Assembly: GCA_021789605.1 (NCBI GenBank)
Contig: JAJYJI010000002.1
Location: forward strand, 62,001-126,000
From: a bacterium
GTDB taxonomy: Bacteria > SZUA-79 > Acidulodesulfobacterales > Acidulodesulfobacteraceae
DNA: 64,000 nt
Direction: 5' to 3'
A program made the position numbers and the translations under genes. Positions 1-64,000 of this stretch are shown here, in pieces (positions within the stretch are counted from its first letter, which is position 1; every line of letters starts with the position of its first letter). Below the pieces are notes generated by a model, which was not told the origin of the DNA, did no database searches, and saw only the letters and a list, made by a program, of their open reading frames with translations.

Positions 1-36
1 TCAGTATTTTCATTTTATTTTATTTTTAAGGCGTCA

Positions 37-56
37 TTCCCGCGTAGGCGGGAATC
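37..56. repeat. Short REP-like palindrome ATTCCCGC-GTAG-GCGGGAAT just 3' of mtnA
   Basis: Perfect 8-bp inverted repeat with 4-nt loop in GTCATTCCCGCGTAGGCGGGAATCCAGA, a pattern common as a dispersed intergenic repeat in bacteria. Confidence 0.7.
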
Positions 57-62
57 CAGAAT

Positions 63-1160
63 TTATATTTTTGGTTTAAAAACCTCGCTTATCGATTTAA
101 TATAATCGGGATAAAGAACTCCCTTTTCGGTTATTATAGCAGTAACGTATTTGTTAGGAGTCACGTCGAAAGCAAAATTTAAAGCGGCGGCGTTTTCCGG
201 CGCGATTCTTTTGCCCATAACCGAAACGACCTCGCTAATATCGCGTTCTTCTATCGGTATTTCGTCGCCGGACGCGATGTTTAAATCTATCGTGGAAAGA
301 GGCGCGGCAACGTAAAAAGGAATATTATTTTCTTTAGCTAGGACCGCGACCTGATAAGTGCCTATTTTATTAGCGACGTCGCCGTTGGACGCTATCCTGT
401 CGGCGCCTACGATTACTGCGTTTATTTTGCCGCGTCGCATTAAAAGCCCGGCGGAGTTATCCGCAATAAGCGTAACCGGAATTCCGTCCTCCATAAGTTC
501 CCACGCTGTAAGTCTCGCGCCTTGAAGAAAAGGTCTGGTTTCGTCTGAAATTACCGATATTTTTTTGTTTTCGGCGACTGCCGCCCTTATGACGCCGAGC
601 GCCGTTCCGTAACCTGCGGTGGCAAGCGCGCCCGCGTTGCAGTGGGTTAAAACCGAAAATCCGTCGTTTAAAAGCGCGGCGCCGTAACGTCCCATATTTT
701 TGTTTATTTCTATGTCTTCATCGTATATTTTTAAGGATTCGGTTCTTATAAGGCTGATTAGTTCCTCTAACATTAACGGCTTGGAGCCTCCCGAACCTTT
801 GCCTTCGTCTTTTTCCCCCGCGCTCTCGACGAGCTTCCTTATCCTGCCTACAGCCCAGCCGAGATTGACGGCGGTCGGTCTTGCCGAAAACATGAAATCG
901 CATATTTCAAAGAATTTATTTTTAAAAGTTTCGTAATTATTTGCTCCATTATTTTCAAGAAGCGATTTTGCGCCCAGATACAGCCCGAAAGCGGCGGAAA
1001 CGCCTATCGCCGGCGCGCCCCTGACTATCATGTCTTTTATCGCGCGGTAAACGTCTTTATATGTCTTTAATTCGACGTAATCGACCTCCAGCGGCAGTTT
1101 TCTTTGGTCTATCATTTCGACGACGTCGTCGTCTCTCAGTTTTAAGGTATAAAATGACAT
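63..1160 (-). CDS. mtnA: S-methyl-5-thioribose-1-phosphate isomerase (MtnA/eIF2B-alpha-like)
   Basis: Motifs MIVRGAPAIGVSAAFG, THCNAGALATAGYGTALGVIRAA, VIVGADRIASNGDVANKIGTYQVA. Confidence 0.95.
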   Translation of the reverse strand: MSFYTLKLRDDDVVEMIDQRKLPLEVDYVELKTYKDVYRAIKDMIVRGAPAIGVSAAFGLYLGAKSLLENNGANNYETFKNKFFEICDFMFSARPTAVNLGWAVGRIRKLVESAGEKDEGKGSGGSKPLMLEELISLIRTESLKIYDEDIEINKNMGRYGAALLNDGFSVLTHCNAGALATAGYGTALGVIRAAVAENKKISVISDETRPFLQGARLTAWELMEDGIPVTLIADNSAGLLMRRGKINAVIVGADRIASNGDVANKIGTYQVAVLAKENNIPFYVAAPLSTIDLNIASGDEIPIEERDISEVVSVMGKRIAPENAAALNFAFDVTPNKYVTAIITEKGVLYPDYIKSISEVFKPKI

Positions 1161-1193
1161 AGCGATACAGATTATAACATAATTTTTTAAAAA

Positions 1194-1215
1194 AAGAAGA
1201 AAACTATCTCTTCTT
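1194..1215 (-). terminator. Possible intrinsic terminator at the 3' end of the 1369-aa gene
   Basis: On the minus strand AAGAAGA-N8-TCTTCTT followed by a T run; AT-rich stem. Confidence 0.4.
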
Positions 1216-4200
1216 AAGACGCAATAACCACATGATTCGATGTCAATGTGTTATTTATAGTATGCGGTCCCGATGATGTTCCGACAAGTTTGATTATAGT
1301 ATCGCTAGTGCTATAAGTATTAGGAGTTGAAGTGTTAATTTCAATAAGATAGACGTCGTTTGTGCCGCTGTCATTATATGTAAATGGTATTATCTCGTGG
1401 TCTGCTGCGCCGTTTAGTACGGTATTGGCAACAGTAGTGACATTAGAAGAATTTACGGTTATAAGACTGCCGAGAGTAAGGGAACTGCTATCGCTGGAAA
1501 ATACTATTTGATCGCTTGCGGCAACTCCGCTTATTATTGCGTTAATCATTAAACTAGCTACTGACCCGTTATTGGCTGCTACGCTTATAGAGTCGTAATT
1601 ACTTGATGATGTTGACGTATGGCTATTAAGAGTAATATTGACTTCATTTGAATTAGTATCGGTAATACTAAGCCCTCCGGTACTATTACCTAAACTGCTA
1701 ATATTGATCTGGCTTGTGCCGGCTAGATTTAATTGCGTTAGGCTGCCGTCGTTAATAGCGTTAATGCCAACTTGAGCACTACTGCTATTTTGTATGCCGA
1801 AGGTTGTATTGCTTTCGCTTAGCGTCGTTATTATAAAGGCAGCGGTATCAGTACCTTGAAATATCAATTTATCGGAAGTACCGGCGCTATTTCCTAAAGT
1901 TAACGTGCCGATACTGTCTGAACCCGCGCTAGCAACGGTGTTATTAGTGATAGTTAAATAATTACCGCTAGTAGAACTAATATCATCCAAATTATTAATT
2001 ACCGCTAAATGATTACCGCCTAAATTTAAAACGGTAAGGTGACCGTCGGTATAATTCGTAATATTTAAATTTGCGCCGCTTGAATTCTTGATAGAAAGAT
2101 TATCGGTAGAATCGATTAAGGTATTTATATTAAAAGGGTTGACGTTTGTGCCTGATAATGCAAGCTTATCGCTATTATATTGACTATTCCCCATCGTTAA
2201 TGTACCTATGCTATTAGCACCCGAACCGTTATTGTTTATAGTAATATTGTCGCTTGCAAACAGGGAAGATGTATCGGTTAAATTAGTAATTGTTATGCTT
2301 TTAGTTCCGGTTAATGTTAACCCTGCTAATTGGTTGTCGTTAAAGTTTGTAATATTTAGATTCAATCCGTTGTCAGCAATCTTAAAATCTTGACTATGGT
2401 CATTTAGCGTAACTATAGTAAAAGCGTTGCCGTTTGTGCCTGATAATGCAAGACTGTCTCCGGAAGAAGAATTAATTTCGTTATTTCCAATATTTAATGC
2501 ATTTATGCTGTTTGCCTGAGAACCATCATCTATAATGGCAAGGCTGACTGTTAATCCCGAAGTACCGCCAAGTCCGGCATCATTCAAATTATTAATCGTT
2601 ACGCCGCTGCCGCCGCTTATGGTTAAGCTTGTTAAATTATTATCAGTAATATCGGCATTGTTTGCGCTAGAATTAATTATGATATCAGGCGTAGATGCAA
2701 CATAACTAATATTAGAGCTGGTACTCGGCAATACCACAAATGCATCCTTCCCTAAAACAAAAGAACTTGTACTGCTGCTGCCATAATCTACAAGAACGGC
2801 GCTGCCGGCAAGCGTTCCGAAGTCGGTTTTAGCCGTGCTGGTATTAGGTACAAAAAACTCAGCAAAAGACGGCCCTGCGCCGGAAATATGACTTATAGCG
2901 TCATTTAAAGCTGTTTGTAGCGACGTGTCGGCGGCGGATAAAGCAAAAATATCAACCGTATTAATTGTAGAGTTAGCCGTATTGATACTATTAGAGAATT
3001 TAATGTTTAAGTCTGGCCACAAATAAGAAGCTGAACTTGAATTATTATCAGTAATACTCGCATAATGACTTAAATCTATATTGGGGCTTTCCATAGTTAC
3101 GGTGTTGTCAACAAAAGCGGGCGGAACCGATATGCTATAACTGCTAGCGCCGCTTGTCTTAATTGATTCGTTTCCGTTATTATCTGTTAACGTTAATTTG
3201 CTATTACTGCTGCCGGTAACATTTATATTATTGGAAATACTATAATAACTTGTTTGACCGGCTGACGTAGTAGTGTTTATTTGGGACTTTAAATTCAATG
3301 CGTTTGTTCCATTCTTGCTCAGGTTAAAAGTATTTGTTTGATTAGCGTTAGCAAGGGTAGTAATTGATAAATTAGTATTTGAATTTGACGATAAATTAAA
3401 AGATGTTTGTTCAAAATTAGATATAGAAACTGGATTAGAAGCAGAGCCAAGCGTTAAAGCGCCCGTATTGGTCGAAGTAACGGCTAGCGATGATTGTATT
3501 ATTGGCGTCGAACCATTTTGAAATCCTTCTATATTAAGATATTGAATATCAATGCTATGTGTACCGCTAAACGTCAGCGTTTTTAACGGCTTATCAATAA
3601 TACTTTGAAATAGCGTTTGATTTGTATTTATAGAAGTATCGTTAATTGCAAGGGATGAAGCACTGCTGCTGAATCCGCTGCCATTTCCAATGCTCGTGCT
3701 GCCAAGCAAATATGATCCGGAACCGCTTAAATCTATTGTAAGATTAGTGCCTAGATTATCGCTAAGGGAGCCAATAGTTGTATTACCGGAGCCTTCTACA
3801 GTTAAATTAGACAGTGAATTATCTGTCACATTGGAAATTTGAAGACCTAAATTGCTTGTAGCGTTATTATCTATTACAAGGCTTGACGCACTAATTAATA
3901 ATCCGCTTCCGGTTGAAGTAGGCCAGGTAAGCCCGCCTATATTGAGTTCTTTAGGGGTACCGCTTGCGATAATCTCAAGCGGCGTCGAACCTGAATCGTT
4001 TATAGTGCCGATTTGTAGCTCATTTTGAGCGCTATTTAGGTTTAACGTGGATAGCGAATTATCGTTTATGGCAGCAATCGTATCAGTTAAAGTTTGCGTG
4101 CTGTTTGAATAACTGTCCGACATCTTTATAGTGCCTATGCCGTTCGGCGTAACGGCGCTGTCCGAAAAAGTTAATGAATTTACATATGGACTATAAGCAG

Positions 4201-5323
4201 TCGTATTGTTAAATAATATTTTGGCTGTATCCGTAGCGCCGCTTGAACCGGTAAGTTCAAATTTAATACTGTCGTAGTAACTTACAGTATAGCTGCCCAA
4301 ACTTTTAGTACTGGTATTGTCAAATTGAAACGTTGAACTATTTGCAACATTTTTGAGTATATCAGCGCCGGCTACCTGTTGTAAATCTATCGTATTATTG
4401 AAACTACCGAGCTGAGCGCCAAGAGCCGCTACATCATATAAATTACCTAATGTACTACTGGCATCATTTATGCCTAGTACTTGAAAACCAGAGATAGTAC
4501 CGGCGCCAAATGAATCAATATAGCCGCCTGAACTAGTTGGAAAATTTGAATTTGTTGACGGTTTTATGATAAGTTCATTAATTGTTGCCGTACCGGTCAA
4601 AGTAGTACCAGAGGTTAAAGATTTCGTAACGGTATGCACATAAGAACCAGAACCTGTGCCAGAACCAGAACCTGTGCCAGAACCAGAACCTGTGCCAGAA
4701 CCAGAACCAGATGTGGTATTAGTAGAAGTTGTGGACGAAGAATAAGTTGATACAAACGTAGAGGGGCTCGTTAAATTACTTGCCGTGTTTCCAGATGATA
4801 TAAATGAAGTCGTTACCTGATTAACGTATGCGGCGGCTACCGTTGGGGAGTAACCGACGCCGTTAGTTGTTGAATATATTTTAGTAAAATTATCAGCGGC
4901 TTCCATTCTGTTAACAAATACTTGGTAATCCTGAGAAGAAGGTCCTTCGTTTACTAGGGCGTTATACACTGCATCTATTGTCTGGATTAACGATCCGGTA
5001 TGCGCATAAATACTCTCTAACCAACCCATACCAGATGGTTTTGCATCTCTTCCCAGTAAATTGTTAAAAATATCGTCAACCTGCGCGAACGTTAAACCGG
5101 TTGAAGCGATTGTGCCATATTTTGATTCGAATGCCTGCAAAAAAGTATTATTTAATGTTTCAGCGCTGCTGCTTGCAATAATATTTCCAGCCCATTCATA
5201 ACCGGTATAGTTAGCCGGCCTGTCTAACGCGCCGACGAATAGTACTTGTCCTTCGGTGTAAGCTGTAGGGTTAGTAAAAAATGTAACCATAGATGAATTT
5301 GATGTGGTCGTGGATGAAGCCAT
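1214..5323 (-). CDS. Large secreted S-layer/adhesin-like protein with N-terminal DUF4214-like domain and repeated beta-solenoid-like body; candidate type I secretion substrate
   Basis: N-term YTEGQVLFVGALDRPANYTGYEWAGN...NNLLGRDAKPSGMGW shared with three other ORFs; GSGSGT linker; Ser/Thr/Asn/Gly-rich repeats; C-term DVYLIEI...TIIKLVG. Confidence 0.75.
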   Translation of the reverse strand: MASSTTTSNSSMVTFFTNPTAYTEGQVLFVGALDRPANYTGYEWAGNIIASSSAETLNNTFLQAFESKYGTIASTGLTFAQVDDIFNNLLGRDAKPSGMGWLESIYAHTGSLIQTIDAVYNALVNEGPSSQDYQVFVNRMEAADNFTKIYSTTNGVGYSPTVAAAYVNQVTTSFISSGNTASNLTSPSTFVSTYSSSTTSTNTTSGSGSGTGSGSGTGSGSGTGSGSYVHTVTKSLTSGTTLTGTATINELIIKPSTNSNFPTSSGGYIDSFGAGTISGFQVLGINDASSTLGNLYDVAALGAQLGSFNNTIDLQQVAGADILKNVANSSTFQFDNTSTKSLGSYTVSYYDSIKFELTGSSGATDTAKILFNNTTAYSPYVNSLTFSDSAVTPNGIGTIKMSDSYSNSTQTLTDTIAAINDNSLSTLNLNSAQNELQIGTINDSGSTPLEIIASGTPKELNIGGLTWPTSTGSGLLISASSLVIDNNATSNLGLQISNVTDNSLSNLTVEGSGNTTIGSLSDNLGTNLTIDLSGSGSYLLGSTSIGNGSGFSSSASSLAINDTSINTNQTLFQSIIDKPLKTLTFSGTHSIDIQYLNIEGFQNGSTPIIQSSLAVTSTNTGALTLGSASNPVSISNFEQTSFNLSSNSNTNLSITTLANANQTNTFNLSKNGTNALNLKSQINTTTSAGQTSYYSISNNINVTGSSNSKLTLTDNNGNESIKTSGASSYSISVPPAFVDNTVTMESPNIDLSHYASITDNNSSSASYLWPDLNIKFSNSINTANSTINTVDIFALSAADTSLQTALNDAISHISGAGPSFAEFFVPNTSTAKTDFGTLAGSAVLVDYGSSSTSSFVLGKDAFVVLPSTSSNISYVASTPDIIINSSANNADITDNNLTSLTISGGSGVTINNLNDAGLGGTSGLTVSLAIIDDGSQANSINALNIGNNEINSSSGDSLALSGTNGNAFTIVTLNDHSQDFKIADNGLNLNITNFNDNQLAGLTLTGTKSITITNLTDTSSLFASDNITINNNGSGANSIGTLTMGNSQYNSDKLALSGTNVNPFNINTLIDSTDNLSIKNSSGANLNITNYTDGHLTVLNLGGNHLAVINNLDDISSTSGNYLTITNNTVASAGSDSIGTLTLGNSAGTSDKLIFQGTDTAAFIITTLSESNTTFGIQNSSSAQVGINAINDGSLTQLNLAGTSQINISSLGNSTGGLSITDTNSNEVNITLNSHTSTSSSNYDSISVAANNGSVASLMINAIISGVAASDQIVFSSDSSSLTLGSLITVNSSNVTTVANTVLNGAADHEIIPFTYNDSGTNDVYLIEINTSTPNTYSTSDTIIKLVGTSSGPHTINNTLTSNHVVIAS
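4644..4712 (-). repeat. 18-bp in-frame tandem repeat encoding GSGSGT linker
   Basis: Tandem AGAACCTGTGCCAGAACC units, about 3.5 copies. Confidence 0.85.
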
Positions 5324-5726
5324 TTAAAGACCTCCTTAAAAATAAAATTTTTTATATTAATTATTAATATTTATTTAATTTATATATTAATCCTTTAGGA
5401 AATTTTATTGAAAACCTTAAAAATTAAACTTTTCTTCTCATTAATTATATAAATTTTAACACAAACTATACCCAAGTCAAGCATGTTTTTGCAACTAATT
5501 TTCTTTAATTTTGCAATATGACGCCGAAAAAGTTGTCAGTTCTTGTTTTCCACTATCGTAATGCTGTAACGAGAAGTTAAGCGGAAAACTAATCTGACAC
5601 TTTTTTTATTTTAAAATCTTATTTTACTTTTTTAATAAATATATTAAAATGTTATGCGTTAATATTGCTATTTAATAATATAAGTCAATGAATTTAATTT
5701 AAAATGATATAATATAGATTCTGTAA

Positions 5727-6521
5727 ATGCCAAATAAAAACAAAATAACGGAAGGTTTCGACATACTTTTAAAATACAGGTATCTGATATGGGTTCTTTC
5801 GCTTAAAGAGCTTAAAACCCAGTACAGGGGGTCTTATCTTGGATTTTTCTGGTCTTTGGTAAATCCGCTTCTTCTGTTAATTATATACACGTTTCTGTTT
5901 GTAGTCGTATTCCATAATACTTCAAAAGCCTACCCCGTATATTTATTCTGCGGAATACTTCCTTATACGTGGTTTCAAAATTCTATAATAGTTTCCACCA
6001 CGTCCATATCGAACGCAGGAGGTTTGGTTTCTAAATCCCTTATACCTCCGGAAGTCATAGTTATGTCTAAAATAGGCGCTAATTTATTAAATTATCTGCT
6101 TTCCATCCCCATACTGATATTATTCGTTTACATATTCAAAATGCGCTTAGGTCTTCCAGCGCTGTATTTTCCCTTTATAGTAATAATAACTTTTTTTATT
6201 ACGGCGGGCATTAGCCTTTTTTTTGCGGCTTTAAACGTATTTTATAGGGATATACAGTTTATAATAATAAACATTACAACTTTTTTGTATTTTTCTATGC
6301 CCGTAATGTATTTTGACGAACAGCTGCCTTTAAAATTAAGGAGATTGGTTTATTTAAATCCGGTAGCTTATGCCATGAAATGCTTTCAGGATATATTTTA
6401 TTTTAATGTTTTCCCGAAATTCTATTACGTCGCAGGAATTACATTAATTTCGATAGTAGTATTCGTAGCCGGCTACGCTTATTTCGCCTCTAAAAAGGAG
6501 CTATTCAGTGAGTTTATCTAA
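5727..6521 (+). CDS. ABC-2 type polysaccharide export permease (Wzm/TagG-like)
   Basis: ELKTQYRGSYLGFFWSLVNPLLLLIIYTFLFVVVF; six-TM-like profile; followed by cognate ATPase. Confidence 0.92.
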   Translation: MPNKNKITEGFDILLKYRYLIWVLSLKELKTQYRGSYLGFFWSLVNPLLLLIIYTFLFVVVFHNTSKAYPVYLFCGILPYTWFQNSIIVSTTSISNAGGLVSKSLIPPEVIVMSKIGANLLNYLLSIPILILFVYIFKMRLGLPALYFPFIVIITFFITAGISLFFAALNVFYRDIQFIIINITTFLYFSMPVMYFDEQLPLKLRRLVYLNPVAYAMKCFQDIFYFNVFPKFYYVAGITLISIVVFVAGYAYFASKKELFSEFI

Positions 6522-7281
6522 TTCATCGGGCGGCGGCTACGCCATCGAAATAGAAAACATTACTAAGACTTTCAAAAGGCTTTCTTCTCATACCACTTTA
6601 AAAAAAGCTTTTATAGATTTTATTACTTTTAACAAAAATAAACAGGTTAAAGTATTAAGGTTCACGGCTCTAGAAAACGTAAGTTTCAAAGTAAAGCGCG
6701 GGGAAACATTCGGTATCATCGGACCTAACGGGGCGGGTAAAAGCACTCTTTTAAAAATAATATGCGGAATAATGAAGCCTACTTCCGGCAGCATAGCGGT
6801 AAACGGCTCTTTATCGGCATTACTGGAGCTTGGCACCGGCTTTCATCCCGAGCTTACCGGAAGGGAAAACGTCTTCATAAACGGTTTGATTCTGGGGCTT
6901 GGAAAAAAGGAAATAGCCTCAAAATTCGACGAGATAGTAGAATTTAGCGGCGTAAAGGATTTTATTGACGAGCCGGTGAAAACATATTCCAGCGGCATGC
7001 AGATAAGGCTTTCGTTTTCGGTGGCGGTAAACGTAAACCCGGACGTACTGATACTGGACGAAGTTTTATCAGTAGGAGACGCAGAATTTCAGGCAAAAAG
7101 CAAAAAAAGAATCGAAGAGTTTATAAACGGCGGCAGAACCGTCCTAATGGTAAACCATAATAAAAACGACATACTGAATTATTGCTCGGAAGCCGTCCTT
7201 TTATTTAAAGGAACGGTCGCGGCGGCGGGCAAAAGCCAAAACGTGATAGAAAGATACGAGGAATTGCAGGCTAAAAGCTAA
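6508..7281 (+). CDS. Polysaccharide ABC transporter ATP-binding protein (Wzt/TagH-like, no C-terminal carbohydrate-binding extension)
   Basis: Walker A GPNGAGKST, signature YSSGMQIRL, Walker B DVLILDE, ELTGRENVFINGLILG; length 257 aa. Confidence 0.93.
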   Translation: MSLSNSSGGGYAIEIENITKTFKRLSSHTTLKKAFIDFITFNKNKQVKVLRFTALENVSFKVKRGETFGIIGPNGAGKSTLLKIICGIMKPTSGSIAVNGSLSALLELGTGFHPELTGRENVFINGLILGLGKKEIASKFDEIVEFSGVKDFIDEPVKTYSSGMQIRLSFSVAVNVNPDVLILDEVLSVGDAEFQAKSKKRIEEFINGGRTVLMVNHNKNDILNYCSEAVLLFKGTVAAAGKSQNVIERYEELQAKS

Positions 7282-7304
7282 TAATTAAATCACTTAATTT
7301 AACG

Positions 7305-10746
<3,442 letters not shown>

Positions 10747-10757
10747 TTTATTAAAAA

Positions 10758-13676
10758 CTATTTAATTTTATCAGACAGCATAATTACGGATTCGTCCCAT
10801 GTAAGCCACACGCCTTTAACGCCGTTTTCGTCCTCGCGCTTACCTGCCGCGGCGTCAACGCCTTCCATAACGCTGGTTTCTTTTATGCCTATCTTGTATA
10901 CCTCGTTAACGGTTTTAATAAAATCTTTTTCGTTTCCCTGCCTAAAATAAAAAATCCGACCGTCCTTTTTTATTCCCGACTCCGCCGCTATTTCTTTAAA
11001 AACCGGAATATCTGAAGCTATTATTTTTAAATTTTTACTCAATCCTTCGATAATAGGCAGTCCCAGACCTTCGGCTACGGAAGCTGCGATTAAAACTTTA
11101 GACGCTCCGTATATATAATTCAGCTCTTCGTCGGTAACGTCTTCAAAGAAAAACAGGTTTAAACCTAAAAAACTGCTGCTTTTGATTTTTTGGAGCAAAT
11201 CCGCCGGAGTTTTGTCTATTTTACCTATTATTACTAAAACGCCGTTAAAACCGCTTTTCCACAGTTTTTCAAAAGCGTTTAATACGAACATATGATTTTT
11301 TACCGGCGTAAGGGTCCCTACCATTAAAAATATATCCATGCTAGCGTAAAATTTCTTAAAAACGCTCCTTATTTCTTTTGGCTTAAGCGTAAACTCTGTC
11401 CAGTGGTCGAACCCGGGATAAAAATAATCCACCGGAACGCGGACGATGCCTTCGGCGTCTTTTATGCCGGCGTAAGATTTTATATTTTCCGCTTCTGACC
11501 TTGAAACTGTTATTATTAAATCTACGTTTTTTAGCAATTCGTCTAATTTTAAACGGAAAACCGAAGCAAAATCCCTGTTGCAGTAATCTTCGTACATAAC
11601 CGGAATAACGTCGTATATTGCCTGCACTATTTTGGCTTTAAACGGTTTATATTTTTTTATAATCCCGTTTATATCGTAAAAATAAGTCCAGAAAACGTCG
11701 GGAAACAGAAGTATATCGCCTTCTTTTGGCTTTATTTCCCCGCCTGTTTTAATTCCCTTAAGCCTTAAGCTGATATAGGCGTAATAAATAAATATTTTCC
11801 GAAAAAAACGCCTTATATAAACGTATTTATAAACGCTGTTTTTTAAAAAATTTCCCCTGCGGCTTCCGCCGTCAAGCCGGTCAAATTTCGCTAAATATAA
11901 ACTTATTTTACTTTCCCATTTAATGTAGGCTTTTTTTAGCCTGTGAGGGGTATCCAGAGATTTTGACTGTTGAAAGGGTTCGAAAATTGCGCCTGCCGTA
12001 CTTGCGGCTTTTACTAATTTTTTATTTTTGACGATAACCGGAACCGCTTTCATTCCTGTAACTTTCTCGATTATGGAAATTCTTTTTACGATATTTCTCA
12101 CCACCCTCTGTATGCCGGTATTCAAACCGTTAAGCAGGGTATCGGTTATGTCTATATAAATATAATTCGGCCGCGCGGCTCCGCCGCCGTTAAATTTATA
12201 ATTATATTTTACTATTCCTTTTAACTCGTTTAAATCGTCTTTTTTAATAATTTTTAAAGCGACCGATAAAATAAAGTAAATAATGATTCCCGCGGATATA
12301 CATACGGTAACGTCGGCAACGGGATTAAAATTTAAAGCTTCCGCCATAAAGTTTATGATAATTCCCATAATCAGGGAAGCAAATAATACTTTTGTTAAGT
12401 TTATCCAATCCGCCTTAACGCGCGCGCGCGAACTTTTTAAAGTAAGCGCGATAAGCGCGAAAGCCGTTATAAATTCCGTTATTACGCTTGCCGCCGCTCC
12501 TCCGTAAACGCCGAAATATTTAATTAATACGGGCGTCGCTAAAAGTCCGGCGGCAGTAGCGATAAAGGCGGAAACAATCAGGCTTTTTCTTTCCTGCAGC
12601 GCGGTTAAATATCCGTTAAATACGGCCGATATTCCTATGAATAAAATCGACCATATCATAATATCTAAAATATAAGCGCTAGTTATGTATTTAGGTCCGA
12701 AGAAAACGGATACTATCCTTTTACTTAATACAACGCCGCCTATGCAAACAGGAATAAGAGCAGTATAGTTAAACCTGAAAAGTTCGCTTATTATTGAAGA
12801 CTGTCTTTCTATGTCCTTGTTTTTAATGGCGTCGGATATTATAGGAATAAAAGCCCCTACTATTAAAGCGGTAAAAGAGGAAACGAAAAACACGAGCCTG
12901 CCTGCCATATAAAAATAACCCGTGTTTTTATTTGTGCTAAGGATTTTTAAAAACAGGACGGGGAGGCTTCCGTAAAAAATAACCAGTGCTGAAAATATAC
13001 CGAAAGGCATTCCGTTTAAAAAAAGATATTTAAAATTTTTAAGGCTAAAATTTAACTTTATCCGACCGATTATTTTAACCACGTATCCAAACTGCATAAA
13101 GGCGGTAATGAAAGCTCCGGCTATAAAAAAAATTATCGAATATAAATAATCGTTTTTATCGACGACGAATAAAATTATTCCCAAAAAATATATAAACCTG
13201 CCCAAAAAAGCCGATAAGGCAATTATCTGGTTTTTCTCCAGAGCCTTAATAGCGAAACTTAAGCTGAAAGTATTTGCCAAAGGCAGGAGGGCAATAACCA
13301 GAAGCATATACGTCTGAACCGCTCCGAACCTTAAAACGTAGACTGCTGATAGAACCAGCGCGGCAGATGATATTAAAGACATAAAAAGATTAAAGGAAAA
13401 AACGTCGCCGACTATTTCTTTCAAGCCGCTTTTGTTTTTTGCTATGGCACTTTCTCCGTAAACAGAAAGACCGGAATCGGCGATTAAGGTAAAATAAGTA
13501 ACGAAAGTGAGGGCAAAGCCGTATGCCCCGTAAATTGAAGCCCCAAGTTTCCTGACGAGGATTATGTTTATAGCCAGCGCAAAAACCTTGGAAATAAAAG
13601 TTGCAAGATAGAGAAGGCTTAAATTTTTAATGAACCTTTGCTTATATGTAAGGGAAGCAGGGGAATTCGTTCCCAT
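10758..13676 (-). CDS. Fusion protein: Wzx/MATE-like polysaccharide flippase (N-term) + GT4-type glycosyltransferase (C-term)
   Basis: N-term multi-TM NLLYLATFISKVFALAINIILVRKLGASIYGAYGFALTF-type sequence; C-term NTGIQRVVRNIVKR, GTLTPVKNHMFVLNAFEKLWKSG, AEGLGLPIIEGLSK. Confidence 0.85.
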   Translation of the reverse strand: MGTNSPASLTYKQRFIKNLSLLYLATFISKVFALAINIILVRKLGASIYGAYGFALTFVTYFTLIADSGLSVYGESAIAKNKSGLKEIVGDVFSFNLFMSLISSAALVLSAVYVLRFGAVQTYMLLVIALLPLANTFSLSFAIKALEKNQIIALSAFLGRFIYFLGIILFVVDKNDYLYSIIFFIAGAFITAFMQFGYVVKIIGRIKLNFSLKNFKYLFLNGMPFGIFSALVIFYGSLPVLFLKILSTNKNTGYFYMAGRLVFFVSSFTALIVGAFIPIISDAIKNKDIERQSSIISELFRFNYTALIPVCIGGVVLSKRIVSVFFGPKYITSAYILDIMIWSILFIGISAVFNGYLTALQERKSLIVSAFIATAAGLLATPVLIKYFGVYGGAAASVITEFITAFALIALTLKSSRARVKADWINLTKVLFASLIMGIIINFMAEALNFNPVADVTVCISAGIIIYFILSVALKIIKKDDLNELKGIVKYNYKFNGGGAARPNYIYIDITDTLLNGLNTGIQRVVRNIVKRISIIEKVTGMKAVPVIVKNKKLVKAASTAGAIFEPFQQSKSLDTPHRLKKAYIKWESKISLYLAKFDRLDGGSRRGNFLKNSVYKYVYIRRFFRKIFIYYAYISLRLKGIKTGGEIKPKEGDILLFPDVFWTYFYDINGIIKKYKPFKAKIVQAIYDVIPVMYEDYCNRDFASVFRLKLDELLKNVDLIITVSRSEAENIKSYAGIKDAEGIVRVPVDYFYPGFDHWTEFTLKPKEIRSVFKKFYASMDIFLMVGTLTPVKNHMFVLNAFEKLWKSGFNGVLVIIGKIDKTPADLLQKIKSSSFLGLNLFFFEDVTDEELNYIYGASKVLIAASVAEGLGLPIIEGLSKNLKIIASDIPVFKEIAAESGIKKDGRIFYFRQGNEKDFIKTVNEVYKIGIKETSVMEGVDAAAGKREDENGVKGVWLTWDESVIMLSDKIK

Positions 13677-13871
13677 TTATTCATTTAATATGCCTATTAT
13701 CGCGACCGGCAAGCCTAAATTTATATACTGCATATATTTATCCCCCGAAAATATGATTATATATAATTATATATCTTAAAAATTAAAAAATAAACAGACT
13801 TTTACATTTTTATCAGCGGCTTCATGCGACGCAAAGGAAAAAACGCTTGGGAGGTTTTTTTATAGGTCTAA

Positions 13872-14789
13872 AGATTTATTTATAATGAGGAAGATAATAT
13901 ACAAGCGGTTTATCACGCATTAATTAATGTTTTATCGTCTATCGGATATGATTTTGAAATTATATTTATAAACGACGGTTCAAAAGATAAAACTATTGAT
14001 TTATTAACTGAACTTAACAATAAAGACAAAAGAGTTAAGGCGATTAATTTTTCAAGAAATTTCGGTAAAGAAATAGCTTTAAGCGCAGGATTGGATTTTG
14101 CTACGGGAGACTGCATAATACCTTTTGACGCAGATTTACAGCATCCCGCTGAAATAATACCTAAGTTTATAGAAAAATATAAAGAAGGTTTTGATATTGT
14201 TAATGCCGTTAGATTTAAAAGGGAAGGTGAAACATGGCTTAAGAAAACTACATCTATTATTTTCTATAAAATAATCAATAAATTTAGTAATGTAAAGCTT
14301 GAACCAAATGTTGGTGATTTTAGATTAATTTCAAGGCAAGTATTAGAAGAGTTAAAAAAAATGCCGGAACGAAGAAGATTCATGAAAGGACTTTTCTCAT
14401 GGGTAGGATTTAAAACGGTCAATATTGAATATGTACAAAAACCTAGAAATGCAGGTAAAACGAAATGGAATTATATAAAATTAATTAATTTTGCAATAGA
14501 AGGTATTACTTCATTTTCTACTATCCCGCTTCAATTTACTAGTGTAATTGGTGTATTAATTTCTATTTTTGCTTTTTTTATGGATTATACATAATTATTC
14601 AAAAAATATTTTTTGGCAATCCTATTGAAGGTTATATTTCATTAATCGTAACTATGCTTTTTTTTAGGAGGCGTAGAGTTAATAGTTTTAGGTATTATTG
14701 GCGAATATGTAGGTAGAATTTATGAAGAAGTAAAACAAAGACCATTATATATCGTTAAAAGCACAGTAGGTTTTTATGAAAAAAAATAA
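13872..14789 (+). pseudogene. Family 2 glycosyltransferase (GtrB/DPM1-like) remnant, 5'-truncated and frameshifted
   Basis: Open frame after TAA at 13869 reads RFIYNEEDNIQAVYHALINVLSSIGYDFEIIFINDGSKDKTIDLL...; no plausible start; frame breaks near 14590 and at the T run in CTTTTTTTTAGGAGG; the tail [30 protein letters not shown] is in another frame. Confidence 0.8.
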
Positions 14790-16344
14790 TTTTTTAAATA
14801 TCGTAAAGAAGCCTAAAACTTTTTTAAAATATCTTTCAGTGAAAAAAAATAATTATTTTATTATTTTTATTTATTTTGCTCTATCAATAATTTTTTGGGG
14901 TATACCACAGGGATTTAATTTTATAAATAACATAAATATATCAGGCGATCCTGCTTTTTATCTATGGTGTTTAAAATGGTGGCATTATGCCATATCGCAT
15001 GGCTTAAACCCATTTATAACGAAAACCTTTTGGGCACCTTTTGCCCAAAATTTAGCAGGGACTACATCACTGCCAAGTATAGCTATTTTAATGTGGCCTG
15101 TAACAAAAATATTTGGACCTGTATTTTCTTATAACATTATAACTTTAATTTCTTTAACTTTGGCTCCATATGGAATTTATCTCATAAATAGAGAAATTGG
15201 ATTAAAAACAATAAGTTCATTTGTAGGCAGTTTATTTTTTTTCTTTTCAACGTATATCTTGGCAGAAATGTTAGGACATCTAACTTTATATACTTCGTTT
15301 ATTGTTGTTTTTCTTGTTTATCTTTATATATTAAGATTTAAAAATTCTTTCAGCCGATTAAAATATATTGTTTTATTTAGTTTGTTATTTGCGTTTCAAT
15401 TTGGCATATCTAATGAGATTTATGCAACGTTTGCAGTTTTTAGTTTTTTTGCATGGTTAGTTGCCTTTATATTGTTTTTTAAAAATGAGAATACTCGAAA
15501 AAAGCTGTTTTACCTTTGGTATCGAAACTTTAATAAGCATAACTTTTAGCATTATTTTACTAACGCCATATATTTATTATATACTGTTAAATCATATATC
15601 TCAGTTAAATAGTAATTCTTATTATGTCGCAGATCCCTTAAATTATTTTATTCCAACACCTGTTGATTTGTTGTTTGGACATATTTTCCTACCTATTAGC
15701 GCTAAATTTGCCGGTAATTTTTCAGAAGAAGGAGCTTATTTAGGCTTACCGCTTATACTTATTGTGTTTAGTTTTATATATTTATCGTTGGAATATTGGC
15801 GAAAAGAAAGCAAATTATATATTTTTTTATCGTTTATTTTTATTTTGCTTGCGTTATTTAGCTTTGGACCATATTTAAGGATTTTAAACCAAAAAAACAA
15901 TTCCTATGCCATGGATTGTTTTTTCAAAAATGCCCCTTATAAAACAAGCTTTGCCGACGAGGTTTACTCTATATGTAGATTTGATAGTAGCTATAATTTC
16001 AGCTATTTGGTTTGAAAAGTTTAATAAAAAACATATTAAATATGCATTAACAATTTTTGCATTATTGTTTTTATGGCGGATGGATCGGACAATGGGGTTG
16101 CCCAAATGGTAGAGGTGAATGTTTCGGCGTGGGATTAATCGGCAACATTAAAGCGTTGGAAACAATTATACAAAAATACAAATCTCAAGCATTACAAATA
16201 TTTTTTCCATATCCAAAAAAATATAGGAGAAATTCTAATAATAACAACGGGCAACTCTTATTAATTTTTAGAGCGCCAAAACCAAGCCTATTATCTAACT
16301 TGAGTTTAAGACACCCTCTTAAAAAATCCTCGCAAAGTCAATAA
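14776..16344 (+). pseudogene. Polytopic membrane protein (GtrC/PMT-like glycosyltransferase) broken by several frameshifts
   Basis: ORFs 14776..15549, 15461..16015, 15906..16112 and 16057..16344 form a staggered series in different frames; MPWIVFSKMPLIKQALPTRFTLYVDLIVAIISAIWF directly continues the previous frame. Confidence 0.75.
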
Positions 16345-16764
16345 TTAGGACCCCGTTTATGTCTACATAGTAGCCTAAAGAGGATAGTATTTCGGATTGG
16401 GTCTTCTAGGGCATTTCAATTCGGCGTTCCGGATTTCTTGTATTATTTTTATAGCGATGGATTTAACGTATGTTAGGGGTTTATGTGCCCTGTTAGATGA
16501 AGGAGATTTAAAAATGGAAGATAATTATTGAACGGTCTCTAACATTTTTTAAAATCCATATTACATTTTTTATTTTTAAATTTAGATTAATCCGTATTTT
16601 AGCTATATTTTAAGAAGTTATTATTGCTAACCACTTTTGGGTGATATACAATAAATATTTTTTTATATAAAATATTATATAAAATATTTCTTATGATTTA
16701 ATTAAATTAAGAACATAAAATTGCAGTAAAATATTTAACATTTAAAATTAAGGAGGAAATTCCT

Positions 16765-16878
16765 ATGACGTCTTTCACTTTTATACCAGACGGGCCTGCC
16801 TTTAACGAGGTTCAGGTGGTTTATATCGGACTTTTATACTCCCCCCAGTCGTCCGATATAAGCTACATGGCATATTAA
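16765..16878 (+). CDS. 37-aa leader-like ORF resembling the start of the DUF4214-like proteins
   Basis: SD AAGGAGG upstream; MTSFTFIPDGPAFNEVQVVYIGLLYSPQSSDISYMAY*, compare YYNEVQSLFTEILDRPAGVSGYDF in the next gene. Confidence 0.45.
   Translation: MTSFTFIPDGPAFNEVQVVYIGLLYSPQSSDISYMAY
16821..16861 (+). repeat. Perfect 11-bp inverted repeat TTATATCGGAC/GTCCGATATAA inside the leader ORF
   Basis: Read directly; 19-nt loop; lies about 50 nt upstream of the 16909 start. Confidence 0.7.
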
Positions 16879-16908
16879 AAAACTAAAATTTTCTAAGGAG
16901 GATTTAAA

Positions 16909-18860
16909 ATGGAAACAGCATCTTCACAAAGTTATTATAATGAAGTGCAATCTCTTTTCACAGAAATATTAGATCGCCCGGCAGGCGTATCTGGATATGA
17001 TTTTTTTGGAAATGAGCTTGCAAGCGGTACGCCTATCGGTACTGTTTTTAATCAGATAGCCGGCTCTGCTGAAGCGTCTGCCGATATTAACAATATGACG
17101 GCAGAACAGCAGGTAACTTACTTATTCGAAAATTTATTAGGACGCGCTCCATTATCAGGCGGGCTGACTTATTGGTCGGCACAAATTGCAACGCAAGGCA
17201 TAGCTGCAGTAGCTCAGGGCATTTATAATGATGTTTTGGGAGAACCAATAACTTCGGCAGATCACATGGTAATGGGAGACACAATTCAGGGAGACAATTT
17301 TTTTACCACGTCTAACCGGATAGCAAACAGCTTGGTAAATGCAAATGTTTATACGCTGACGTCAACGGATACGGGACATACTTTTGCTTCTTCCTCCTCT
17401 CAGCCCGATACGCTGGTTATTCCTTTTGATTATCTATATAGCAATCTCGGGCAGGCGGGAAACTCCCAATATTTTACATTTCAAGGTGATGCAAGCGGGT
17501 ATAATGCGGTAGATATTAATTACGACCCTGTTTACACCTCTACTATTTCGTATTATCTCCAGAATGCTACAAACTTTCAGATACTCGATTTTAATTATTC
17601 GCAGAGCGATTATTCCAATCTTTACAGTTCCCCGATTGATTTAAGCACTATCAACTCCGGTTTTAATACCTTTATACTTGACGATACTTACAATACCGGA
17701 ACCGTAGATTCTTATTCCGATTACGGATTTACAAACGCAACCAACAACGATACGTTCGTCGTTCAGGCAACCACTATGGAACTAGATATTTACAGTAGTG
17801 CAAACGGCAACGACGGTAATGCCGCCAATTTAATTATGGACGGTGGGGCGGGTGGAGTAGGTCTGGGCACGTTTGTTTTCAGCCCCTCTTCCGCAAGCGT
17901 GTCCAATCCGACCGTAAATATTTATTCCGTAGGGTCAACACTCAACACAATTCAAGCAATGGGAGATATGTTTGTAACCGGTAATAATTTGACGGGTTCT
18001 TTCACTATTAACGTTTACGGCTCCGACCAGTTGAGCATAGGCAGCGCATCTGACCAGCCTTACACCGCCTCCAACAACGTCGACAACGGCATCGAGTTGC
18101 AGGACGGTTCGACGCTTACTATAAACGGTGATTCCGCGAACAGCAATTTAATCGCCTACATCTATGAAAATTCGCCGACTCAAACGCAGGGCGTTACGGT
18201 AAACGCCGCCGGATTTGCAGGCACGCTCAGCTTAATTGATGAATTTTCTAGCGCTTATACTTCTCCGAATACGTTTATTTTAGTTCGGGAACCGACTCCG
18301 TCGCGACTAATTACTTTAACGCCTCCGTTACCGTAGGCTCCGGCACGGATACCATAGTATCCAATGCCGCATATTCTACGGACAGCAGTTATACGGCTGG
18401 AGAGTCGTCTTTGAATACGACTCCCGGTTATATCACGACCATTCACGGCAATATACTCGCCGGCGATTCGATAACGTTCGGCACTCCGTTAGGCATTGAC
18501 CCCGCTAACTGGCAGATATATCCGGGACTAAACTCCGGCGGCATCCCGTCAGCCGGCACCGGCGTCGTAATTTATTCGCTTGCGCAATTTCAGGAGTCGA
18601 GCGCGGCAACCGCAACCGCGGCTATTGCCAACGTCATATCGTTTCTCGAAGCCCCGTGGGACGCCAACTCGCCACAGCCGGTATCGGCGGCCGGAAATCT
18701 CGACTATGCGGGATGGTTCCAATACGGCGGCAATACTTACGTTGTCAACAGCGACCAGGGTCAAAACCAGGTAATAGAACTGGCAGGAACGTATAGCCTG
18801 TCGGGCGCCTCCATTGTTACCTCCGCCGGAACGGCTACTATAACCAATATAACGCATTAA
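16909..18860 (+). pseudogene. DUF4214-like secreted S-layer/adhesin protein with a single frameshift (ORFs 16909..18336 + 18411..18860)
   Basis: N-term YYNEVQSLFTEILDRPAGVSGYDFFGNELASG...NLLGRAPLSGGLTYW; restoring one T at 18278-18281 gives TFIFSSGTDSVATNYFNASVTVGSGTDTIVSNAAYSTDSSYTAGESSLNTTPGY, joining both ORFs; C-term GGNTYVVNSDQGQNQVIELAG. Confidence 0.75.
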
Positions 18861-18878
18861 TACCGTCAAACAAAGAAC

Positions 18879-18915
18879 CTCACTCCCGACCGCGTCTAAC
18901 GCGGTCGGGAGTGAG
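18879..18915. terminator. Perfect 16-bp stem-loop CTCACTCCCGACCGCG-TCTAA-CGCGGTCGGGAGTGAG; terminator-like, also part of the REP-like family
   Basis: Perfect inverted repeat 19 nt after the stop of the preceding gene; shares the CTCCCGAC/GTCGGGAG core with copies elsewhere. Confidence 0.8.
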
Positions 18916-19104
18916 GAAATAAATAGTTCTGAGACTTTTATCCATTTAAATTTCTAATTTAATTTTCCCTTCCGCAAATTCGTGAATAAAAGCCGCTACG
19001 AGCGTCTGGTATGGATAAGATAGTCGTATTCTGAAATCCTGATATTAATGTTTCTTTTCTTGTTTCTGCTTTCAATTTAATATTTTTTTTCTGTATTCAG
19101 TAGT

Positions 19105-19166
19105 CGAATGTTTATAAAGCCAACGGCTTTATGAACGCCGAAGTGAATGAATCAGATACCTTTATT
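19105..19166 (+). repeat. REP-like element, second-hairpin type (TTTATAAAGCCAACGGCTTTATG + GTGAATGAATCAGATACCTTTA)
   Basis: Matches copies at 35668-35730 and 38869-38931. Confidence 0.75.
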
Positions 19167-19239
19167 GCTAACGTGAAAATCGTCCCAATTATTCTTATTT
19201 CTAATTTGACTTTTATTTTTCTCGTGTTAAAATATAAGT

Positions 19240-20520
19240 ATGCTTATAAAAAGAACGGCATATAACGAAATAACGGGTCATCTGGACAAAAAAGAAATAA
19301 CGCTTATAACGGGCCCAAGGCAGGCGGGTAAAACCACCATAATGGAAGCCGTCCGTTCCGAGCTTAATTTAAAAGGAGAAAAAACGTTATTCTTAAGCCT
19401 CGATTTCGAAAACGACGCCCGTCATTTCGAAAGCCAATCCTCTCTTATACAAAAAATAAGCCTCGAAATCGGCGTAAGCAAGACGGATAGGGCATTTGTA
19501 TTTATAGACGAAATTCAGCGCAAGGAAAATGCCGGAATATTTTTGAAAGGTTTATACGATATGAACCTGCCGTATAAATTTATCGTATCTGGTTCCGGAA
19601 GCCTTGGGTTAAAAGAAAAAATACATGAATCCCTTGCCGGCAGAAAACGGATATTCGAAGTAGGAACGCTATCTTTTTCGGAATTCGTTAATTTCAAAAC
19701 CGGCTATAGATATGAAAACAAATTGCAGGATTATTTCCGCATAAATGCCGCGGATGCAAAAAAATACCTTTTAGAATATATTAATTTCGGCGGTTATCCG
19801 AGGGTAGCGCTTGAAGATACGGCGTTGGAAAAAACAAAAATCATAAACGAAATTTTTCAAAGCTATATAGAAAAAGATATTTCTTACCTGCTTAAAGTGG
19901 AAAAGGTTGACGCTTTTAAAAATTTAATAAGAATTTTAGCCTCGCAATCTGGAAAATTAGTTAATATAAACGAACTTTCTTCAACGCTCGGCATATCCGT
20001 TCCTACCGTAAAAAATTATTTATCCTATGCCGAAAAAACCTTTATAATACGGCTTATGACTCCGTTCTACAAAAACATAAGAAGCGAAATCTCCAAATCG
20101 CCTATAGTTTATTTTAACGACTTAGGATTAAGAAATTTTAGCGTCAATATGTTCGGAAACATAACAGGTTTTGAACAGGCCGGATTTACCCTGCAGAATT
20201 TTTTATATAATACGTTGCGGGAAAAATATAAATACGGCAGCGCGACCATACGTTTTTGGAGGTCTAAAGACGGGGGAGAAATGGATTTCGTCGTGGAAGA
20301 CGGGAGAATAGTACTGCCCATAGAAGTAAAATCCTCGGAGCTAAAAAAACCTGCCGTTTCAAGGTCGGTTAAAAGCTTTATCGAAAGATACGATCCCCCT
20401 GAGGTTTGGATTATTAATTTGTCTTTGGCAGGCGAAACGGCTTATAAAAATACCGCGATAAAGTTTATATCCGTATTTGAAAATAAAAAACTCCCGGCTG
20501 CGCGCAAACGCAACCTTTGA
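19240..20520 (+). CDS. AAA-family ATPase with DUF4143 C-terminal domain
   Basis: ITLITGPRQAGKTTIMEAV, FVFIDEIQRKENAGIFLKGLYD, SGSGSLGLKEKIHESLAGRKRIFEVGTLSFSEF, C-term FWRSKDGGEMDFVVEDGRIVLPIEVKSS. Confidence 0.9.
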   Translation: MLIKRTAYNEITGHLDKKEITLITGPRQAGKTTIMEAVRSELNLKGEKTLFLSLDFENDARHFESQSSLIQKISLEIGVSKTDRAFVFIDEIQRKENAGIFLKGLYDMNLPYKFIVSGSGSLGLKEKIHESLAGRKRIFEVGTLSFSEFVNFKTGYRYENKLQDYFRINAADAKKYLLEYINFGGYPRVALEDTALEKTKIINEIFQSYIEKDISYLLKVEKVDAFKNLIRILASQSGKLVNINELSSTLGISVPTVKNYLSYAEKTFIIRLMTPFYKNIRSEISKSPIVYFNDLGLRNFSVNMFGNITGFEQAGFTLQNFLYNTLREKYKYGSATIRFWRSKDGGEMDFVVEDGRIVLPIEVKSSELKKPAVSRSVKSFIERYDPPEVWIINLSLAGETAYKNTAIKFISVFENKKLPAARKRNL

Positions 20521-20548
20521 GTAAGAGAATAAATCTGTCCCCCCTTCT
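20487..20548 (+). repeat. Degenerate REP-like element overlapping the 3' end of the ATPase ORF
   Basis: AAAACTCCCGGCTGCGCGCAAACGCAACCTTTGAGTAAGAGAATAAATCTGTCCCC aligns with copies at 35625 and 40970. Confidence 0.65.
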
Positions 20549-20741
20549 TCTCTCCATTTATTCCTTATAAAATAAATAATTTTTAGATTTAATAAATTTT
20601 TGTAATAATTTTGCAACAAAAATTTAACATTACTTTAACAAAACCTTCATAATATTGCAATATTAAATTATTATAATCTTAATTATAGCATTTATAGCAA
20701 TTAATTTATTAACAATTCAAGTTTAAGGGGAGGGGGGGTTT

Positions 20742-21650
20742 ATGTTAAAAATTATGCCGGAAACTGCCGTGATTGCAAAAATTATTAAAATAGCAAAAAA
20801 AATCGCTAATGAAATTAAAAAGCCTGACGGAGCCGGCAACGGTTTAAAATTAATTCGCGGAAAGGGCGGATTCGGTTTAATGGGCGTAATAGCGGGACTT
20901 TTAATAATATCTATTATGGCTGCGGCGGCGATACCGACATTGGCGGGATATTACAAGCTTGAGCAGGCAAAAGCGGCTATAAATGAAGAAAACAGCCTTA
21001 TAAACGCGGAAAACCAGTATCAGATGGCTTCATATTCAAATTATGCGGAACAGGGAAGCGCGCAGTCAAATAACGACTATTTCGGCACGCTGTCCGAAAT
21101 GACCCGCGGGCTAAATATCCTGCCGTCCGACAAACAGCAATATTTTCTGCCTCAGGGAATATCTTTGTCGCTTGCAAGCTACGGCGGCAACGTCAACTGC
21201 ATACAAAAAAACATAGGAGGCAACGTCATAACGGAATGTTTGGGCGACGAAGGAAGCGGGCAATACGAAATTTTAACCTACGGACTGAATAATCCCGAAC
21301 TTTCGGCTTACGTGCCGATGTTTGAAAACGGCATTAAAGGCGGCATTTCAAGTTATGCGTCAAATACGGGGATACTCACGACGCAGGTCAGCGTGCCTTT
21401 CGGCTTCAGCGCGTATCCCAAAATTAATAACGGCGGAAGCGGAAATTCCGGCAATACGGCGGCAGGCGCGGGTAGTAACAGCAACAGCAACAACGGCGGA
21501 GGCAACAGGGGTAGCGGGGGCGGCAGCCAGTTGGACGAATATCTTTGGAGTCAGGTTCCGCCTTTAGGTACGCCGGGCTATTCGGCGGCAATGGCGCAAG
21601 CTCGGGCGGCTTCTCAGGAATTGTGCGGCGACTCCGGCGTAATATGCTGA
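20742..21650 (+). CDS. Type IV pilin/pseudopilin-like protein with long leader and noncanonical residue at +5
   Basis: KGG-FGLMGVIAGLLIISIMAAAAIPTLAGYY resembles class III prepilin; about 43-aa N-terminal extension; Gly/Asn/Ser-rich C-terminal segment. Confidence 0.65.
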   Translation: MLKIMPETAVIAKIIKIAKKIANEIKKPDGAGNGLKLIRGKGGFGLMGVIAGLLIISIMAAAAIPTLAGYYKLEQAKAAINEENSLINAENQYQMASYSNYAEQGSAQSNNDYFGTLSEMTRGLNILPSDKQQYFLPQGISLSLASYGGNVNCIQKNIGGNVITECLGDEGSGQYEILTYGLNNPELSAYVPMFENGIKGGISSYASNTGILTTQVSVPFGFSAYPKINNGGSGNSGNTAAGAGSNSNSNNGGGNRGSGGGSQLDEYLWSQVPPLGTPGYSAAMAQARAASQELCGDSGVIC

Positions 21651-21748
21651 CCGTGCCGCCGGTTAATTATTTAACCGCATAAACGTCCGGCGATATAATC
21701 CTAAGCTTTCCGCCATTTTACGATGACAAAAAAGCGGCGGAAAAGCGT

Positions 21749-24442
21749 TTACCTTTCATTGAAAATTTTCCCCTTAAGCATTTCGGCGCTTTGCTCCCAT
21801 GTAAGCCATTTTATATCACCCGATTTCGGCTCTTCGCCTTTCCCGTATAATTTAAGCCGGTTAATTACCGCGCCGGCTAAATCTACCGGTCTTAATCCGT
21901 CGAAGTAATATACGGATTCTCCGGCGATTTCTTTAAATACCGGAATATTTCTGGCAATAACGGGCAGGTTATAACGGGCAGCCTCTATTAAAGGCAGTCC
22001 GAAACCCTCGCCTTCGCTTGCGGCGATTAAGCACGAACTTGCTTTGTATATTTTGTCCAGATATTCGTCGCTTATACCCTTAAGCCAAAATAAACGGACG
22101 CCTAATTCTTTGTGCTTTTTAATTTTCCTGACGACTTCTTCCGTCATCCATCCTTCTTTCCCGACGAAAACAAGCTTTGCGTCTAAACCTCGCTTCCATA
22201 AATACTCAAAAGCTTTAAGCGTCTGCAAATGCCCCTTTCGCGGTTCTATAGTCCCGACCGATAAAAAAACGGCGGAATTTCCGGCGCATAAAATGGAGCA
22301 AACATTTTCTTGTTCGGCTTCAGCTTGAGTTTGGGTTTCTTTATTTTTACCGCCTTGATTTACATAGGTGCGTCCTTCGCCCGTCGAGGCATTTACGCTT
22401 GCGCTACTTACGATATCCGCGCCGATGTGAAAATAGCTCACGGTCAAAGAATTTACTTTTTCGGGAAAATTAAGTTTTATCCATTTTTTTACTTCGTTTG
22501 CCGTTGAATTAGATATGCATATTAAGGAATTGGAAACTTCGACGGTTGCCGTCAGCCATTCCTTCATAATGCCGAAAATATTTTTAGGCCACCATTCCGG
22601 GTTCGTAACCGGCAGGATATCGTATATTATCGAATATATTTCTATTCCGTGAATATTGTATTCGTAAAGTATGTTTTTTGCGGCGGGCATCAAATCCGGC
22701 GCTAAGTCCAAACACAAAAATATGTCGCCCGACAAGGGCTCTATGACGTTTTCGTTTTTTGTTTCGTTCTCTTTTGCGCCGTCTCCCGCCGTATGGAACT
22801 TCCGCATAAAATTATTCGCGTAGCGAAAAGACTTTCCGTCGAAATATACCGCTTTAACCGCATAACCCTCCGGAGGATTTTTAAGTAAATTTATCAATAT
22901 ATTTCTTACAACCCTTTGAATTCCGGTTTTAGCGTCTCTTCTAGCAAGCTCGGAAACGTCCGCGAAAAACTCTTTTTGCTTTCGGCGGCAATAATTAGCG
23001 TTGTTTTTGTTTATACAAATTGCGGCGTTTAATAAATTTAAATTCAGTTCATGCCGCGGCATTTTTCTGCTTGCATGTTTGCTTATCGGCACGATTGCAT
23101 TTATAGACGCAATAGAACCGATAAGTTTATGGTAAGAACTTTTACAATAGTCTTCGGCATCATTTTCTTTATGCCCGGAAACCGTTTTTTTGTTAAACGT
23201 TAATTCTAGCGCATCTACCGCTTTTTTTGCCGTAATATCCCATGAAAAATCTTTAGACCTTTCTTTTCCGTAACGCTTCATATCCGATAAAAATTTTTTA
23301 TCGGAAAGCGCCTTAGACATGGCTTCGGAAACAGATAATGCGTTTGAAGGGTCGAACAGCGCGTCTTTCCTGTCTAATATTTCCGGTATGCTAGAAGTAT
23401 CCGACGCGATAACGGGAGCGCCGCAATTCATCGCCTCCAGAATCGGCAGCCCGAAACCCTCGTAAAGCGAGGGGAAAACAAAAAGCTCCGTATTTTTATA
23501 AAGGGCGGTCAGTTCGTCGTCTTGAACGTATCCGGTAAATATTACGTTTTTTATCCCTATCTTATTTGCCCGTATTTTTTTTATCAGCTTTCTTTTAATG
23601 TCTTCCGGTATGGAACTTGCGATAACCATGGAATATTCCGCGCGTATTTTTTTCGGAAGCAGGGCATAGGCATCGATAAGCGTTTCGACGTTTTTACGGC
23701 TGTCGAAGCCGCCGGGAGCATACATTATATATTTACGCCCTATATTAAAACGGCTTAATATATAGTCGCGGCTTTCTTCGCTTTTTTGCGCCCCGCCGGA
23801 CGTATCGTCCGCGCAATAAAAAAACTTCTCGTCAACAGCTGCCGATATATTTACTACCGAGTTTTTATCTAATTCAAGTTCTTTTACCGCCTCGTCCATG
23901 GAATACCCGGAAATAGCCATCAGCAAATTGGCTTTTTTCAGGTGTTCTATTTTGCCGTAATACCATTTTTTATAATAAGGGTCGCATAGATAAGCGTCTT
24001 TATGGATTAAAGGTATAACGTCGTAAAGAATAACCGCGGTAGGAACGTAAAAATCGCCGCCGGGTTTAGGAACCGAAGTAACTATATCGTCCCCCCATCC
24101 TTCAAAAAGCGAAGCGATAACTAATGCGTCCGGCTTAACAAGGGCTATGGCTTGTTCACGTATTAATTCGGCGGCGCGCGTACGCCAGGCGTTTAAGCCG
24201 TTCATCTCCGCTACCGGTCCGGGAACGGAAAAAACTTTTATGTTATTTTCGGGAATAAGCCCTTTAAACGCGCTGCGTATTTCGGGAACAGTTCCGGGAA
24301 AACGGTCGCTTAAAAAAATAAATATTTCATGCCTGTCCGCCGCAGTCCTTGCTATCGCCAAAGCTATGGATTTGGAGTACCTTCCTATTCCGCGGAATCT
24401 GCTTTCGCCCTGTACCGCCTGAAGGTCTATCGCTATTTTCAT
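21749..24442 (-). CDS. Two-domain glycosyltransferase (GT4 + TGIQRVVRN-type GT4)
   Basis: N-domain GIGRYSKSIA...FPSLYEGFGLPILEAMNCGAPVIASDTSSIPEI; C-domain KTGIQRVVRNILINL, FLSVGTIEPRKGHLQTLKAFEYLWKRG, EGEGFGLPLIEAARYNLPVIARNIPVFKEI. Confidence 0.9.
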   Translation of the reverse strand: MKIAIDLQAVQGESRFRGIGRYSKSIALAIARTAADRHEIFIFLSDRFPGTVPEIRSAFKGLIPENNIKVFSVPGPVAEMNGLNAWRTRAAELIREQAIALVKPDALVIASLFEGWGDDIVTSVPKPGGDFYVPTAVILYDVIPLIHKDAYLCDPYYKKWYYGKIEHLKKANLLMAISGYSMDEAVKELELDKNSVVNISAAVDEKFFYCADDTSGGAQKSEESRDYILSRFNIGRKYIMYAPGGFDSRKNVETLIDAYALLPKKIRAEYSMVIASSIPEDIKRKLIKKIRANKIGIKNVIFTGYVQDDELTALYKNTELFVFPSLYEGFGLPILEAMNCGAPVIASDTSSIPEILDRKDALFDPSNALSVSEAMSKALSDKKFLSDMKRYGKERSKDFSWDITAKKAVDALELTFNKKTVSGHKENDAEDYCKSSYHKLIGSIASINAIVPISKHASRKMPRHELNLNLLNAAICINKNNANYCRRKQKEFFADVSELARRDAKTGIQRVVRNILINLLKNPPEGYAVKAVYFDGKSFRYANNFMRKFHTAGDGAKENETKNENVIEPLSGDIFLCLDLAPDLMPAAKNILYEYNIHGIEIYSIIYDILPVTNPEWWPKNIFGIMKEWLTATVEVSNSLICISNSTANEVKKWIKLNFPEKVNSLTVSYFHIGADIVSSASVNASTGEGRTYVNQGGKNKETQTQAEAEQENVCSILCAGNSAVFLSVGTIEPRKGHLQTLKAFEYLWKRGLDAKLVFVGKEGWMTEEVVRKIKKHKELGVRLFWLKGISDEYLDKIYKASSCLIAASEGEGFGLPLIEAARYNLPVIARNIPVFKEIAGESVYYFDGLRPVDLAGAVINRLKLYGKGEEPKSGDIKWLTWEQSAEMLKGKIFNER

Positions 24443-24487
24443 TATGAAATATATCTTATAAATTATGCCTGCTTTTTTTGACGCTTT

Positions 24488-24787
24488 TCATTTTTTTTCG
24501 GATATTTTAACTGCTTCGCATAAGTCTTTATAAATCTTTGAAACTTCAGGAGGAAGTTCCGATAATTTTAAATCTATCTTAATCTTTTCTCGGGCTTCGT
24601 CTATATCCCCATGGATAAGCCCGTAATTTACCGTAAATCTTCTTAACCTGTTTTTGACAAAAGGAAATGAATTTAATGTTTTTTTTGCGTAATAGGTTGC
24701 CGCAGAATTTTTTAAAATAATCTTGGCTATGTAAAAAAGCGGCTTTTTTAATGCTTTTTTTATTAAATTTTTAATCTTTTTTAGCAT
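24488..24787 (-). CDS. Small basic hypothetical protein (99 aa) in glycan operon
   Basis: ORF abutting the next GT gene (1-nt overlap), same strand. Confidence 0.55.
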   Translation of the reverse strand: MLKKIKNLIKKALKKPLFYIAKIILKNSAATYYAKKTLNSFPFVKNRLRRFTVNYGLIHGDIDEAREKIKIDLKLSELPPEVSKIYKDLCEAVKISEKK

Positions 24788-27246
24788 TAAATATATTCGT
24801 CCAGTCTGTTTTTAAAATTTTTTGCTATCGATTTCCAGCTAAAATGCGATTCCACATATTTTCTTGCGTTATAGACATACGCATCGTCGCGACTGTTTAA
24901 ATATTCTGAAATAGCGTCGGGAAAATTCTCCATATCGGTCAAGCCTATCATTTTGTTTTCCGGTATTCCGGCTGAGTCGCTTATCCCGCTTATAACGCCC
25001 CTTGCCCCGAAATAACTGGATAGCAAAGGAATGCCCGCCGCCATATAATCCAAAATTTTTAAGTTCGTTCCCGAACCTGAAATAATAGGATTAAGGGCAA
25101 GGTCGGCAAAAGATAAATAAAAAAATTTTTCGTCGTCTTCGACGAGTCCGGTAAATCCTACATTATCGGGACAAAGAGCAAGCTCTGCTTTATCCGTCTT
25201 ATAGTGGTCGCCGACGCCTCCAAGGACTATGAATCTGTATTCAGGAAGTTTTCGGGCGGCGGCGATTATTTTATCCGCCGCTTCTATATTAGGCTTATGC
25301 CAGCTGCCCATGAAAAATATAATTTTTTCATTTTCTAACCCCAATTTTTTCTTTATTTCTTTTCTGACTGCCGGAGGCGTAAAAATTACGGAATCTAAAT
25401 CGACCCCGTTGGGAACTATCAAGACTTTATCCGGTTTTAAGTTTAAGCCGTATATTTTTTGCATATTGCCGGCGTCTTCCATGGAACAAAACGTAATTAA
25501 ATCAGAATAAAGGCAGGCTTCTTTTTCAGTTTCAAACAGATAATTTGCAATTTTTTCGCTTTCGTTATTTTTCTCCATCATCTGCTTTTTAAGCTCGTAC
25601 TCTACGTTATGAGACTCGTATATTAAAAAATTCCTTTCGTGTCTTTTCGCCAAAGATAACAAAGGGTAAGTATATGGATGGGATGCAATTAAAACCTCGG
25701 ATTCCAGCGAATATTTTTTTGCGGTATCGACATATTCCGATATATCCTTATAAAAATACAGCATTGCCAAATCCGTCGCGAATATGCCGATTTTATCCTG
25801 CATCTTTTTTTCTTTTTCTTCAAATTTCTTGGATTTTGGGATTCTGTTCTCGAAAAGGTTTGGGGCTATCTCCTTTCTAAAACCGGTATCGTTGCTGCCG
25901 GTCAAAGATATTATTTCTATATCGTAATATCTGGCAAGCTCCTTATATAAATAAAAAATCCTGTTCTGTCCCCCTCCCATAGGCGGGTAGATAGGATAAG
26001 TGGTCGAAACGGTAATTTTTTTTCTTTTATTTTTTTGATTATTATTAGTTTTAATTATATTATAACTATGCTTATAATTATTTTGTTCTTTAGCGGTCGC
26101 AATGCCGGTAACGCCAAACAATGACTGGACCGTATTTTCCCATGTTATAAGTTCTGCTTTCTTTTTAGCCCGGGTCCCCATTTCACGCATTAAATCAGTA
26201 TTTAAAGCGGCTTTTTCTATAAGCCCTTTTAAAGCATCTGCAGCGGGTTCGCAGACGAAGCCTGTTTTGCCGTCCTCTACGAATTCAAGCACGCCGCCGG
26301 AATCCTTAAAAGTAATCACCGGCTTTCCGCACATCATTGCTTCTAATGTTACAAGCCCGTAATCTTCTTCATAAGGTATGAAAATTACCGCCAAAGCGCC
26401 TGCGTAATAATCCGTTAAGTCCTTATCCCCTACGTAACCTACCAGTTCTATCCTCGGGTCGCCTTTCGAAATTTCTTTTAATTCATCCATAAGCGGTCCG
26501 GTTCCTACTATTTTTAAAGGAACATTTACGCCGGTTTTAAGGTATGCCTCGATAATTGTCCTTATTCGCTTTGCTTCGTCGAGCCTGCTTACCGCCAAAA
26601 AATATCCGTAGTTCCCTTCCTTGAAATTTTCTAAATTTGAAGGGGGATATATAACGTTTACGGTTGCGGACGGAGGAAAATACTCTTTTCTCTCCGCTAC
26701 GGTTTTAGATATTGCGGAAAAACTCTTAACTCCCTCCATGGCTTGTTTGTCGAAAAAACCTATTATTTTTTTAATAAATGGTCCCGGAAACGCGTAAGCT
26801 TCTTTAGGTATTTTTTTATCTTCCTCAAGCTCGAAAAGCATTTCAAACAAAACGCCGGGGGAAGACAGCGGCTTTTCCATATAATTTAAAATATTCTTAA
26901 TTTTTCCGGCTTTAAAATCCGCGGGGATGTGAATTTTTGACTGGTCGTACATATCGTATAACCCTCTCAGACAGTGCAGCATGTATATATGATGATTTTC
27001 GTGCTTTATCATCCATGCCGGATACTTGCAAGTTATAACCGAGTCGAAATGACTTGCGTCAAATGCGTAAAATTTATAATACGCGCGGATTAAATTCCAA
27101 AAATTGTCTTCCTTGACCGGAATTTTAATAAGTTCGCACTGGTGGGTCGTATTTTTGTTTATATAGCTTTGAATGCCCCAGTAAAATTTTTCGGCTCCTC
27201 CGACGGTAAAAGGAATGGGGCTAGGCGCTATCAGTCCTATTCTCAT
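24787..27246 (-). CDS. Two-domain GT4-type glycosyltransferase
   Basis: N-domain VGGAEKFYWGIQSYI...IPYEEDYGLVTLEAMMCGKPVITFKDSGG; C-domain YPPMGGGQNRIFYLYKELARYYDIEIISLTG...GSGTNLKILDYMAAGIPLLSS. Confidence 0.9.
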   Translation of the reverse strand: MRIGLIAPSPIPFTVGGAEKFYWGIQSYINKNTTHQCELIKIPVKEDNFWNLIRAYYKFYAFDASHFDSVITCKYPAWMIKHENHHIYMLHCLRGLYDMYDQSKIHIPADFKAGKIKNILNYMEKPLSSPGVLFEMLFELEEDKKIPKEAYAFPGPFIKKIIGFFDKQAMEGVKSFSAISKTVAERKEYFPPSATVNVIYPPSNLENFKEGNYGYFLAVSRLDEAKRIRTIIEAYLKTGVNVPLKIVGTGPLMDELKEISKGDPRIELVGYVGDKDLTDYYAGALAVIFIPYEEDYGLVTLEAMMCGKPVITFKDSGGVLEFVEDGKTGFVCEPAADALKGLIEKAALNTDLMREMGTRAKKKAELITWENTVQSLFGVTGIATAKEQNNYKHSYNIIKTNNNQKNKRKKITVSTTYPIYPPMGGGQNRIFYLYKELARYYDIEIISLTGSNDTGFRKEIAPNLFENRIPKSKKFEEKEKKMQDKIGIFATDLAMLYFYKDISEYVDTAKKYSLESEVLIASHPYTYPLLSLAKRHERNFLIYESHNVEYELKKQMMEKNNESEKIANYLFETEKEACLYSDLITFCSMEDAGNMQKIYGLNLKPDKVLIVPNGVDLDSVIFTPPAVRKEIKKKLGLENEKIIFFMGSWHKPNIEAADKIIAAARKLPEYRFIVLGGVGDHYKTDKAELALCPDNVGFTGLVEDDEKFFYLSFADLALNPIISGSGTNLKILDYMAAGIPLLSSYFGARGVISGISDSAGIPENKMIGLTDMENFPDAISEYLNSRDDAYVYNARKYVESHFSWKSIAKNFKNRLDEYI

Positions 27247-28544
27247 TAAGGTTTTACTCCTATTACGGAATAATCCATTTCATTGTAAAAATTTTCTTTT
27301 ATAAACCTGTTGTTTTCGTTTTCTTCGGCTACTTCGTGAAAATCCGAATATTTATTCATTCTTTTAACCGTAACGTTAATAAAACCCCTGTCTTCGGCTA
27401 TAAATTCCATGGTAGCGGGAACTAAAGGCTTGATATGGGAAGGGTCGATGTAAAAAGTGCATGCGCCTACCATAAGATTTTCAGGATTCGGCGTTTCAAA
27501 AATAATTATGCCTCCAGATTTTATGACTCTGAACGATTCGTCCAGAACGGCGACTGCATTTTTAAAAGGCATATGTTCCAGTATGTGAAAACCCGTTACG
27601 GCGGACAGCGACGACGGCGGAAGGCTTCTCATATATTCCAATGCGTTTGCCTTCGATGCTTCAAGACTAAAACCGGCGCATAACTCCACCATGACTTCGT
27701 TCGTATCTACTCCCGAAGCCTTAATTCCTTTTTCGCCGAGCAGTTCAAGCCATTCCCCCCTTCCGCATCCCAAATCTAAAACCGGTGCGCTTCCGGTTTT
27801 ATCTAAAGCCTCCATTATATAGGGTAGATAGGCTTTCTGCCTGTTTTTAATGTCCTGCCTCGTGCCCCTGAACTTATCTTCAAACGTCAGATACAGGGCA
27901 TCCAGAATACTGTCGTCTTCTTTTATTATAGCTTGGGCGGCAGAAGCGTAATTACCTCCGACATCGCGCATCTTGCGGAATTCCTCCAAAAGCCTCATAA
28001 TCCTTCTTTGCATATCGACGATATTTGTTTTATGCGCGCCTATGTTCCTAAAAATATCCTTGACGGCGGCATCGGATTTATCGGTTTTGTTTATTAATAC
28101 GCCTATTTCCGAATCCATGGAGTCCATCCTGCCGATGATGTTTCGTACGTTTTCATCTAATAGATGCCGTATGTTTTTTGTTTCGGCTAAAAGTTCCAGC
28201 CTTGACAAAGACAGTTCCTGCAGTACGTCTAATATCGCGTTGCTAACGTTTCTCTGCTCCCTGAACAAAATTTCATAAAATTTAAGGATAATTTTTTGCA
28301 ATATTTTGCTTTTATTTATCGGAAACCTGTTTAACGCGTCAGGTATTTTCGTTCTAATCCGCGACTTGGCCCTAGAGTCGTTAATAGACAAATTAATACG
28401 GTTCGTTTTATCGGCGCCGCCGTCCGCGCCGCCGATATCATTGGCGAGATTATCCGCAGCGTGATTATCCGCCCTGTTCTGTTCCGCCACGGTTCGCACT
28501 TTTTGCATAATTTCCCCTACGCTTGCGCCGTTAATTTTATCCAT
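27246..28544 (-). CDS. Class I SAM-dependent methyltransferase with N-terminal coiled-coil-like region
   Basis: PVLDLGCGRGEWLELLGEKGIKASGVDTNEVMV, FHILEHMPF, HIKPLVPATMEFIAEDRGF; long helical region upstream. Confidence 0.87.
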   Translation of the reverse strand: MDKINGASVGEIMQKVRTVAEQNRADNHAADNLANDIGGADGGADKTNRINLSINDSRAKSRIRTKIPDALNRFPINKSKILQKIILKFYEILFREQRNVSNAILDVLQELSLSRLELLAETKNIRHLLDENVRNIIGRMDSMDSEIGVLINKTDKSDAAVKDIFRNIGAHKTNIVDMQRRIMRLLEEFRKMRDVGGNYASAAQAIIKEDDSILDALYLTFEDKFRGTRQDIKNRQKAYLPYIMEALDKTGSAPVLDLGCGRGEWLELLGEKGIKASGVDTNEVMVELCAGFSLEASKANALEYMRSLPPSSLSAVTGFHILEHMPFKNAVAVLDESFRVIKSGGIIIFETPNPENLMVGACTFYIDPSHIKPLVPATMEFIAEDRGFINVTVKRMNKYSDFHEVAEENENNRFIKENFYNEMDYSVIGVKP

Positions 28545-28602
28545 AAAATAATAAGCCTCTTTTATTTACTTTTTAAAATTTAATTTATTAAATATTTTAA
28601 CT

Positions 28603-30882
28603 TTAAAAATATCCGAAACTCCTCAGCTTATCCATTATGGAGTCTTTTTCGGAAGACCTCCCCGAGCGTTCCGGTCCGTTCATATCCGACTTGCCGGTGC
28701 ACGGCTCGCAGTCTAAACTGCGGTATCCTTCGTCGTATAAGCCGCAATAAGGTATGCCTTCGGCTCTTATGAAATTCCATATGTCTTTCTCGGTAAATTG
28801 CAGTATGGGATGCACTCTGGTATGCGTCGGATTATCCCTTTCTGAAAAAAAAGTTTCGTCCGACCTTGCCGGATGCTCGTCTCTTCTTACCCCTGTCATT
28901 AAAGCTTTTAATTTTAAATCCGTAACCGCTTTTTTTAGCGGAACGGTTTTAAACTTCAAACAGCATTCTTCCTTGCTCAAATCTGCCTTAATATTCATTA
29001 GGGAGTCTTTTTCCGAAAAAACCCGCAGGTCCAAAGCCCATTCGTTTTTAATTCTGCCGATAAAAGCGTAAATTTCTTTAAACTCTAGACCGGTATCTAT
29101 ATTGATAACCTTAAAAGGAATAATCCCGTTAAACGCTTTTTTTATCAGATAAAGCAAAACCGTGGAATCCTTTCCGCCGGTAAACCCAACGCCTATGTCT
29201 TCGCCGAACCTTCTGCGGGCTTCCTTAATCGTTTCCAAAGCCGAATCTATTTTGCGGCTTAATCCGCTTGCGTTTCCACCGCCTGCATTTTCTTCTTTTG
29301 CCGCCGCTTCTTTTTCTGCCGCCGCCGCGGTATTTATTATGCCGGACGGGATATCGTAGCCGTCGCCGAAGCCGCTCTCGTCATCCTGAAATACGTTTTC
29401 GGACTCGGCGCAGTCCTTTTCGAGTTTATCCAGCGTTTTTACGTAATCCGTCCTTTCCTGTTCCGAAACGTCCAGCGGCGTGTTTTCGAGAGGGTCGTTT
29501 ATCAAATCGTATTTATAAACGTAATCCGGAATTTTTAATCCGGCTTTTTCCATGCTGCCCCAAAACTCGTCAAAAATATCTTTCCTCGAATACTTTTGCG
29601 AACCGAGCATATTTAATTTTGCGGACAGCCCCTCTTTGTCCTCGAAGCGCAGCAGGATATTCCTGTATAGCGACTTCACGTAATCCGCGTCGCTGTTTTT
29701 AAAACCCTGCGTCCTTGCGTCGAAGGACTCGTAAGAGCCACCGTTTTCAATGTAATTTCCTGAAAAAACAATCTTTTTATCCTTAAACCTCAAACATCTT
29801 TGAAATAAAAAATACTCGTCCGAAGAATCGCGCTTCGCAATCACGGGTCTGCCGTCTTCGCCCGACAGGGCGCCTTCGCCTCCCAAATAATTATTTTGCT
29901 TCCATACTTCGGAATAAACGTAATCCCTGTCGTGAAAATAAAGTCCGTCTATATCTCCGCAAACAAATGATGGATTTATGCCCGCCTGCGATAAAACCGA
30001 AGGAAAAATATCTGTTATGGAAACCATGTCCTTCCGCGACCCCGCCTTCATATTAGGACCGTGAAAAATAAGCGGAACGTGAGTTACTTCGTCGTATAGT
30101 TCCCCCGCATGGGAAAAATAATCGGGGTCGTCAATTGAAACGCGTCCTTCGCCGTGGTCGGACGTAATAGCGTAAACGTTGTCGTCGTCGAAAAAACTAT
30201 ACTTTTTTAAAAAACCGGCGGTCGTTTTAAATCTCCCGCCGTCGAATTTATTGACACCTTCTATATAAGGCTCGAAAAGTATTTTTACGTCGCTTTTAAT
30301 TTTGCCGGCAAATTCTCGCCAAATTTTATGCGGTTCTTTTTCTTTTAAATTTAAATCGTAATCTTTATCCGCCTTTTCGATAAATTTAAAATAATCGCCG
30401 TTATAGTTATTGTCGGGCGGACATTCTGAAAACAAGTAAGGCTCGTGGACGTCGAAAAAATGGATAAAAAGAAAAACTTTTTCGTTTTTCATCCCGTCCA
30501 GCAGTTCAAAAAGCTGCGCGTCGTTTCTGGTTATTTTATAGTCGAAGCCCCTTGCAAGCCCGAGCGGCTCGAACAGTTCTGGAATATCCGTGCTGAAAAC
30601 CGTTTTATACCCGCTCTTTTTAAATATTTCGGCTAAGGTAACGGACTTATCGCTTAATTTTTTGTAATAGTAAGGCCTTACTCCGTGATGCTGCGGCAAA
30701 AGACCGGTGAACATCGACGCATGCGCGGATGTAGTATAGGTATTGGTGCTGAAGCAATTTTTAAAAACGGCGGCTTTTTCGGAAATTTCGTTTATTACGG
30801 GCGTATTTACTTTATTTCCCGCTCCTATGCAGTCGTATCTTAAATTGTCTATGGAAATCAGCAATACTTTATCGCACGGCAT
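28603..30882 (-). CDS. Fusion: alkaline-phosphatase-superfamily sulfatase-like domain + CysD/CysH (PAPS reductase family) PP-loop domain
   Basis: LLISIDNLRYD, TYTTSAHASMFTG, TSDHGEGR, THVPLIFHGP; C-term GFTGGKDSTVLLYLIKKAF, CCLKFKTVPLKK, TGVRRDE, GYRSLDCEPCT, ERSGR...GYF. Confidence 0.88.
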   Translation of the reverse strand: MPCDKVLLISIDNLRYDCIGAGNKVNTPVINEISEKAAVFKNCFSTNTYTTSAHASMFTGLLPQHHGVRPYYYKKLSDKSVTLAEIFKKSGYKTVFSTDIPELFEPLGLARGFDYKITRNDAQLFELLDGMKNEKVFLFIHFFDVHEPYLFSECPPDNNYNGDYFKFIEKADKDYDLNLKEKEPHKIWREFAGKIKSDVKILFEPYIEGVNKFDGGRFKTTAGFLKKYSFFDDDNVYAITSDHGEGRVSIDDPDYFSHAGELYDEVTHVPLIFHGPNMKAGSRKDMVSITDIFPSVLSQAGINPSFVCGDIDGLYFHDRDYVYSEVWKQNNYLGGEGALSGEDGRPVIAKRDSSDEYFLFQRCLRFKDKKIVFSGNYIENGGSYESFDARTQGFKNSDADYVKSLYRNILLRFEDKEGLSAKLNMLGSQKYSRKDIFDEFWGSMEKAGLKIPDYVYKYDLINDPLENTPLDVSEQERTDYVKTLDKLEKDCAESENVFQDDESGFGDGYDIPSGIINTAAAAEKEAAAKEENAGGGNASGLSRKIDSALETIKEARRRFGEDIGVGFTGGKDSTVLLYLIKKAFNGIIPFKVINIDTGLEFKEIYAFIGRIKNEWALDLRVFSEKDSLMNIKADLSKEECCLKFKTVPLKKAVTDLKLKALMTGVRRDEHPARSDETFFSERDNPTHTRVHPILQFTEKDIWNFIRAEGIPYCGLYDEGYRSLDCEPCTGKSDMNGPERSGRSSEKDSIMDKLRSFGYF

Positions 30883-30932
30883 CTAATTACGCAACCCTCC
30901 CTAATCCCTATCCTTGCTTATTCTTAAAAATC

Positions 30933-33365
30933 TTAAAAATATCCCAGCTGCCTCAATTTTGCCATGGCGGCTTCCTTGTCCTCGGAACGCCCCGAGCGTT
31001 CGGCTACTCCTTCCTTAGGCGTTTTGGAAGTGCACGGGGCGCAGTCTATCGACCTGTAGCCCTCGTTATAAAGCGGGCAAAACGGCAGGTTATTAAGCTT
31101 AATATAGTCCCATATGTCTTTTTCGGTAAAGTGCAGAATGGGGTGGACCCTGAAGTGGTGAGGGTCCTTTCTTTTGGAAAAATAGGCTTCGTTGGCGCGG
31201 CTTTCCGTTTCGTCGCGCCTTATTCCCGTCATCATGGCTTTAAGATGCAGGTCTTTTATGGACATTTTGAGCGGAGAGGTTTTAAGCGTAAGGCAGCAGT
31301 CGGCTTTGTCCTTGGCTATCGGGTAATTTGCTTTGAGGGCTTCTTTATTGGAATACGTAAGTAGCTCGAAACCCCAATCCCGCTTTAATTTTTCTATAAA
31401 ATCCTTTATTTCTTTAAACTCGGCGGACGTATCTATCGTTATCACCTTAAAAGGGATTTTCCCGTCGAAGGCTTTGCGCACGAGGTCTAACATTACCGAG
31501 GAATCCTTGCCGCCGGTAAAAGCTATGCCGATAGAGTCGCCGAACCTCTCGCGGGCTTCTTTTATGATTTCGGTGCTTAATGCTATTTTTTGATGTAAAA
31601 GTTCGATAGTTAAAGCGTCTCCGGCGGCGTCGCCCACGGCGTTAAATTCCGGCTGGATTATCGCCGCTCCCCCCGTCCGCGCGCCGGCGTTCTTTTCGTC
31701 TTTTGCGGCTCCTGCCCCGTTTGCCGCGACTGGCGCCGGAGCGGGAATGTTTTCGTCGAACAGGTTTTCGGTTACGACCGCCCCGCTCTCGATTTTGTTT
31801 AAAATCTCGACGTATTTCTGAGTGCTTGTTAACGCCATATTTAAAGGAAGCGGCATTTCCTCTAAGGGGTCTGCGGCAAGGTCGTAATAATAGTTTTTAA
31901 CCCTGCGGTATATGTCCGACGACGTAAGGTTTTTATATATGTCCGTTCTAGTCGCCGTTTTTGCCTTTAACGCGTTTAAGAGGGTAAAATATTCCTGCCT
32001 GCTTATCCTTTTTCTCATCACGAAATTAAACATCGCTATGACGAAATCTTCTTCGGACAGTTTTACGTTTTCTATTATTTTTTTGGCTTCTTCGTGGGGG
32101 ATGTTTTCCGGTATGAAAAGATACTTTTTATCTGCCGTCCTTATAGCCCTTTGCGACAGAAAATATCTGTCTTTAGCGGAAGCCCCGTTATTCTGCCTGT
32201 TATATTCGGGAGCGGCAAACTGCATTATTTCGTTATACATATTCTGCGTGCAAAATTCGCTGTAGCAGTATTCCCTTTCGTCGAAGAGCGAAACGCCGTC
32301 TATGCCCGAAAGCCCCAAGGTTTCGCCCGCGCCGGAAGATTGAGACGGCGGCTGTGCCGGACCGGTTTTATTATCATGCGATACGATATCCGCATCGAGC
32401 CCTGAAAGCGTTATCAGGGTCTTAAACACGTCCACTATGGACGCAATCTTGCCGTAAGCCTTTTTTTCGACCTGCGGAGCGTGAAGTATCAACGGTACGT
32501 GCGTTACTTCGTCGTAAAGTTCCCCCATATGACCGAAAACGGGCTGATCGAAAAGGGTTATCCTGCCCTCGCCGTGGTCGGCTAAAATGGAATATATGGC
32601 TTCTTCGTCAAAATACCCCAGCGATTTAAGGGAATTATAAATCAGCCTGAAACGCCCCTTGTCGAATTTGTTAATGCCGTATATGTAAGCGGGCAGCATT
32701 ACGTGCTCCCAAAAATTAACCTTTGACGAAAAATTATTCCAAAGCGCAAAAGGGTCGTTGTTAGTCATTGGAATTTTAAACAAAAGCGACATTTTTTTTA
32801 TGAAGTCGAAATAATCGTCGTTGTAATGATTTTCGTTGTAATTCTGCGAATATATATAAGGTTCGTGCGCGTCGAAAAGATGCATGAAGCAAAAAACCTT
32901 TTCGTTTTTTAACCCTTCAAGCTGCTTATACAGCTCGCTTATATCGCCGGCAAAAACGTAATCGAATCCTTTTGTCAGCCCGATGGGATGAAACAGCTCT
33001 ATGACGTCGGAATATAAAACGGTCTTGTAGCCGTTTTTCTTATAAACGTCGGCAAGGGTAACGCAGTCTTTGTTCAGTTTTTTATAGAAAAAAGGTCTTA
33101 CGCCGTGCCTTTGCTGGTATAATCCGGTAAATAAAGAGGCATGTGCGGCTGTGGTATAAGTCGAGGTCGAAAAGAAATTGGTAAAAACGGCGGAATTTGA
33201 AGCAATCTCGTCCAGAGTCGGAGTGTCCGGCAATTTTTCGAGGTAAAACTGCTTCAGGTGGGGCTTGTCTTCTACGTAGCTTGCGCAGTCGTATCTTAAA
33301 TTGTCTATTGAAATAAGTAAAACTTTTGAGTTTTTAGCATTTGCTCCGTTCTCTACGTTTTCCAT
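30933..33365 (-). CDS. Second fusion: sulfatase-like domain + CysD/CysH PP-loop domain
   Basis: LLISIDNLRYD, TYTTAAHASLFTG, ADHGEGR, THVPLILHAP; C-term AFTGGKDSSVMLDLVRKAF, CCLTLKTSPLK, TGIRRDE, GYRSIDCAPCT, ERSGR...LGYF. Confidence 0.88.
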   Translation of the reverse strand: MENVENGANAKNSKVLLISIDNLRYDCASYVEDKPHLKQFYLEKLPDTPTLDEIASNSAVFTNFFSTSTYTTAAHASLFTGLYQQRHGVRPFFYKKLNKDCVTLADVYKKNGYKTVLYSDVIELFHPIGLTKGFDYVFAGDISELYKQLEGLKNEKVFCFMHLFDAHEPYIYSQNYNENHYNDDYFDFIKKMSLLFKIPMTNNDPFALWNNFSSKVNFWEHVMLPAYIYGINKFDKGRFRLIYNSLKSLGYFDEEAIYSILADHGEGRITLFDQPVFGHMGELYDEVTHVPLILHAPQVEKKAYGKIASIVDVFKTLITLSGLDADIVSHDNKTGPAQPPSQSSGAGETLGLSGIDGVSLFDEREYCYSEFCTQNMYNEIMQFAAPEYNRQNNGASAKDRYFLSQRAIRTADKKYLFIPENIPHEEAKKIIENVKLSEEDFVIAMFNFVMRKRISRQEYFTLLNALKAKTATRTDIYKNLTSSDIYRRVKNYYYDLAADPLEEMPLPLNMALTSTQKYVEILNKIESGAVVTENLFDENIPAPAPVAANGAGAAKDEKNAGARTGGAAIIQPEFNAVGDAAGDALTIELLHQKIALSTEIIKEARERFGDSIGIAFTGGKDSSVMLDLVRKAFDGKIPFKVITIDTSAEFKEIKDFIEKLKRDWGFELLTYSNKEALKANYPIAKDKADCCLTLKTSPLKMSIKDLHLKAMMTGIRRDETESRANEAYFSKRKDPHHFRVHPILHFTEKDIWDYIKLNNLPFCPLYNEGYRSIDCAPCTSKTPKEGVAERSGRSEDKEAAMAKLRQLGYF

Positions 33366-33424
33366 CGCGTTAATCCCTGTTTATTATTTTATATACCGTT
33401 ATATTATATATTTTAACAAAAATC

Positions 33425-35551
33425 TTATGAAAATAAAATAAAATCCTTAAGGTTCTTTTCGAACCTGCGCCAAGCCTGCGAACTGCCTTTGTAAATCTTT
33501 TTCCTGACCTGCGCCGCGCTAGCCGTCCTGACGGCGCGCTTGTTCTTTTCAAACTCCAGGCAGGCGTCCTCCCATTCAAGACCGCAGTAATCTATCAGTT
33601 TTCTGGTTTCTTCCCCGAAGTTTTCGGTAAGGAGTTCGTAGTTTAAATTGTAAATGCGTCCGGGGAACAGGTTTTCCCAGAACGCCATAAGGTCTTCGTA
33701 TAATTTATAATATTCGGCTATATCGGACAAGTCGTTTGAAAACCCTAGCCCTTTAGCCGGAAAATACCTGCTGAAAACAGACCATGCGACAGCCGTCCTG
33801 TCCCTCGTCATATTTATTATTTTTAAATTAGGCATTATGTGAGCCAAAAAGCCTATAAAACGAAAATTTAAAGGCATCTTGTCGGTAACGAAACCGTATT
33901 TTGGAGGCACGCCGAATTTATTATCGTTGCCGTTCACATCGTTGTCGGCGTATTCCGGTTGCTTCTTAATTTCTTTTAAATATTCCGCGGTAATTGCGCC
34001 GCAAGCCCGATAAACGTCCTGTGCGGGCGGCGGAACGTTAAAATAGAGGTTTGCCGCTAAGACGCCTAAGGTTTCCAGTTCTCCAGCACCGAAAACGCCG
34101 CTATGCGACGCTAAAATCTGCTCCGCAAGGCTCGTTCCGGAGCGCGGCATTCCGACTATCAGTATCGGCATAGGCGAAATTTCGTTTAAATTTAGAGGGG
34201 GCAGCTTCGACCTGATTTCATCCGTTAGAGAAGTACCGCCGAAAGAGGACTTAATAACGGAGAACAGCTTGCGGTCGGTTTCTATGGAATATCCGAGTTC
34301 CTTTTTCCGCAATGCGTTTCCTTCGAGATAAAGGTTAAAAGATTCGTCGTATTCCCCGACGTCTTCAAGCGTCTTGGCAAGCGCAAAGCATACCTGTATC
34401 TTGTCCTCTATTTTTTTAACGGTTTTACTTAAGCTTTTGAGCCGTTCAATTTGCGGGTCGCCGTGCGTAAATTTTTTAAGGGTACTCAAGTTCCTGTAAC
34501 ATTCGGCGTAATCGGGTTTTAATTCCAGCGCCTTGGAATAATACGCTTGGGCTTCTTCAAGCCTGCCCGTGTCGTTAAACACGCCGCCTAAGTTGTTGTG
34601 CGCTTCGGCGTAAGACGGGTTAAGCTCTATGGCTTTCCTGAAGTTAATTTCGGCTTCTTCGAGCCTGCCTTTATCGCTTAATATTCCGCCAAGGTTGTTA
34701 TAGGCTTCGGCGTAAGACGGGTTAAGCTCTATGGCTTTCCTGAAGTTGTTTTCTGCTTCTTCGAGCCTGCCTAATTCATAAAGCGTATTTCCTAAATTAT
34801 TATAAGCCTCGAAATAATCAGGTTTAAGTTCCAGCGCTTTTTTATAAGAGGATTCGGCTTCTTGAAGCCTTTTTAAATTTCTGTAAGTAATGCCTATGTT
34901 GTTGTAGGATGCGCAAAAATCCGGCTTCAATTCTATCGCCTTTTTAAGATTTTTTTCGGCTTCTTCAAATCTTTCAAAATCGTTATAGACGCTACCTAAA
35001 TTACTGTAACATTCCGCATAATCCGGCTTAAGCTCGAGCGCTTTTAAAAACACCGATTCGGCTTCGGGTAGCTTTCCGAGATAATAAAGCGCGCTGCCGA
35101 GGTTGCTGTAAGCTTCGACATAATCCGGCTTAAGCTCTATTGCTTTTTTGTAACTTTGGACGGCTTCCTCAAACTTTTTGCTTAAGTAAAAAACATTCCC
35201 TGCGTCGAGAAATTTTGACGCTTCGGAGGAGGAGTCGGCGGTCGCGGCTTCGGATTCGAAAATGGGAGAAATTGAGGAAGCGGTAGATGTGGAGGCGGAA
35301 ATAGCGTCTTTAACCGCTTTAAGGCTTACGAGATACTGCGGCACGCCGGGATTTATATTCGCGGCGTTTTGAAGAAAAATTACGGCTTCTTTAAGTTTGC
35401 CTGCATTCATCAATAAAAGCCCGAGGTTGTGGTTTGCATCGGACTGCGTTGGAACTGTCGCTATTATCGCCCTGTATAAATTCTCTGCTTCGGCTAGTTT
35501 TCCCTCTTTGTGAAAATTAACCGCCTTAACTAATGCTTCCTGAATTTTCAT
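33425..35551 (-). CDS. TPR-repeat sulfotransferase
   Basis: Multiple TPRs (AIELKPDYVEAYSNLGSALYYLGKLPEAE...) then PILIVGMPRSGTSLAEQILASHSGVFGAGELETLG (PAPS-binding P-loop-like) and NMTRDRTAVAWSVFSRYF. Confidence 0.92.
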   Translation of the reverse strand: MKIQEALVKAVNFHKEGKLAEAENLYRAIIATVPTQSDANHNLGLLLMNAGKLKEAVIFLQNAANINPGVPQYLVSLKAVKDAISASTSTASSISPIFESEAATADSSSEASKFLDAGNVFYLSKKFEEAVQSYKKAIELKPDYVEAYSNLGSALYYLGKLPEAESVFLKALELKPDYAECYSNLGSVYNDFERFEEAEKNLKKAIELKPDFCASYNNIGITYRNLKRLQEAESSYKKALELKPDYFEAYNNLGNTLYELGRLEEAENNFRKAIELNPSYAEAYNNLGGILSDKGRLEEAEINFRKAIELNPSYAEAHNNLGGVFNDTGRLEEAQAYYSKALELKPDYAECYRNLSTLKKFTHGDPQIERLKSLSKTVKKIEDKIQVCFALAKTLEDVGEYDESFNLYLEGNALRKKELGYSIETDRKLFSVIKSSFGGTSLTDEIRSKLPPLNLNEISPMPILIVGMPRSGTSLAEQILASHSGVFGAGELETLGVLAANLYFNVPPPAQDVYRACGAITAEYLKEIKKQPEYADNDVNGNDNKFGVPPKYGFVTDKMPLNFRFIGFLAHIMPNLKIINMTRDRTAVAWSVFSRYFPAKGLGFSNDLSDIAEYYKLYEDLMAFWENLFPGRIYNLNYELLTENFGEETRKLIDYCGLEWEDACLEFEKNKRAVRTASAAQVRKKIYKGSSQAWRRFEKNLKDFILFS

Positions 35552-35624
35552 AATAATTCTATATTGTAATTTATTCAGGCATAAATAGCAAGGTCATAAA
35601 AATTAGCCGCTTATGAAACAAAAA

Positions 35625-35730
35625 CTCCCAACCACGCGCAAACGCAGTCGGGAGTAAGAATACGTAAGCTGGCGTTTATAAAGCCAACGGCTTTATGCCA
35701 GCCGGAGTGAATAAATCTGATACCTTTTAT
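35625..35730 (+). repeat. Full REP-like element: hairpin 1 (CTCCCAAC...GTCGGGAG), hairpin 2 (GCTGGC...GCCAGC), end motif GTGAATAAATCTGATACCTTT
   Basis: Aligns over its length with 38826-38931; hairpin 1 35625-35654, hairpin 2 35668-35702. Confidence 0.88.
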
Positions 35731-35733
35731 TAA

Positions 35734-38124
35734 TTAAGCAACACTTGAGACTACTAAAGCACTTGAAGCACCTACCGTTGCATGCATTTCCAAACTTGTC
35801 GCATGAACTCCGACTAACTCGACAAAATGAACGGTATCTGCCGCACCAGCAACAGTTGTCGTGAATTCGGCAACCCAAGTATTATTATTAGTGCTGTCGT
35901 ACCATGCAGTAACGTCTCCTGCAGATACGGTTGTAACAGCATTAGCCGCTGCCATAAAACCGCCTAATGTCGGATTTGAATTCATGCCTACCGTAGATGC
36001 AGTGACTCCAGTTCCGTTAATTACAATGATATTTGAAGATGCCGCAGCGTCTAAAATTATATCCTGATTTAGTACGAAATTATGTATTACGTCGAATCCT
36101 CCGCCGACTATAGCTGCATTTGATGCAGTAAACATATCGGTTGCAGTATGTCCAGGAAGGAGAGTTATTGTATCCGCTGCGGTCGAACCGTTATATTCTG
36201 TTATGTAAGTAGTTCCCGAACCGGTTTTTATTACGTCGCCATTGCCTGAATCTGTCAAACTTAAAATTCCGGTAAACGCGGAAGCGTTAACCAAATCTCC
36301 AGTTGCGCCTACGTTTACATCATGATAGAGGGATGTTGTCAAATTACCAGAGCCTGTTATGTTAAACGTAGTATTATCGCTGTTAGCAAACGCGTTTACG
36401 GTATTAACTTTGGCAGTCGAACTTGTAGTAGAAAGGATATTGACAGTAGAAAATCCGGTTGTTGTAATACCGCTTATTGTGGTTGTACCCGTAGAACTCG
36501 TACCGATATTAAGGTTTAACGTAGTGGCGCCTGTAATTGGCGATAATTTAAGGTCAACTGAAGATGCTAATACGGTAACATTAGAATTGTTTGCCATATC
36601 ATTTATAGTGTAACTAGCAGTAGGTGCAGACATGTCTGTTCCTATGATAAAATTGGTAGCCATAGAACCTGACAAACTTGATGCATTCACGGTAAGAGTA
36701 GTTGCTCCTTCTTCTGAAAAACCTAAAGTATGGAAACCGGTTGTCTTATTTATGCTAGCATAATCATTTGCTGATATTGCACCGGTTCCTAATAAATCAA
36801 TCAAAATTAAATTATTACTGCTTCCCGTTCCGCCGTCTAACTGCGAACCCGACGTTAGTCCTGCTAGTTCATCCGAAGTAATCGCAAGAGTATTCGTCCC
36901 GCTTCCGCCTGTAAATGCGAAAGAAGCGGTTGAGTTCTCGTCAATTACCGTCAGATTACTGGTATCCAACGATGCGTTAATCGTTTTGATATCGGCAGTT
37001 CCGGCGTTCGGAATAGTCAAATACAATGGTGCGGAGCCTTCTATATTAAGAGCTGATACTTTGGTCGTAGATGAATTTCCAAATATTGCGTTAGAAGAAC
37101 TTAAAACATCTAGCGTAAGGGTAGCGACATCTCCGCTTTTGACGTTTAATACTAACTGCTGCGTTTTTGTTGCGTTAGATAAATCTATCGTAGCGGAAGT
37201 ATCGGTAGCCAGATAAGAAACATTTACATTAGCATCTTTTGAATTTTCGATGGTTAAAGTCTGAGTAGCGCCCTTTAAAGTGGCGTTAAATGTATGCGTA
37301 GTGTATACGTTGTCTATAACAACCGATGTTATCCCAGAATTTGAATGGGTGTCCAAGGTAAGATTATCATTAGCATTCAATAAATTAGCAAATAAATCAG
37401 GCACATTGTTTAAAGTAGGTAATCCTATAGTACCGTTAACGGCTGTAGGAAGCGCATACATCTTCAACTCGTCGTTCCCGCCCACTCCGTTAATCGTATA
37501 GGCTGCGGAAAGAGTAAGGCCGTTATCCACGAAAGTCGTATTGCTAGAAGTCGCAGCGTAGTTCAATTGAGTTGCCGTCATATCCACTACCTGTCCGGTC
37601 GTTCCGTTAACGTAGTTGGAAACTGATTGAAGGCTGCTCGTCGTGTTGCCCAAGCCTACCCACGCCGGAGTAATCTGGTCGATATAAGACGACGCTTCGG
37701 TAGCCGAATAGCCTGTTCCGCTGGGGGCATAGTAGTTGGTGAAAGTGTTTGCGGCGGACATCCTGTCGTTAAGGACGGTGTAGTCTGTGCCGGAGCCTTC
37801 CGCTATAACCGTATTGTAAACGTCTATGATGGTCTGGGAAAGCGAGCCCGTCGAGGTATAAAGACCCTGCACCCAAGCTATGCCGCCGGAAAGAAGGTTC
37901 CTTCCGATTAAATTGTTGGAAATAGTATCTACCTGCGCGGCAGTTAATCCCGTAGATGCGATTGTTCCGAAAGCTGTCGTAATCGCGCCGTTAACTCCGC
38001 TTAAAGAACCGCTGCTATTTGTAATAGCATTGCCTGCCCATTCGTATCCGGGGTAATTGGCAGCGCGGTCTAATGCGCCGACGAATAATGCTTGTCCATC
38101 GGTATAATAACTTGTTGAAGACAT
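35734..38124 (-). CDS. DUF4214-like secreted S-layer/adhesin-like protein (paralog A), candidate type I secretion substrate
   Basis: MSSTSYYTDGQALFVGALDRAANYPGYEWAGN...; Ser/Thr/Asn-rich body; C-term NNTWVAEF...HFVELVGVHATSLE. Confidence 0.85.
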   Translation of the reverse strand: MSSTSYYTDGQALFVGALDRAANYPGYEWAGNAITNSSGSLSGVNGAITTAFGTIASTGLTAAQVDTISNNLIGRNLLSGGIAWVQGLYTSTGSLSQTIIDVYNTVIAEGSGTDYTVLNDRMSAANTFTNYYAPSGTGYSATEASSYIDQITPAWVGLGNTTSSLQSVSNYVNGTTGQVVDMTATQLNYAATSSNTTFVDNGLTLSAAYTINGVGGNDELKMYALPTAVNGTIGLPTLNNVPDLFANLLNANDNLTLDTHSNSGITSVVIDNVYTTHTFNATLKGATQTLTIENSKDANVNVSYLATDTSATIDLSNATKTQQLVLNVKSGDVATLTLDVLSSSNAIFGNSSTTKVSALNIEGSAPLYLTIPNAGTADIKTINASLDTSNLTVIDENSTASFAFTGGSGTNTLAITSDELAGLTSGSQLDGGTGSSNNLILIDLLGTGAISANDYASINKTTGFHTLGFSEEGATTLTVNASSLSGSMATNFIIGTDMSAPTASYTINDMANNSNVTVLASSVDLKLSPITGATTLNLNIGTSSTGTTTISGITTTGFSTVNILSTTSSTAKVNTVNAFANSDNTTFNITGSGNLTTSLYHDVNVGATGDLVNASAFTGILSLTDSGNGDVIKTGSGTTYITEYNGSTAADTITLLPGHTATDMFTASNAAIVGGGFDVIHNFVLNQDIILDAAASSNIIVINGTGVTASTVGMNSNPTLGGFMAAANAVTTVSAGDVTAWYDSTNNNTWVAEFTTTVAGAADTVHFVELVGVHATSLEMHATVGASSALVVSSVA

Positions 38125-38342
38125 TTTGAATCCTCCTTAAATTTTTAGAAATACAGGCTAATGCTATCTACGTTGTTAAGCATACCTCTTATTAACTCTT
38201 ATTAATGACAATTTAATTAGTATATTTATATTTATTTTTTTATATTTTTTAAAATTTAACATATTTGTAATTTTATTGTAATAATAATGTAATATTGAAA
38301 TGTTAAAATTATATATTAATTTTATACATTATTACTATAAAT

Positions 38343-38816
38343 ATGTCAAGACATAAAAGAATCATATTATCTGAAACTACACACCATATTATACAAAGAG
38401 GGCATTGCAGGCAAGTAATTTTTGCTCAGAGAAATGATTTTTTGCAATATATCGATAACTTATAAGTACTGAAAAAAGAGTATAATGTTAAAGTTTTTGC
38501 TCACTTTCTTATGACAAATCACGTTCATTTATTGCCGCAGCCTTATAAGGAAGTTTCTAAGATTCTTTTGCTTATAAAAAAATTATCTGGACGCGCTACT
38601 TCTTATTTTAATTTGCTTGAAGGACGCAGTGGCACATTGTGGAAAGGACGTTATAAGTCGAGTTCGGTGAAAAGCGACGCTTATTTATTGGCATGCACAC
38701 GCTATATAGAACTAAATCCAGTACGTGCTGGTATAACTGACAATCCCGCAGGATACGCTTAGTCTAGCTATTTGATAAAGATATCTGATTTATTTATTCT
38801 ATTCTTGACGGCATAA
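38343..38816 (+). pseudogene. REP-associated (Y1/IS200-like, RAYT) transposase with in-frame stops
   Basis: MSRHKRIILSETTHHIIQRGHCRQVIFAQRNDFLQYIDNL*VLKKEYNVKVFAHFLMTNHVHLLPQP...YIELNPVRAGITDNPAGYA*SSYL; HxH motif present; TAA at 38463 and TAG at 38760, both in frame. Confidence 0.85.
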
Positions 38817-38825
38817 AAATAAAAA

Positions 38826-38931
38826 CCTCCGACCACATGCAAACGCAGTCGGGAGTAAGAATACGTGGGCTGGCGTTTATAAAGCCAACGGCTTTATGCC
38901 AGCCGGCGTGAATAAATCTGTCCCCTTTATT
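38826..38931 (+). repeat. Full REP-like element directly downstream of the RAYT pseudogene
   Basis: CCTCCGACCACATGCAAACGCAGTCGGGAG...GCTGGCGTTTATAAAGCCAACGGCTTTATGCCAGC...GTGAATAAATCTGTCCCCTTT. Confidence 0.88.
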
Positions 38932-38943
38932 CGGTAGTTATGG

Positions 38944-39159
38944 TCACGCAACGGCGGTATTACTGGAATTCATCTGTAGGTAACTTATCTCGGACATATT
39001 GGCTTTTTCCTTTGCATGTTCTATCGTCATACTAACGATGTTTCCGCTTTCATCCGTATCAATGTAAAGATTCTCGGATATTTCTCTGGTTTCCGCAACA
39101 GGTTTGTCGGAAAACTCAATAAAAGCAGTATTCGAATCGGAAAAATATCTTATTTTCAT
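38944..39159 (-). CDS. DUF2283-like small protein (antitoxin-like partner)
   Basis: MKIRYFSDSNTAFIEFSDKPVAETREISENLYIDTDESGNIVSMTIEHAKEKA. Confidence 0.75.
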   Translation of the reverse strand: MKIRYFSDSNTAFIEFSDKPVAETREISENLYIDTDESGNIVSMTIEHAKEKANMSEISYLQMNSSNTAVA

Positions 39160-39161
39160 TA

Positions 39162-39410
39162 TTAATCCTCCTTAAAGTTCCTGTCAAAAAATGCGTTATG
39201 AACGGTTTCACCGTCTTTTAACAATATTACTCTTAAATATTTCCCAACCTCATCAATATATTTTCATTTCTTTATTCTTCCGTCACTCTGAGTCCTTACC
39301 TTATTAGGATATTTTATGGTTTCTAAAATCCAATCATCTTTAATAATTTTCCTGTCATGCCGTTCTCTGGTAAGTTTAAAGTATTCGGTATGCTTAAATG
39401 CGCCAGACAT
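39162..39410 (-). pseudogene. DUF4258-like toxin gene interrupted by an in-frame TGA
   Basis: MSGAFKHTEYFKLTRERHDRKIIKDDWILETIKYPNKVRTQSDGRIKK*KYIDEVGKYLRVILLKDGETVHNAFFDRNFKED; TGA at complement(39264..39266). Confidence 0.65.
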
Positions 39411-39742
39411 AATTATTAGAATTTATATAGATATTTTAATTCTTATTATATTATACAACATTTGCTTAATTAAATTAATCTACGAATTATAAAAAAATTT
39501 TATTATTTATTAATTTTTAAAAAATAAGTTTTACATAATCAGGTACTTTTATTTCTTATCTTCTTTTATGCGGTCAAGTCTACACCATATTTGTAATAAT
39601 TTTGTAATAAAAATTTAATATATTTTTAATATTATTGTAACATTAAATATGTATAATAAAACAATATATTATATATAATATATTCTATTCATGCATATTC
39701 AATCAATCATATAATTATATGAATCTATACACTAAAATATAA

Positions 39743-40129
39743 ATGCCGAGAAAACAAAGAATAATATTGCCTTGCTGTCCGCATCATATAATTCAGCGCA
39801 GTCATAACCGTCAGATTATAAAAAATATTAATAAAAATGAAACTACCAAACCAGAATATCAAATTATTAAAGAAAACCGGTCTGAATTTGAAACAATATT
39901 GGATATAGATCCAATTTTTATGAACTTTGGAGAAACAAGAAAGGAAAGTATAGAAAATTACAAAAAATTTATAGGCGACGATGCAGGTTTCGAGGAAGTA
40001 AAATTTATAAGAGATTCCATAAAAAGCGGTTATTTGACAGGAAATTCGTTATTTGAAGAAGCCGTAAAAAAAATTATAAAAATAAGGGTCGAAAGACGAA
40101 AGCAAGGAAGACCGTTTAAAAAGAAATGA
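39743..40129 (+). pseudogene. Second RAYT-like relic: transposase N-terminus joined to a non-catalytic C-terminus
   Basis: MPRKQRIILPCCPHHIIQRSHNRQ matches the RAYT N-term; the catalytic core (NHVHLL, YIELNP) is absent; ends RRKQGRPFKKK. Confidence 0.6.
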
Positions 40130-40219
40130 ATCATCAAATAAGATAGTCGACTTTTTTGTTATTGTCGGTATTGTCTAAACGACTACATTTTACATAACTT
40201 GAGGCGGCTTTCAAGTTTT

Positions 40220-40441
40220 CTAACGGTGGATTAAGGCACTGTTTTCTATATACTGATGGATAATGCTTTTAATAAAAGTCTGATATTTCAATCCTTTTTT
40301 AGAAGCGAACTTTTTTATTCTATCCAGATCTAATGCGGATATTATGATAGTTATGCTCTTGTCCTGATTTGCTATATAATCCTCGGCAGCTTTTCTTAAC
40401 AGTCTGACATTTTTTTTGGTAGTGTTCAAATTCTGTGTCAA
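40220..40441 (-). CDS. CopG/BrnA-like ribbon-helix-helix antitoxin, apparently orphan
   Basis: ISALDLDRIKKFASKKGLKYQTFIKSIIHQYIEN is typical of this antitoxin family; no toxin ORF in the adjacent sequence. Confidence 0.65.
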   Translation of the reverse strand: MTQNLNTTKKNVRLLRKAAEDYIANQDKSITIIISALDLDRIKKFASKKGLKYQTFIKSIIHQYIENSALIHR

Positions 40442-40603
40442 CCTGCAACTTTTAATTCTTAATTTTGATTAAATCATATCGTAAAAATATTAACAATAAT
40501 TTTTTTTAGTATCATTTAAATTTTAAACCGAACTCTTTAAAGTTTTTAGTCTTTTGTTTTTAAAAATAAAAAAGATTTAGATCGCCGCCGTAAAGTTGGT
40601 CAA

Positions 40604-40665
40604 GGTTTATCCATAGTTTTTTAAACAGCGATAAAGCATACTGTTTAAAAAAATATGGATAAACC
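40604..40665. repeat. 25-bp near-perfect inverted repeat with 12-nt loop
   Basis: GGTTTATCCATAGTTTTTTAAACAG-CGATAAAGCATA-CTGTTTAAAAAAATATGGATAAACC; one mismatch. Confidence 0.85.
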
Positions 40666-40846
40666 GTTAAGAATTTAGCTGTGAGCAACTTTTATAAGAA
40701 TAAAATATTTTATTAAAAAATTAATAAATTATTGCGGAAATAAATAAAATAAATTAATATAAATAAAAATACGCCTAAAAGTAAAAAGCTCTCAAAAGCT
40801 CCTATAGCAAGGGTTTATAGAATTAAATAATATAGTTGACTTTATT

Positions 40847-40896
40847 TTAAACGCAGTCGGGAGTAAGAGAATAAATAAATCTGACACCTTTTTTTT
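40847..40896 (+). repeat. Truncated REP-like element (right half of hairpin 1 + AATAAATCTGACACCTTTTTT)
   Basis: AAACGCAGTCGGGAGTAAGAGAATAAATAAATCTGACACC matches other copies. Confidence 0.75.
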
Positions 40897-40969
40897 CACC
40901 ATGTTATATTATAATTTATTCATGCATGAATAGCAAGGTCATAAAAATTAGCCGCTTATGAAACAAAAA

Positions 40970-41030
40970 CTCCCGACCACGCGCAAACGCAGTCGGGAGT
41001 AAGAGAATGAATAAATCATACACATTTATT
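40970..41030 (+). repeat. REP-like element, hairpin 1 perfect (CTCCCGAC...GTCGGGAG)
   Basis: Shares ~90 bp including upstream AGCAAGGTCATAAAAATTAGCCGCTTATGAAACAAAAACTCCC with the 35.6-kb copy. Confidence 0.85.
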
Positions 41031-41041
41031 CGCTTTTTTAT

Positions 41042-43450
41042 TTAAATCAACAATGCTCCTGTTGCACCTGTAGTTACAGCTGTTTCTATGCTTGTAGCAT
41101 GAACGCCGACGAGTTCAACGATGTGGGCATCACTCGCACCAGAACCAGCAGCAGCAGTTGCGACATACTCTGCTACATATGTATTGCCATGCGTGCTGTC
41201 ATACCAAATTTGAACATCCCCTGCTGTAGCAGCAGTTGCAATACTTTCAGCCGCAGTTATAAACTTTGCGGCGCTTGAGTATGCAGACGAGCTTACTACG
41301 CCTTTAGTTGAGGTAAGTTCAGTAGTACCATAAGTTGTACCCGTTAACTTATCTTGATTAAGGGCGAAATTAGTTATAGTATCAGCATTAAATGCCGTCG
41401 TTCCTGTTAAATTGTTAGCATGAGCCGAGACAGTATATGTATCGGTCGCGGTATGTCCGGCAAGAAACGTAATCGAATCGTGAACGGCGTACGTATCAAC
41501 TCCAGCACCTGGTGCAATAATACTGTCTGTTATATTAGTCGTTCCAGAGCCTGTGCTTATTACGTCGCCATTGCCTGAATCTGTTAAAGTTAAAGCTCCG
41601 GTAAATGCAGAGGCGTTAATAGTATTACCTGTTCCAACTGTTGGGTTAGAAATAGCATTAGTTATCGTTAAAGCAACTGAACCGGTAATAGTAATATCAG
41701 TGTTATTTGGAACGGTCAATGTAGTTATTGCATTTACATTATTTGCCGAACTGCTACCAGCTGAGTCTAAACTAATTGTATTAAAACCGGTAATATCGAG
41801 CGCGGTGGTAGTTTGAAGTCCTCCAGAACTATTATTCATAGTTACATTTAAATCATGATTGCCTGTGGCGGCAGATAAAGTTACAGTACCGGCACTTGTT
41901 GAATTTATAGCTACGTTAGAGTTATTTGCCATATTGTCTATAGTGTAATTATTTGCCGCATCGATGGCAAAATTGCTTGCCATGGAGCCTGTCAGTTTGG
42001 ACGCGTCGACGGTAAAAGTTCCGGTAGAACTTAATCCCAGCGTATGGAAACCGGTCGTTGCGTTTAGATTCGTATACGAACCCGAAGACAGCGTTTGGCC
42101 TTTAAGTTCCAACGTATTTGAACTTCCCGTTCCGCCGTCAAGCTGCGAGCCTTTGGTAAGAATATCAAGCGAAGCGGTAGTAATCGCAAGGGTATTAGTT
42201 CCGCTGCCGCCTGTGAACGCGAAACCTTTAGTAACAAGATGACTAGTATCATAAATAGTCAAATTACCAGTAGATGCAGAACCGTTTATTGTAGCAACAG
42301 AAGAAGCAACAGACGAACTGTTTGTTAATGTCAAATTTCCAGCACCCGTTAAATCTAATGTTGTAAATTTTGCATTTGTAGAAGTTCCTAATGCAACCGT
42401 CGTATTTGATAAAGTATCCAAGGTAAGTGTCGCGCTTGAAGTCATAGCAGCAGTGGCATCAGTGTTTAAACCTGAAATCGTTCCGCCGTTAAGGTCTACA
42501 GTAGCCTTTGTGTCTGAACCCTGATATTTAACATCAAAAGTACTTGTAGCTGCGTTATCGATAGTCAGGGTCTGCTTCGCGCCGGTCAATTCTATTCCAT
42601 ATGTATTACCAGCAACTTTTGCATTATCTATAGTTACTGATGTTACACTAGATAAAGAAGATAAATCTAACGTTAGAGCTATTCCTTTATTATCATTAAT
42701 GTACAAATCCGGAACATTATTTAAAGTCGGCGCCGAGCCCCATACTTTAGTGAGAGTTGAAGCAGTAGCGTACACCTTTAACTCGTTGTTTCCGCCCACT
42801 CCGTTAATCGTATAGGCTGCGGAAAGAGGAATTTTATTACCTGCGTTGTTATCCACGAACACGGTATTACTTGAACTTGCGCTGTAGTTCAACTGCGACG
42901 TCGTAATATCGATTGTCTGTCCGGTAGTTCCGTTAACGTAGTTGGAAACGCTTTGAAGGTTGCTCGTCGTGTTGCCTAAGCCTACCCACGCCGGAGTAAT
43001 CTGGTCGATATAAGACGACGCTTCGGTAGCCGAATAGCCTGTTCCGCTGGGGGCATAGTAGTTGGTGAAAGTGTTTGCGGCGGACATCCTGTCGTTAAGG
43101 ACGGTGTAGTCTGTGCCGGAGCCTTCCGCTATAACCGTATTGTAAACGTCTATGATGGTCTGGGAAAGCGAGCCCGTCGAGGTATAAAGACCCTGCACCC
43201 AAGCTATGCCGCCGGAAAGAAGGTTCCTTCCGATTAAATTGTTGGAAATAGTATCTACCTGCGCGGCAGTTAATCCCGTAGATGCGATTGTTCCGAAAGC
43301 TGTCGTAATCGCGCCGTTAACTCCGCTTAAAGAACCGCTGCTATTTGTAATAGCATTGCCTGCCCATTCGTATCCGGGGTAATTGGCAGCGCGGTCTAAT
43401 GCGCCGACGAATAATGCTTGTCCATCGGTATAATAACTTGTTGAAGACAT
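41042..43450 (-). CDS. DUF4214-like secreted S-layer/adhesin-like protein (paralog B), candidate type I secretion substrate
   Basis: First ~160 aa identical to the 35734..38124 product; C-term NTYVAEY...HIVELVGVHATSIE; directly downstream of the T1SS genes. Confidence 0.87.
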   Translation of the reverse strand: MSSTSYYTDGQALFVGALDRAANYPGYEWAGNAITNSSGSLSGVNGAITTAFGTIASTGLTAAQVDTISNNLIGRNLLSGGIAWVQGLYTSTGSLSQTIIDVYNTVIAEGSGTDYTVLNDRMSAANTFTNYYAPSGTGYSATEASSYIDQITPAWVGLGNTTSNLQSVSNYVNGTTGQTIDITTSQLNYSASSSNTVFVDNNAGNKIPLSAAYTINGVGGNNELKVYATASTLTKVWGSAPTLNNVPDLYINDNKGIALTLDLSSLSSVTSVTIDNAKVAGNTYGIELTGAKQTLTIDNAATSTFDVKYQGSDTKATVDLNGGTISGLNTDATAAMTSSATLTLDTLSNTTVALGTSTNAKFTTLDLTGAGNLTLTNSSSVASSVATINGSASTGNLTIYDTSHLVTKGFAFTGGSGTNTLAITTASLDILTKGSQLDGGTGSSNTLELKGQTLSSGSYTNLNATTGFHTLGLSSTGTFTVDASKLTGSMASNFAIDAANNYTIDNMANNSNVAINSTSAGTVTLSAATGNHDLNVTMNNSSGGLQTTTALDITGFNTISLDSAGSSSANNVNAITTLTVPNNTDITITGSVALTITNAISNPTVGTGNTINASAFTGALTLTDSGNGDVISTGSGTTNITDSIIAPGAGVDTYAVHDSITFLAGHTATDTYTVSAHANNLTGTTAFNADTITNFALNQDKLTGTTYGTTELTSTKGVVSSSAYSSAAKFITAAESIATAATAGDVQIWYDSTHGNTYVAEYVATAAAGSGASDAHIVELVGVHATSIETAVTTGATGALLI

Positions 43451-43618
43451 TTTGAATCCTCCTTAAATAGTTTTAAAATTTTAGAATAGTTAATTTAATA
43501 TTTTTATATATATAACGGCTCAGTCTCAGTCGCGCCCGCTATCCGTCTAAATAATAGTTTATAGCATATATCTCGAACATACCGCACACTCCGCTTATGT
43601 AAACATCGTTAACGTTAA

Positions 43619-43731
43619 TATAGTTTTTATCATACATATTAGAGGTTGTCAATAGCTAAGTTATATTTTTTTTATATTATAGTTTTTATCATACATATTA
43701 GAGGTTGTCAATAGCTAAGTTATATTTTTTT
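43619..43731. repeat. Tandem duplication, ~54-bp unit at 59-bp period
   Basis: TATAGTTTTTATCATACATATTAGAGGTTGTCAATAGCTAAGTTATATTTTTT occurs twice back to back. Confidence 0.92.
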
Positions 43732-44409
43732 AAAAATATTTTCGACGACGCCCTCCGCCAGAGATATGAAGGCTTTTTTTATGGACGCTATTCCGGCGTC
43801 TGCGTCGTAACCTGCCGACAATACGGAAGCGGGTTTGTCGTTGATATCCGCTTTTAAAATATATCCTCCCGATAAAGCGCCTTTTTCGTCTTTGCGCTCG
43901 TATGCTCCGGCGTCAAGTCCTAAAAAGAGGTTATCGCGGGTTTTGAAAGCCGACCTAAAGGTATAGTTTAATATGTCTCCGAGAGGCTCCATAGAGGAAT
44001 ACGCTTTAAAAAGAGACGAGCAAAGCCCGTCGTAGCGCGCGCCCGGAATCTCCTTAATAAACGTTGCGATTAGTCCCGTATTGAGGATATTCTGTTTTCC
44101 CTGAAGTTCTGCGGCGGCTGCATATAAGCCTTCGAGATATTTTAAAACGGAATCCTGCGCTGTTTTAAATTCAATTCCCTTGGCGAGCGCGGCGAACAGG
44201 TGCGCGGAAACCTGCGAAACGCCTATCGCGGCGGCGCCGTCTTTTATCGTGAAACGGGGCAGCGCGGCATCGGCGGAATCCGCAAGGTCGGCGGCGACGG
44301 AAGGCTTAGGAACTACCCTGCCGAAATATTGGTCGATTTTTTGTTTTTTAAGACCGATAAAATTGTCCTGCCTGAACGAAACTACTACCATAACGTCTGA
44401 AATTATCAT
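43720..44409 (-). CDS. Hypothetical protein co-located with type I secretion genes
   Basis: 229-aa ORF, 12 bp from the HlyD-family gene, same strand; no recognised domain. Confidence 0.65.
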   Translation of the reverse strand: MIISDVMVVVSFRQDNFIGLKKQKIDQYFGRVVPKPSVAADLADSADAALPRFTIKDGAAAIGVSQVSAHLFAALAKGIEFKTAQDSVLKYLEGLYAAAAELQGKQNILNTGLIATFIKEIPGARYDGLCSSLFKAYSSMEPLGDILNYTFRSAFKTRDNLFLGLDAGAYERKDEKGALSGGYILKADINDKPASVLSAGYDADAGIASIKKAFISLAEGVVENIFKKI

Positions 44410-44421
44410 TTTAATCTTGCC

Positions 44422-45798
44422 TCACTTTACGAAAGCCTGTGAAATTTTATATAAAAGCGGATTTAAAAAGGATGACATAAGCGTTCTGGAACCGGTTTCA
44501 ACCGTTACCTGCGCCGGCATGCCGGCTTTTAATTCCAGCTTGCGCCGCGCAAGGGCTTCGAGACCTCTGCGGCTTATCTTTATCTTGCACACGTAAAAAG
44601 GCATATGGCTGACCGGGTTCGCTATGCTTGCCGCGGACACGTATATGACTTTTCCGGAGAGGACTGGGACGTCCGCCACGTCGAAAGCCGGAAACCTTAG
44701 GTCCGCCTTTAATCCCTTATGTATGCGGGCGATAAACTGGACGGGAACGTCACCTTTGACTATAAGGCTTTGGTTTAAGGGGAGGATATCGACTATCGGC
44801 TGTCCCGGCAGCACCGCCCCTCCGACGGTTTTATTATATATTTTTACTATCGTGCCGTCAACCCCCGAAGATACCACGGTATTTTTATACTGGCTTAAAG
44901 CCGAGCGGTACTGCCGTTTTAAGGCGTAAACCTTGCCTTGCACGCCGTTAAGCTCCGCGTTGACTTTTCTTGAAAAATCGTTTTTAAGATTATAAAGCTT
45001 CAGCTCGTTTTGGGTTAAAGTGCCCTGCATACGCGATATATTTCCTTCTTCCTCGTTGAGCTTGCCCTCAAGTCCCTGAATATCCGCCTGCATCTGCATA
45101 ACCTTAGACCTCGGATAGTATCCTTCCGACGCGAGCCTGTCCAGCGGTCCTACTTCTTTCTTTGCCAGCGTTATCTGGTTTTCGGTAGTTTTTTTCATTT
45201 CTTTTTCGCTTACGAGATAACCTTTAATAGACGAGACTGCGGATTTAAAAATATTTTTCTGGGCTTCGTAGTTTGCCGTTTCCGCGATAAACAATTTTTC
45301 CTGAACCGCCATGGCTGCTTTTGCCTGATTAGAATTTTTAAAAGCCGATAGCGCGGTGGAAAATTTTATTTGGGACGCGCCGGATTCTTCGGCAAGAAGC
45401 CTCGAATACATTGCAAGGTAGGTAATATAGCGGCTTTTTATTTGCGCGAGGTTCGACTTCTGGGTAGAACCGTCTAAAAACATTATTGGCTGTTTTTTCT
45501 TTACCGTATCTCCCTCTCTGGCTGCTATTTTTTTAATCGTTCCTCCGTACCTGCTTGTTATTATGTCTTCGTGCGAAGAGGCGGAAACCGTTCCCGGAAT
45601 GCCGATGCCGCTGACCATGGGGGCTAATGACGCCCATATTATAAAGCCGAAAAATCCGAATATGAGCGCGGCGAACCCGAAAATAACGATTGGGCGCATA
45701 TTCGTATGGAGCCGGACTTCTTCTTCGCCTAAAACCTCGGTTTCGGTTCCTTTAATCCATTCGAGCAGTTTTGCCGTTTGTTTATCAAGTAATTTCAT
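44422..45798 (-). CDS. Type I secretion periplasmic adaptor (HlyD/PrtE family)
   Basis: PMVSGIGIPGTVSASSHEDIITSRYGGTIKKIAAREGDTVKKKQPIMFLD; GTIVKIYNKTVGGAVLPGQPIVDILPLNQSLIVKGDVP. Confidence 0.93.
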   Translation of the reverse strand: MKLLDKQTAKLLEWIKGTETEVLGEEEVRLHTNMRPIVIFGFAALIFGFFGFIIWASLAPMVSGIGIPGTVSASSHEDIITSRYGGTIKKIAAREGDTVKKKQPIMFLDGSTQKSNLAQIKSRYITYLAMYSRLLAEESGASQIKFSTALSAFKNSNQAKAAMAVQEKLFIAETANYEAQKNIFKSAVSSIKGYLVSEKEMKKTTENQITLAKKEVGPLDRLASEGYYPRSKVMQMQADIQGLEGKLNEEEGNISRMQGTLTQNELKLYNLKNDFSRKVNAELNGVQGKVYALKRQYRSALSQYKNTVVSSGVDGTIVKIYNKTVGGAVLPGQPIVDILPLNQSLIVKGDVPVQFIARIHKGLKADLRFPAFDVADVPVLSGKVIYVSAASIANPVSHMPFYVCKIKISRRGLEALARRKLELKAGMPAQVTVETGSRTLMSSFLNPLLYKISQAFVK

Positions 45799-45828
45799 AT
45801 GGGTAATGTTGCTCCTTAATATTTATTC

Positions 45829-47661
45829 TTAAACTTCGTTTAAGCCGGCGCCTAGACTGCCGCCGCCTTCGCCTGTTTCGGCGGTATTCTCCCGTTCCTG
45901 TTCCTGTTCCTGACCCGGTTTCTGCACCGCCTGAGCCTGCTGCTGAGCCTGCTGCGAGGCTATTATGGCGTTAAGAACGTCGGTTCTCGTGCCGTACATC
46001 TGCACGGTCCCGTTGGATATTACGAGTATCTTGTCCACGACGGAAAGTATGTGGTTCCTGTGCGTTATTATAAAGACGGTGGATTTTTTTTCCTTTAGCT
46101 TTGAAAGCGTATAAAGAAGGGCGTGTCCGCCGATATCGTCCAAGTTGGAATCAGGCTCGTCCAACACAACGAGCGCGGGGAAGCCGTATATCGCCCTTGC
46201 TAAAGCTACCCTCTGTTTTTGTCCGCCGGACAACACGACTCCGCCTTCGCCTATAAACGTATCGTAACCGTTAGGCAGGGTTAAGATTAGTTCGTGGATT
46301 CCGACGGTTTTTGCGGCTTCGATTATTTTTTCGGAATTTATTTCGCCGAAGCGGGCGATATTTTCCGCTATGGTGCCGTGCAAAAGTTCGATGTCCTGCG
46401 GCAGGTAGCCTATGTGGTCGCCCAACGCGTCCTTATCCCACGTAAAAATTTCCGCTCCGTCTAACCGCACGCTGCCGGAAGCCGGGGGCCAGACGCCGGT
46501 AATAAGGCGGGACAGGGTGGATTTACCCGAACCGCTTGGACCGATTATCGCGACCATGTCGCCTTTTTCAGCGATAAAATTTATGTTCTTAAGGACCTGC
46601 ATATTGGAATTTGGAGGAATCGCGTAAAGTCCGCCCACTGCTATTTTGCCTTCGGGGGCGGGAAGAGGCATCCCTTTTTCCCTTTCGGGGAATGAGGTGA
46701 AAAGAGAAGAGAGCCTTTTATAAGAATCGCGGGCGGAAACGAAACTTTTCCAGCCGCTCATGGCAAGGTCTATGGGGGAAAGCGCCCTTCCTATTAATAT
46801 CGCGGAAGCGACCATCGCGCCGGCGGTAATGATGTTGCCGTTTATTACGAAATACGCGCCTACCGCGTATATTAATGACTGAAACGCGTACCTTAAAAAC
46901 TTCGACAAGGCTGAAACGTGTCCCGTTTTTTCGCTTGCGCCGGACTGGAGCGCGACGAATTTTAGGTGTTTGGGATACCAGTGTTTCCTGACGTTGGAAA
47001 GCATTCCCATTGACTCTATGACGTCCGCGTTCCTGAAATTTATTGCGGCAAAGCCTGAAGCGCTATGATAAGCGTTATTTGAAGCGGTTATTTTTTTTTT
47101 GCCCGCGGCTTCGGTCAAAAAAGCCATAAAGAAAAGCACTAAGGCGGCGAATAAGGCGTATAAGCCTATAACCCAGTATATTAATCCTATGACTATAATA
47201 TAGATAGGCACCCAAGGAACGTCGAAAAAAGCCAAGGCACCCGTGCCGGTCAAAAACTGGCGGATACTGGTAAAGTCGTTAAAAACCTGAGAAGAATCGG
47301 TGCTTCCGGTGCGGAGGCACTTTTCAAAGGCTACCTGAAAAAGCCTTGTATTGACGCGCTTGTCCATGTTGTTGCCTATGCGTATTAAAAGCTGCGTCCT
47401 CGTCCATTCAAAAAGCCCCATGAGTATCATCATAAAAAGCATTATTACCGTAACTACTACAAGAGTAGTATTGTTCCTGCTGGAAAGAACGGCGTCGTAA
47501 ATGAGAAGCATATAAAGCGACGGAACGAGCATGAGGAGGTTTATGATAAAACTGAATAAGCCGACTATGTAAAAATCTTTTTTGAACAAAGTTAAGATTT
47601 TTAACAGTTCCGGTTTTTCCTGCGCGGAAGCGAAGGGCTGTTTCCTTCTTAAAAAAGCCAT
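45829..47661 (-). CDS. Type I secretion ABC transporter (PrtD-like permease/ATPase)
   Basis: TM domain + IIGPSGSGKSTLSRLITGVWPPASGSVRLDGAEIFTWDKDALGDHIGYLPQDIELLHGTIAENIARF; LSGGQKQRVALARAIYG. Confidence 0.94.
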   Translation of the reverse strand: MAFLRRKQPFASAQEKPELLKILTLFKKDFYIVGLFSFIINLLMLVPSLYMLLIYDAVLSSRNNTTLVVVTVIMLFMMILMGLFEWTRTQLLIRIGNNMDKRVNTRLFQVAFEKCLRTGSTDSSQVFNDFTSIRQFLTGTGALAFFDVPWVPIYIIVIGLIYWVIGLYALFAALVLFFMAFLTEAAGKKKITASNNAYHSASGFAAINFRNADVIESMGMLSNVRKHWYPKHLKFVALQSGASEKTGHVSALSKFLRYAFQSLIYAVGAYFVINGNIITAGAMVASAILIGRALSPIDLAMSGWKSFVSARDSYKRLSSLFTSFPEREKGMPLPAPEGKIAVGGLYAIPPNSNMQVLKNINFIAEKGDMVAIIGPSGSGKSTLSRLITGVWPPASGSVRLDGAEIFTWDKDALGDHIGYLPQDIELLHGTIAENIARFGEINSEKIIEAAKTVGIHELILTLPNGYDTFIGEGGVVLSGGQKQRVALARAIYGFPALVVLDEPDSNLDDIGGHALLYTLSKLKEKKSTVFIITHRNHILSVVDKILVISNGTVQMYGTRTDVLNAIIASQQAQQQAQAVQKPGQEQEQERENTAETGEGGGSLGAGLNEV

Positions 47662-47692
47662 ATGAATTGCACCTATGAATAAATTTAAAATT

Positions 47693-49072
47693 TTATTTAA
47701 GCCATTCGTTTATTTTATATAAATAATGTTTTGAAAGCACTCCGGCGTTGAAATAAAAGTTTAAAATGCCGAGCGCGTATTCGTATTTTGCCTTAAGCAG
47801 GTTTATTTTCGCGTCGTAAAGCGCCTGAACCGCGTTAAGGACGTCGGTTTCCGTGGCTATGCCCGATTTAAAGCCGAGTTCGTTTCCCTTAAGGGAAACG
47901 CGGGCGGATTTAAGGGCAAGCTCAAGCATTTTAATTTTTACTATGGACCCCTTGACGTCCGCATAGGACTGCCTTATTTTCCTGCCGTTCCTGTTAAGCT
48001 GTTCGATGTATTTCTCCTGCGCGCGGGAGGCGAGGTTTGAAGCCTTAAATGTCTTTGCGTAGCCGTAACCGCCGTTAAAAATAGGAACGCTAAGCTGAAA
48101 TCCCACGTCGTAATATTTTAAGGGCGGGGTCTGGATATACTGCTGGGTGTTGGTGGCGGAATATCCGGCTACAAAGGTCAAAGACGGAAGATGGGCGGCT
48201 ATGTTTTTTCTTTCGCTTTCCTTGTAATAGTCGCGGTTATACCTGTAATATTCGAGCATGGGGTTGCGCTCGGCTCCTACTTTTACCCAGTATTTGACGT
48301 TAGACGGGCGCGGAACGTAAAGGGGAATGTGCCGCTTCAGCGGCTCTAAGTTTCTGCCGCTTGCGCCCGTTGCGTTTTTAAACTTGGCATACGCGTTTTC
48401 CAGTCCGTTTTTGGCGCCGACGAGATGCGACAGGACAGAGTAATATTTTGCGCGTGCTGCGTAAACGTCGGTAATAGTGCCCGCTCCCGCGCCGTAAAGT
48501 TTTTTGGCCTGCTCTAGTTCGCGGCGCACGGCTTTTTCTTGCGATTTTAAGGCTTTTATGTAATCCCTAGCCGACAGTACGCCTAAGTAAGCTTTGGCGA
48601 CCGAGATTATAAGGTTCTGCTTCTGCGACCTGAATCTTGCGTCTCCTATCGAAGCCCGCGTTTTATACTCCCCGTACATAAAAAATCTCCTGAAGCTTAT
48701 GATGGGCTGGGTCAGGTTAACGCCGTTGTTTCTGGCGTCGTAGCTGAGGTAATACGGCGGCGGATTTATAAAATCGTATCTTAAGTAGCTAAAGGAAGCG
48801 TTTATGCGCGGAAGCAAAACAGAAAGCCCTTCCCATGCGAGGTCGTCCGAGGCTTTTTTGCCGTAAAGGGACGCCCTGTAGGCATGGTTATGCTTTAAGG
48901 CGTCGTTATAAGCCTGAATGAGGCTTACGGACGGGAAATTGGATTTAAAGGAAACGGAAACTGCAGCGGCGGAAACGGCGGAACCTGCGGTAAAGGCGGC
49001 AAATATAAATATAAAAACGCCCGCTATAAAACCAAAACCTATAAAATTTGTTTTTAAACCGCTTTTAAGCAA
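47693..49072 (-). CDS. TolC-family outer membrane efflux/secretion protein
   Basis: SLIQAYNDALKHNHAYRASLYGKKA; VAKAYLGVLSARDYIKALKSQEKAVRRELEQAKKLYGAGAGTITDVYAARAKY. Confidence 0.9.
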   Translation of the reverse strand: MLKSGLKTNFIGFGFIAGVFIFIFAAFTAGSAVSAAAVSVSFKSNFPSVSLIQAYNDALKHNHAYRASLYGKKASDDLAWEGLSVLLPRINASFSYLRYDFINPPPYYLSYDARNNGVNLTQPIISFRRFFMYGEYKTRASIGDARFRSQKQNLIISVAKAYLGVLSARDYIKALKSQEKAVRRELEQAKKLYGAGAGTITDVYAARAKYYSVLSHLVGAKNGLENAYAKFKNATGASGRNLEPLKRHIPLYVPRPSNVKYWVKVGAERNPMLEYYRYNRDYYKESERKNIAAHLPSLTFVAGYSATNTQQYIQTPPLKYYDVGFQLSVPIFNGGYGYAKTFKASNLASRAQEKYIEQLNRNGRKIRQSYADVKGSIVKIKMLELALKSARVSLKGNELGFKSGIATETDVLNAVQALYDAKINLLKAKYEYALGILNFYFNAGVLSKHYLYKINEWLK

Positions 49073-49209
49073 AACGCCCTATTCCTCCCTCTCTTTTGCC
49101 ACTTATCTAAATTTTTTATATTTTTGATTTTTTATAATAATATATTGAACTGTACATTGCAAGATTTTTTTTATTTTTACATATAATAATGTATAATGGA
49201 ATATTAAAA

Positions 49210-50466
49210 ATGAACATATTAATCGACGCCGCAACGCTATATCAAAAAGACTGCGGCTCTAAAACATATACTTATAATATCCTTAAAGAACTGCTGGCTC
49301 TGACGTCGTCCGAACCTGCACCGTCGATAGACGTCTGCGGCGTAAGCGGCAAAATTATAAACCTGACGGGCGTTTCCATGCTCGACGAAATCGCCTATAA
49401 AAAAAACGGCGGCGGGCTTGCGGCAAAATTAAAAAAATCCATTCCGCAGGATTCTTTTTTTTATCCGTACGCCAAATCTTTTTACAGGAATATAAAAAAA
49501 AGCATTAATAAAATAAATATTTACTTCGTAAACAAAAAAGGCAAAGCCTACGATGTTTTTTTTACCCCTTACCAGATGGAAATAAACGCAAATATCGCAA
49601 AACGCAAATTTATTACCATACACGACATATATGCTTTAACCAGCCCCGAAAATTATCTGACGAAAAGCTATACGCTGTCCTTTAAAAAATACCTCGAAAA
49701 ATATCTCGGTTTTTTCGACGCAGTACTGACTGTTTCGGAGTTCGCCAAAAACGAGATAGCCGGATACCTTAATTATCCGAAAGAAAAAATATTCGTCGTC
49801 CGCGGCGCGTTCGACAAGAAAAACTATAGGAAACTTAAAACGGAAGACGATTATTCGTCCGCCGAAGCGTTTAAAAAAAAGTACGGATTAAAAAAACCTT
49901 ACCTGCTTTACGTCGGAGTTTTAGAGCCGAGAAAAAATATAGCCAATCTTCTTAAGGCTTTTAAGGAACTGACGGGAGGGGTGCGCGAAGGCGGTGGGAG
50001 CGAAAGAGGTGCCGGAAATTATCGCGGACGCTTCGATTTAGACTTGGTACTGGTTTCCGGCTCGTCGGCGCTGGCGGCGGAAACGTTTAAGCTTGCGGAA
50101 GAATTAAGTCCCCGCGTTAAAATATTTAAAGGCGTAGGCAACGAAGATTTGAATTTCTTTTATAACTACGCCGATTTGTTTGTCTTTCCCTCCCTGTACG
50201 AAGGGTTCGGAATACCGCCTTTAGAGGCGTTTGCCTGCGGAACTCCGGTTGCCGCGTCCAACGCAACCGCCATACCGGAAATATGCGGAAACGGCGCTTA
50301 CTATTTCGACCCGCACTCGGTAGAAAGTATAAAAAATGCCGTATCGGAGGTTTTAAGCTCGCCGTCTATAAAATCCGGCTTAATTGAAAACGGCTTTAAG
50401 ACAGCCGAAACTTATTCCTTTAGGAATTCGGCGGTTGAGATGCTAAACATATTTAAAAATTTTTAG
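49210..50466 (+). CDS. GT4-type glycosyltransferase
   Basis: MNILIDAATLYQKDCGSKTYTYNILKELL; YVGVLEPRKNIANLLKAFKEL; FPSLYEGFGIPPLEAFACGTPVAASNATAIPEI (ORF track start is 49189; 49210 preferred). Confidence 0.88.
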   Translation: MNILIDAATLYQKDCGSKTYTYNILKELLALTSSEPAPSIDVCGVSGKIINLTGVSMLDEIAYKKNGGGLAAKLKKSIPQDSFFYPYAKSFYRNIKKSINKINIYFVNKKGKAYDVFFTPYQMEINANIAKRKFITIHDIYALTSPENYLTKSYTLSFKKYLEKYLGFFDAVLTVSEFAKNEIAGYLNYPKEKIFVVRGAFDKKNYRKLKTEDDYSSAEAFKKKYGLKKPYLLYVGVLEPRKNIANLLKAFKELTGGVREGGGSERGAGNYRGRFDLDLVLVSGSSALAAETFKLAEELSPRVKIFKGVGNEDLNFFYNYADLFVFPSLYEGFGIPPLEAFACGTPVAASNATAIPEICGNGAYYFDPHSVESIKNAVSEVLSSPSIKSGLIENGFKTAETYSFRNSAVEMLNIFKNF

Positions 50467-51661
50467 CGACGACGCTTATATCTTCCATGACCGCGTCTAT
50501 GTTTATGGCTTCCATACATTTTAAACCGGCGCACGGGCTTATTCTGTAAAACGAACATGGCGAACAGGCGGTATCAGCCGACGTCGAGTAAAAGCCAATA
50601 TTATTAAAAGGCAGGGAGTTTTTCGGGTCTGAGTAACCGAAAAGGCAGTAAGTGTTTGGGTTAACCAAAGACGATAAGTGCATAAGCCCCGAATCTATAC
50701 ATATGTTTAAAAAAGAATTTTTCAGCGCAAACATAGCCTCTTCGATGTTTTTTGTTTTTTCTATTTTCAAGAATGGGGCGCGGTTTCCGCTTGCGTTTTC
50801 ATATCCGCTTGCGTTTTCGGCGGCTTTTTTTATTTCTTCGAGATAACCGTAGTCGTCGGGGCCTCCTAAAAGGCTTATGCCTATATCCCCGAATTTTTCA
50901 TTAAGCATTTTTATCAGCTTTACGGAATTGGCAATGGGCAGTTTTCTGTGCATAAGCCCTCCGGCGTTGCTGGAAAGGACGAGGACCGCGTTTTTTGCGG
51001 CGGGAAGGGGTGCGATAACGGAGGCGGAAACGCCCTCTGCCTCCTCCGCCTTAAATGCTTCCGGCAACTCGAGGGTAAATTTTTTAACGCGCGGTATGTC
51101 GAAAATCTTAAACAGTTTCAAGTAATTTTCAAATATGTGGATGTCCCCGCTTAAATCTTCTATCGCATCGTATAAGGCTTTTTTAATTTTCAGGGTGCCG
51201 AAACCGGCAATATAGGATTTGGAAGTTTTTATAAAAGCAAGCATCAGGGGAACGTTAACGGGCATTCCGGTCGCGTCGGCGATAAAATCGTAACCGATCC
51301 CGTTAAGGTATTTTATCGTTTTATAATAATCTAATATATTAAGCGGATTTATGCTTATGATGCCGAAACCGTCCAGTGGGCATAAAATTTTGAAAACCGG
51401 AACTTTGCCGGTAGTCAGGATATCAATTTTTATATCTGGATAAGCCGCTTTTAGCCTGCCCGCAATTTCAGCGAGATAGACCGCGTCGCCCATTCCTTCC
51501 AGTTTTATAATTAGGATTTTTTTGATTGAGCCGGGGTCGGGAACAGGACGCGCATAAGGCAGCCGTCCGCGTACCGATTTGATGCAAAACGCAACAGCCT
51601 TAATAAAAAATACGTTATCTACCAGCTTAACGGCGATTTCGTTAATTTTTTTATTGTTCAA
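50453..51661 (-). CDS. Glycosyltransferase family 9 (heptosyltransferase-like)
   Basis: KKILIIKLEGMGDAVYLAEIAGRLKAAYPDIKIDILTTGK; LNICIDSGLMHLSSLVNPNTYCLFGYSDPKNSLPF. Confidence 0.88.
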   Translation of the reverse strand: MNNKKINEIAVKLVDNVFFIKAVAFCIKSVRGRLPYARPVPDPGSIKKILIIKLEGMGDAVYLAEIAGRLKAAYPDIKIDILTTGKVPVFKILCPLDGFGIISINPLNILDYYKTIKYLNGIGYDFIADATGMPVNVPLMLAFIKTSKSYIAGFGTLKIKKALYDAIEDLSGDIHIFENYLKLFKIFDIPRVKKFTLELPEAFKAEEAEGVSASVIAPLPAAKNAVLVLSSNAGGLMHRKLPIANSVKLIKMLNEKFGDIGISLLGGPDDYGYLEEIKKAAENASGYENASGNRAPFLKIEKTKNIEEAMFALKNSFLNICIDSGLMHLSSLVNPNTYCLFGYSDPKNSLPFNNIGFYSTSADTACSPCSFYRISPCAGLKCMEAINIDAVMEDISVVAKNF

Positions 51662-51680
51662 TGTTTAATGCTTTATCTGA

Positions 51681-52673
51681 TTAATCGGCGTAGGTCAGCC
51701 ATTTTTTATATTTCCTGCCGGCGTTGCCGCCTTTGGCTATGTCGAAAAAGAGGCTTTGAAGCTCAAGGGCAACCTTTCCGGCTTTTCCTGCGCCTATTTT
51801 CCTGTCGTCTATTTCGCGCACCGGCGTAACTTCGGCGGCGGTTCCGGTCAGGAAAACCTCGTCGGCTATGTAAAGCTGGTCGCGGGTAATCCTTTCTTCC
51901 CTGATTTTTAAGCCCATCTCTTTTTCCATTACTTCTATTACGCTGTTTCTGGTAATGCCCGGAAGGACTGAAGAAAGCGGCGGCGTTTTAATAAATCCGC
52001 CCGAATAAACAAAGATGTTTTCCCCGCTGGCTTCGCATACGAAACCGGACGTATCGAGCATTATCGCTTCGTCGTAGCCGCCATTTACGGCTTCCTTCTT
52101 TGCGAGAATCGAATTTATATACTGCCCCGTGGATTTAGACATTCCCATAAAGGTATTCACGTGGAATCTGGCGTAGGAGGATACTTTTGCCCTGATGCCG
52201 TTTTTAAGGGCTTCTTCGCCGAGATAGGCGCCCCAGTACCAAGCGGTAACCGCTACCCTCGTGTCGTAATTTTTTAAGAATATGCCGAGTCCACCTCCGT
52301 CGCCGATGAAGACTATGGGTCTTATGTAACATTCTTTAAATTTATTTATTTTAACCGTTTGTATTATAGCATCCTTAATATCTTTCTTTTCGTATGGAAT
52401 CGGAATCTGAAGGATATGGCAGGAGCTGAAAAGCCTGTCGATATGTTCGTCCAGCCTGAAAATAGCGGGGACGCCTTTTTGGGTTTCGTAGCACCTTATG
52501 CCCTCGAAAGCCCCAAGACCATAATGCAAAGAATGGCTGTTGACGGAAACGGAGGCGTCCTTATAATCTACGAACCTGCCGTCCATCCAAACCTTAGTGC
52601 CTTCAAACGGACTGGGAACCGCGCCGGAAGAACCGGAGTTTTTACCGACCATGCCTTTTGCCTTGCCTTTCAT
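51681..52673 (-). CDS. ilvE: Branched-chain amino acid aminotransferase
   Basis: HYGLGAFEGIRCYET, RPIVFIGDGGGLGI, GGYDEAIMLDTSGFVCEASGENIFVY, EVFLTGTAAEVTPVREIDDRKIG. Confidence 0.94.
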   Translation of the reverse strand: MKGKAKGMVGKNSGSSGAVPSPFEGTKVWMDGRFVDYKDASVSVNSHSLHYGLGAFEGIRCYETQKGVPAIFRLDEHIDRLFSSCHILQIPIPYEKKDIKDAIIQTVKINKFKECYIRPIVFIGDGGGLGIFLKNYDTRVAVTAWYWGAYLGEEALKNGIRAKVSSYARFHVNTFMGMSKSTGQYINSILAKKEAVNGGYDEAIMLDTSGFVCEASGENIFVYSGGFIKTPPLSSVLPGITRNSVIEVMEKEMGLKIREERITRDQLYIADEVFLTGTAAEVTPVREIDDRKIGAGKAGKVALELQSLFFDIAKGGNAGRKYKKWLTYAD

Positions 52674-52751
52674 AATTTTCTCTCTTTTATTTTAACTTTA
52701 TTAATTTAATGTTTTATATTATCATTTGCCCGATATATACGCAATATATTT

Positions 52752-54251
52752 TTAAGCCTTTTTTTCGTCTATAAGTTTTTTTAATATTTCGTTGACTTTT
52801 TTAGGATTAGCCTTTCCTTTAGTCTTTTTCATAACTTCGCCTACGAAAAAACCAAAGAGCTTGTCTTTGCCGGACAATAAGTCCAAGAGTTCTTTCGGGT
52901 TTTCTTCAAGCACCTGCTTTATCGCCTCTTCTATGCCCTTGTCGTCCGAAACCTGCGCGAGGTTTTTGTCTTTAATTATTTCGGAGGCTTTCTTGCCGGA
53001 AGAAAGCATTTCCGCAAGAACGGCTTTTCCGGTATTTCGGTTTATAGCGCCGGATTCCACGGCGCATATAAGCTCCAGAAAACCCGCGGGGGCAAGAAGC
53101 TCACTGCTTTCGCCTTCCCTTTCCTTTAATTCGGAAAGGAGTTCGTTTATTACCCAGTTCGCCAATTTTTTAATTTCGGGGTGCGCGCCTGCGCCGCATC
53201 CCGCCGATTCGTTTGCCGCTATTAAGCCCTCAAAATACGACGCTATGTCCTTGTCCTGCGTCAATACTTCCGCGTCGTATTCGCCGAGTTTATATTCCGA
53301 AACATATCTGCGTCTTTTTGCTTCGGGAAGTTCGATTATAGAATTTTTAATTTCTGCAATAAATTCTTCGGAGAGAATCAGGGGCGGTAAATCCGGTTCT
53401 TCGAAATATCTGTAGTCGTGGGCTTCTTCCTTGCCTCTCATGGACCTCGTAACGTTTTCTTTTGAATCGTAGAGCCTTGTTTCCTGAACGACTTTTCCGC
53501 CGCTTAAAACTAAGTCAATCTGCCTTTCTATTTCGTATTCTATGGCTTTTTCGACGAACTTGAAGGAATTTACGTTTTTAACTTCCGCCCTTGTTCCGAG
53601 TTTCGTATCGCCTTTGCGCCTTACCGAAACGTTTGCGTCGCACCTGAAACTGCCCTCTTCCATATTCCCGTCGGAAACTCCCAGATAGACAAGGATTTCC
53701 CTCAGCGCTTTCAGGTATGAAACGGCTTCGGCGGCGGAGCTTATGTCCGGCTCGGAAACTATTTCCACTAAGGGCGTTCCCGCCCTGTTTAAATCAACGT
53801 ACGAACGGTTTCCGATATGAATTAATTTTCCCGCGTCCTCCTCTATGTGGAGCCTGTTTATCCTTATTTTTTTTTCATTGCCGCCTTCCGTCGCCGCTTC
53901 CGCTTGCGCCCCGGTCTTAATCGCCAGGTATCCGCCGGAAGAAACGGGGTCTAAATATTGCGATATCTGGTAGCCTTTAGGCAGGTCGGGGTAAAAATAG
54001 TTTTTGCGCGCGAAAAAGCTTTTCCTGTTTACATTCAGGTTTAGAGCAAGAGCCGCTTTTACCGCAAGCTTTACCCCCTCGAAATTAATTACGGGAAGCG
54101 CGCCGGGCAGTGCGAGGCAGACGGGGCATACGGCGGAGTTAGGCTCCAGTCCGAAAACGTTTGCGCACGAACAGAACATCTTAGTCTTAGTTAAAAGCTG
54201 GGAGTGGACTTCAAGCCCTATTACCGCCTCGAACGAATCGTTATTATTCAT
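52752..54251 (-). CDS. gatB: Asp-tRNA(Asn)/Glu-tRNA(Gln) amidotransferase subunit B
   Basis: EAVIGLEVHSQLLTKTKMFCSC, YPDLPKGYQISQY, DLNRAGTPLVEIVSEPDI, YRYFEEPDLPPL. Confidence 0.97.
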   Translation of the reverse strand: MNNNDSFEAVIGLEVHSQLLTKTKMFCSCANVFGLEPNSAVCPVCLALPGALPVINFEGVKLAVKAALALNLNVNRKSFFARKNYFYPDLPKGYQISQYLDPVSSGGYLAIKTGAQAEAATEGGNEKKIRINRLHIEEDAGKLIHIGNRSYVDLNRAGTPLVEIVSEPDISSAAEAVSYLKALREILVYLGVSDGNMEEGSFRCDANVSVRRKGDTKLGTRAEVKNVNSFKFVEKAIEYEIERQIDLVLSGGKVVQETRLYDSKENVTRSMRGKEEAHDYRYFEEPDLPPLILSEEFIAEIKNSIIELPEAKRRRYVSEYKLGEYDAEVLTQDKDIASYFEGLIAANESAGCGAGAHPEIKKLANWVINELLSELKEREGESSELLAPAGFLELICAVESGAINRNTGKAVLAEMLSSGKKASEIIKDKNLAQVSDDKGIEEAIKQVLEENPKELLDLLSGKDKLFGFFVGEVMKKTKGKANPKKVNEILKKLIDEKKA

Positions 54252-54358
54252 ATTTTATCCTCGTTTAATCATCGTTTACAACTCAATATTATACCCTATA
54301 TTATATTCTTAATTTTCCGATACAATTTGGATTTGTAGGTTAAAAACTTGCGCTAAAC

Positions 54359-55888
54359 TCAGTGTCCGGCATTTTCCCTGAATTTTACTTCGTCTTCTAA
54401 AGCCTTTGCAAACGACAGCATTTTGTCCTCCGCCGCCCACGGGGCGATAACCTGAAGCCCGACTGGAAGGACCCCGCCGTCTTTAGTCGGATTTTTAACC
54501 GTGCCGACGGGCATGCTTAAACCCGGCAGATAGGCAAGGTTGACGGAAATAGTATAAATATCCGACAAATACATGCTTAACGGGTCTTTCGTTTTTTCGC
54601 CTATTAAAAACGCGGGGGTAGGCGAAGTAGGTCCTATTATAATATCTGCTTTTCCGAATGCGTCCTTATAATCCTTTATTATAAGCTTCCTGACGAGAGA
54701 GGCTTTTTTGTAATAAGCGTCGTAATAGCCCGCGGACAGCGCGAATGTGCCGAGAATTATGCGCCTTTTGACCTCGTTTCCGAACCCGGTTTCCCTCGAT
54801 TTCCTGTAAAGGTCGTCTAAACTCTGGATTCCTTTTTCATCCTTATGCCTGTAACCGTATCTTATCCCGTCGTATCTTTCGAGGTTTGAGCTTGCCTCGC
54901 TGGTAGCGGTAATATAGTAGGCGGCTACAGAATATTTGGTGTTGGGAAGCGAAACTTCCGTTATAACCGCGCCCATATCTTTCAACAGATTTTTAACTTC
55001 GGTTATTTTGGCGTTGATTTCAGGGTCTAATCCGTCCGAAAAAAATTCTGACGGCAGTCCGACCCTTAAGCCCTTAATTAACGATTTGTCCGCCTTCTTA
55101 ACTATTCCGGCATAGTCTTTTATCTTAAACCTTCTGGTCGTCTGGTCTTTTTCGTCGAACCCCGCAACTGCGTTAAGCATAATCGCGGCGTCGGTTACGT
55201 CTTTGGCAAGAACGCCTGCCTGGTCTAAAGACGAGCTGAAAGCTATGATGCCGTATCTGGAGATTAAGCCGTACGTGGGTTTAAGCCCTACTACGCCGCA
55301 GAGGGCGGCTGGCTGCCTTACCGAGCCTCCGGTATCGGTGCCGAAAGAACCGGCGCACATATCGGCGGCGACGGAAGCGGCGGAGCCTCCGCTGGAACCT
55401 CCGGGTACCCTGTCTAAATCGTAAGGGTTTTTAGTCGTCTTATAGGCACTGTTTTCCGTGGAAGAACCCATCGCAAATTCGTCTAAGTTAACTTTTCCCA
55501 AAAAAACGTAATTATTTTCCTTAAGCCTTTTTACAACGGTCGAATCGTAAGGGCTAATAAAATTGTCTAATATTTTCGACGCGCAAGTGGTTTTTTTGCC
55601 TTTTATCAAAAAAATATCCTTAATGGAAAGAGGGATGCCGGTAAGGGCCGGGAAACCTGCGCCGCCAGAAACGCCTCCGCCTGCAGCCGCCGCCGAAGCG
55701 ATTATCTTATCCGCCTCCTCAGCGTTTTTGTAAGCCTCGTCGAAATCGGTATAAAGGTAAGCCGATATCTCAGGGTCAAGTTCTTTTATCCTTTTAATGT
55801 AAGAATTAAGGATATCGACGCTTTTAATTTCCCTTTTTGACAGCAAACCCGAAAGTTCGCCTATGGTCAGCTTATATAAGTCAGTCAT
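54359..55888 (-). CDS. gatA: Asp-tRNA(Asn)/Glu-tRNA(Gln) amidotransferase subunit A
   Basis: GIPLSIKDIFLIKGKKTTCASKIL, GSSTENSAYKTTKNPYDLDRVPGGSSGGSAASVAADM amidase signature. Confidence 0.97.
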   Translation of the reverse strand: MTDLYKLTIGELSGLLSKREIKSVDILNSYIKRIKELDPEISAYLYTDFDEAYKNAEEADKIIASAAAAGGGVSGGAGFPALTGIPLSIKDIFLIKGKKTTCASKILDNFISPYDSTVVKRLKENNYVFLGKVNLDEFAMGSSTENSAYKTTKNPYDLDRVPGGSSGGSAASVAADMCAGSFGTDTGGSVRQPAALCGVVGLKPTYGLISRYGIIAFSSSLDQAGVLAKDVTDAAIMLNAVAGFDEKDQTTRRFKIKDYAGIVKKADKSLIKGLRVGLPSEFFSDGLDPEINAKITEVKNLLKDMGAVITEVSLPNTKYSVAAYYITATSEASSNLERYDGIRYGYRHKDEKGIQSLDDLYRKSRETGFGNEVKRRIILGTFALSAGYYDAYYKKASLVRKLIIKDYKDAFGKADIIIGPTSPTPAFLIGEKTKDPLSMYLSDIYTISVNLAYLPGLSMPVGTVKNPTKDGGVLPVGLQVIAPWAAEDKMLSFAKALEDEVKFRENAGH

Positions 55889-55935
55889 GATTGATATTCT
55901 TCTCCTTTTTTGCCTGTGGTATTTTATATGGGATT

Positions 55936-56325
55936 TTACTCTATAACCTGCGGAACTAAGAAAAAACCGGTTTCCGAACCGGCGGCTTGGGTCTCGAAAT
56001 CAGGCGCGTTGTTTTTTACTATACCGAAATCGTAGCTTTCGTCGGTCTTACATTCGTCGATTCGGCAGTCTTTGTAAAACTTTTCGCTTAAGCCTTCAAA
56101 TCCCGCCAGGCTGTCGTATTCAAGTTCGATGGAGGCTTCAGCCGTTTCTACCGCAGAAACGTCCGCCTCCCCTATCATGTCTATATATCCGATTATCTTT
56201 TCTAATTCCGCGCCGAAATGCCCGAGGTCTTCGGGGCTTAAATCCAGTTTTGCGAGCTTCATGACGTAGTTTACGTCGATTAAATTTTCTTTACGGTTTG
56301 TATTTTCGTTACTTTCCTTTTCCAT
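55936..56325 (-). CDS. gatC: Asp-tRNA(Asn)/Glu-tRNA(Gln) amidotransferase subunit C
   Basis: VMKLAKLDLSPEDLGHFGAELEKIIGYIDMI; FFLVPQVIE C-term; adjacent to gatA. Confidence 0.9.
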   Translation of the reverse strand: MEKESNENTNRKENLIDVNYVMKLAKLDLSPEDLGHFGAELEKIIGYIDMIGEADVSAVETAEASIELEYDSLAGFEGLSEKFYKDCRIDECKTDESYDFGIVKNNAPDFETQAAGSETGFFLVPQVIE

Positions 56326-56338
56326 GTCCGGCTCCGTT

Positions 56339-58423
56339 TTAATAATATTCGTAAGTATCGGTTATTTCTTCTATCAGCTCTTCCGGTATTTCCTTTAAAA
56401 ATCTGGACGGCATATTATATTTGTATTCTTTTCCCGTCCTTCTTCTTTTAGACCACGTAAGATAAAGCTTTTCTTTCGCCCGCGTAATGCCGACGTAACA
56501 GAGCCTTCTTTCTTCTTCGACGGACAGTTCGTTGTCTAAAGACCTTATATGCGGAAAAAGATGCTCTTCCAGCCCTGCTATAAAGACTACCGGAAACTCT
56601 AAGCCTTTCGCGCTGTGAAGGGTCATAAGCGATACCTTGGTTATATCCGAACCCGCCGCCGCGCCCGCGTCCTCCCCTTGTTCGTCCCTATTGTCGTTAA
56701 TCGCGCTCTGGTCTAAAAATTCCGTAATATCGTCAAATTCTACGGAAGCGTTTATCAATTCTTCGATGTTGTCCATTCTGTTGGCGTCAAGTTCCACGGC
56801 TTTTGATACGCCGGCTTTAAGCATTGATTCGTAGCCTGAAAACTTATATACGAAATTTATTATGTCCGGCAGTTTGTTGTCTATGGGGAGGTTGCCCGAA
56901 CCGGCGACCGCGCCCGTCGTCCTGCCGTTTTTTTCCGCGGCGTCCGCACCTGTTTCGGCGGTATTTTGCCTGCCTTTTACCGCGCTTTCTATCTCATATT
57001 TTATTTTTTTTATTAAGGCGAAATAATTAGCTACCGCACCTTTAAGCTCTTTAAGCCCCCTGATGGAAGAAAATAAGCCTTTTTCAAGCGCCGTTAAAAT
57101 GCTTTCGCCGCTCTCTGAAGCGATATCCTGCATAGTTTTTATAGTCTTTTCTCCCGCGCCCGTCGGAACGCACTGTATACTTCTTTCAAAGCTTAAAAGG
57201 TCTTTAGGATTTACGGCAAACCTCAGGAAAGAAAGAATGTCTTTTATTTCCTTTCTCTGGTAAAATTTTAACCCACCGTAAATATTATATCTTATGCTTT
57301 CCTTTATGAGCCTGTCCTCTATCACCCTCGACTGGGAATTTGCCCTGTAAAGTATAGCTATGTCTTTGTTGGAATAGCCGTCTTCCCTGATAAGCCGCCG
57401 TATTTCCTTAGCCATATAGTAGCTTTCAGAATAATCGTTGTTTGCGTTATAAACCGTTATAACGCTTCCTCCGCTTTTTTTGTCCGTTTTAAGGGTTTTG
57501 TCCTTCCTCATTTTATTTCCCTTGACGATGGCGGAAGCGGCGTTAAGGATATTTTTGGTCGAGCGGTAATTTCTTTCTAATTTTATTACGGCGCACGACG
57601 GATAGGTTTTTTCGAAACTCAAAATATTGTCTATTGTGGCGCCCCTGAAACTGTAAATCGACTGGTCGTCGTCGCCTACGACGCATATGTTTTTGTGCTT
57701 TCCGGCAAGAATTTTAATCAGTTTGTCCTGAATATAGTTCGTATCCTGAAACTCGTCCACCATTATATATTTATAAAGGTTAGAATATTTTTCGAGGACC
57801 TGCGGATTATCCTGAAAAAGCTTCACGGCGTTAAACAAGAGGTCGTTAAAATCCATAGCGTTGTTTTCTTTAAGTCTTTTAGAATATTCGGAATATATGA
57901 CGGGGTAATCCTTTTCCCATGCCCTTACCGTAGAAAAAGACCCTTCGGCGTTTATAAATGAATTTTTGTTCTTTTCGATAAAATACTTCGCCTTGGAAGG
58001 AGTAATGATTTTTTCGTTTAAGTTAAGGGATTTTATGATTTTTGCGACTGTTTTGGACGAATCGTCTTCATCGAATACTACGAAAGACCTCTCGTAGCCG
58101 ATTAAGTCCGCGTGCCTGCGCAAAAGCTTCAGGCAGAAAGAATGAAAAGTCGAAAATTCAGGCTCGCCGCCGCTAACGTTTCCGCTTCCGTTCGCCAGCG
58201 CCCTTTTTATTCTTTCCTTCATTTCACGCGCCGCCTTGTTGGTAAAGGTAACGCCTAAAATATTATAAGGCATAGCCTTGCCCGTTTTTAAAAGGTGGAC
58301 TGCGCGCAAGGTTATAACTCTGGTCTTGCCCGAACCTGCTCCCGCAAGTATTAGAAGCGGTCCGTCTTCGTGAAGGACGGCTTTTAGCTGTTCGTCGTTC
58401 AAGCCTTTAAGATAGTCTTCCAA
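56339..58423 (-). CDS. UvrD/Rep/PcrA-type superfamily 1 DNA helicase
   Basis: LNDEQLKAVLHEDGPLLILAGAGSGKTRVIT, VGDDDQSIYSFRGA, LMTLHSAKGLEFPVVFIAGLEE, CYVGITRAKEKLYLTW. Confidence 0.96.
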   Translation of the reverse strand: MEDYLKGLNDEQLKAVLHEDGPLLILAGAGSGKTRVITLRAVHLLKTGKAMPYNILGVTFTNKAAREMKERIKRALANGSGNVSGGEPEFSTFHSFCLKLLRRHADLIGYERSFVVFDEDDSSKTVAKIIKSLNLNEKIITPSKAKYFIEKNKNSFINAEGSFSTVRAWEKDYPVIYSEYSKRLKENNAMDFNDLLFNAVKLFQDNPQVLEKYSNLYKYIMVDEFQDTNYIQDKLIKILAGKHKNICVVGDDDQSIYSFRGATIDNILSFEKTYPSCAVIKLERNYRSTKNILNAASAIVKGNKMRKDKTLKTDKKSGGSVITVYNANNDYSESYYMAKEIRRLIREDGYSNKDIAILYRANSQSRVIEDRLIKESIRYNIYGGLKFYQRKEIKDILSFLRFAVNPKDLLSFERSIQCVPTGAGEKTIKTMQDIASESGESILTALEKGLFSSIRGLKELKGAVANYFALIKKIKYEIESAVKGRQNTAETGADAAEKNGRTTGAVAGSGNLPIDNKLPDIINFVYKFSGYESMLKAGVSKAVELDANRMDNIEELINASVEFDDITEFLDQSAINDNRDEQGEDAGAAAGSDITKVSLMTLHSAKGLEFPVVFIAGLEEHLFPHIRSLDNELSVEEERRLCYVGITRAKEKLYLTWSKRRRTGKEYKYNMPSRFLKEIPEELIEEITDTYEYY

Positions 58424-58453
58424 GTTTTTATTTTTCCCTTTTTATTTAATATT

Positions 58454-60388
58454 TTACTCTACCGTAACGCTTTTTGCAAGATTGCGGGGCTGGTCGATAT
58501 CCGTGCCTTTGAGGGAGGCGGTATGATAAGCGAGAAGCTGGAGCGGCACCGTGTAAAGTATCGGGCTTACAACTTCCGAGGTTTCCGGTATTTTTATTAA
58601 ATCCGAAATCCCGTCTATTTCCGGTTCGTAATCCGCGACCGCGATAATCCTGCCGCCCCTTGCCTTTATTTCTTCCATATTGGATATGGTTTTAGGAGCA
58701 AGCGTATTATTAGACAAAAGAAACAGCACCGGCATATTTTCGTCGATGAGGGCGATGGGACCGTGCTTCATTTCTCCCGCTGGATAGCCTTCGGCGTGGA
58801 TGTAAGAAATTTCCTTTAATTTTAAAGCTCCTTCCATTGCTATGGGATACAGTATCCCCCTTCCAAGGTATAAAAAATCGGAGTTTTTATAATATTTTTT
58901 AGCGATTTCTTTGATAGCCCCGTCCATAAGCAAAACTTTTTCTACTTTTCTCGGCAGTTCGACTATGTCTTCAAAAATTTTCCGCAAAAATGCCCCTTTT
59001 GCCTGCGGAACGGAACTTTTAACCTGACGGATATATAAAGCGAGAAGCAGTCCGCACATAATCTGCGTCGTAAAAGCCTTAGTGGAAGCCACGCCTATTT
59101 CGGGTCCTGCATGGGTATATATGACGCCTTTATCCGACATGGCGGTTATCTGGGAACCAGGGACGTTGGTAATTGAAAGTATTCCCGCGCGTTTAGCCTT
59201 AGCCAGTTCTAGGGCGCTGTTTGTGTCCGCCGTTTCCCCCGACTGCGAAATTCCTATGAATATATCGTCCTTAGATATGGGAAAGTTTTCGTACCTGAAT
59301 TCCGAACCGTATTCGACTATTACCGGTATGCCGCAAAGCGTTTCGGTAATGTATTTGACGGCAAGTCCCGCGTAGTAAGAGGAACCGCAGGCGGTAATAA
59401 CTATTCTCGAAGCGCTTTCCACGTCTTTTTTCGTAAGCTTCAAATCTTCGAGGATAACCTCAAATCCTGAAAACGCTGCGTCGGAGGTTTTATTTGCCGC
59501 GGCGGAAGACAACAGGGATATAATCCTCGACGAAAAAGAATCCAGAAGGCAGGACGGCTGTTCAAATATTTCTTTTTGCATAAAATGCGAGAAGCCGGTC
59601 TTTACCGACCTTGACGCGTCCCAGTCTATATTGGTCACGGTTTTGCGGATTTTCTTACCCTTAAAATCGGTTAATTCAAGCTTGCCGCCTTTAAAATATG
59701 CTATTTCCGAATTTTTTAAATATAACGCCTCGTTGGAATACTCCATTAAGGGGGAAACGTCGCTTGCTAAATAAATATCGCCGTCTTTTTGCACGGCCAC
59801 TAAAGGAGGACCGTATTTTACCGCCGCGATGCTTTTTTCTGGCGCGTATAAGGCTAAAAAGGCGAAGGCGCCTGAAAGTTCGTTTGCCGAAAGCCTTACC
59901 GCCTCGTAAAAGGACTTGCCTTCGTTAATTATATAATCTTCTATTAAATGCGAAATAACCTCGGAGTCGGTAGGGGTAATAAATTTATGACCTTTCTTAA
60001 TGAGGACGTTTTTTAAGGCGGCGTAGTTTTCTATTATACCGTTATGGACTATGGCGATATTTCCAGAACAGTCCATATGCGGATGGGCGTTGTCGTCCGT
60101 AGGTTTTCCGTGCGTAGCCCACCTTATGTGCCCTATGGCGATATCGGACTTTACCGGAGTGATACAGCTGAACTCGTTGGACAGGTTGACCAGCTTGCCA
60201 GATTTTTTAATGGATTTTATTTTATTTTCGCCTTCGTCGTAATAAGCAATGCCTGAAGAATCGTATCCCCTGTATTCAAGGCTTTTTAGCCCGCTTAAAA
60301 CTATATCTACCGAGCTTTCCCTATTTTTTGGGGACAGGCTTGGGTCAGTCCCCTTTCCAGCGCCGGAAAAACCCATAATTCCGCACAT
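58454..60388 (-). CDS. glmS: Glutamine--fructose-6-phosphate aminotransferase (isomerizing)
   Basis: MCGIMGF..., GHIRWATHGKPTDDNAHPH, SQSGETADTNSALELAK, HAEGYPAGEMKHGPIALID, C-term DQPRNLAKSVTVE. Confidence 0.97.
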   Translation of the reverse strand: MCGIMGFSGAGKGTDPSLSPKNRESSVDIVLSGLKSLEYRGYDSSGIAYYDEGENKIKSIKKSGKLVNLSNEFSCITPVKSDIAIGHIRWATHGKPTDDNAHPHMDCSGNIAIVHNGIIENYAALKNVLIKKGHKFITPTDSEVISHLIEDYIINEGKSFYEAVRLSANELSGAFAFLALYAPEKSIAAVKYGPPLVAVQKDGDIYLASDVSPLMEYSNEALYLKNSEIAYFKGGKLELTDFKGKKIRKTVTNIDWDASRSVKTGFSHFMQKEIFEQPSCLLDSFSSRIISLLSSAAANKTSDAAFSGFEVILEDLKLTKKDVESASRIVITACGSSYYAGLAVKYITETLCGIPVIVEYGSEFRYENFPISKDDIFIGISQSGETADTNSALELAKAKRAGILSITNVPGSQITAMSDKGVIYTHAGPEIGVASTKAFTTQIMCGLLLALYIRQVKSSVPQAKGAFLRKIFEDIVELPRKVEKVLLMDGAIKEIAKKYYKNSDFLYLGRGILYPIAMEGALKLKEISYIHAEGYPAGEMKHGPIALIDENMPVLFLLSNNTLAPKTISNMEEIKARGGRIIAVADYEPEIDGISDLIKIPETSEVVSPILYTVPLQLLAYHTASLKGTDIDQPRNLAKSVTVE

Positions 60389-60390
60389 TA

Positions 60391-61932
60391 TTATTTTTCT
60401 CCTTTATTTTTCTTAACCGTTTTTACCGTCCTTGCCTTAACGCGTTCCTGTTTCTGTTCCTGTTTTCTTTTTGACGCCCAGCCCTCGATATTCCGCTGGG
60501 GCGTTCTGGATATGGCAAGAGCGCCTTCAGGAACGTCTTTAGTGACGGTCGTCCCGGAGCCTACGTATGAATCCCTGCCTACCTTGACCGGAGCGACGAG
60601 CTGCGAATCCGAACCGATAAAGCATCCGCCTTCTATTATTGTTTTATATTTATTTTTCCCGTCATAGTTGCAGGTTATAACTCCCGCGCCTATGTTGACT
60701 TCGTCGCCGATAAGTGCGTCCCCTATGTAGCTTAAATGCGACGCCTTAGTGTTTTTGCCGATAAAAGATTTTTTAACCTCGACGAAATTTCCTATGCGGC
60801 TCCCTTCAGAAATGTAAGTTTCCGGTCTTAACCTTGCGAAAGGTCCTATCTGAACGTCGTTCATTACGATAGAGTTTTCAATAACGCTGTAAGGCTTTAT
60901 TATGGTATTATCCAAAATGGACGAATCTTTTATCACGCAGCCGTTTTCGATAACCGCACCCTTCATTATAATGGTTTTGCCGGATAAAAAAACTCCCGGG
61001 TATATAACCGAATTTTCGCCTATTTTAACGTTATGACCTATATAAATATTGTCGTCAGATATAAAATTAACGCCTTTTTCCATAAAATCATCAATTAATC
61101 TTTTTTGGAGTATTCTTTGGGCGTTCATTAAGTCGGCTTTTGAATTTACCCCCGCAAACTCTTCGGGACGGCATGATTTATAGCAGGCGGTTTTCAGCCT
61201 CTCGTTGTAAAAAATGCCGACTATGTCGGTAAGATAATACTCTTTCTTCCTGTTATCGGGCTTTATGCGTCCGATAAATTTCCTTAAGAGATTAAGTTTT
61301 ATTATATAGACGCCGGAATTAATTTCCTTTATTAAAGCCGTATCCGGCGGATAATCGCGCAGCTCTTTTTCTTCGACTATTTTTTCTACGTACCCCTTTT
61401 TGTCGGTTAAAATTCTGCCGTAGGAATATGGATTTTCTGCTTCCACAGATAAAACCGTTAAATCGTTGCCGTTGTCGAAATGAAATTTTATGGTTTCTAT
61501 TAGAGTTTCAGGTTTTATTAGGGGCATATCGCACGGCAGGATTATTATATCGGTTTCATCAGCGCCTTTGGGAAACATATCGAGGGCTTTTTTTGCGGCG
61601 TCTCCCGTGCCGAGATATCTTTCCTGAACTGAAAAATCTAAAGACAGTCCTTTTCTTTTAAACCTTTTTTCTTTGGAAACGTAATTTTTGACGAGTTCTC
61701 CCTTATGCCCTATTACCGTGCCGATTTTATCTAAAAAAACCCCGTACTTGCCTGTCCCGCGCCGGACGTTAAATTCTTTTCCGGCGTCTATCAACGATTT
61801 AACGCTATAAAATATAAGCGGGTTTTCCAATAAACCGGAAAGCGCCTTAGGCTCTTCGGATTTCATCCTCGTTCCCAAGCCTCCGGCAAGCAAAACCGCC
61901 CCGATACGCTTTATTTTTTCGTTAGATTTCAT
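60391..61932 (-). CDS. glmU: Bifunctional N-acetylglucosamine-1-phosphate uridyltransferase/glucosamine-1-phosphate acetyltransferase
   Basis: AVLLAGGLGTRMKSEEPKAL; LPCDMPLI; GVITCNYDGKNKYKTIIEGGCFIGSDSQLVAPVKVG; AISRTPQRNIEGW. Confidence 0.95.
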   Translation of the reverse strand: MKSNEKIKRIGAVLLAGGLGTRMKSEEPKALSGLLENPLIFYSVKSLIDAGKEFNVRRGTGKYGVFLDKIGTVIGHKGELVKNYVSKEKRFKRKGLSLDFSVQERYLGTGDAAKKALDMFPKGADETDIIILPCDMPLIKPETLIETIKFHFDNGNDLTVLSVEAENPYSYGRILTDKKGYVEKIVEEKELRDYPPDTALIKEINSGVYIIKLNLLRKFIGRIKPDNRKKEYYLTDIVGIFYNERLKTACYKSCRPEEFAGVNSKADLMNAQRILQKRLIDDFMEKGVNFISDDNIYIGHNVKIGENSVIYPGVFLSGKTIIMKGAVIENGCVIKDSSILDNTIIKPYSVIENSIVMNDVQIGPFARLRPETYISEGSRIGNFVEVKKSFIGKNTKASHLSYIGDALIGDEVNIGAGVITCNYDGKNKYKTIIEGGCFIGSDSQLVAPVKVGRDSYVGSGTTVTKDVPEGALAISRTPQRNIEGWASKRKQEQKQERVKARTVKTVKKNKGEK

Positions 61933-61984
61933 ATTAATTATTATTATACAAAATTATCGCGCCGCGCTCACTAATTATTTAATC

Positions 61985-63634
61985 CTACCCGTCGTTCCTG
62001 CGCCTGAAAACGTCGAGGAGCGTCGAATAGCCGTAAGTCGTTTTTATCGGAAAAGCGACCGAAAGGAATACCGTAAACGCCGAAACCGCAAGTCCGGCGA
62101 TAAGCATATAGACGTTTTTATATTCTATAAATACGAGCGCCGATATTATTCCGATAAAACCGCCTATAACCGAGGCTATGAGCCTTTTTATTACGTGTAT
62201 CAAAAAGTTTTCCAGACCCGATATGTTGGTCGGGTGGATTTTTACCCTGAAATCTTCCGAGTATGCAACGTGCATAAGTCTTCTGGTATCGTTTACGAAC
62301 TCTTTTATTTGCCCGAACAGGTTTTTAACGTAATTAACCGGATTAAAAGACTTTCCTAATTCAGTCTGCCTTATATATCTTTTTGCTACCGGAATAATGT
62401 CTTTAACGAGATTGTATGACGGGTTATACGCCGTGCCTATGCCTTCTAAAAGCGCCGCGGTTTTAAATATATATACGAGATTTTGCGGAAGCTCGAAAGG
62501 AAACGCGTAAAAGCTTTTCATAATCTCGGTAATTATAACCTGTATCTTTTTGCTTGAAATATCTTTCTGGCTTAAAACTTTATAAAGCTTCCCAGCCATA
62601 TTTTCCAACAGCTGCCTTGAAACTTCTTTATTTATTATTCCAAGCGCGTAATAGGCGTCTATTATACCCGGAATGTCCTCCTTTATGCCCGCAAGAACCG
62701 CCTTAATAAGATTTTGCTTCGTATCTTCGGATATATGTATTACCAGCCCGAAATCCAGCATTATAATTTTGCCGTTTCCATCGACTAAAATATTTCCGGG
62801 ATGCGGGTCGGCATGAACTATTCCGGTAACTAAAGACTGGTAAATATAAAATTCTATGAGTTTGTCGATAATCTTTTTCGGCTCTAAACCCATTTCTTTT
62901 ATCTGATTGAAATTAGTAATCTTAACCCCTTTATGGAAATCCATAACGAGTATGTTTTTAGAGGTCAGTTCGGAATATATTTTGGGAATTACGACAAAGT
63001 CGAGTTCTTTTGCGATTTTTTTAAATTCTTTTATATTTTTGGCTTCGTGGATTAAATCCATTTCCTCATAAATGGTAACGCTGAATTCTCTTAATACTAC
63101 GGAGATAGACTGAATGGATTTATTCTGTGGAAAGAAAATTTTTAACAGGTTTAAAACGCTTTTTAAAGTCCTTATGTCTATTGCTACGTTTTTTTCGATG
63201 TCGGGTCTGATTATCTTGACTATGACGTTTCCGCCTTTATAAACAGCCCTGTAAACCTGTGCTACCGAAGCGGCGGCCAAAGGCTCTCCGTTAAATTCTT
63301 CAAAAATATCTTTTATGCTTTTGCCGCAGTCTTTTTCGATAATAGGCTTAATTTTGGAAAACGAAACGGGGGGAACCTCGTCCTGCAGGGTGGAAAGGGC
63401 TTCTAAATAAGCGGCGGGCAAAAAATCCGCCCTGGTGGAAATAACCTGCGCCAGCTTTATAAAAGTCGGTCCGAGCGCGGCGATTATGCGGGTAAGCCAT
63501 TTTGCGGACTTTGAGTGGTATTTTTCGCTCAAAGTCCGCCTCTTTCCGAAAATCACAAACCTTTTTTGCGTAAAAAGTATAAATAAAATAAACGGCAGCG
63601 CTTTAAAAAAAATGAAAAAATTTCTTTTTATCAA
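61985..63634 (-). CDS. UbiB/ABC1-family atypical kinase
   Basis: LGPTFIKLAQVISTRADFLPAAYLEALSTLQDEVPP, EPLAAASVAQVYRA, GIVHADPHPGNILVDGNGKIIMLDFGLV. Confidence 0.94.
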   Translation of the reverse strand: MIKRNFFIFFKALPFILFILFTQKRFVIFGKRRTLSEKYHSKSAKWLTRIIAALGPTFIKLAQVISTRADFLPAAYLEALSTLQDEVPPVSFSKIKPIIEKDCGKSIKDIFEEFNGEPLAAASVAQVYRAVYKGGNVIVKIIRPDIEKNVAIDIRTLKSVLNLLKIFFPQNKSIQSISVVLREFSVTIYEEMDLIHEAKNIKEFKKIAKELDFVVIPKIYSELTSKNILVMDFHKGVKITNFNQIKEMGLEPKKIIDKLIEFYIYQSLVTGIVHADPHPGNILVDGNGKIIMLDFGLVIHISEDTKQNLIKAVLAGIKEDIPGIIDAYYALGIINKEVSRQLLENMAGKLYKVLSQKDISSKKIQVIITEIMKSFYAFPFELPQNLVYIFKTAALLEGIGTAYNPSYNLVKDIIPVAKRYIRQTELGKSFNPVNYVKNLFGQIKEFVNDTRRLMHVAYSEDFRVKIHPTNISGLENFLIHVIKRLIASVIGGFIGIISALVFIEYKNVYMLIAGLAVSAFTVFLSVAFPIKTTYGYSTLLDVFRRRNDG

Positions 63635-64000
63635 TAGTAATTGCCGGTTGAAATTATAGTTACCGTATCTGTGCCGGAATTAACGATGAAACAGTAATGC
63701 CCGTCCGGCGAAATTCTGACGGCAGACGGATAACTGCCGACTTTAACCGTTTTGACGACTTCGGCTTTGGCGACGTCTATAATGCTTAAAGTAGCGCCCT
63801 GGGTATTTATGACGTAAAGATATCTTCCGTCCGGCGTAACGGCGGCGGCGGTCGGTCCCTTGCCGGTATAAACGGTAGCCACTTTACCGAAAGGCTGCGG
63901 CACGTAGTTCGAAGTAGGAGCATACGCACGCGAATACGCGGTATAAGGAGCTGCCTGAGAAGGAACTGCGGCTGTTGTCTGTACGGGTGAAGTAATAGCG
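63631..64000 (-). CDS. YncE-like beta-propeller repeat protein, partial (5' end beyond window)
   Basis: TPDGRYLYVINTQGATLSIIDVAKAEVVKTVKVGSYPSAVRISPDGHYCFIVNSGTDTVTII; frame remains open to 64000 (AITSPVQTTAAVPSQAAPYTAYSRAYAPTSNYVPQPFGK). Confidence 0.85.
   Translation of the reverse strand, partial: AITSPVQTTAAVPSQAAPYTAYSRAYAPTSNYVPQPFGKVATVYTGKGPTAAAVTPDGRYLYVINTQGATLSIIDVAKAEVVKTVKVGSYPSAVRISPDGHYCFIVNSGTDTVTIISTGNYY

Follow-up and report, generated by a model that had tools for sequence, protein, structure and literature searches.

Described relatives and the present locus

Glycan sulfation is usually taught in terms of PAPS and PAPS-dependent sulfotransferases. An archaeon provided the first demonstration, in 2025, of glycan sulfotransferases with the alkaline phosphatase (AP) fold (Zaretsky et al., 2025; PMC11980604). 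There, gene deletion and heterologous expression in Haloferax volcanii established that the sulfatase-like, AP-superfamily proteins Agl30 and Agl31 (VNG1056C and VNG1057C), from an S-layer glycosylation cluster, add sulfate to the N-glycan on the S-layer of Halobacterium salinarum; the portions of that report drawn on here do not address the sulfate donor and describe no PP-loop domain in either protein.

Three other described families bear on the proteins considered below. Formylglycine sulfatases (PF00884, S1) combine the sulfatase fold and a DHGE metal-site motif with the formylglycine motif C/S-x-P/A-x-R; CysD (PDB 1zun) is a PP-loop protein that has the GTPase CysN as its usual partner; and the assimilatory APS reductase CysH (2goy) carries CC...CxPC cysteines of the [4Fe-4S] type together with a catalytic cysteine in the motif ECGLH.

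The window (the whole 64,000-nucleotide stretch of DNA analysed) belongs to a 2.0-Mb MAG (G000) of an acid-mine bacterium from the small phylum Candidatus Acidulodesulfobacterota. Two adjacent genes in it encode fusions of an AP-superfamily domain with a C-terminal CysD-like PP-loop domain. Like Agl30 and Agl31, these are AP-superfamily proteins from a surface glycosylation cluster, a likeness of family and gene context rather than of compared sequences. Each part is known, but no description was found of the two united in a single enzyme or operon that would sulfate glycans: a search, outside of which most subscription journals lay, returned no paper combining PF01507 with PF00884 or naming the pairing of an AP protein with a CysD-like one. 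The first-pass annotation had suggested that the fusion may be an undescribed sulfate or phosphate transfer enzyme for cell-surface glycans, and undescribed it is in the literature searched; the fusion is not rare, however, and recurs as a two-gene module.

Two adjacent fusion proteins

Both fusion genes (Table 1) begin with ATG, and 50 bp separate them. The Sulfatase profile PF00884 (E=1.4e-20 in fusion 1, 4.4e-21 in fusion 2) and the PAPS_reduct profile PF01507 (E=3.9e-41 and 5e-45, respectively) match both proteins far beyond the curated cut-offs, in agreement with the earlier account of two adjacent paralogs, 759 and 810 residues long, that share one architecture. The chain of fusion 1 runs on beyond its PP-loop match to the tail LRSFGYF. 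As the two proteins are 45% identical, and each clusters in the tree with different orthologs from other genomes, the duplication is old and neither copy is an assembly artefact; a third fusion copy lies on a different contig of G000. Indeed, an assembly artefact, already judged unlikely from the shared architecture, or a chance fusion was ruled out by recurrence across the phylum and by a full-length fusion in Desulfovirgula.

Table 1. Features of the fusion locus, with positions counted from the first letter of the window
Feature	Position	Strand	Basis
Fusion 1, AP-superfamily domain and C-terminal CysD-like PP-loop domain, 759 aa	28603..30882	-	ORF; Pfam PF00884 and PF01507
Fusion 1, sulfatase-like AP domain, residues 6-302, Thr50 at the formylglycine position	29977..30867	-	PF00884; motif YTTSAHAS
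Fusion 1, DUF4214-like stretch, residues 392-447	29542..29709	-	PF13946, E=8.4e-07
Fusion 1, CysD-like PP-loop domain, residues 566-730, with TGGKDS, CC and CEPC	28693..29187	-	PF01507; alignment
Fusion 2, architecture as fusion 1, 810 aa	30933..33365	-	ORF; Pfam; AlphaFold2 model
Fusion 2, sulfatase-like AP domain, residues 15-322, Thr71 at the formylglycine position	32400..33323	-	PF00884; alignment with solved sulfatases
Fusion 2, CysD-like PP-loop domain, residues 614-780	31026..31526	-	PF01507; closest solved sequence CysD 1zun
TPR repeats and Sulfotransfer_3 (PAPS-type sulfotransferase family), 59 bp upstream of fusion 2	33425..35551	-	PF13469, E=2e-35
S-layer-like / type I-secreted-like protein, 796 aa	35734..38124	-	resembles proteins beside fusions in L024, L028 and L030
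SAM methyltransferase, directly downstream of fusion 1	27246..28544	-	Pfam
Double GT4 glycosyltransferase	24787..27246	-	Pfam
Double GT4 glycosyltransferase	21749..24442	-	Pfam
Type I secretion system, further upstream of the fusion row	44422..49072	-	Pfam
HlyD	44422-45798	-	Pfam
ABC component of the type I system	45829-47661	-	Pfam
TolC-like OEP	47693-49072	-	Pfam

In an AlphaFold2 model of the 810-residue protein (pLDDT 81.5, pTM 0.66), two domains are predicted, in an arrangement that is unreliable: an AP region extending to about residue 535, a putatively disordered linker (538-582) and then the PP-loop domain, which gave a pLDDT of 90 when modelled alone. The best PDB matches of the whole-chain model in Foldseek are glycan sulfatases. 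The two window fusions and the Desulfovirgula fusion show no long hydrophobic or signal-like segment, and on this sequence evidence the three proteins are probably cytoplasmic.

The AP-superfamily domain

The N-terminal domain matches PF00884 above its cut-off, finds sulfatases in Foldseek and retains both the metal ligands and the nucleophile of the AP superfamily. The metal-site residues comprise an Asp near the N-terminus, the DHGE motif common to S1 sulfatases and a later His; D21, T71, D263, H264 and H279 are invariant in an alignment of 12 fusions. Unlike S1 sulfatases, the fusions lack a signal peptide and have Thr in place of the Cys or Ser that becomes formylglycine: Thr71 aligns with this residue of solved sulfatases, Thr occupies the position in all 18 AP sequences aligned, and the C/S-x-P/A-x-R motif is absent from all 17 long fusion proteins in which motifs were checked. 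A classical formylglycine sulfatase was ruled out by the Thr and the missing motif. Thus, from the original label of a sulfatase-like domain, the superfamily fold is retained and the classical sulfatase is discarded. AP enzymes of the Thr type are mostly phosphohydrolases or phosphotransferases.

The PP-loop domain

Several features place the C-terminal domain with CysD. TGGKDS, equivalent to the SGGKDS-type PP-loop motif, is present in 17/17 fusions, the CysD-like motif RxDE..xR..E..FS.R (RRDE..R...E..FS.R in the comparison with 1zun) is kept, and the C-terminal tail M..LR.LGYF equals the M..LR..GYF-type tail of CysD genes. An origin of the LRxLGYF tail from the sulfatase was considered and dropped, since standalone CysD genes end in the same tail. 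In a maximum-likelihood tree, the domain falls on the CysD side, in a clade split from CysH with 100/99 support, yet apart from the CysN-partnered CysD proteins. Among solved chains, CysD 1zun is the closest in sequence. None of the curated NCBIfam cut-offs is reached, and the CysD models come closest (149.8 bits against 195 and 113.6 against 396.6). The domain also differs from CysD in having no CysN partner, in being fused to or paired with an AP-fold protein and in mostly carrying CC and CxPC cysteines.

These four cysteines, found in 17/17 fusions, resemble the cluster-holding cysteines of APS reductase and are jointly missing from three PP-loop copies of Patescibacteria. By contrast with CysH, the catalytic ECGLH cysteine is absent from all 17 fusions and from the unfused members inspected; this absence, together with the Patescibacteria copies lacking all four cysteines, makes a reduction reaction unlikely. 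PAPS reductase (CysH) was ruled out by the missing ECGLH, the CysD-like tail and the tree position. The first-pass assignment to a combined CysD and PAPS reductase family can accordingly be narrowed to its CysD half, on the strength of tree, motifs and tail. In Foldseek, the nearest fold is that of the APS reductase with bound APS (2goy), and CysD has the highest identity (33%) among the hits listed; the sequence and fold relatives also include FAD synthase and FMN adenylyltransferase folds. Because the folds nearest to the domain, APS reductase with APS and CysD, bind APS, the comparison supports a role for this nucleotide.

Fused and separate forms in other genomes

The fusion is old. Far from being a rarity, it represents a recurrent two-gene module in its joined state. 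Within Candidatus Acidulodesulfobacterota, the 810-residue protein is matched in 18 of 30 genomes, spread over two of six genera; many matches are full length, some are partial and a few very short, on broken contigs. A full-length fusion outside the phylum is encoded by Desulfovirgula thermocuniculi (L049). The same architecture occurs in a deltaproteobacterial MAG (L103 9665-11824; L051 9989-12148) with a degenerate PP-loop, TREKET replacing TGGKDS, and without the Fe-S cysteines; this natural dead-domain variant adjoins a second AP-type gene. As separate genes, the two parts are found in Microgenomates and Roizmanbacteria (Patescibacteria), where the PP-loop gene lies just ahead of the sulfatase-like gene (gaps of 4 and 1 bp), in two Bacillota genomes (48 and 16 bp) and, abutting, in many genomes of the phylum of G031, a deltaproteobacterial MAG. 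Among unfused members, the AP partner is either a PF00884 protein or one of the type I phosphodiesterase family PF01663.

Samples of three phyla were searched with a profile built from just the PP-loop domain (A2); only then were the neighbouring genes inspected. An AP-superfamily gene lies within 1.5 kb of 18 of the 22 independent unfused members and of none of 27 ordinary CysH/CysD control loci (Fisher p=6e-10), although these controls differ from the members in glycan-cluster context, and part of the excess could reflect a shared neighbourhood. Ten of the 18 neighbours are co-directional and within 50 bp of the PP-loop gene; 17 of the 18 are robust, the other (L174) being a weak fragment of 22 bits. 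At L171, which is not among the 18, the AP gene is 3.9 kb away. The fusions and abutting pairs argue for a link beyond shared neighbourhood. Both gene types might simply be common in surface-glycan clusters, where chance could bring them together or fuse them with no joint function, and sulfatase-like relatives without a PP-loop partner (L052, L053, L055), along with controls unmatched for cluster type, are what such an account would lead one to expect. It is nonetheless highly improbable given that the parts are fused in more than one lineage, that ten pairs picked without reference to the AP gene abut and are co-directional, and that all 17 fusions conserve the catalytic motifs of each domain.

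Further arrangements were encountered. At L094, L099 and L138, in or near surface-glycan genes, classical CysD and CysN are followed by a PF01663 phosphodiesterase-type gene, a third form of association. In a Patescibacterium (L097 7870-12321), adjoining genes encode a Sat-APS kinase fusion, a CysD-like PP-loop protein and a protein of PF01663. A second PP-loop group, of about 280 aa, ending in GYM and devoid of Fe-S cysteines, stands beside Sat without an AP gene at L095 7820-9894 and L188 7132-10588; its members at L184-L187 are accompanied by an AP gene. A plasmid collection yielded nothing beyond ordinary CysD/CysH relatives and a single weak sulfatase match, and no subfamily member was found in a sample of 400 genomes from the phylum of G033, a MAG labelled Proteobacteria.

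Surface-glycan context

On the minus strand of the window, the S-layer-like protein, the TPR-sulfotransferase, fusion 2, fusion 1, the methyltransferase and the two glycosyltransferases follow one another with short gaps. A methyltransferase recognized by Pfam also lies downstream of the Desulfovirgula fusion. The 796-residue protein has no Pfam or NCBIfam match and, judging from its sequence, is a possible S-layer-like carrier of the glycan. It is one of two large proteins without a Pfam match (35734-38124 and 41042-43450) beside the type I secretion system.

At L024, L028 and L030, fusions are likewise flanked by type I secretion genes, similar exported proteins or both. Elsewhere, the module accompanies glycosyltransferases, ABC polysaccharide transporters, GDP-mannose dehydratase, Bac_transf, flippases and DegT aminotransferases, several of these names outside the window having been read from sequence and only some confirmed by Pfam. 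One copy outside a glycan cluster follows a recR-like gene (L018). Fusions and pairs thus occur in surface glycosylation clusters, with a putative S-layer protein as the exported product. The proposed link to cell-surface glycans is strengthened by these neighbourhoods in several phyla and by the archaeal precedent (PMC11980604).

A proposed route for glycan sulfation

The fusions and pairs are probably one system that puts sulfate on cell-surface sugars. With moderate confidence, we regard them as cytoplasmic surface-glycan sulfation enzymes that bring their own sulfate-activation part. In the route proposed, the CysD-like PP-loop domain would bind ATP and sulfate and form APS without CysN, its usual GTPase partner; where APS is supplied by Sat, the domain would bind it instead. 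The AP-fold domain, with its Thr nucleophile replacing formylglycine, would then take the sulfo group from APS and pass it to a sugar hydroxyl of a glycan bound for the cell surface. In the window, the acceptor is perhaps the glycan of the S-layer-like protein, exported via the nearby type I system. The reaction would release AMP and PPi, and handing the sulfate over directly would drive the unfavourable ATP-sulfurylase step forward. Reaction, donor, acceptor and the handover between the two sites are thus what we infer from the conserved residues and gene contexts. In its most specific form, in which a CysD-like domain working independently of CysN, in a single protein or an abutting gene pair, converts sulfate to APS and hands it directly to an AP-fold sulfotransferase, so that surface glycans would be sulfated free of PAPS in several bacterial phyla including Patescibacteria, the proposal is tentative and falls somewhat short of likely.

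That the AP protein is repeatedly fused to or paired with a CysD-like domain, whose fold is one that binds APS, suggests APS as the donor and makes the donor question directly testable with one protein. Were the proposal true, acidophilic sulfate reducers and ultra-small Patescibacteria would gain a sulfated-surface trait, and 'sulfatase' and 'PAPS reductase' annotations in glycan clusters should not be taken to mean degradation and assimilation.

Several observations count against sulfation. Thr-type AP enzymes act mostly on phosphate, as noted above; the partner is sometimes a PF01663 phosphodiesterase-type protein; and adenylylation of phosphate is chemically possible, as CysD relatives include FMN adenylyltransferase folds. 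The PP-loop domain could therefore adenylylate phosphate or a sugar phosphate in the manner of FAD synthase, a sequence and fold relative, and the AP or phosphodiesterase domain could transfer or trim the product to give a phosphorylated glycan. This chemistry is improbable: the closest solved sequence is CysD, AP-type partners adjoin CysD and CysN (L094, L099, L138) or Sat-CysC (L097), and AP-fold glycan sulfotransferases are demonstrated in Halobacterium (PMC11980604). Three further points weigh on the sulfation model, namely the one fusion with a dead PP-loop, the controls unmatched for glycan-cluster location, and the whole-chain model, with its linker predicted to be disordered and its unreliable domain arrangement.

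Sulfur metabolism of the host genomes

Across the 30 phylum genomes, PF01507 matches above cut-off are confined to the fusions and two further genes, one in G000 that is DndC-like and one, unread, in G003; the remaining weak match in G000 is GMP synthase. Since the family is nearly restricted to the fusions, their PP-loop domain is evidently not for general sulfate assimilation, and no canonical CysH was seen in this PF01507 search, the G003 match being unread. These results bear on a salvage role, in which the AP domain would hydrolyse sulfate esters and the CysD-like domain re-activate the freed sulfate for assimilation. A sulfatase-like fold and physical fusion fit such a role, but with no formylglycine motif, a probable cytoplasmic location (no signal-like or membrane segment), a setting in biosynthetic glycan clusters and no canonical CysH seen in the phylum, it is barely plausible.

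The sulfation model can also be set against the supply of activated sulfate. ATP sulfurylase (Sat) is found in most dissimilatory relatives and in the sampled Bacillota, which counts against the model because these hosts would make APS redundantly. No Sat match was obtained in G000 or in the pair-bearing Patescibacteria G034 and G036, a suggestive absence in mostly draft genomes; in the latter two, no candidate for sulfate activation was seen other than the PP-loop protein. Nor was a convincing APS kinase found in G000, G030, G034, G036, G692 or G716, again mostly drafts: three gave no match and the others gave 20-22 bits in unrelated-looking frames. Among the fusion- or pair-bearing genomes tested, likewise mostly drafts, CysN is convincing in G031 only (310.8 bits); matches elsewhere (≤112 bits) are below cut-off and look like other translation-type GTPases. 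Because Sat, APS kinase and CysN were not found in the genomes concerned, PAPS is unlikely to be the donor there.

Alternatively, the PP-loop domain may make no APS at all and instead bind Sat-made APS as APS reductase does, presenting it to the AP-fold sulfotransferase while the [4Fe-4S]-type cysteines position the sulfate. The closest Foldseek fold, an APS reductase with bound APS, the CC and CxPC cysteines of 17/17 fusions, and the presence of Sat in most relatives, with Sat-CysC adjoining the pair at L097, are consistent with binding alone. We consider it unlikely, however, since the full ATP-binding TGGKDS loop and the CysD-type motifs are conserved, and since G034 and G036 have the pair with no Sat match and with PP-loop genes devoid of the cysteines.

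Two side observations concern G000 itself. The TPR and Sulfotransfer_3 protein encoded at 33425-35551 should need PAPS, yet no convincing APS kinase or Sat was found in the genome. At L004 (G000:C24), a DndC-like PP-loop gene (1363-2463) is followed by a DndB-like gene (2499-3641), possibly part of a DNA phosphorothioation system.
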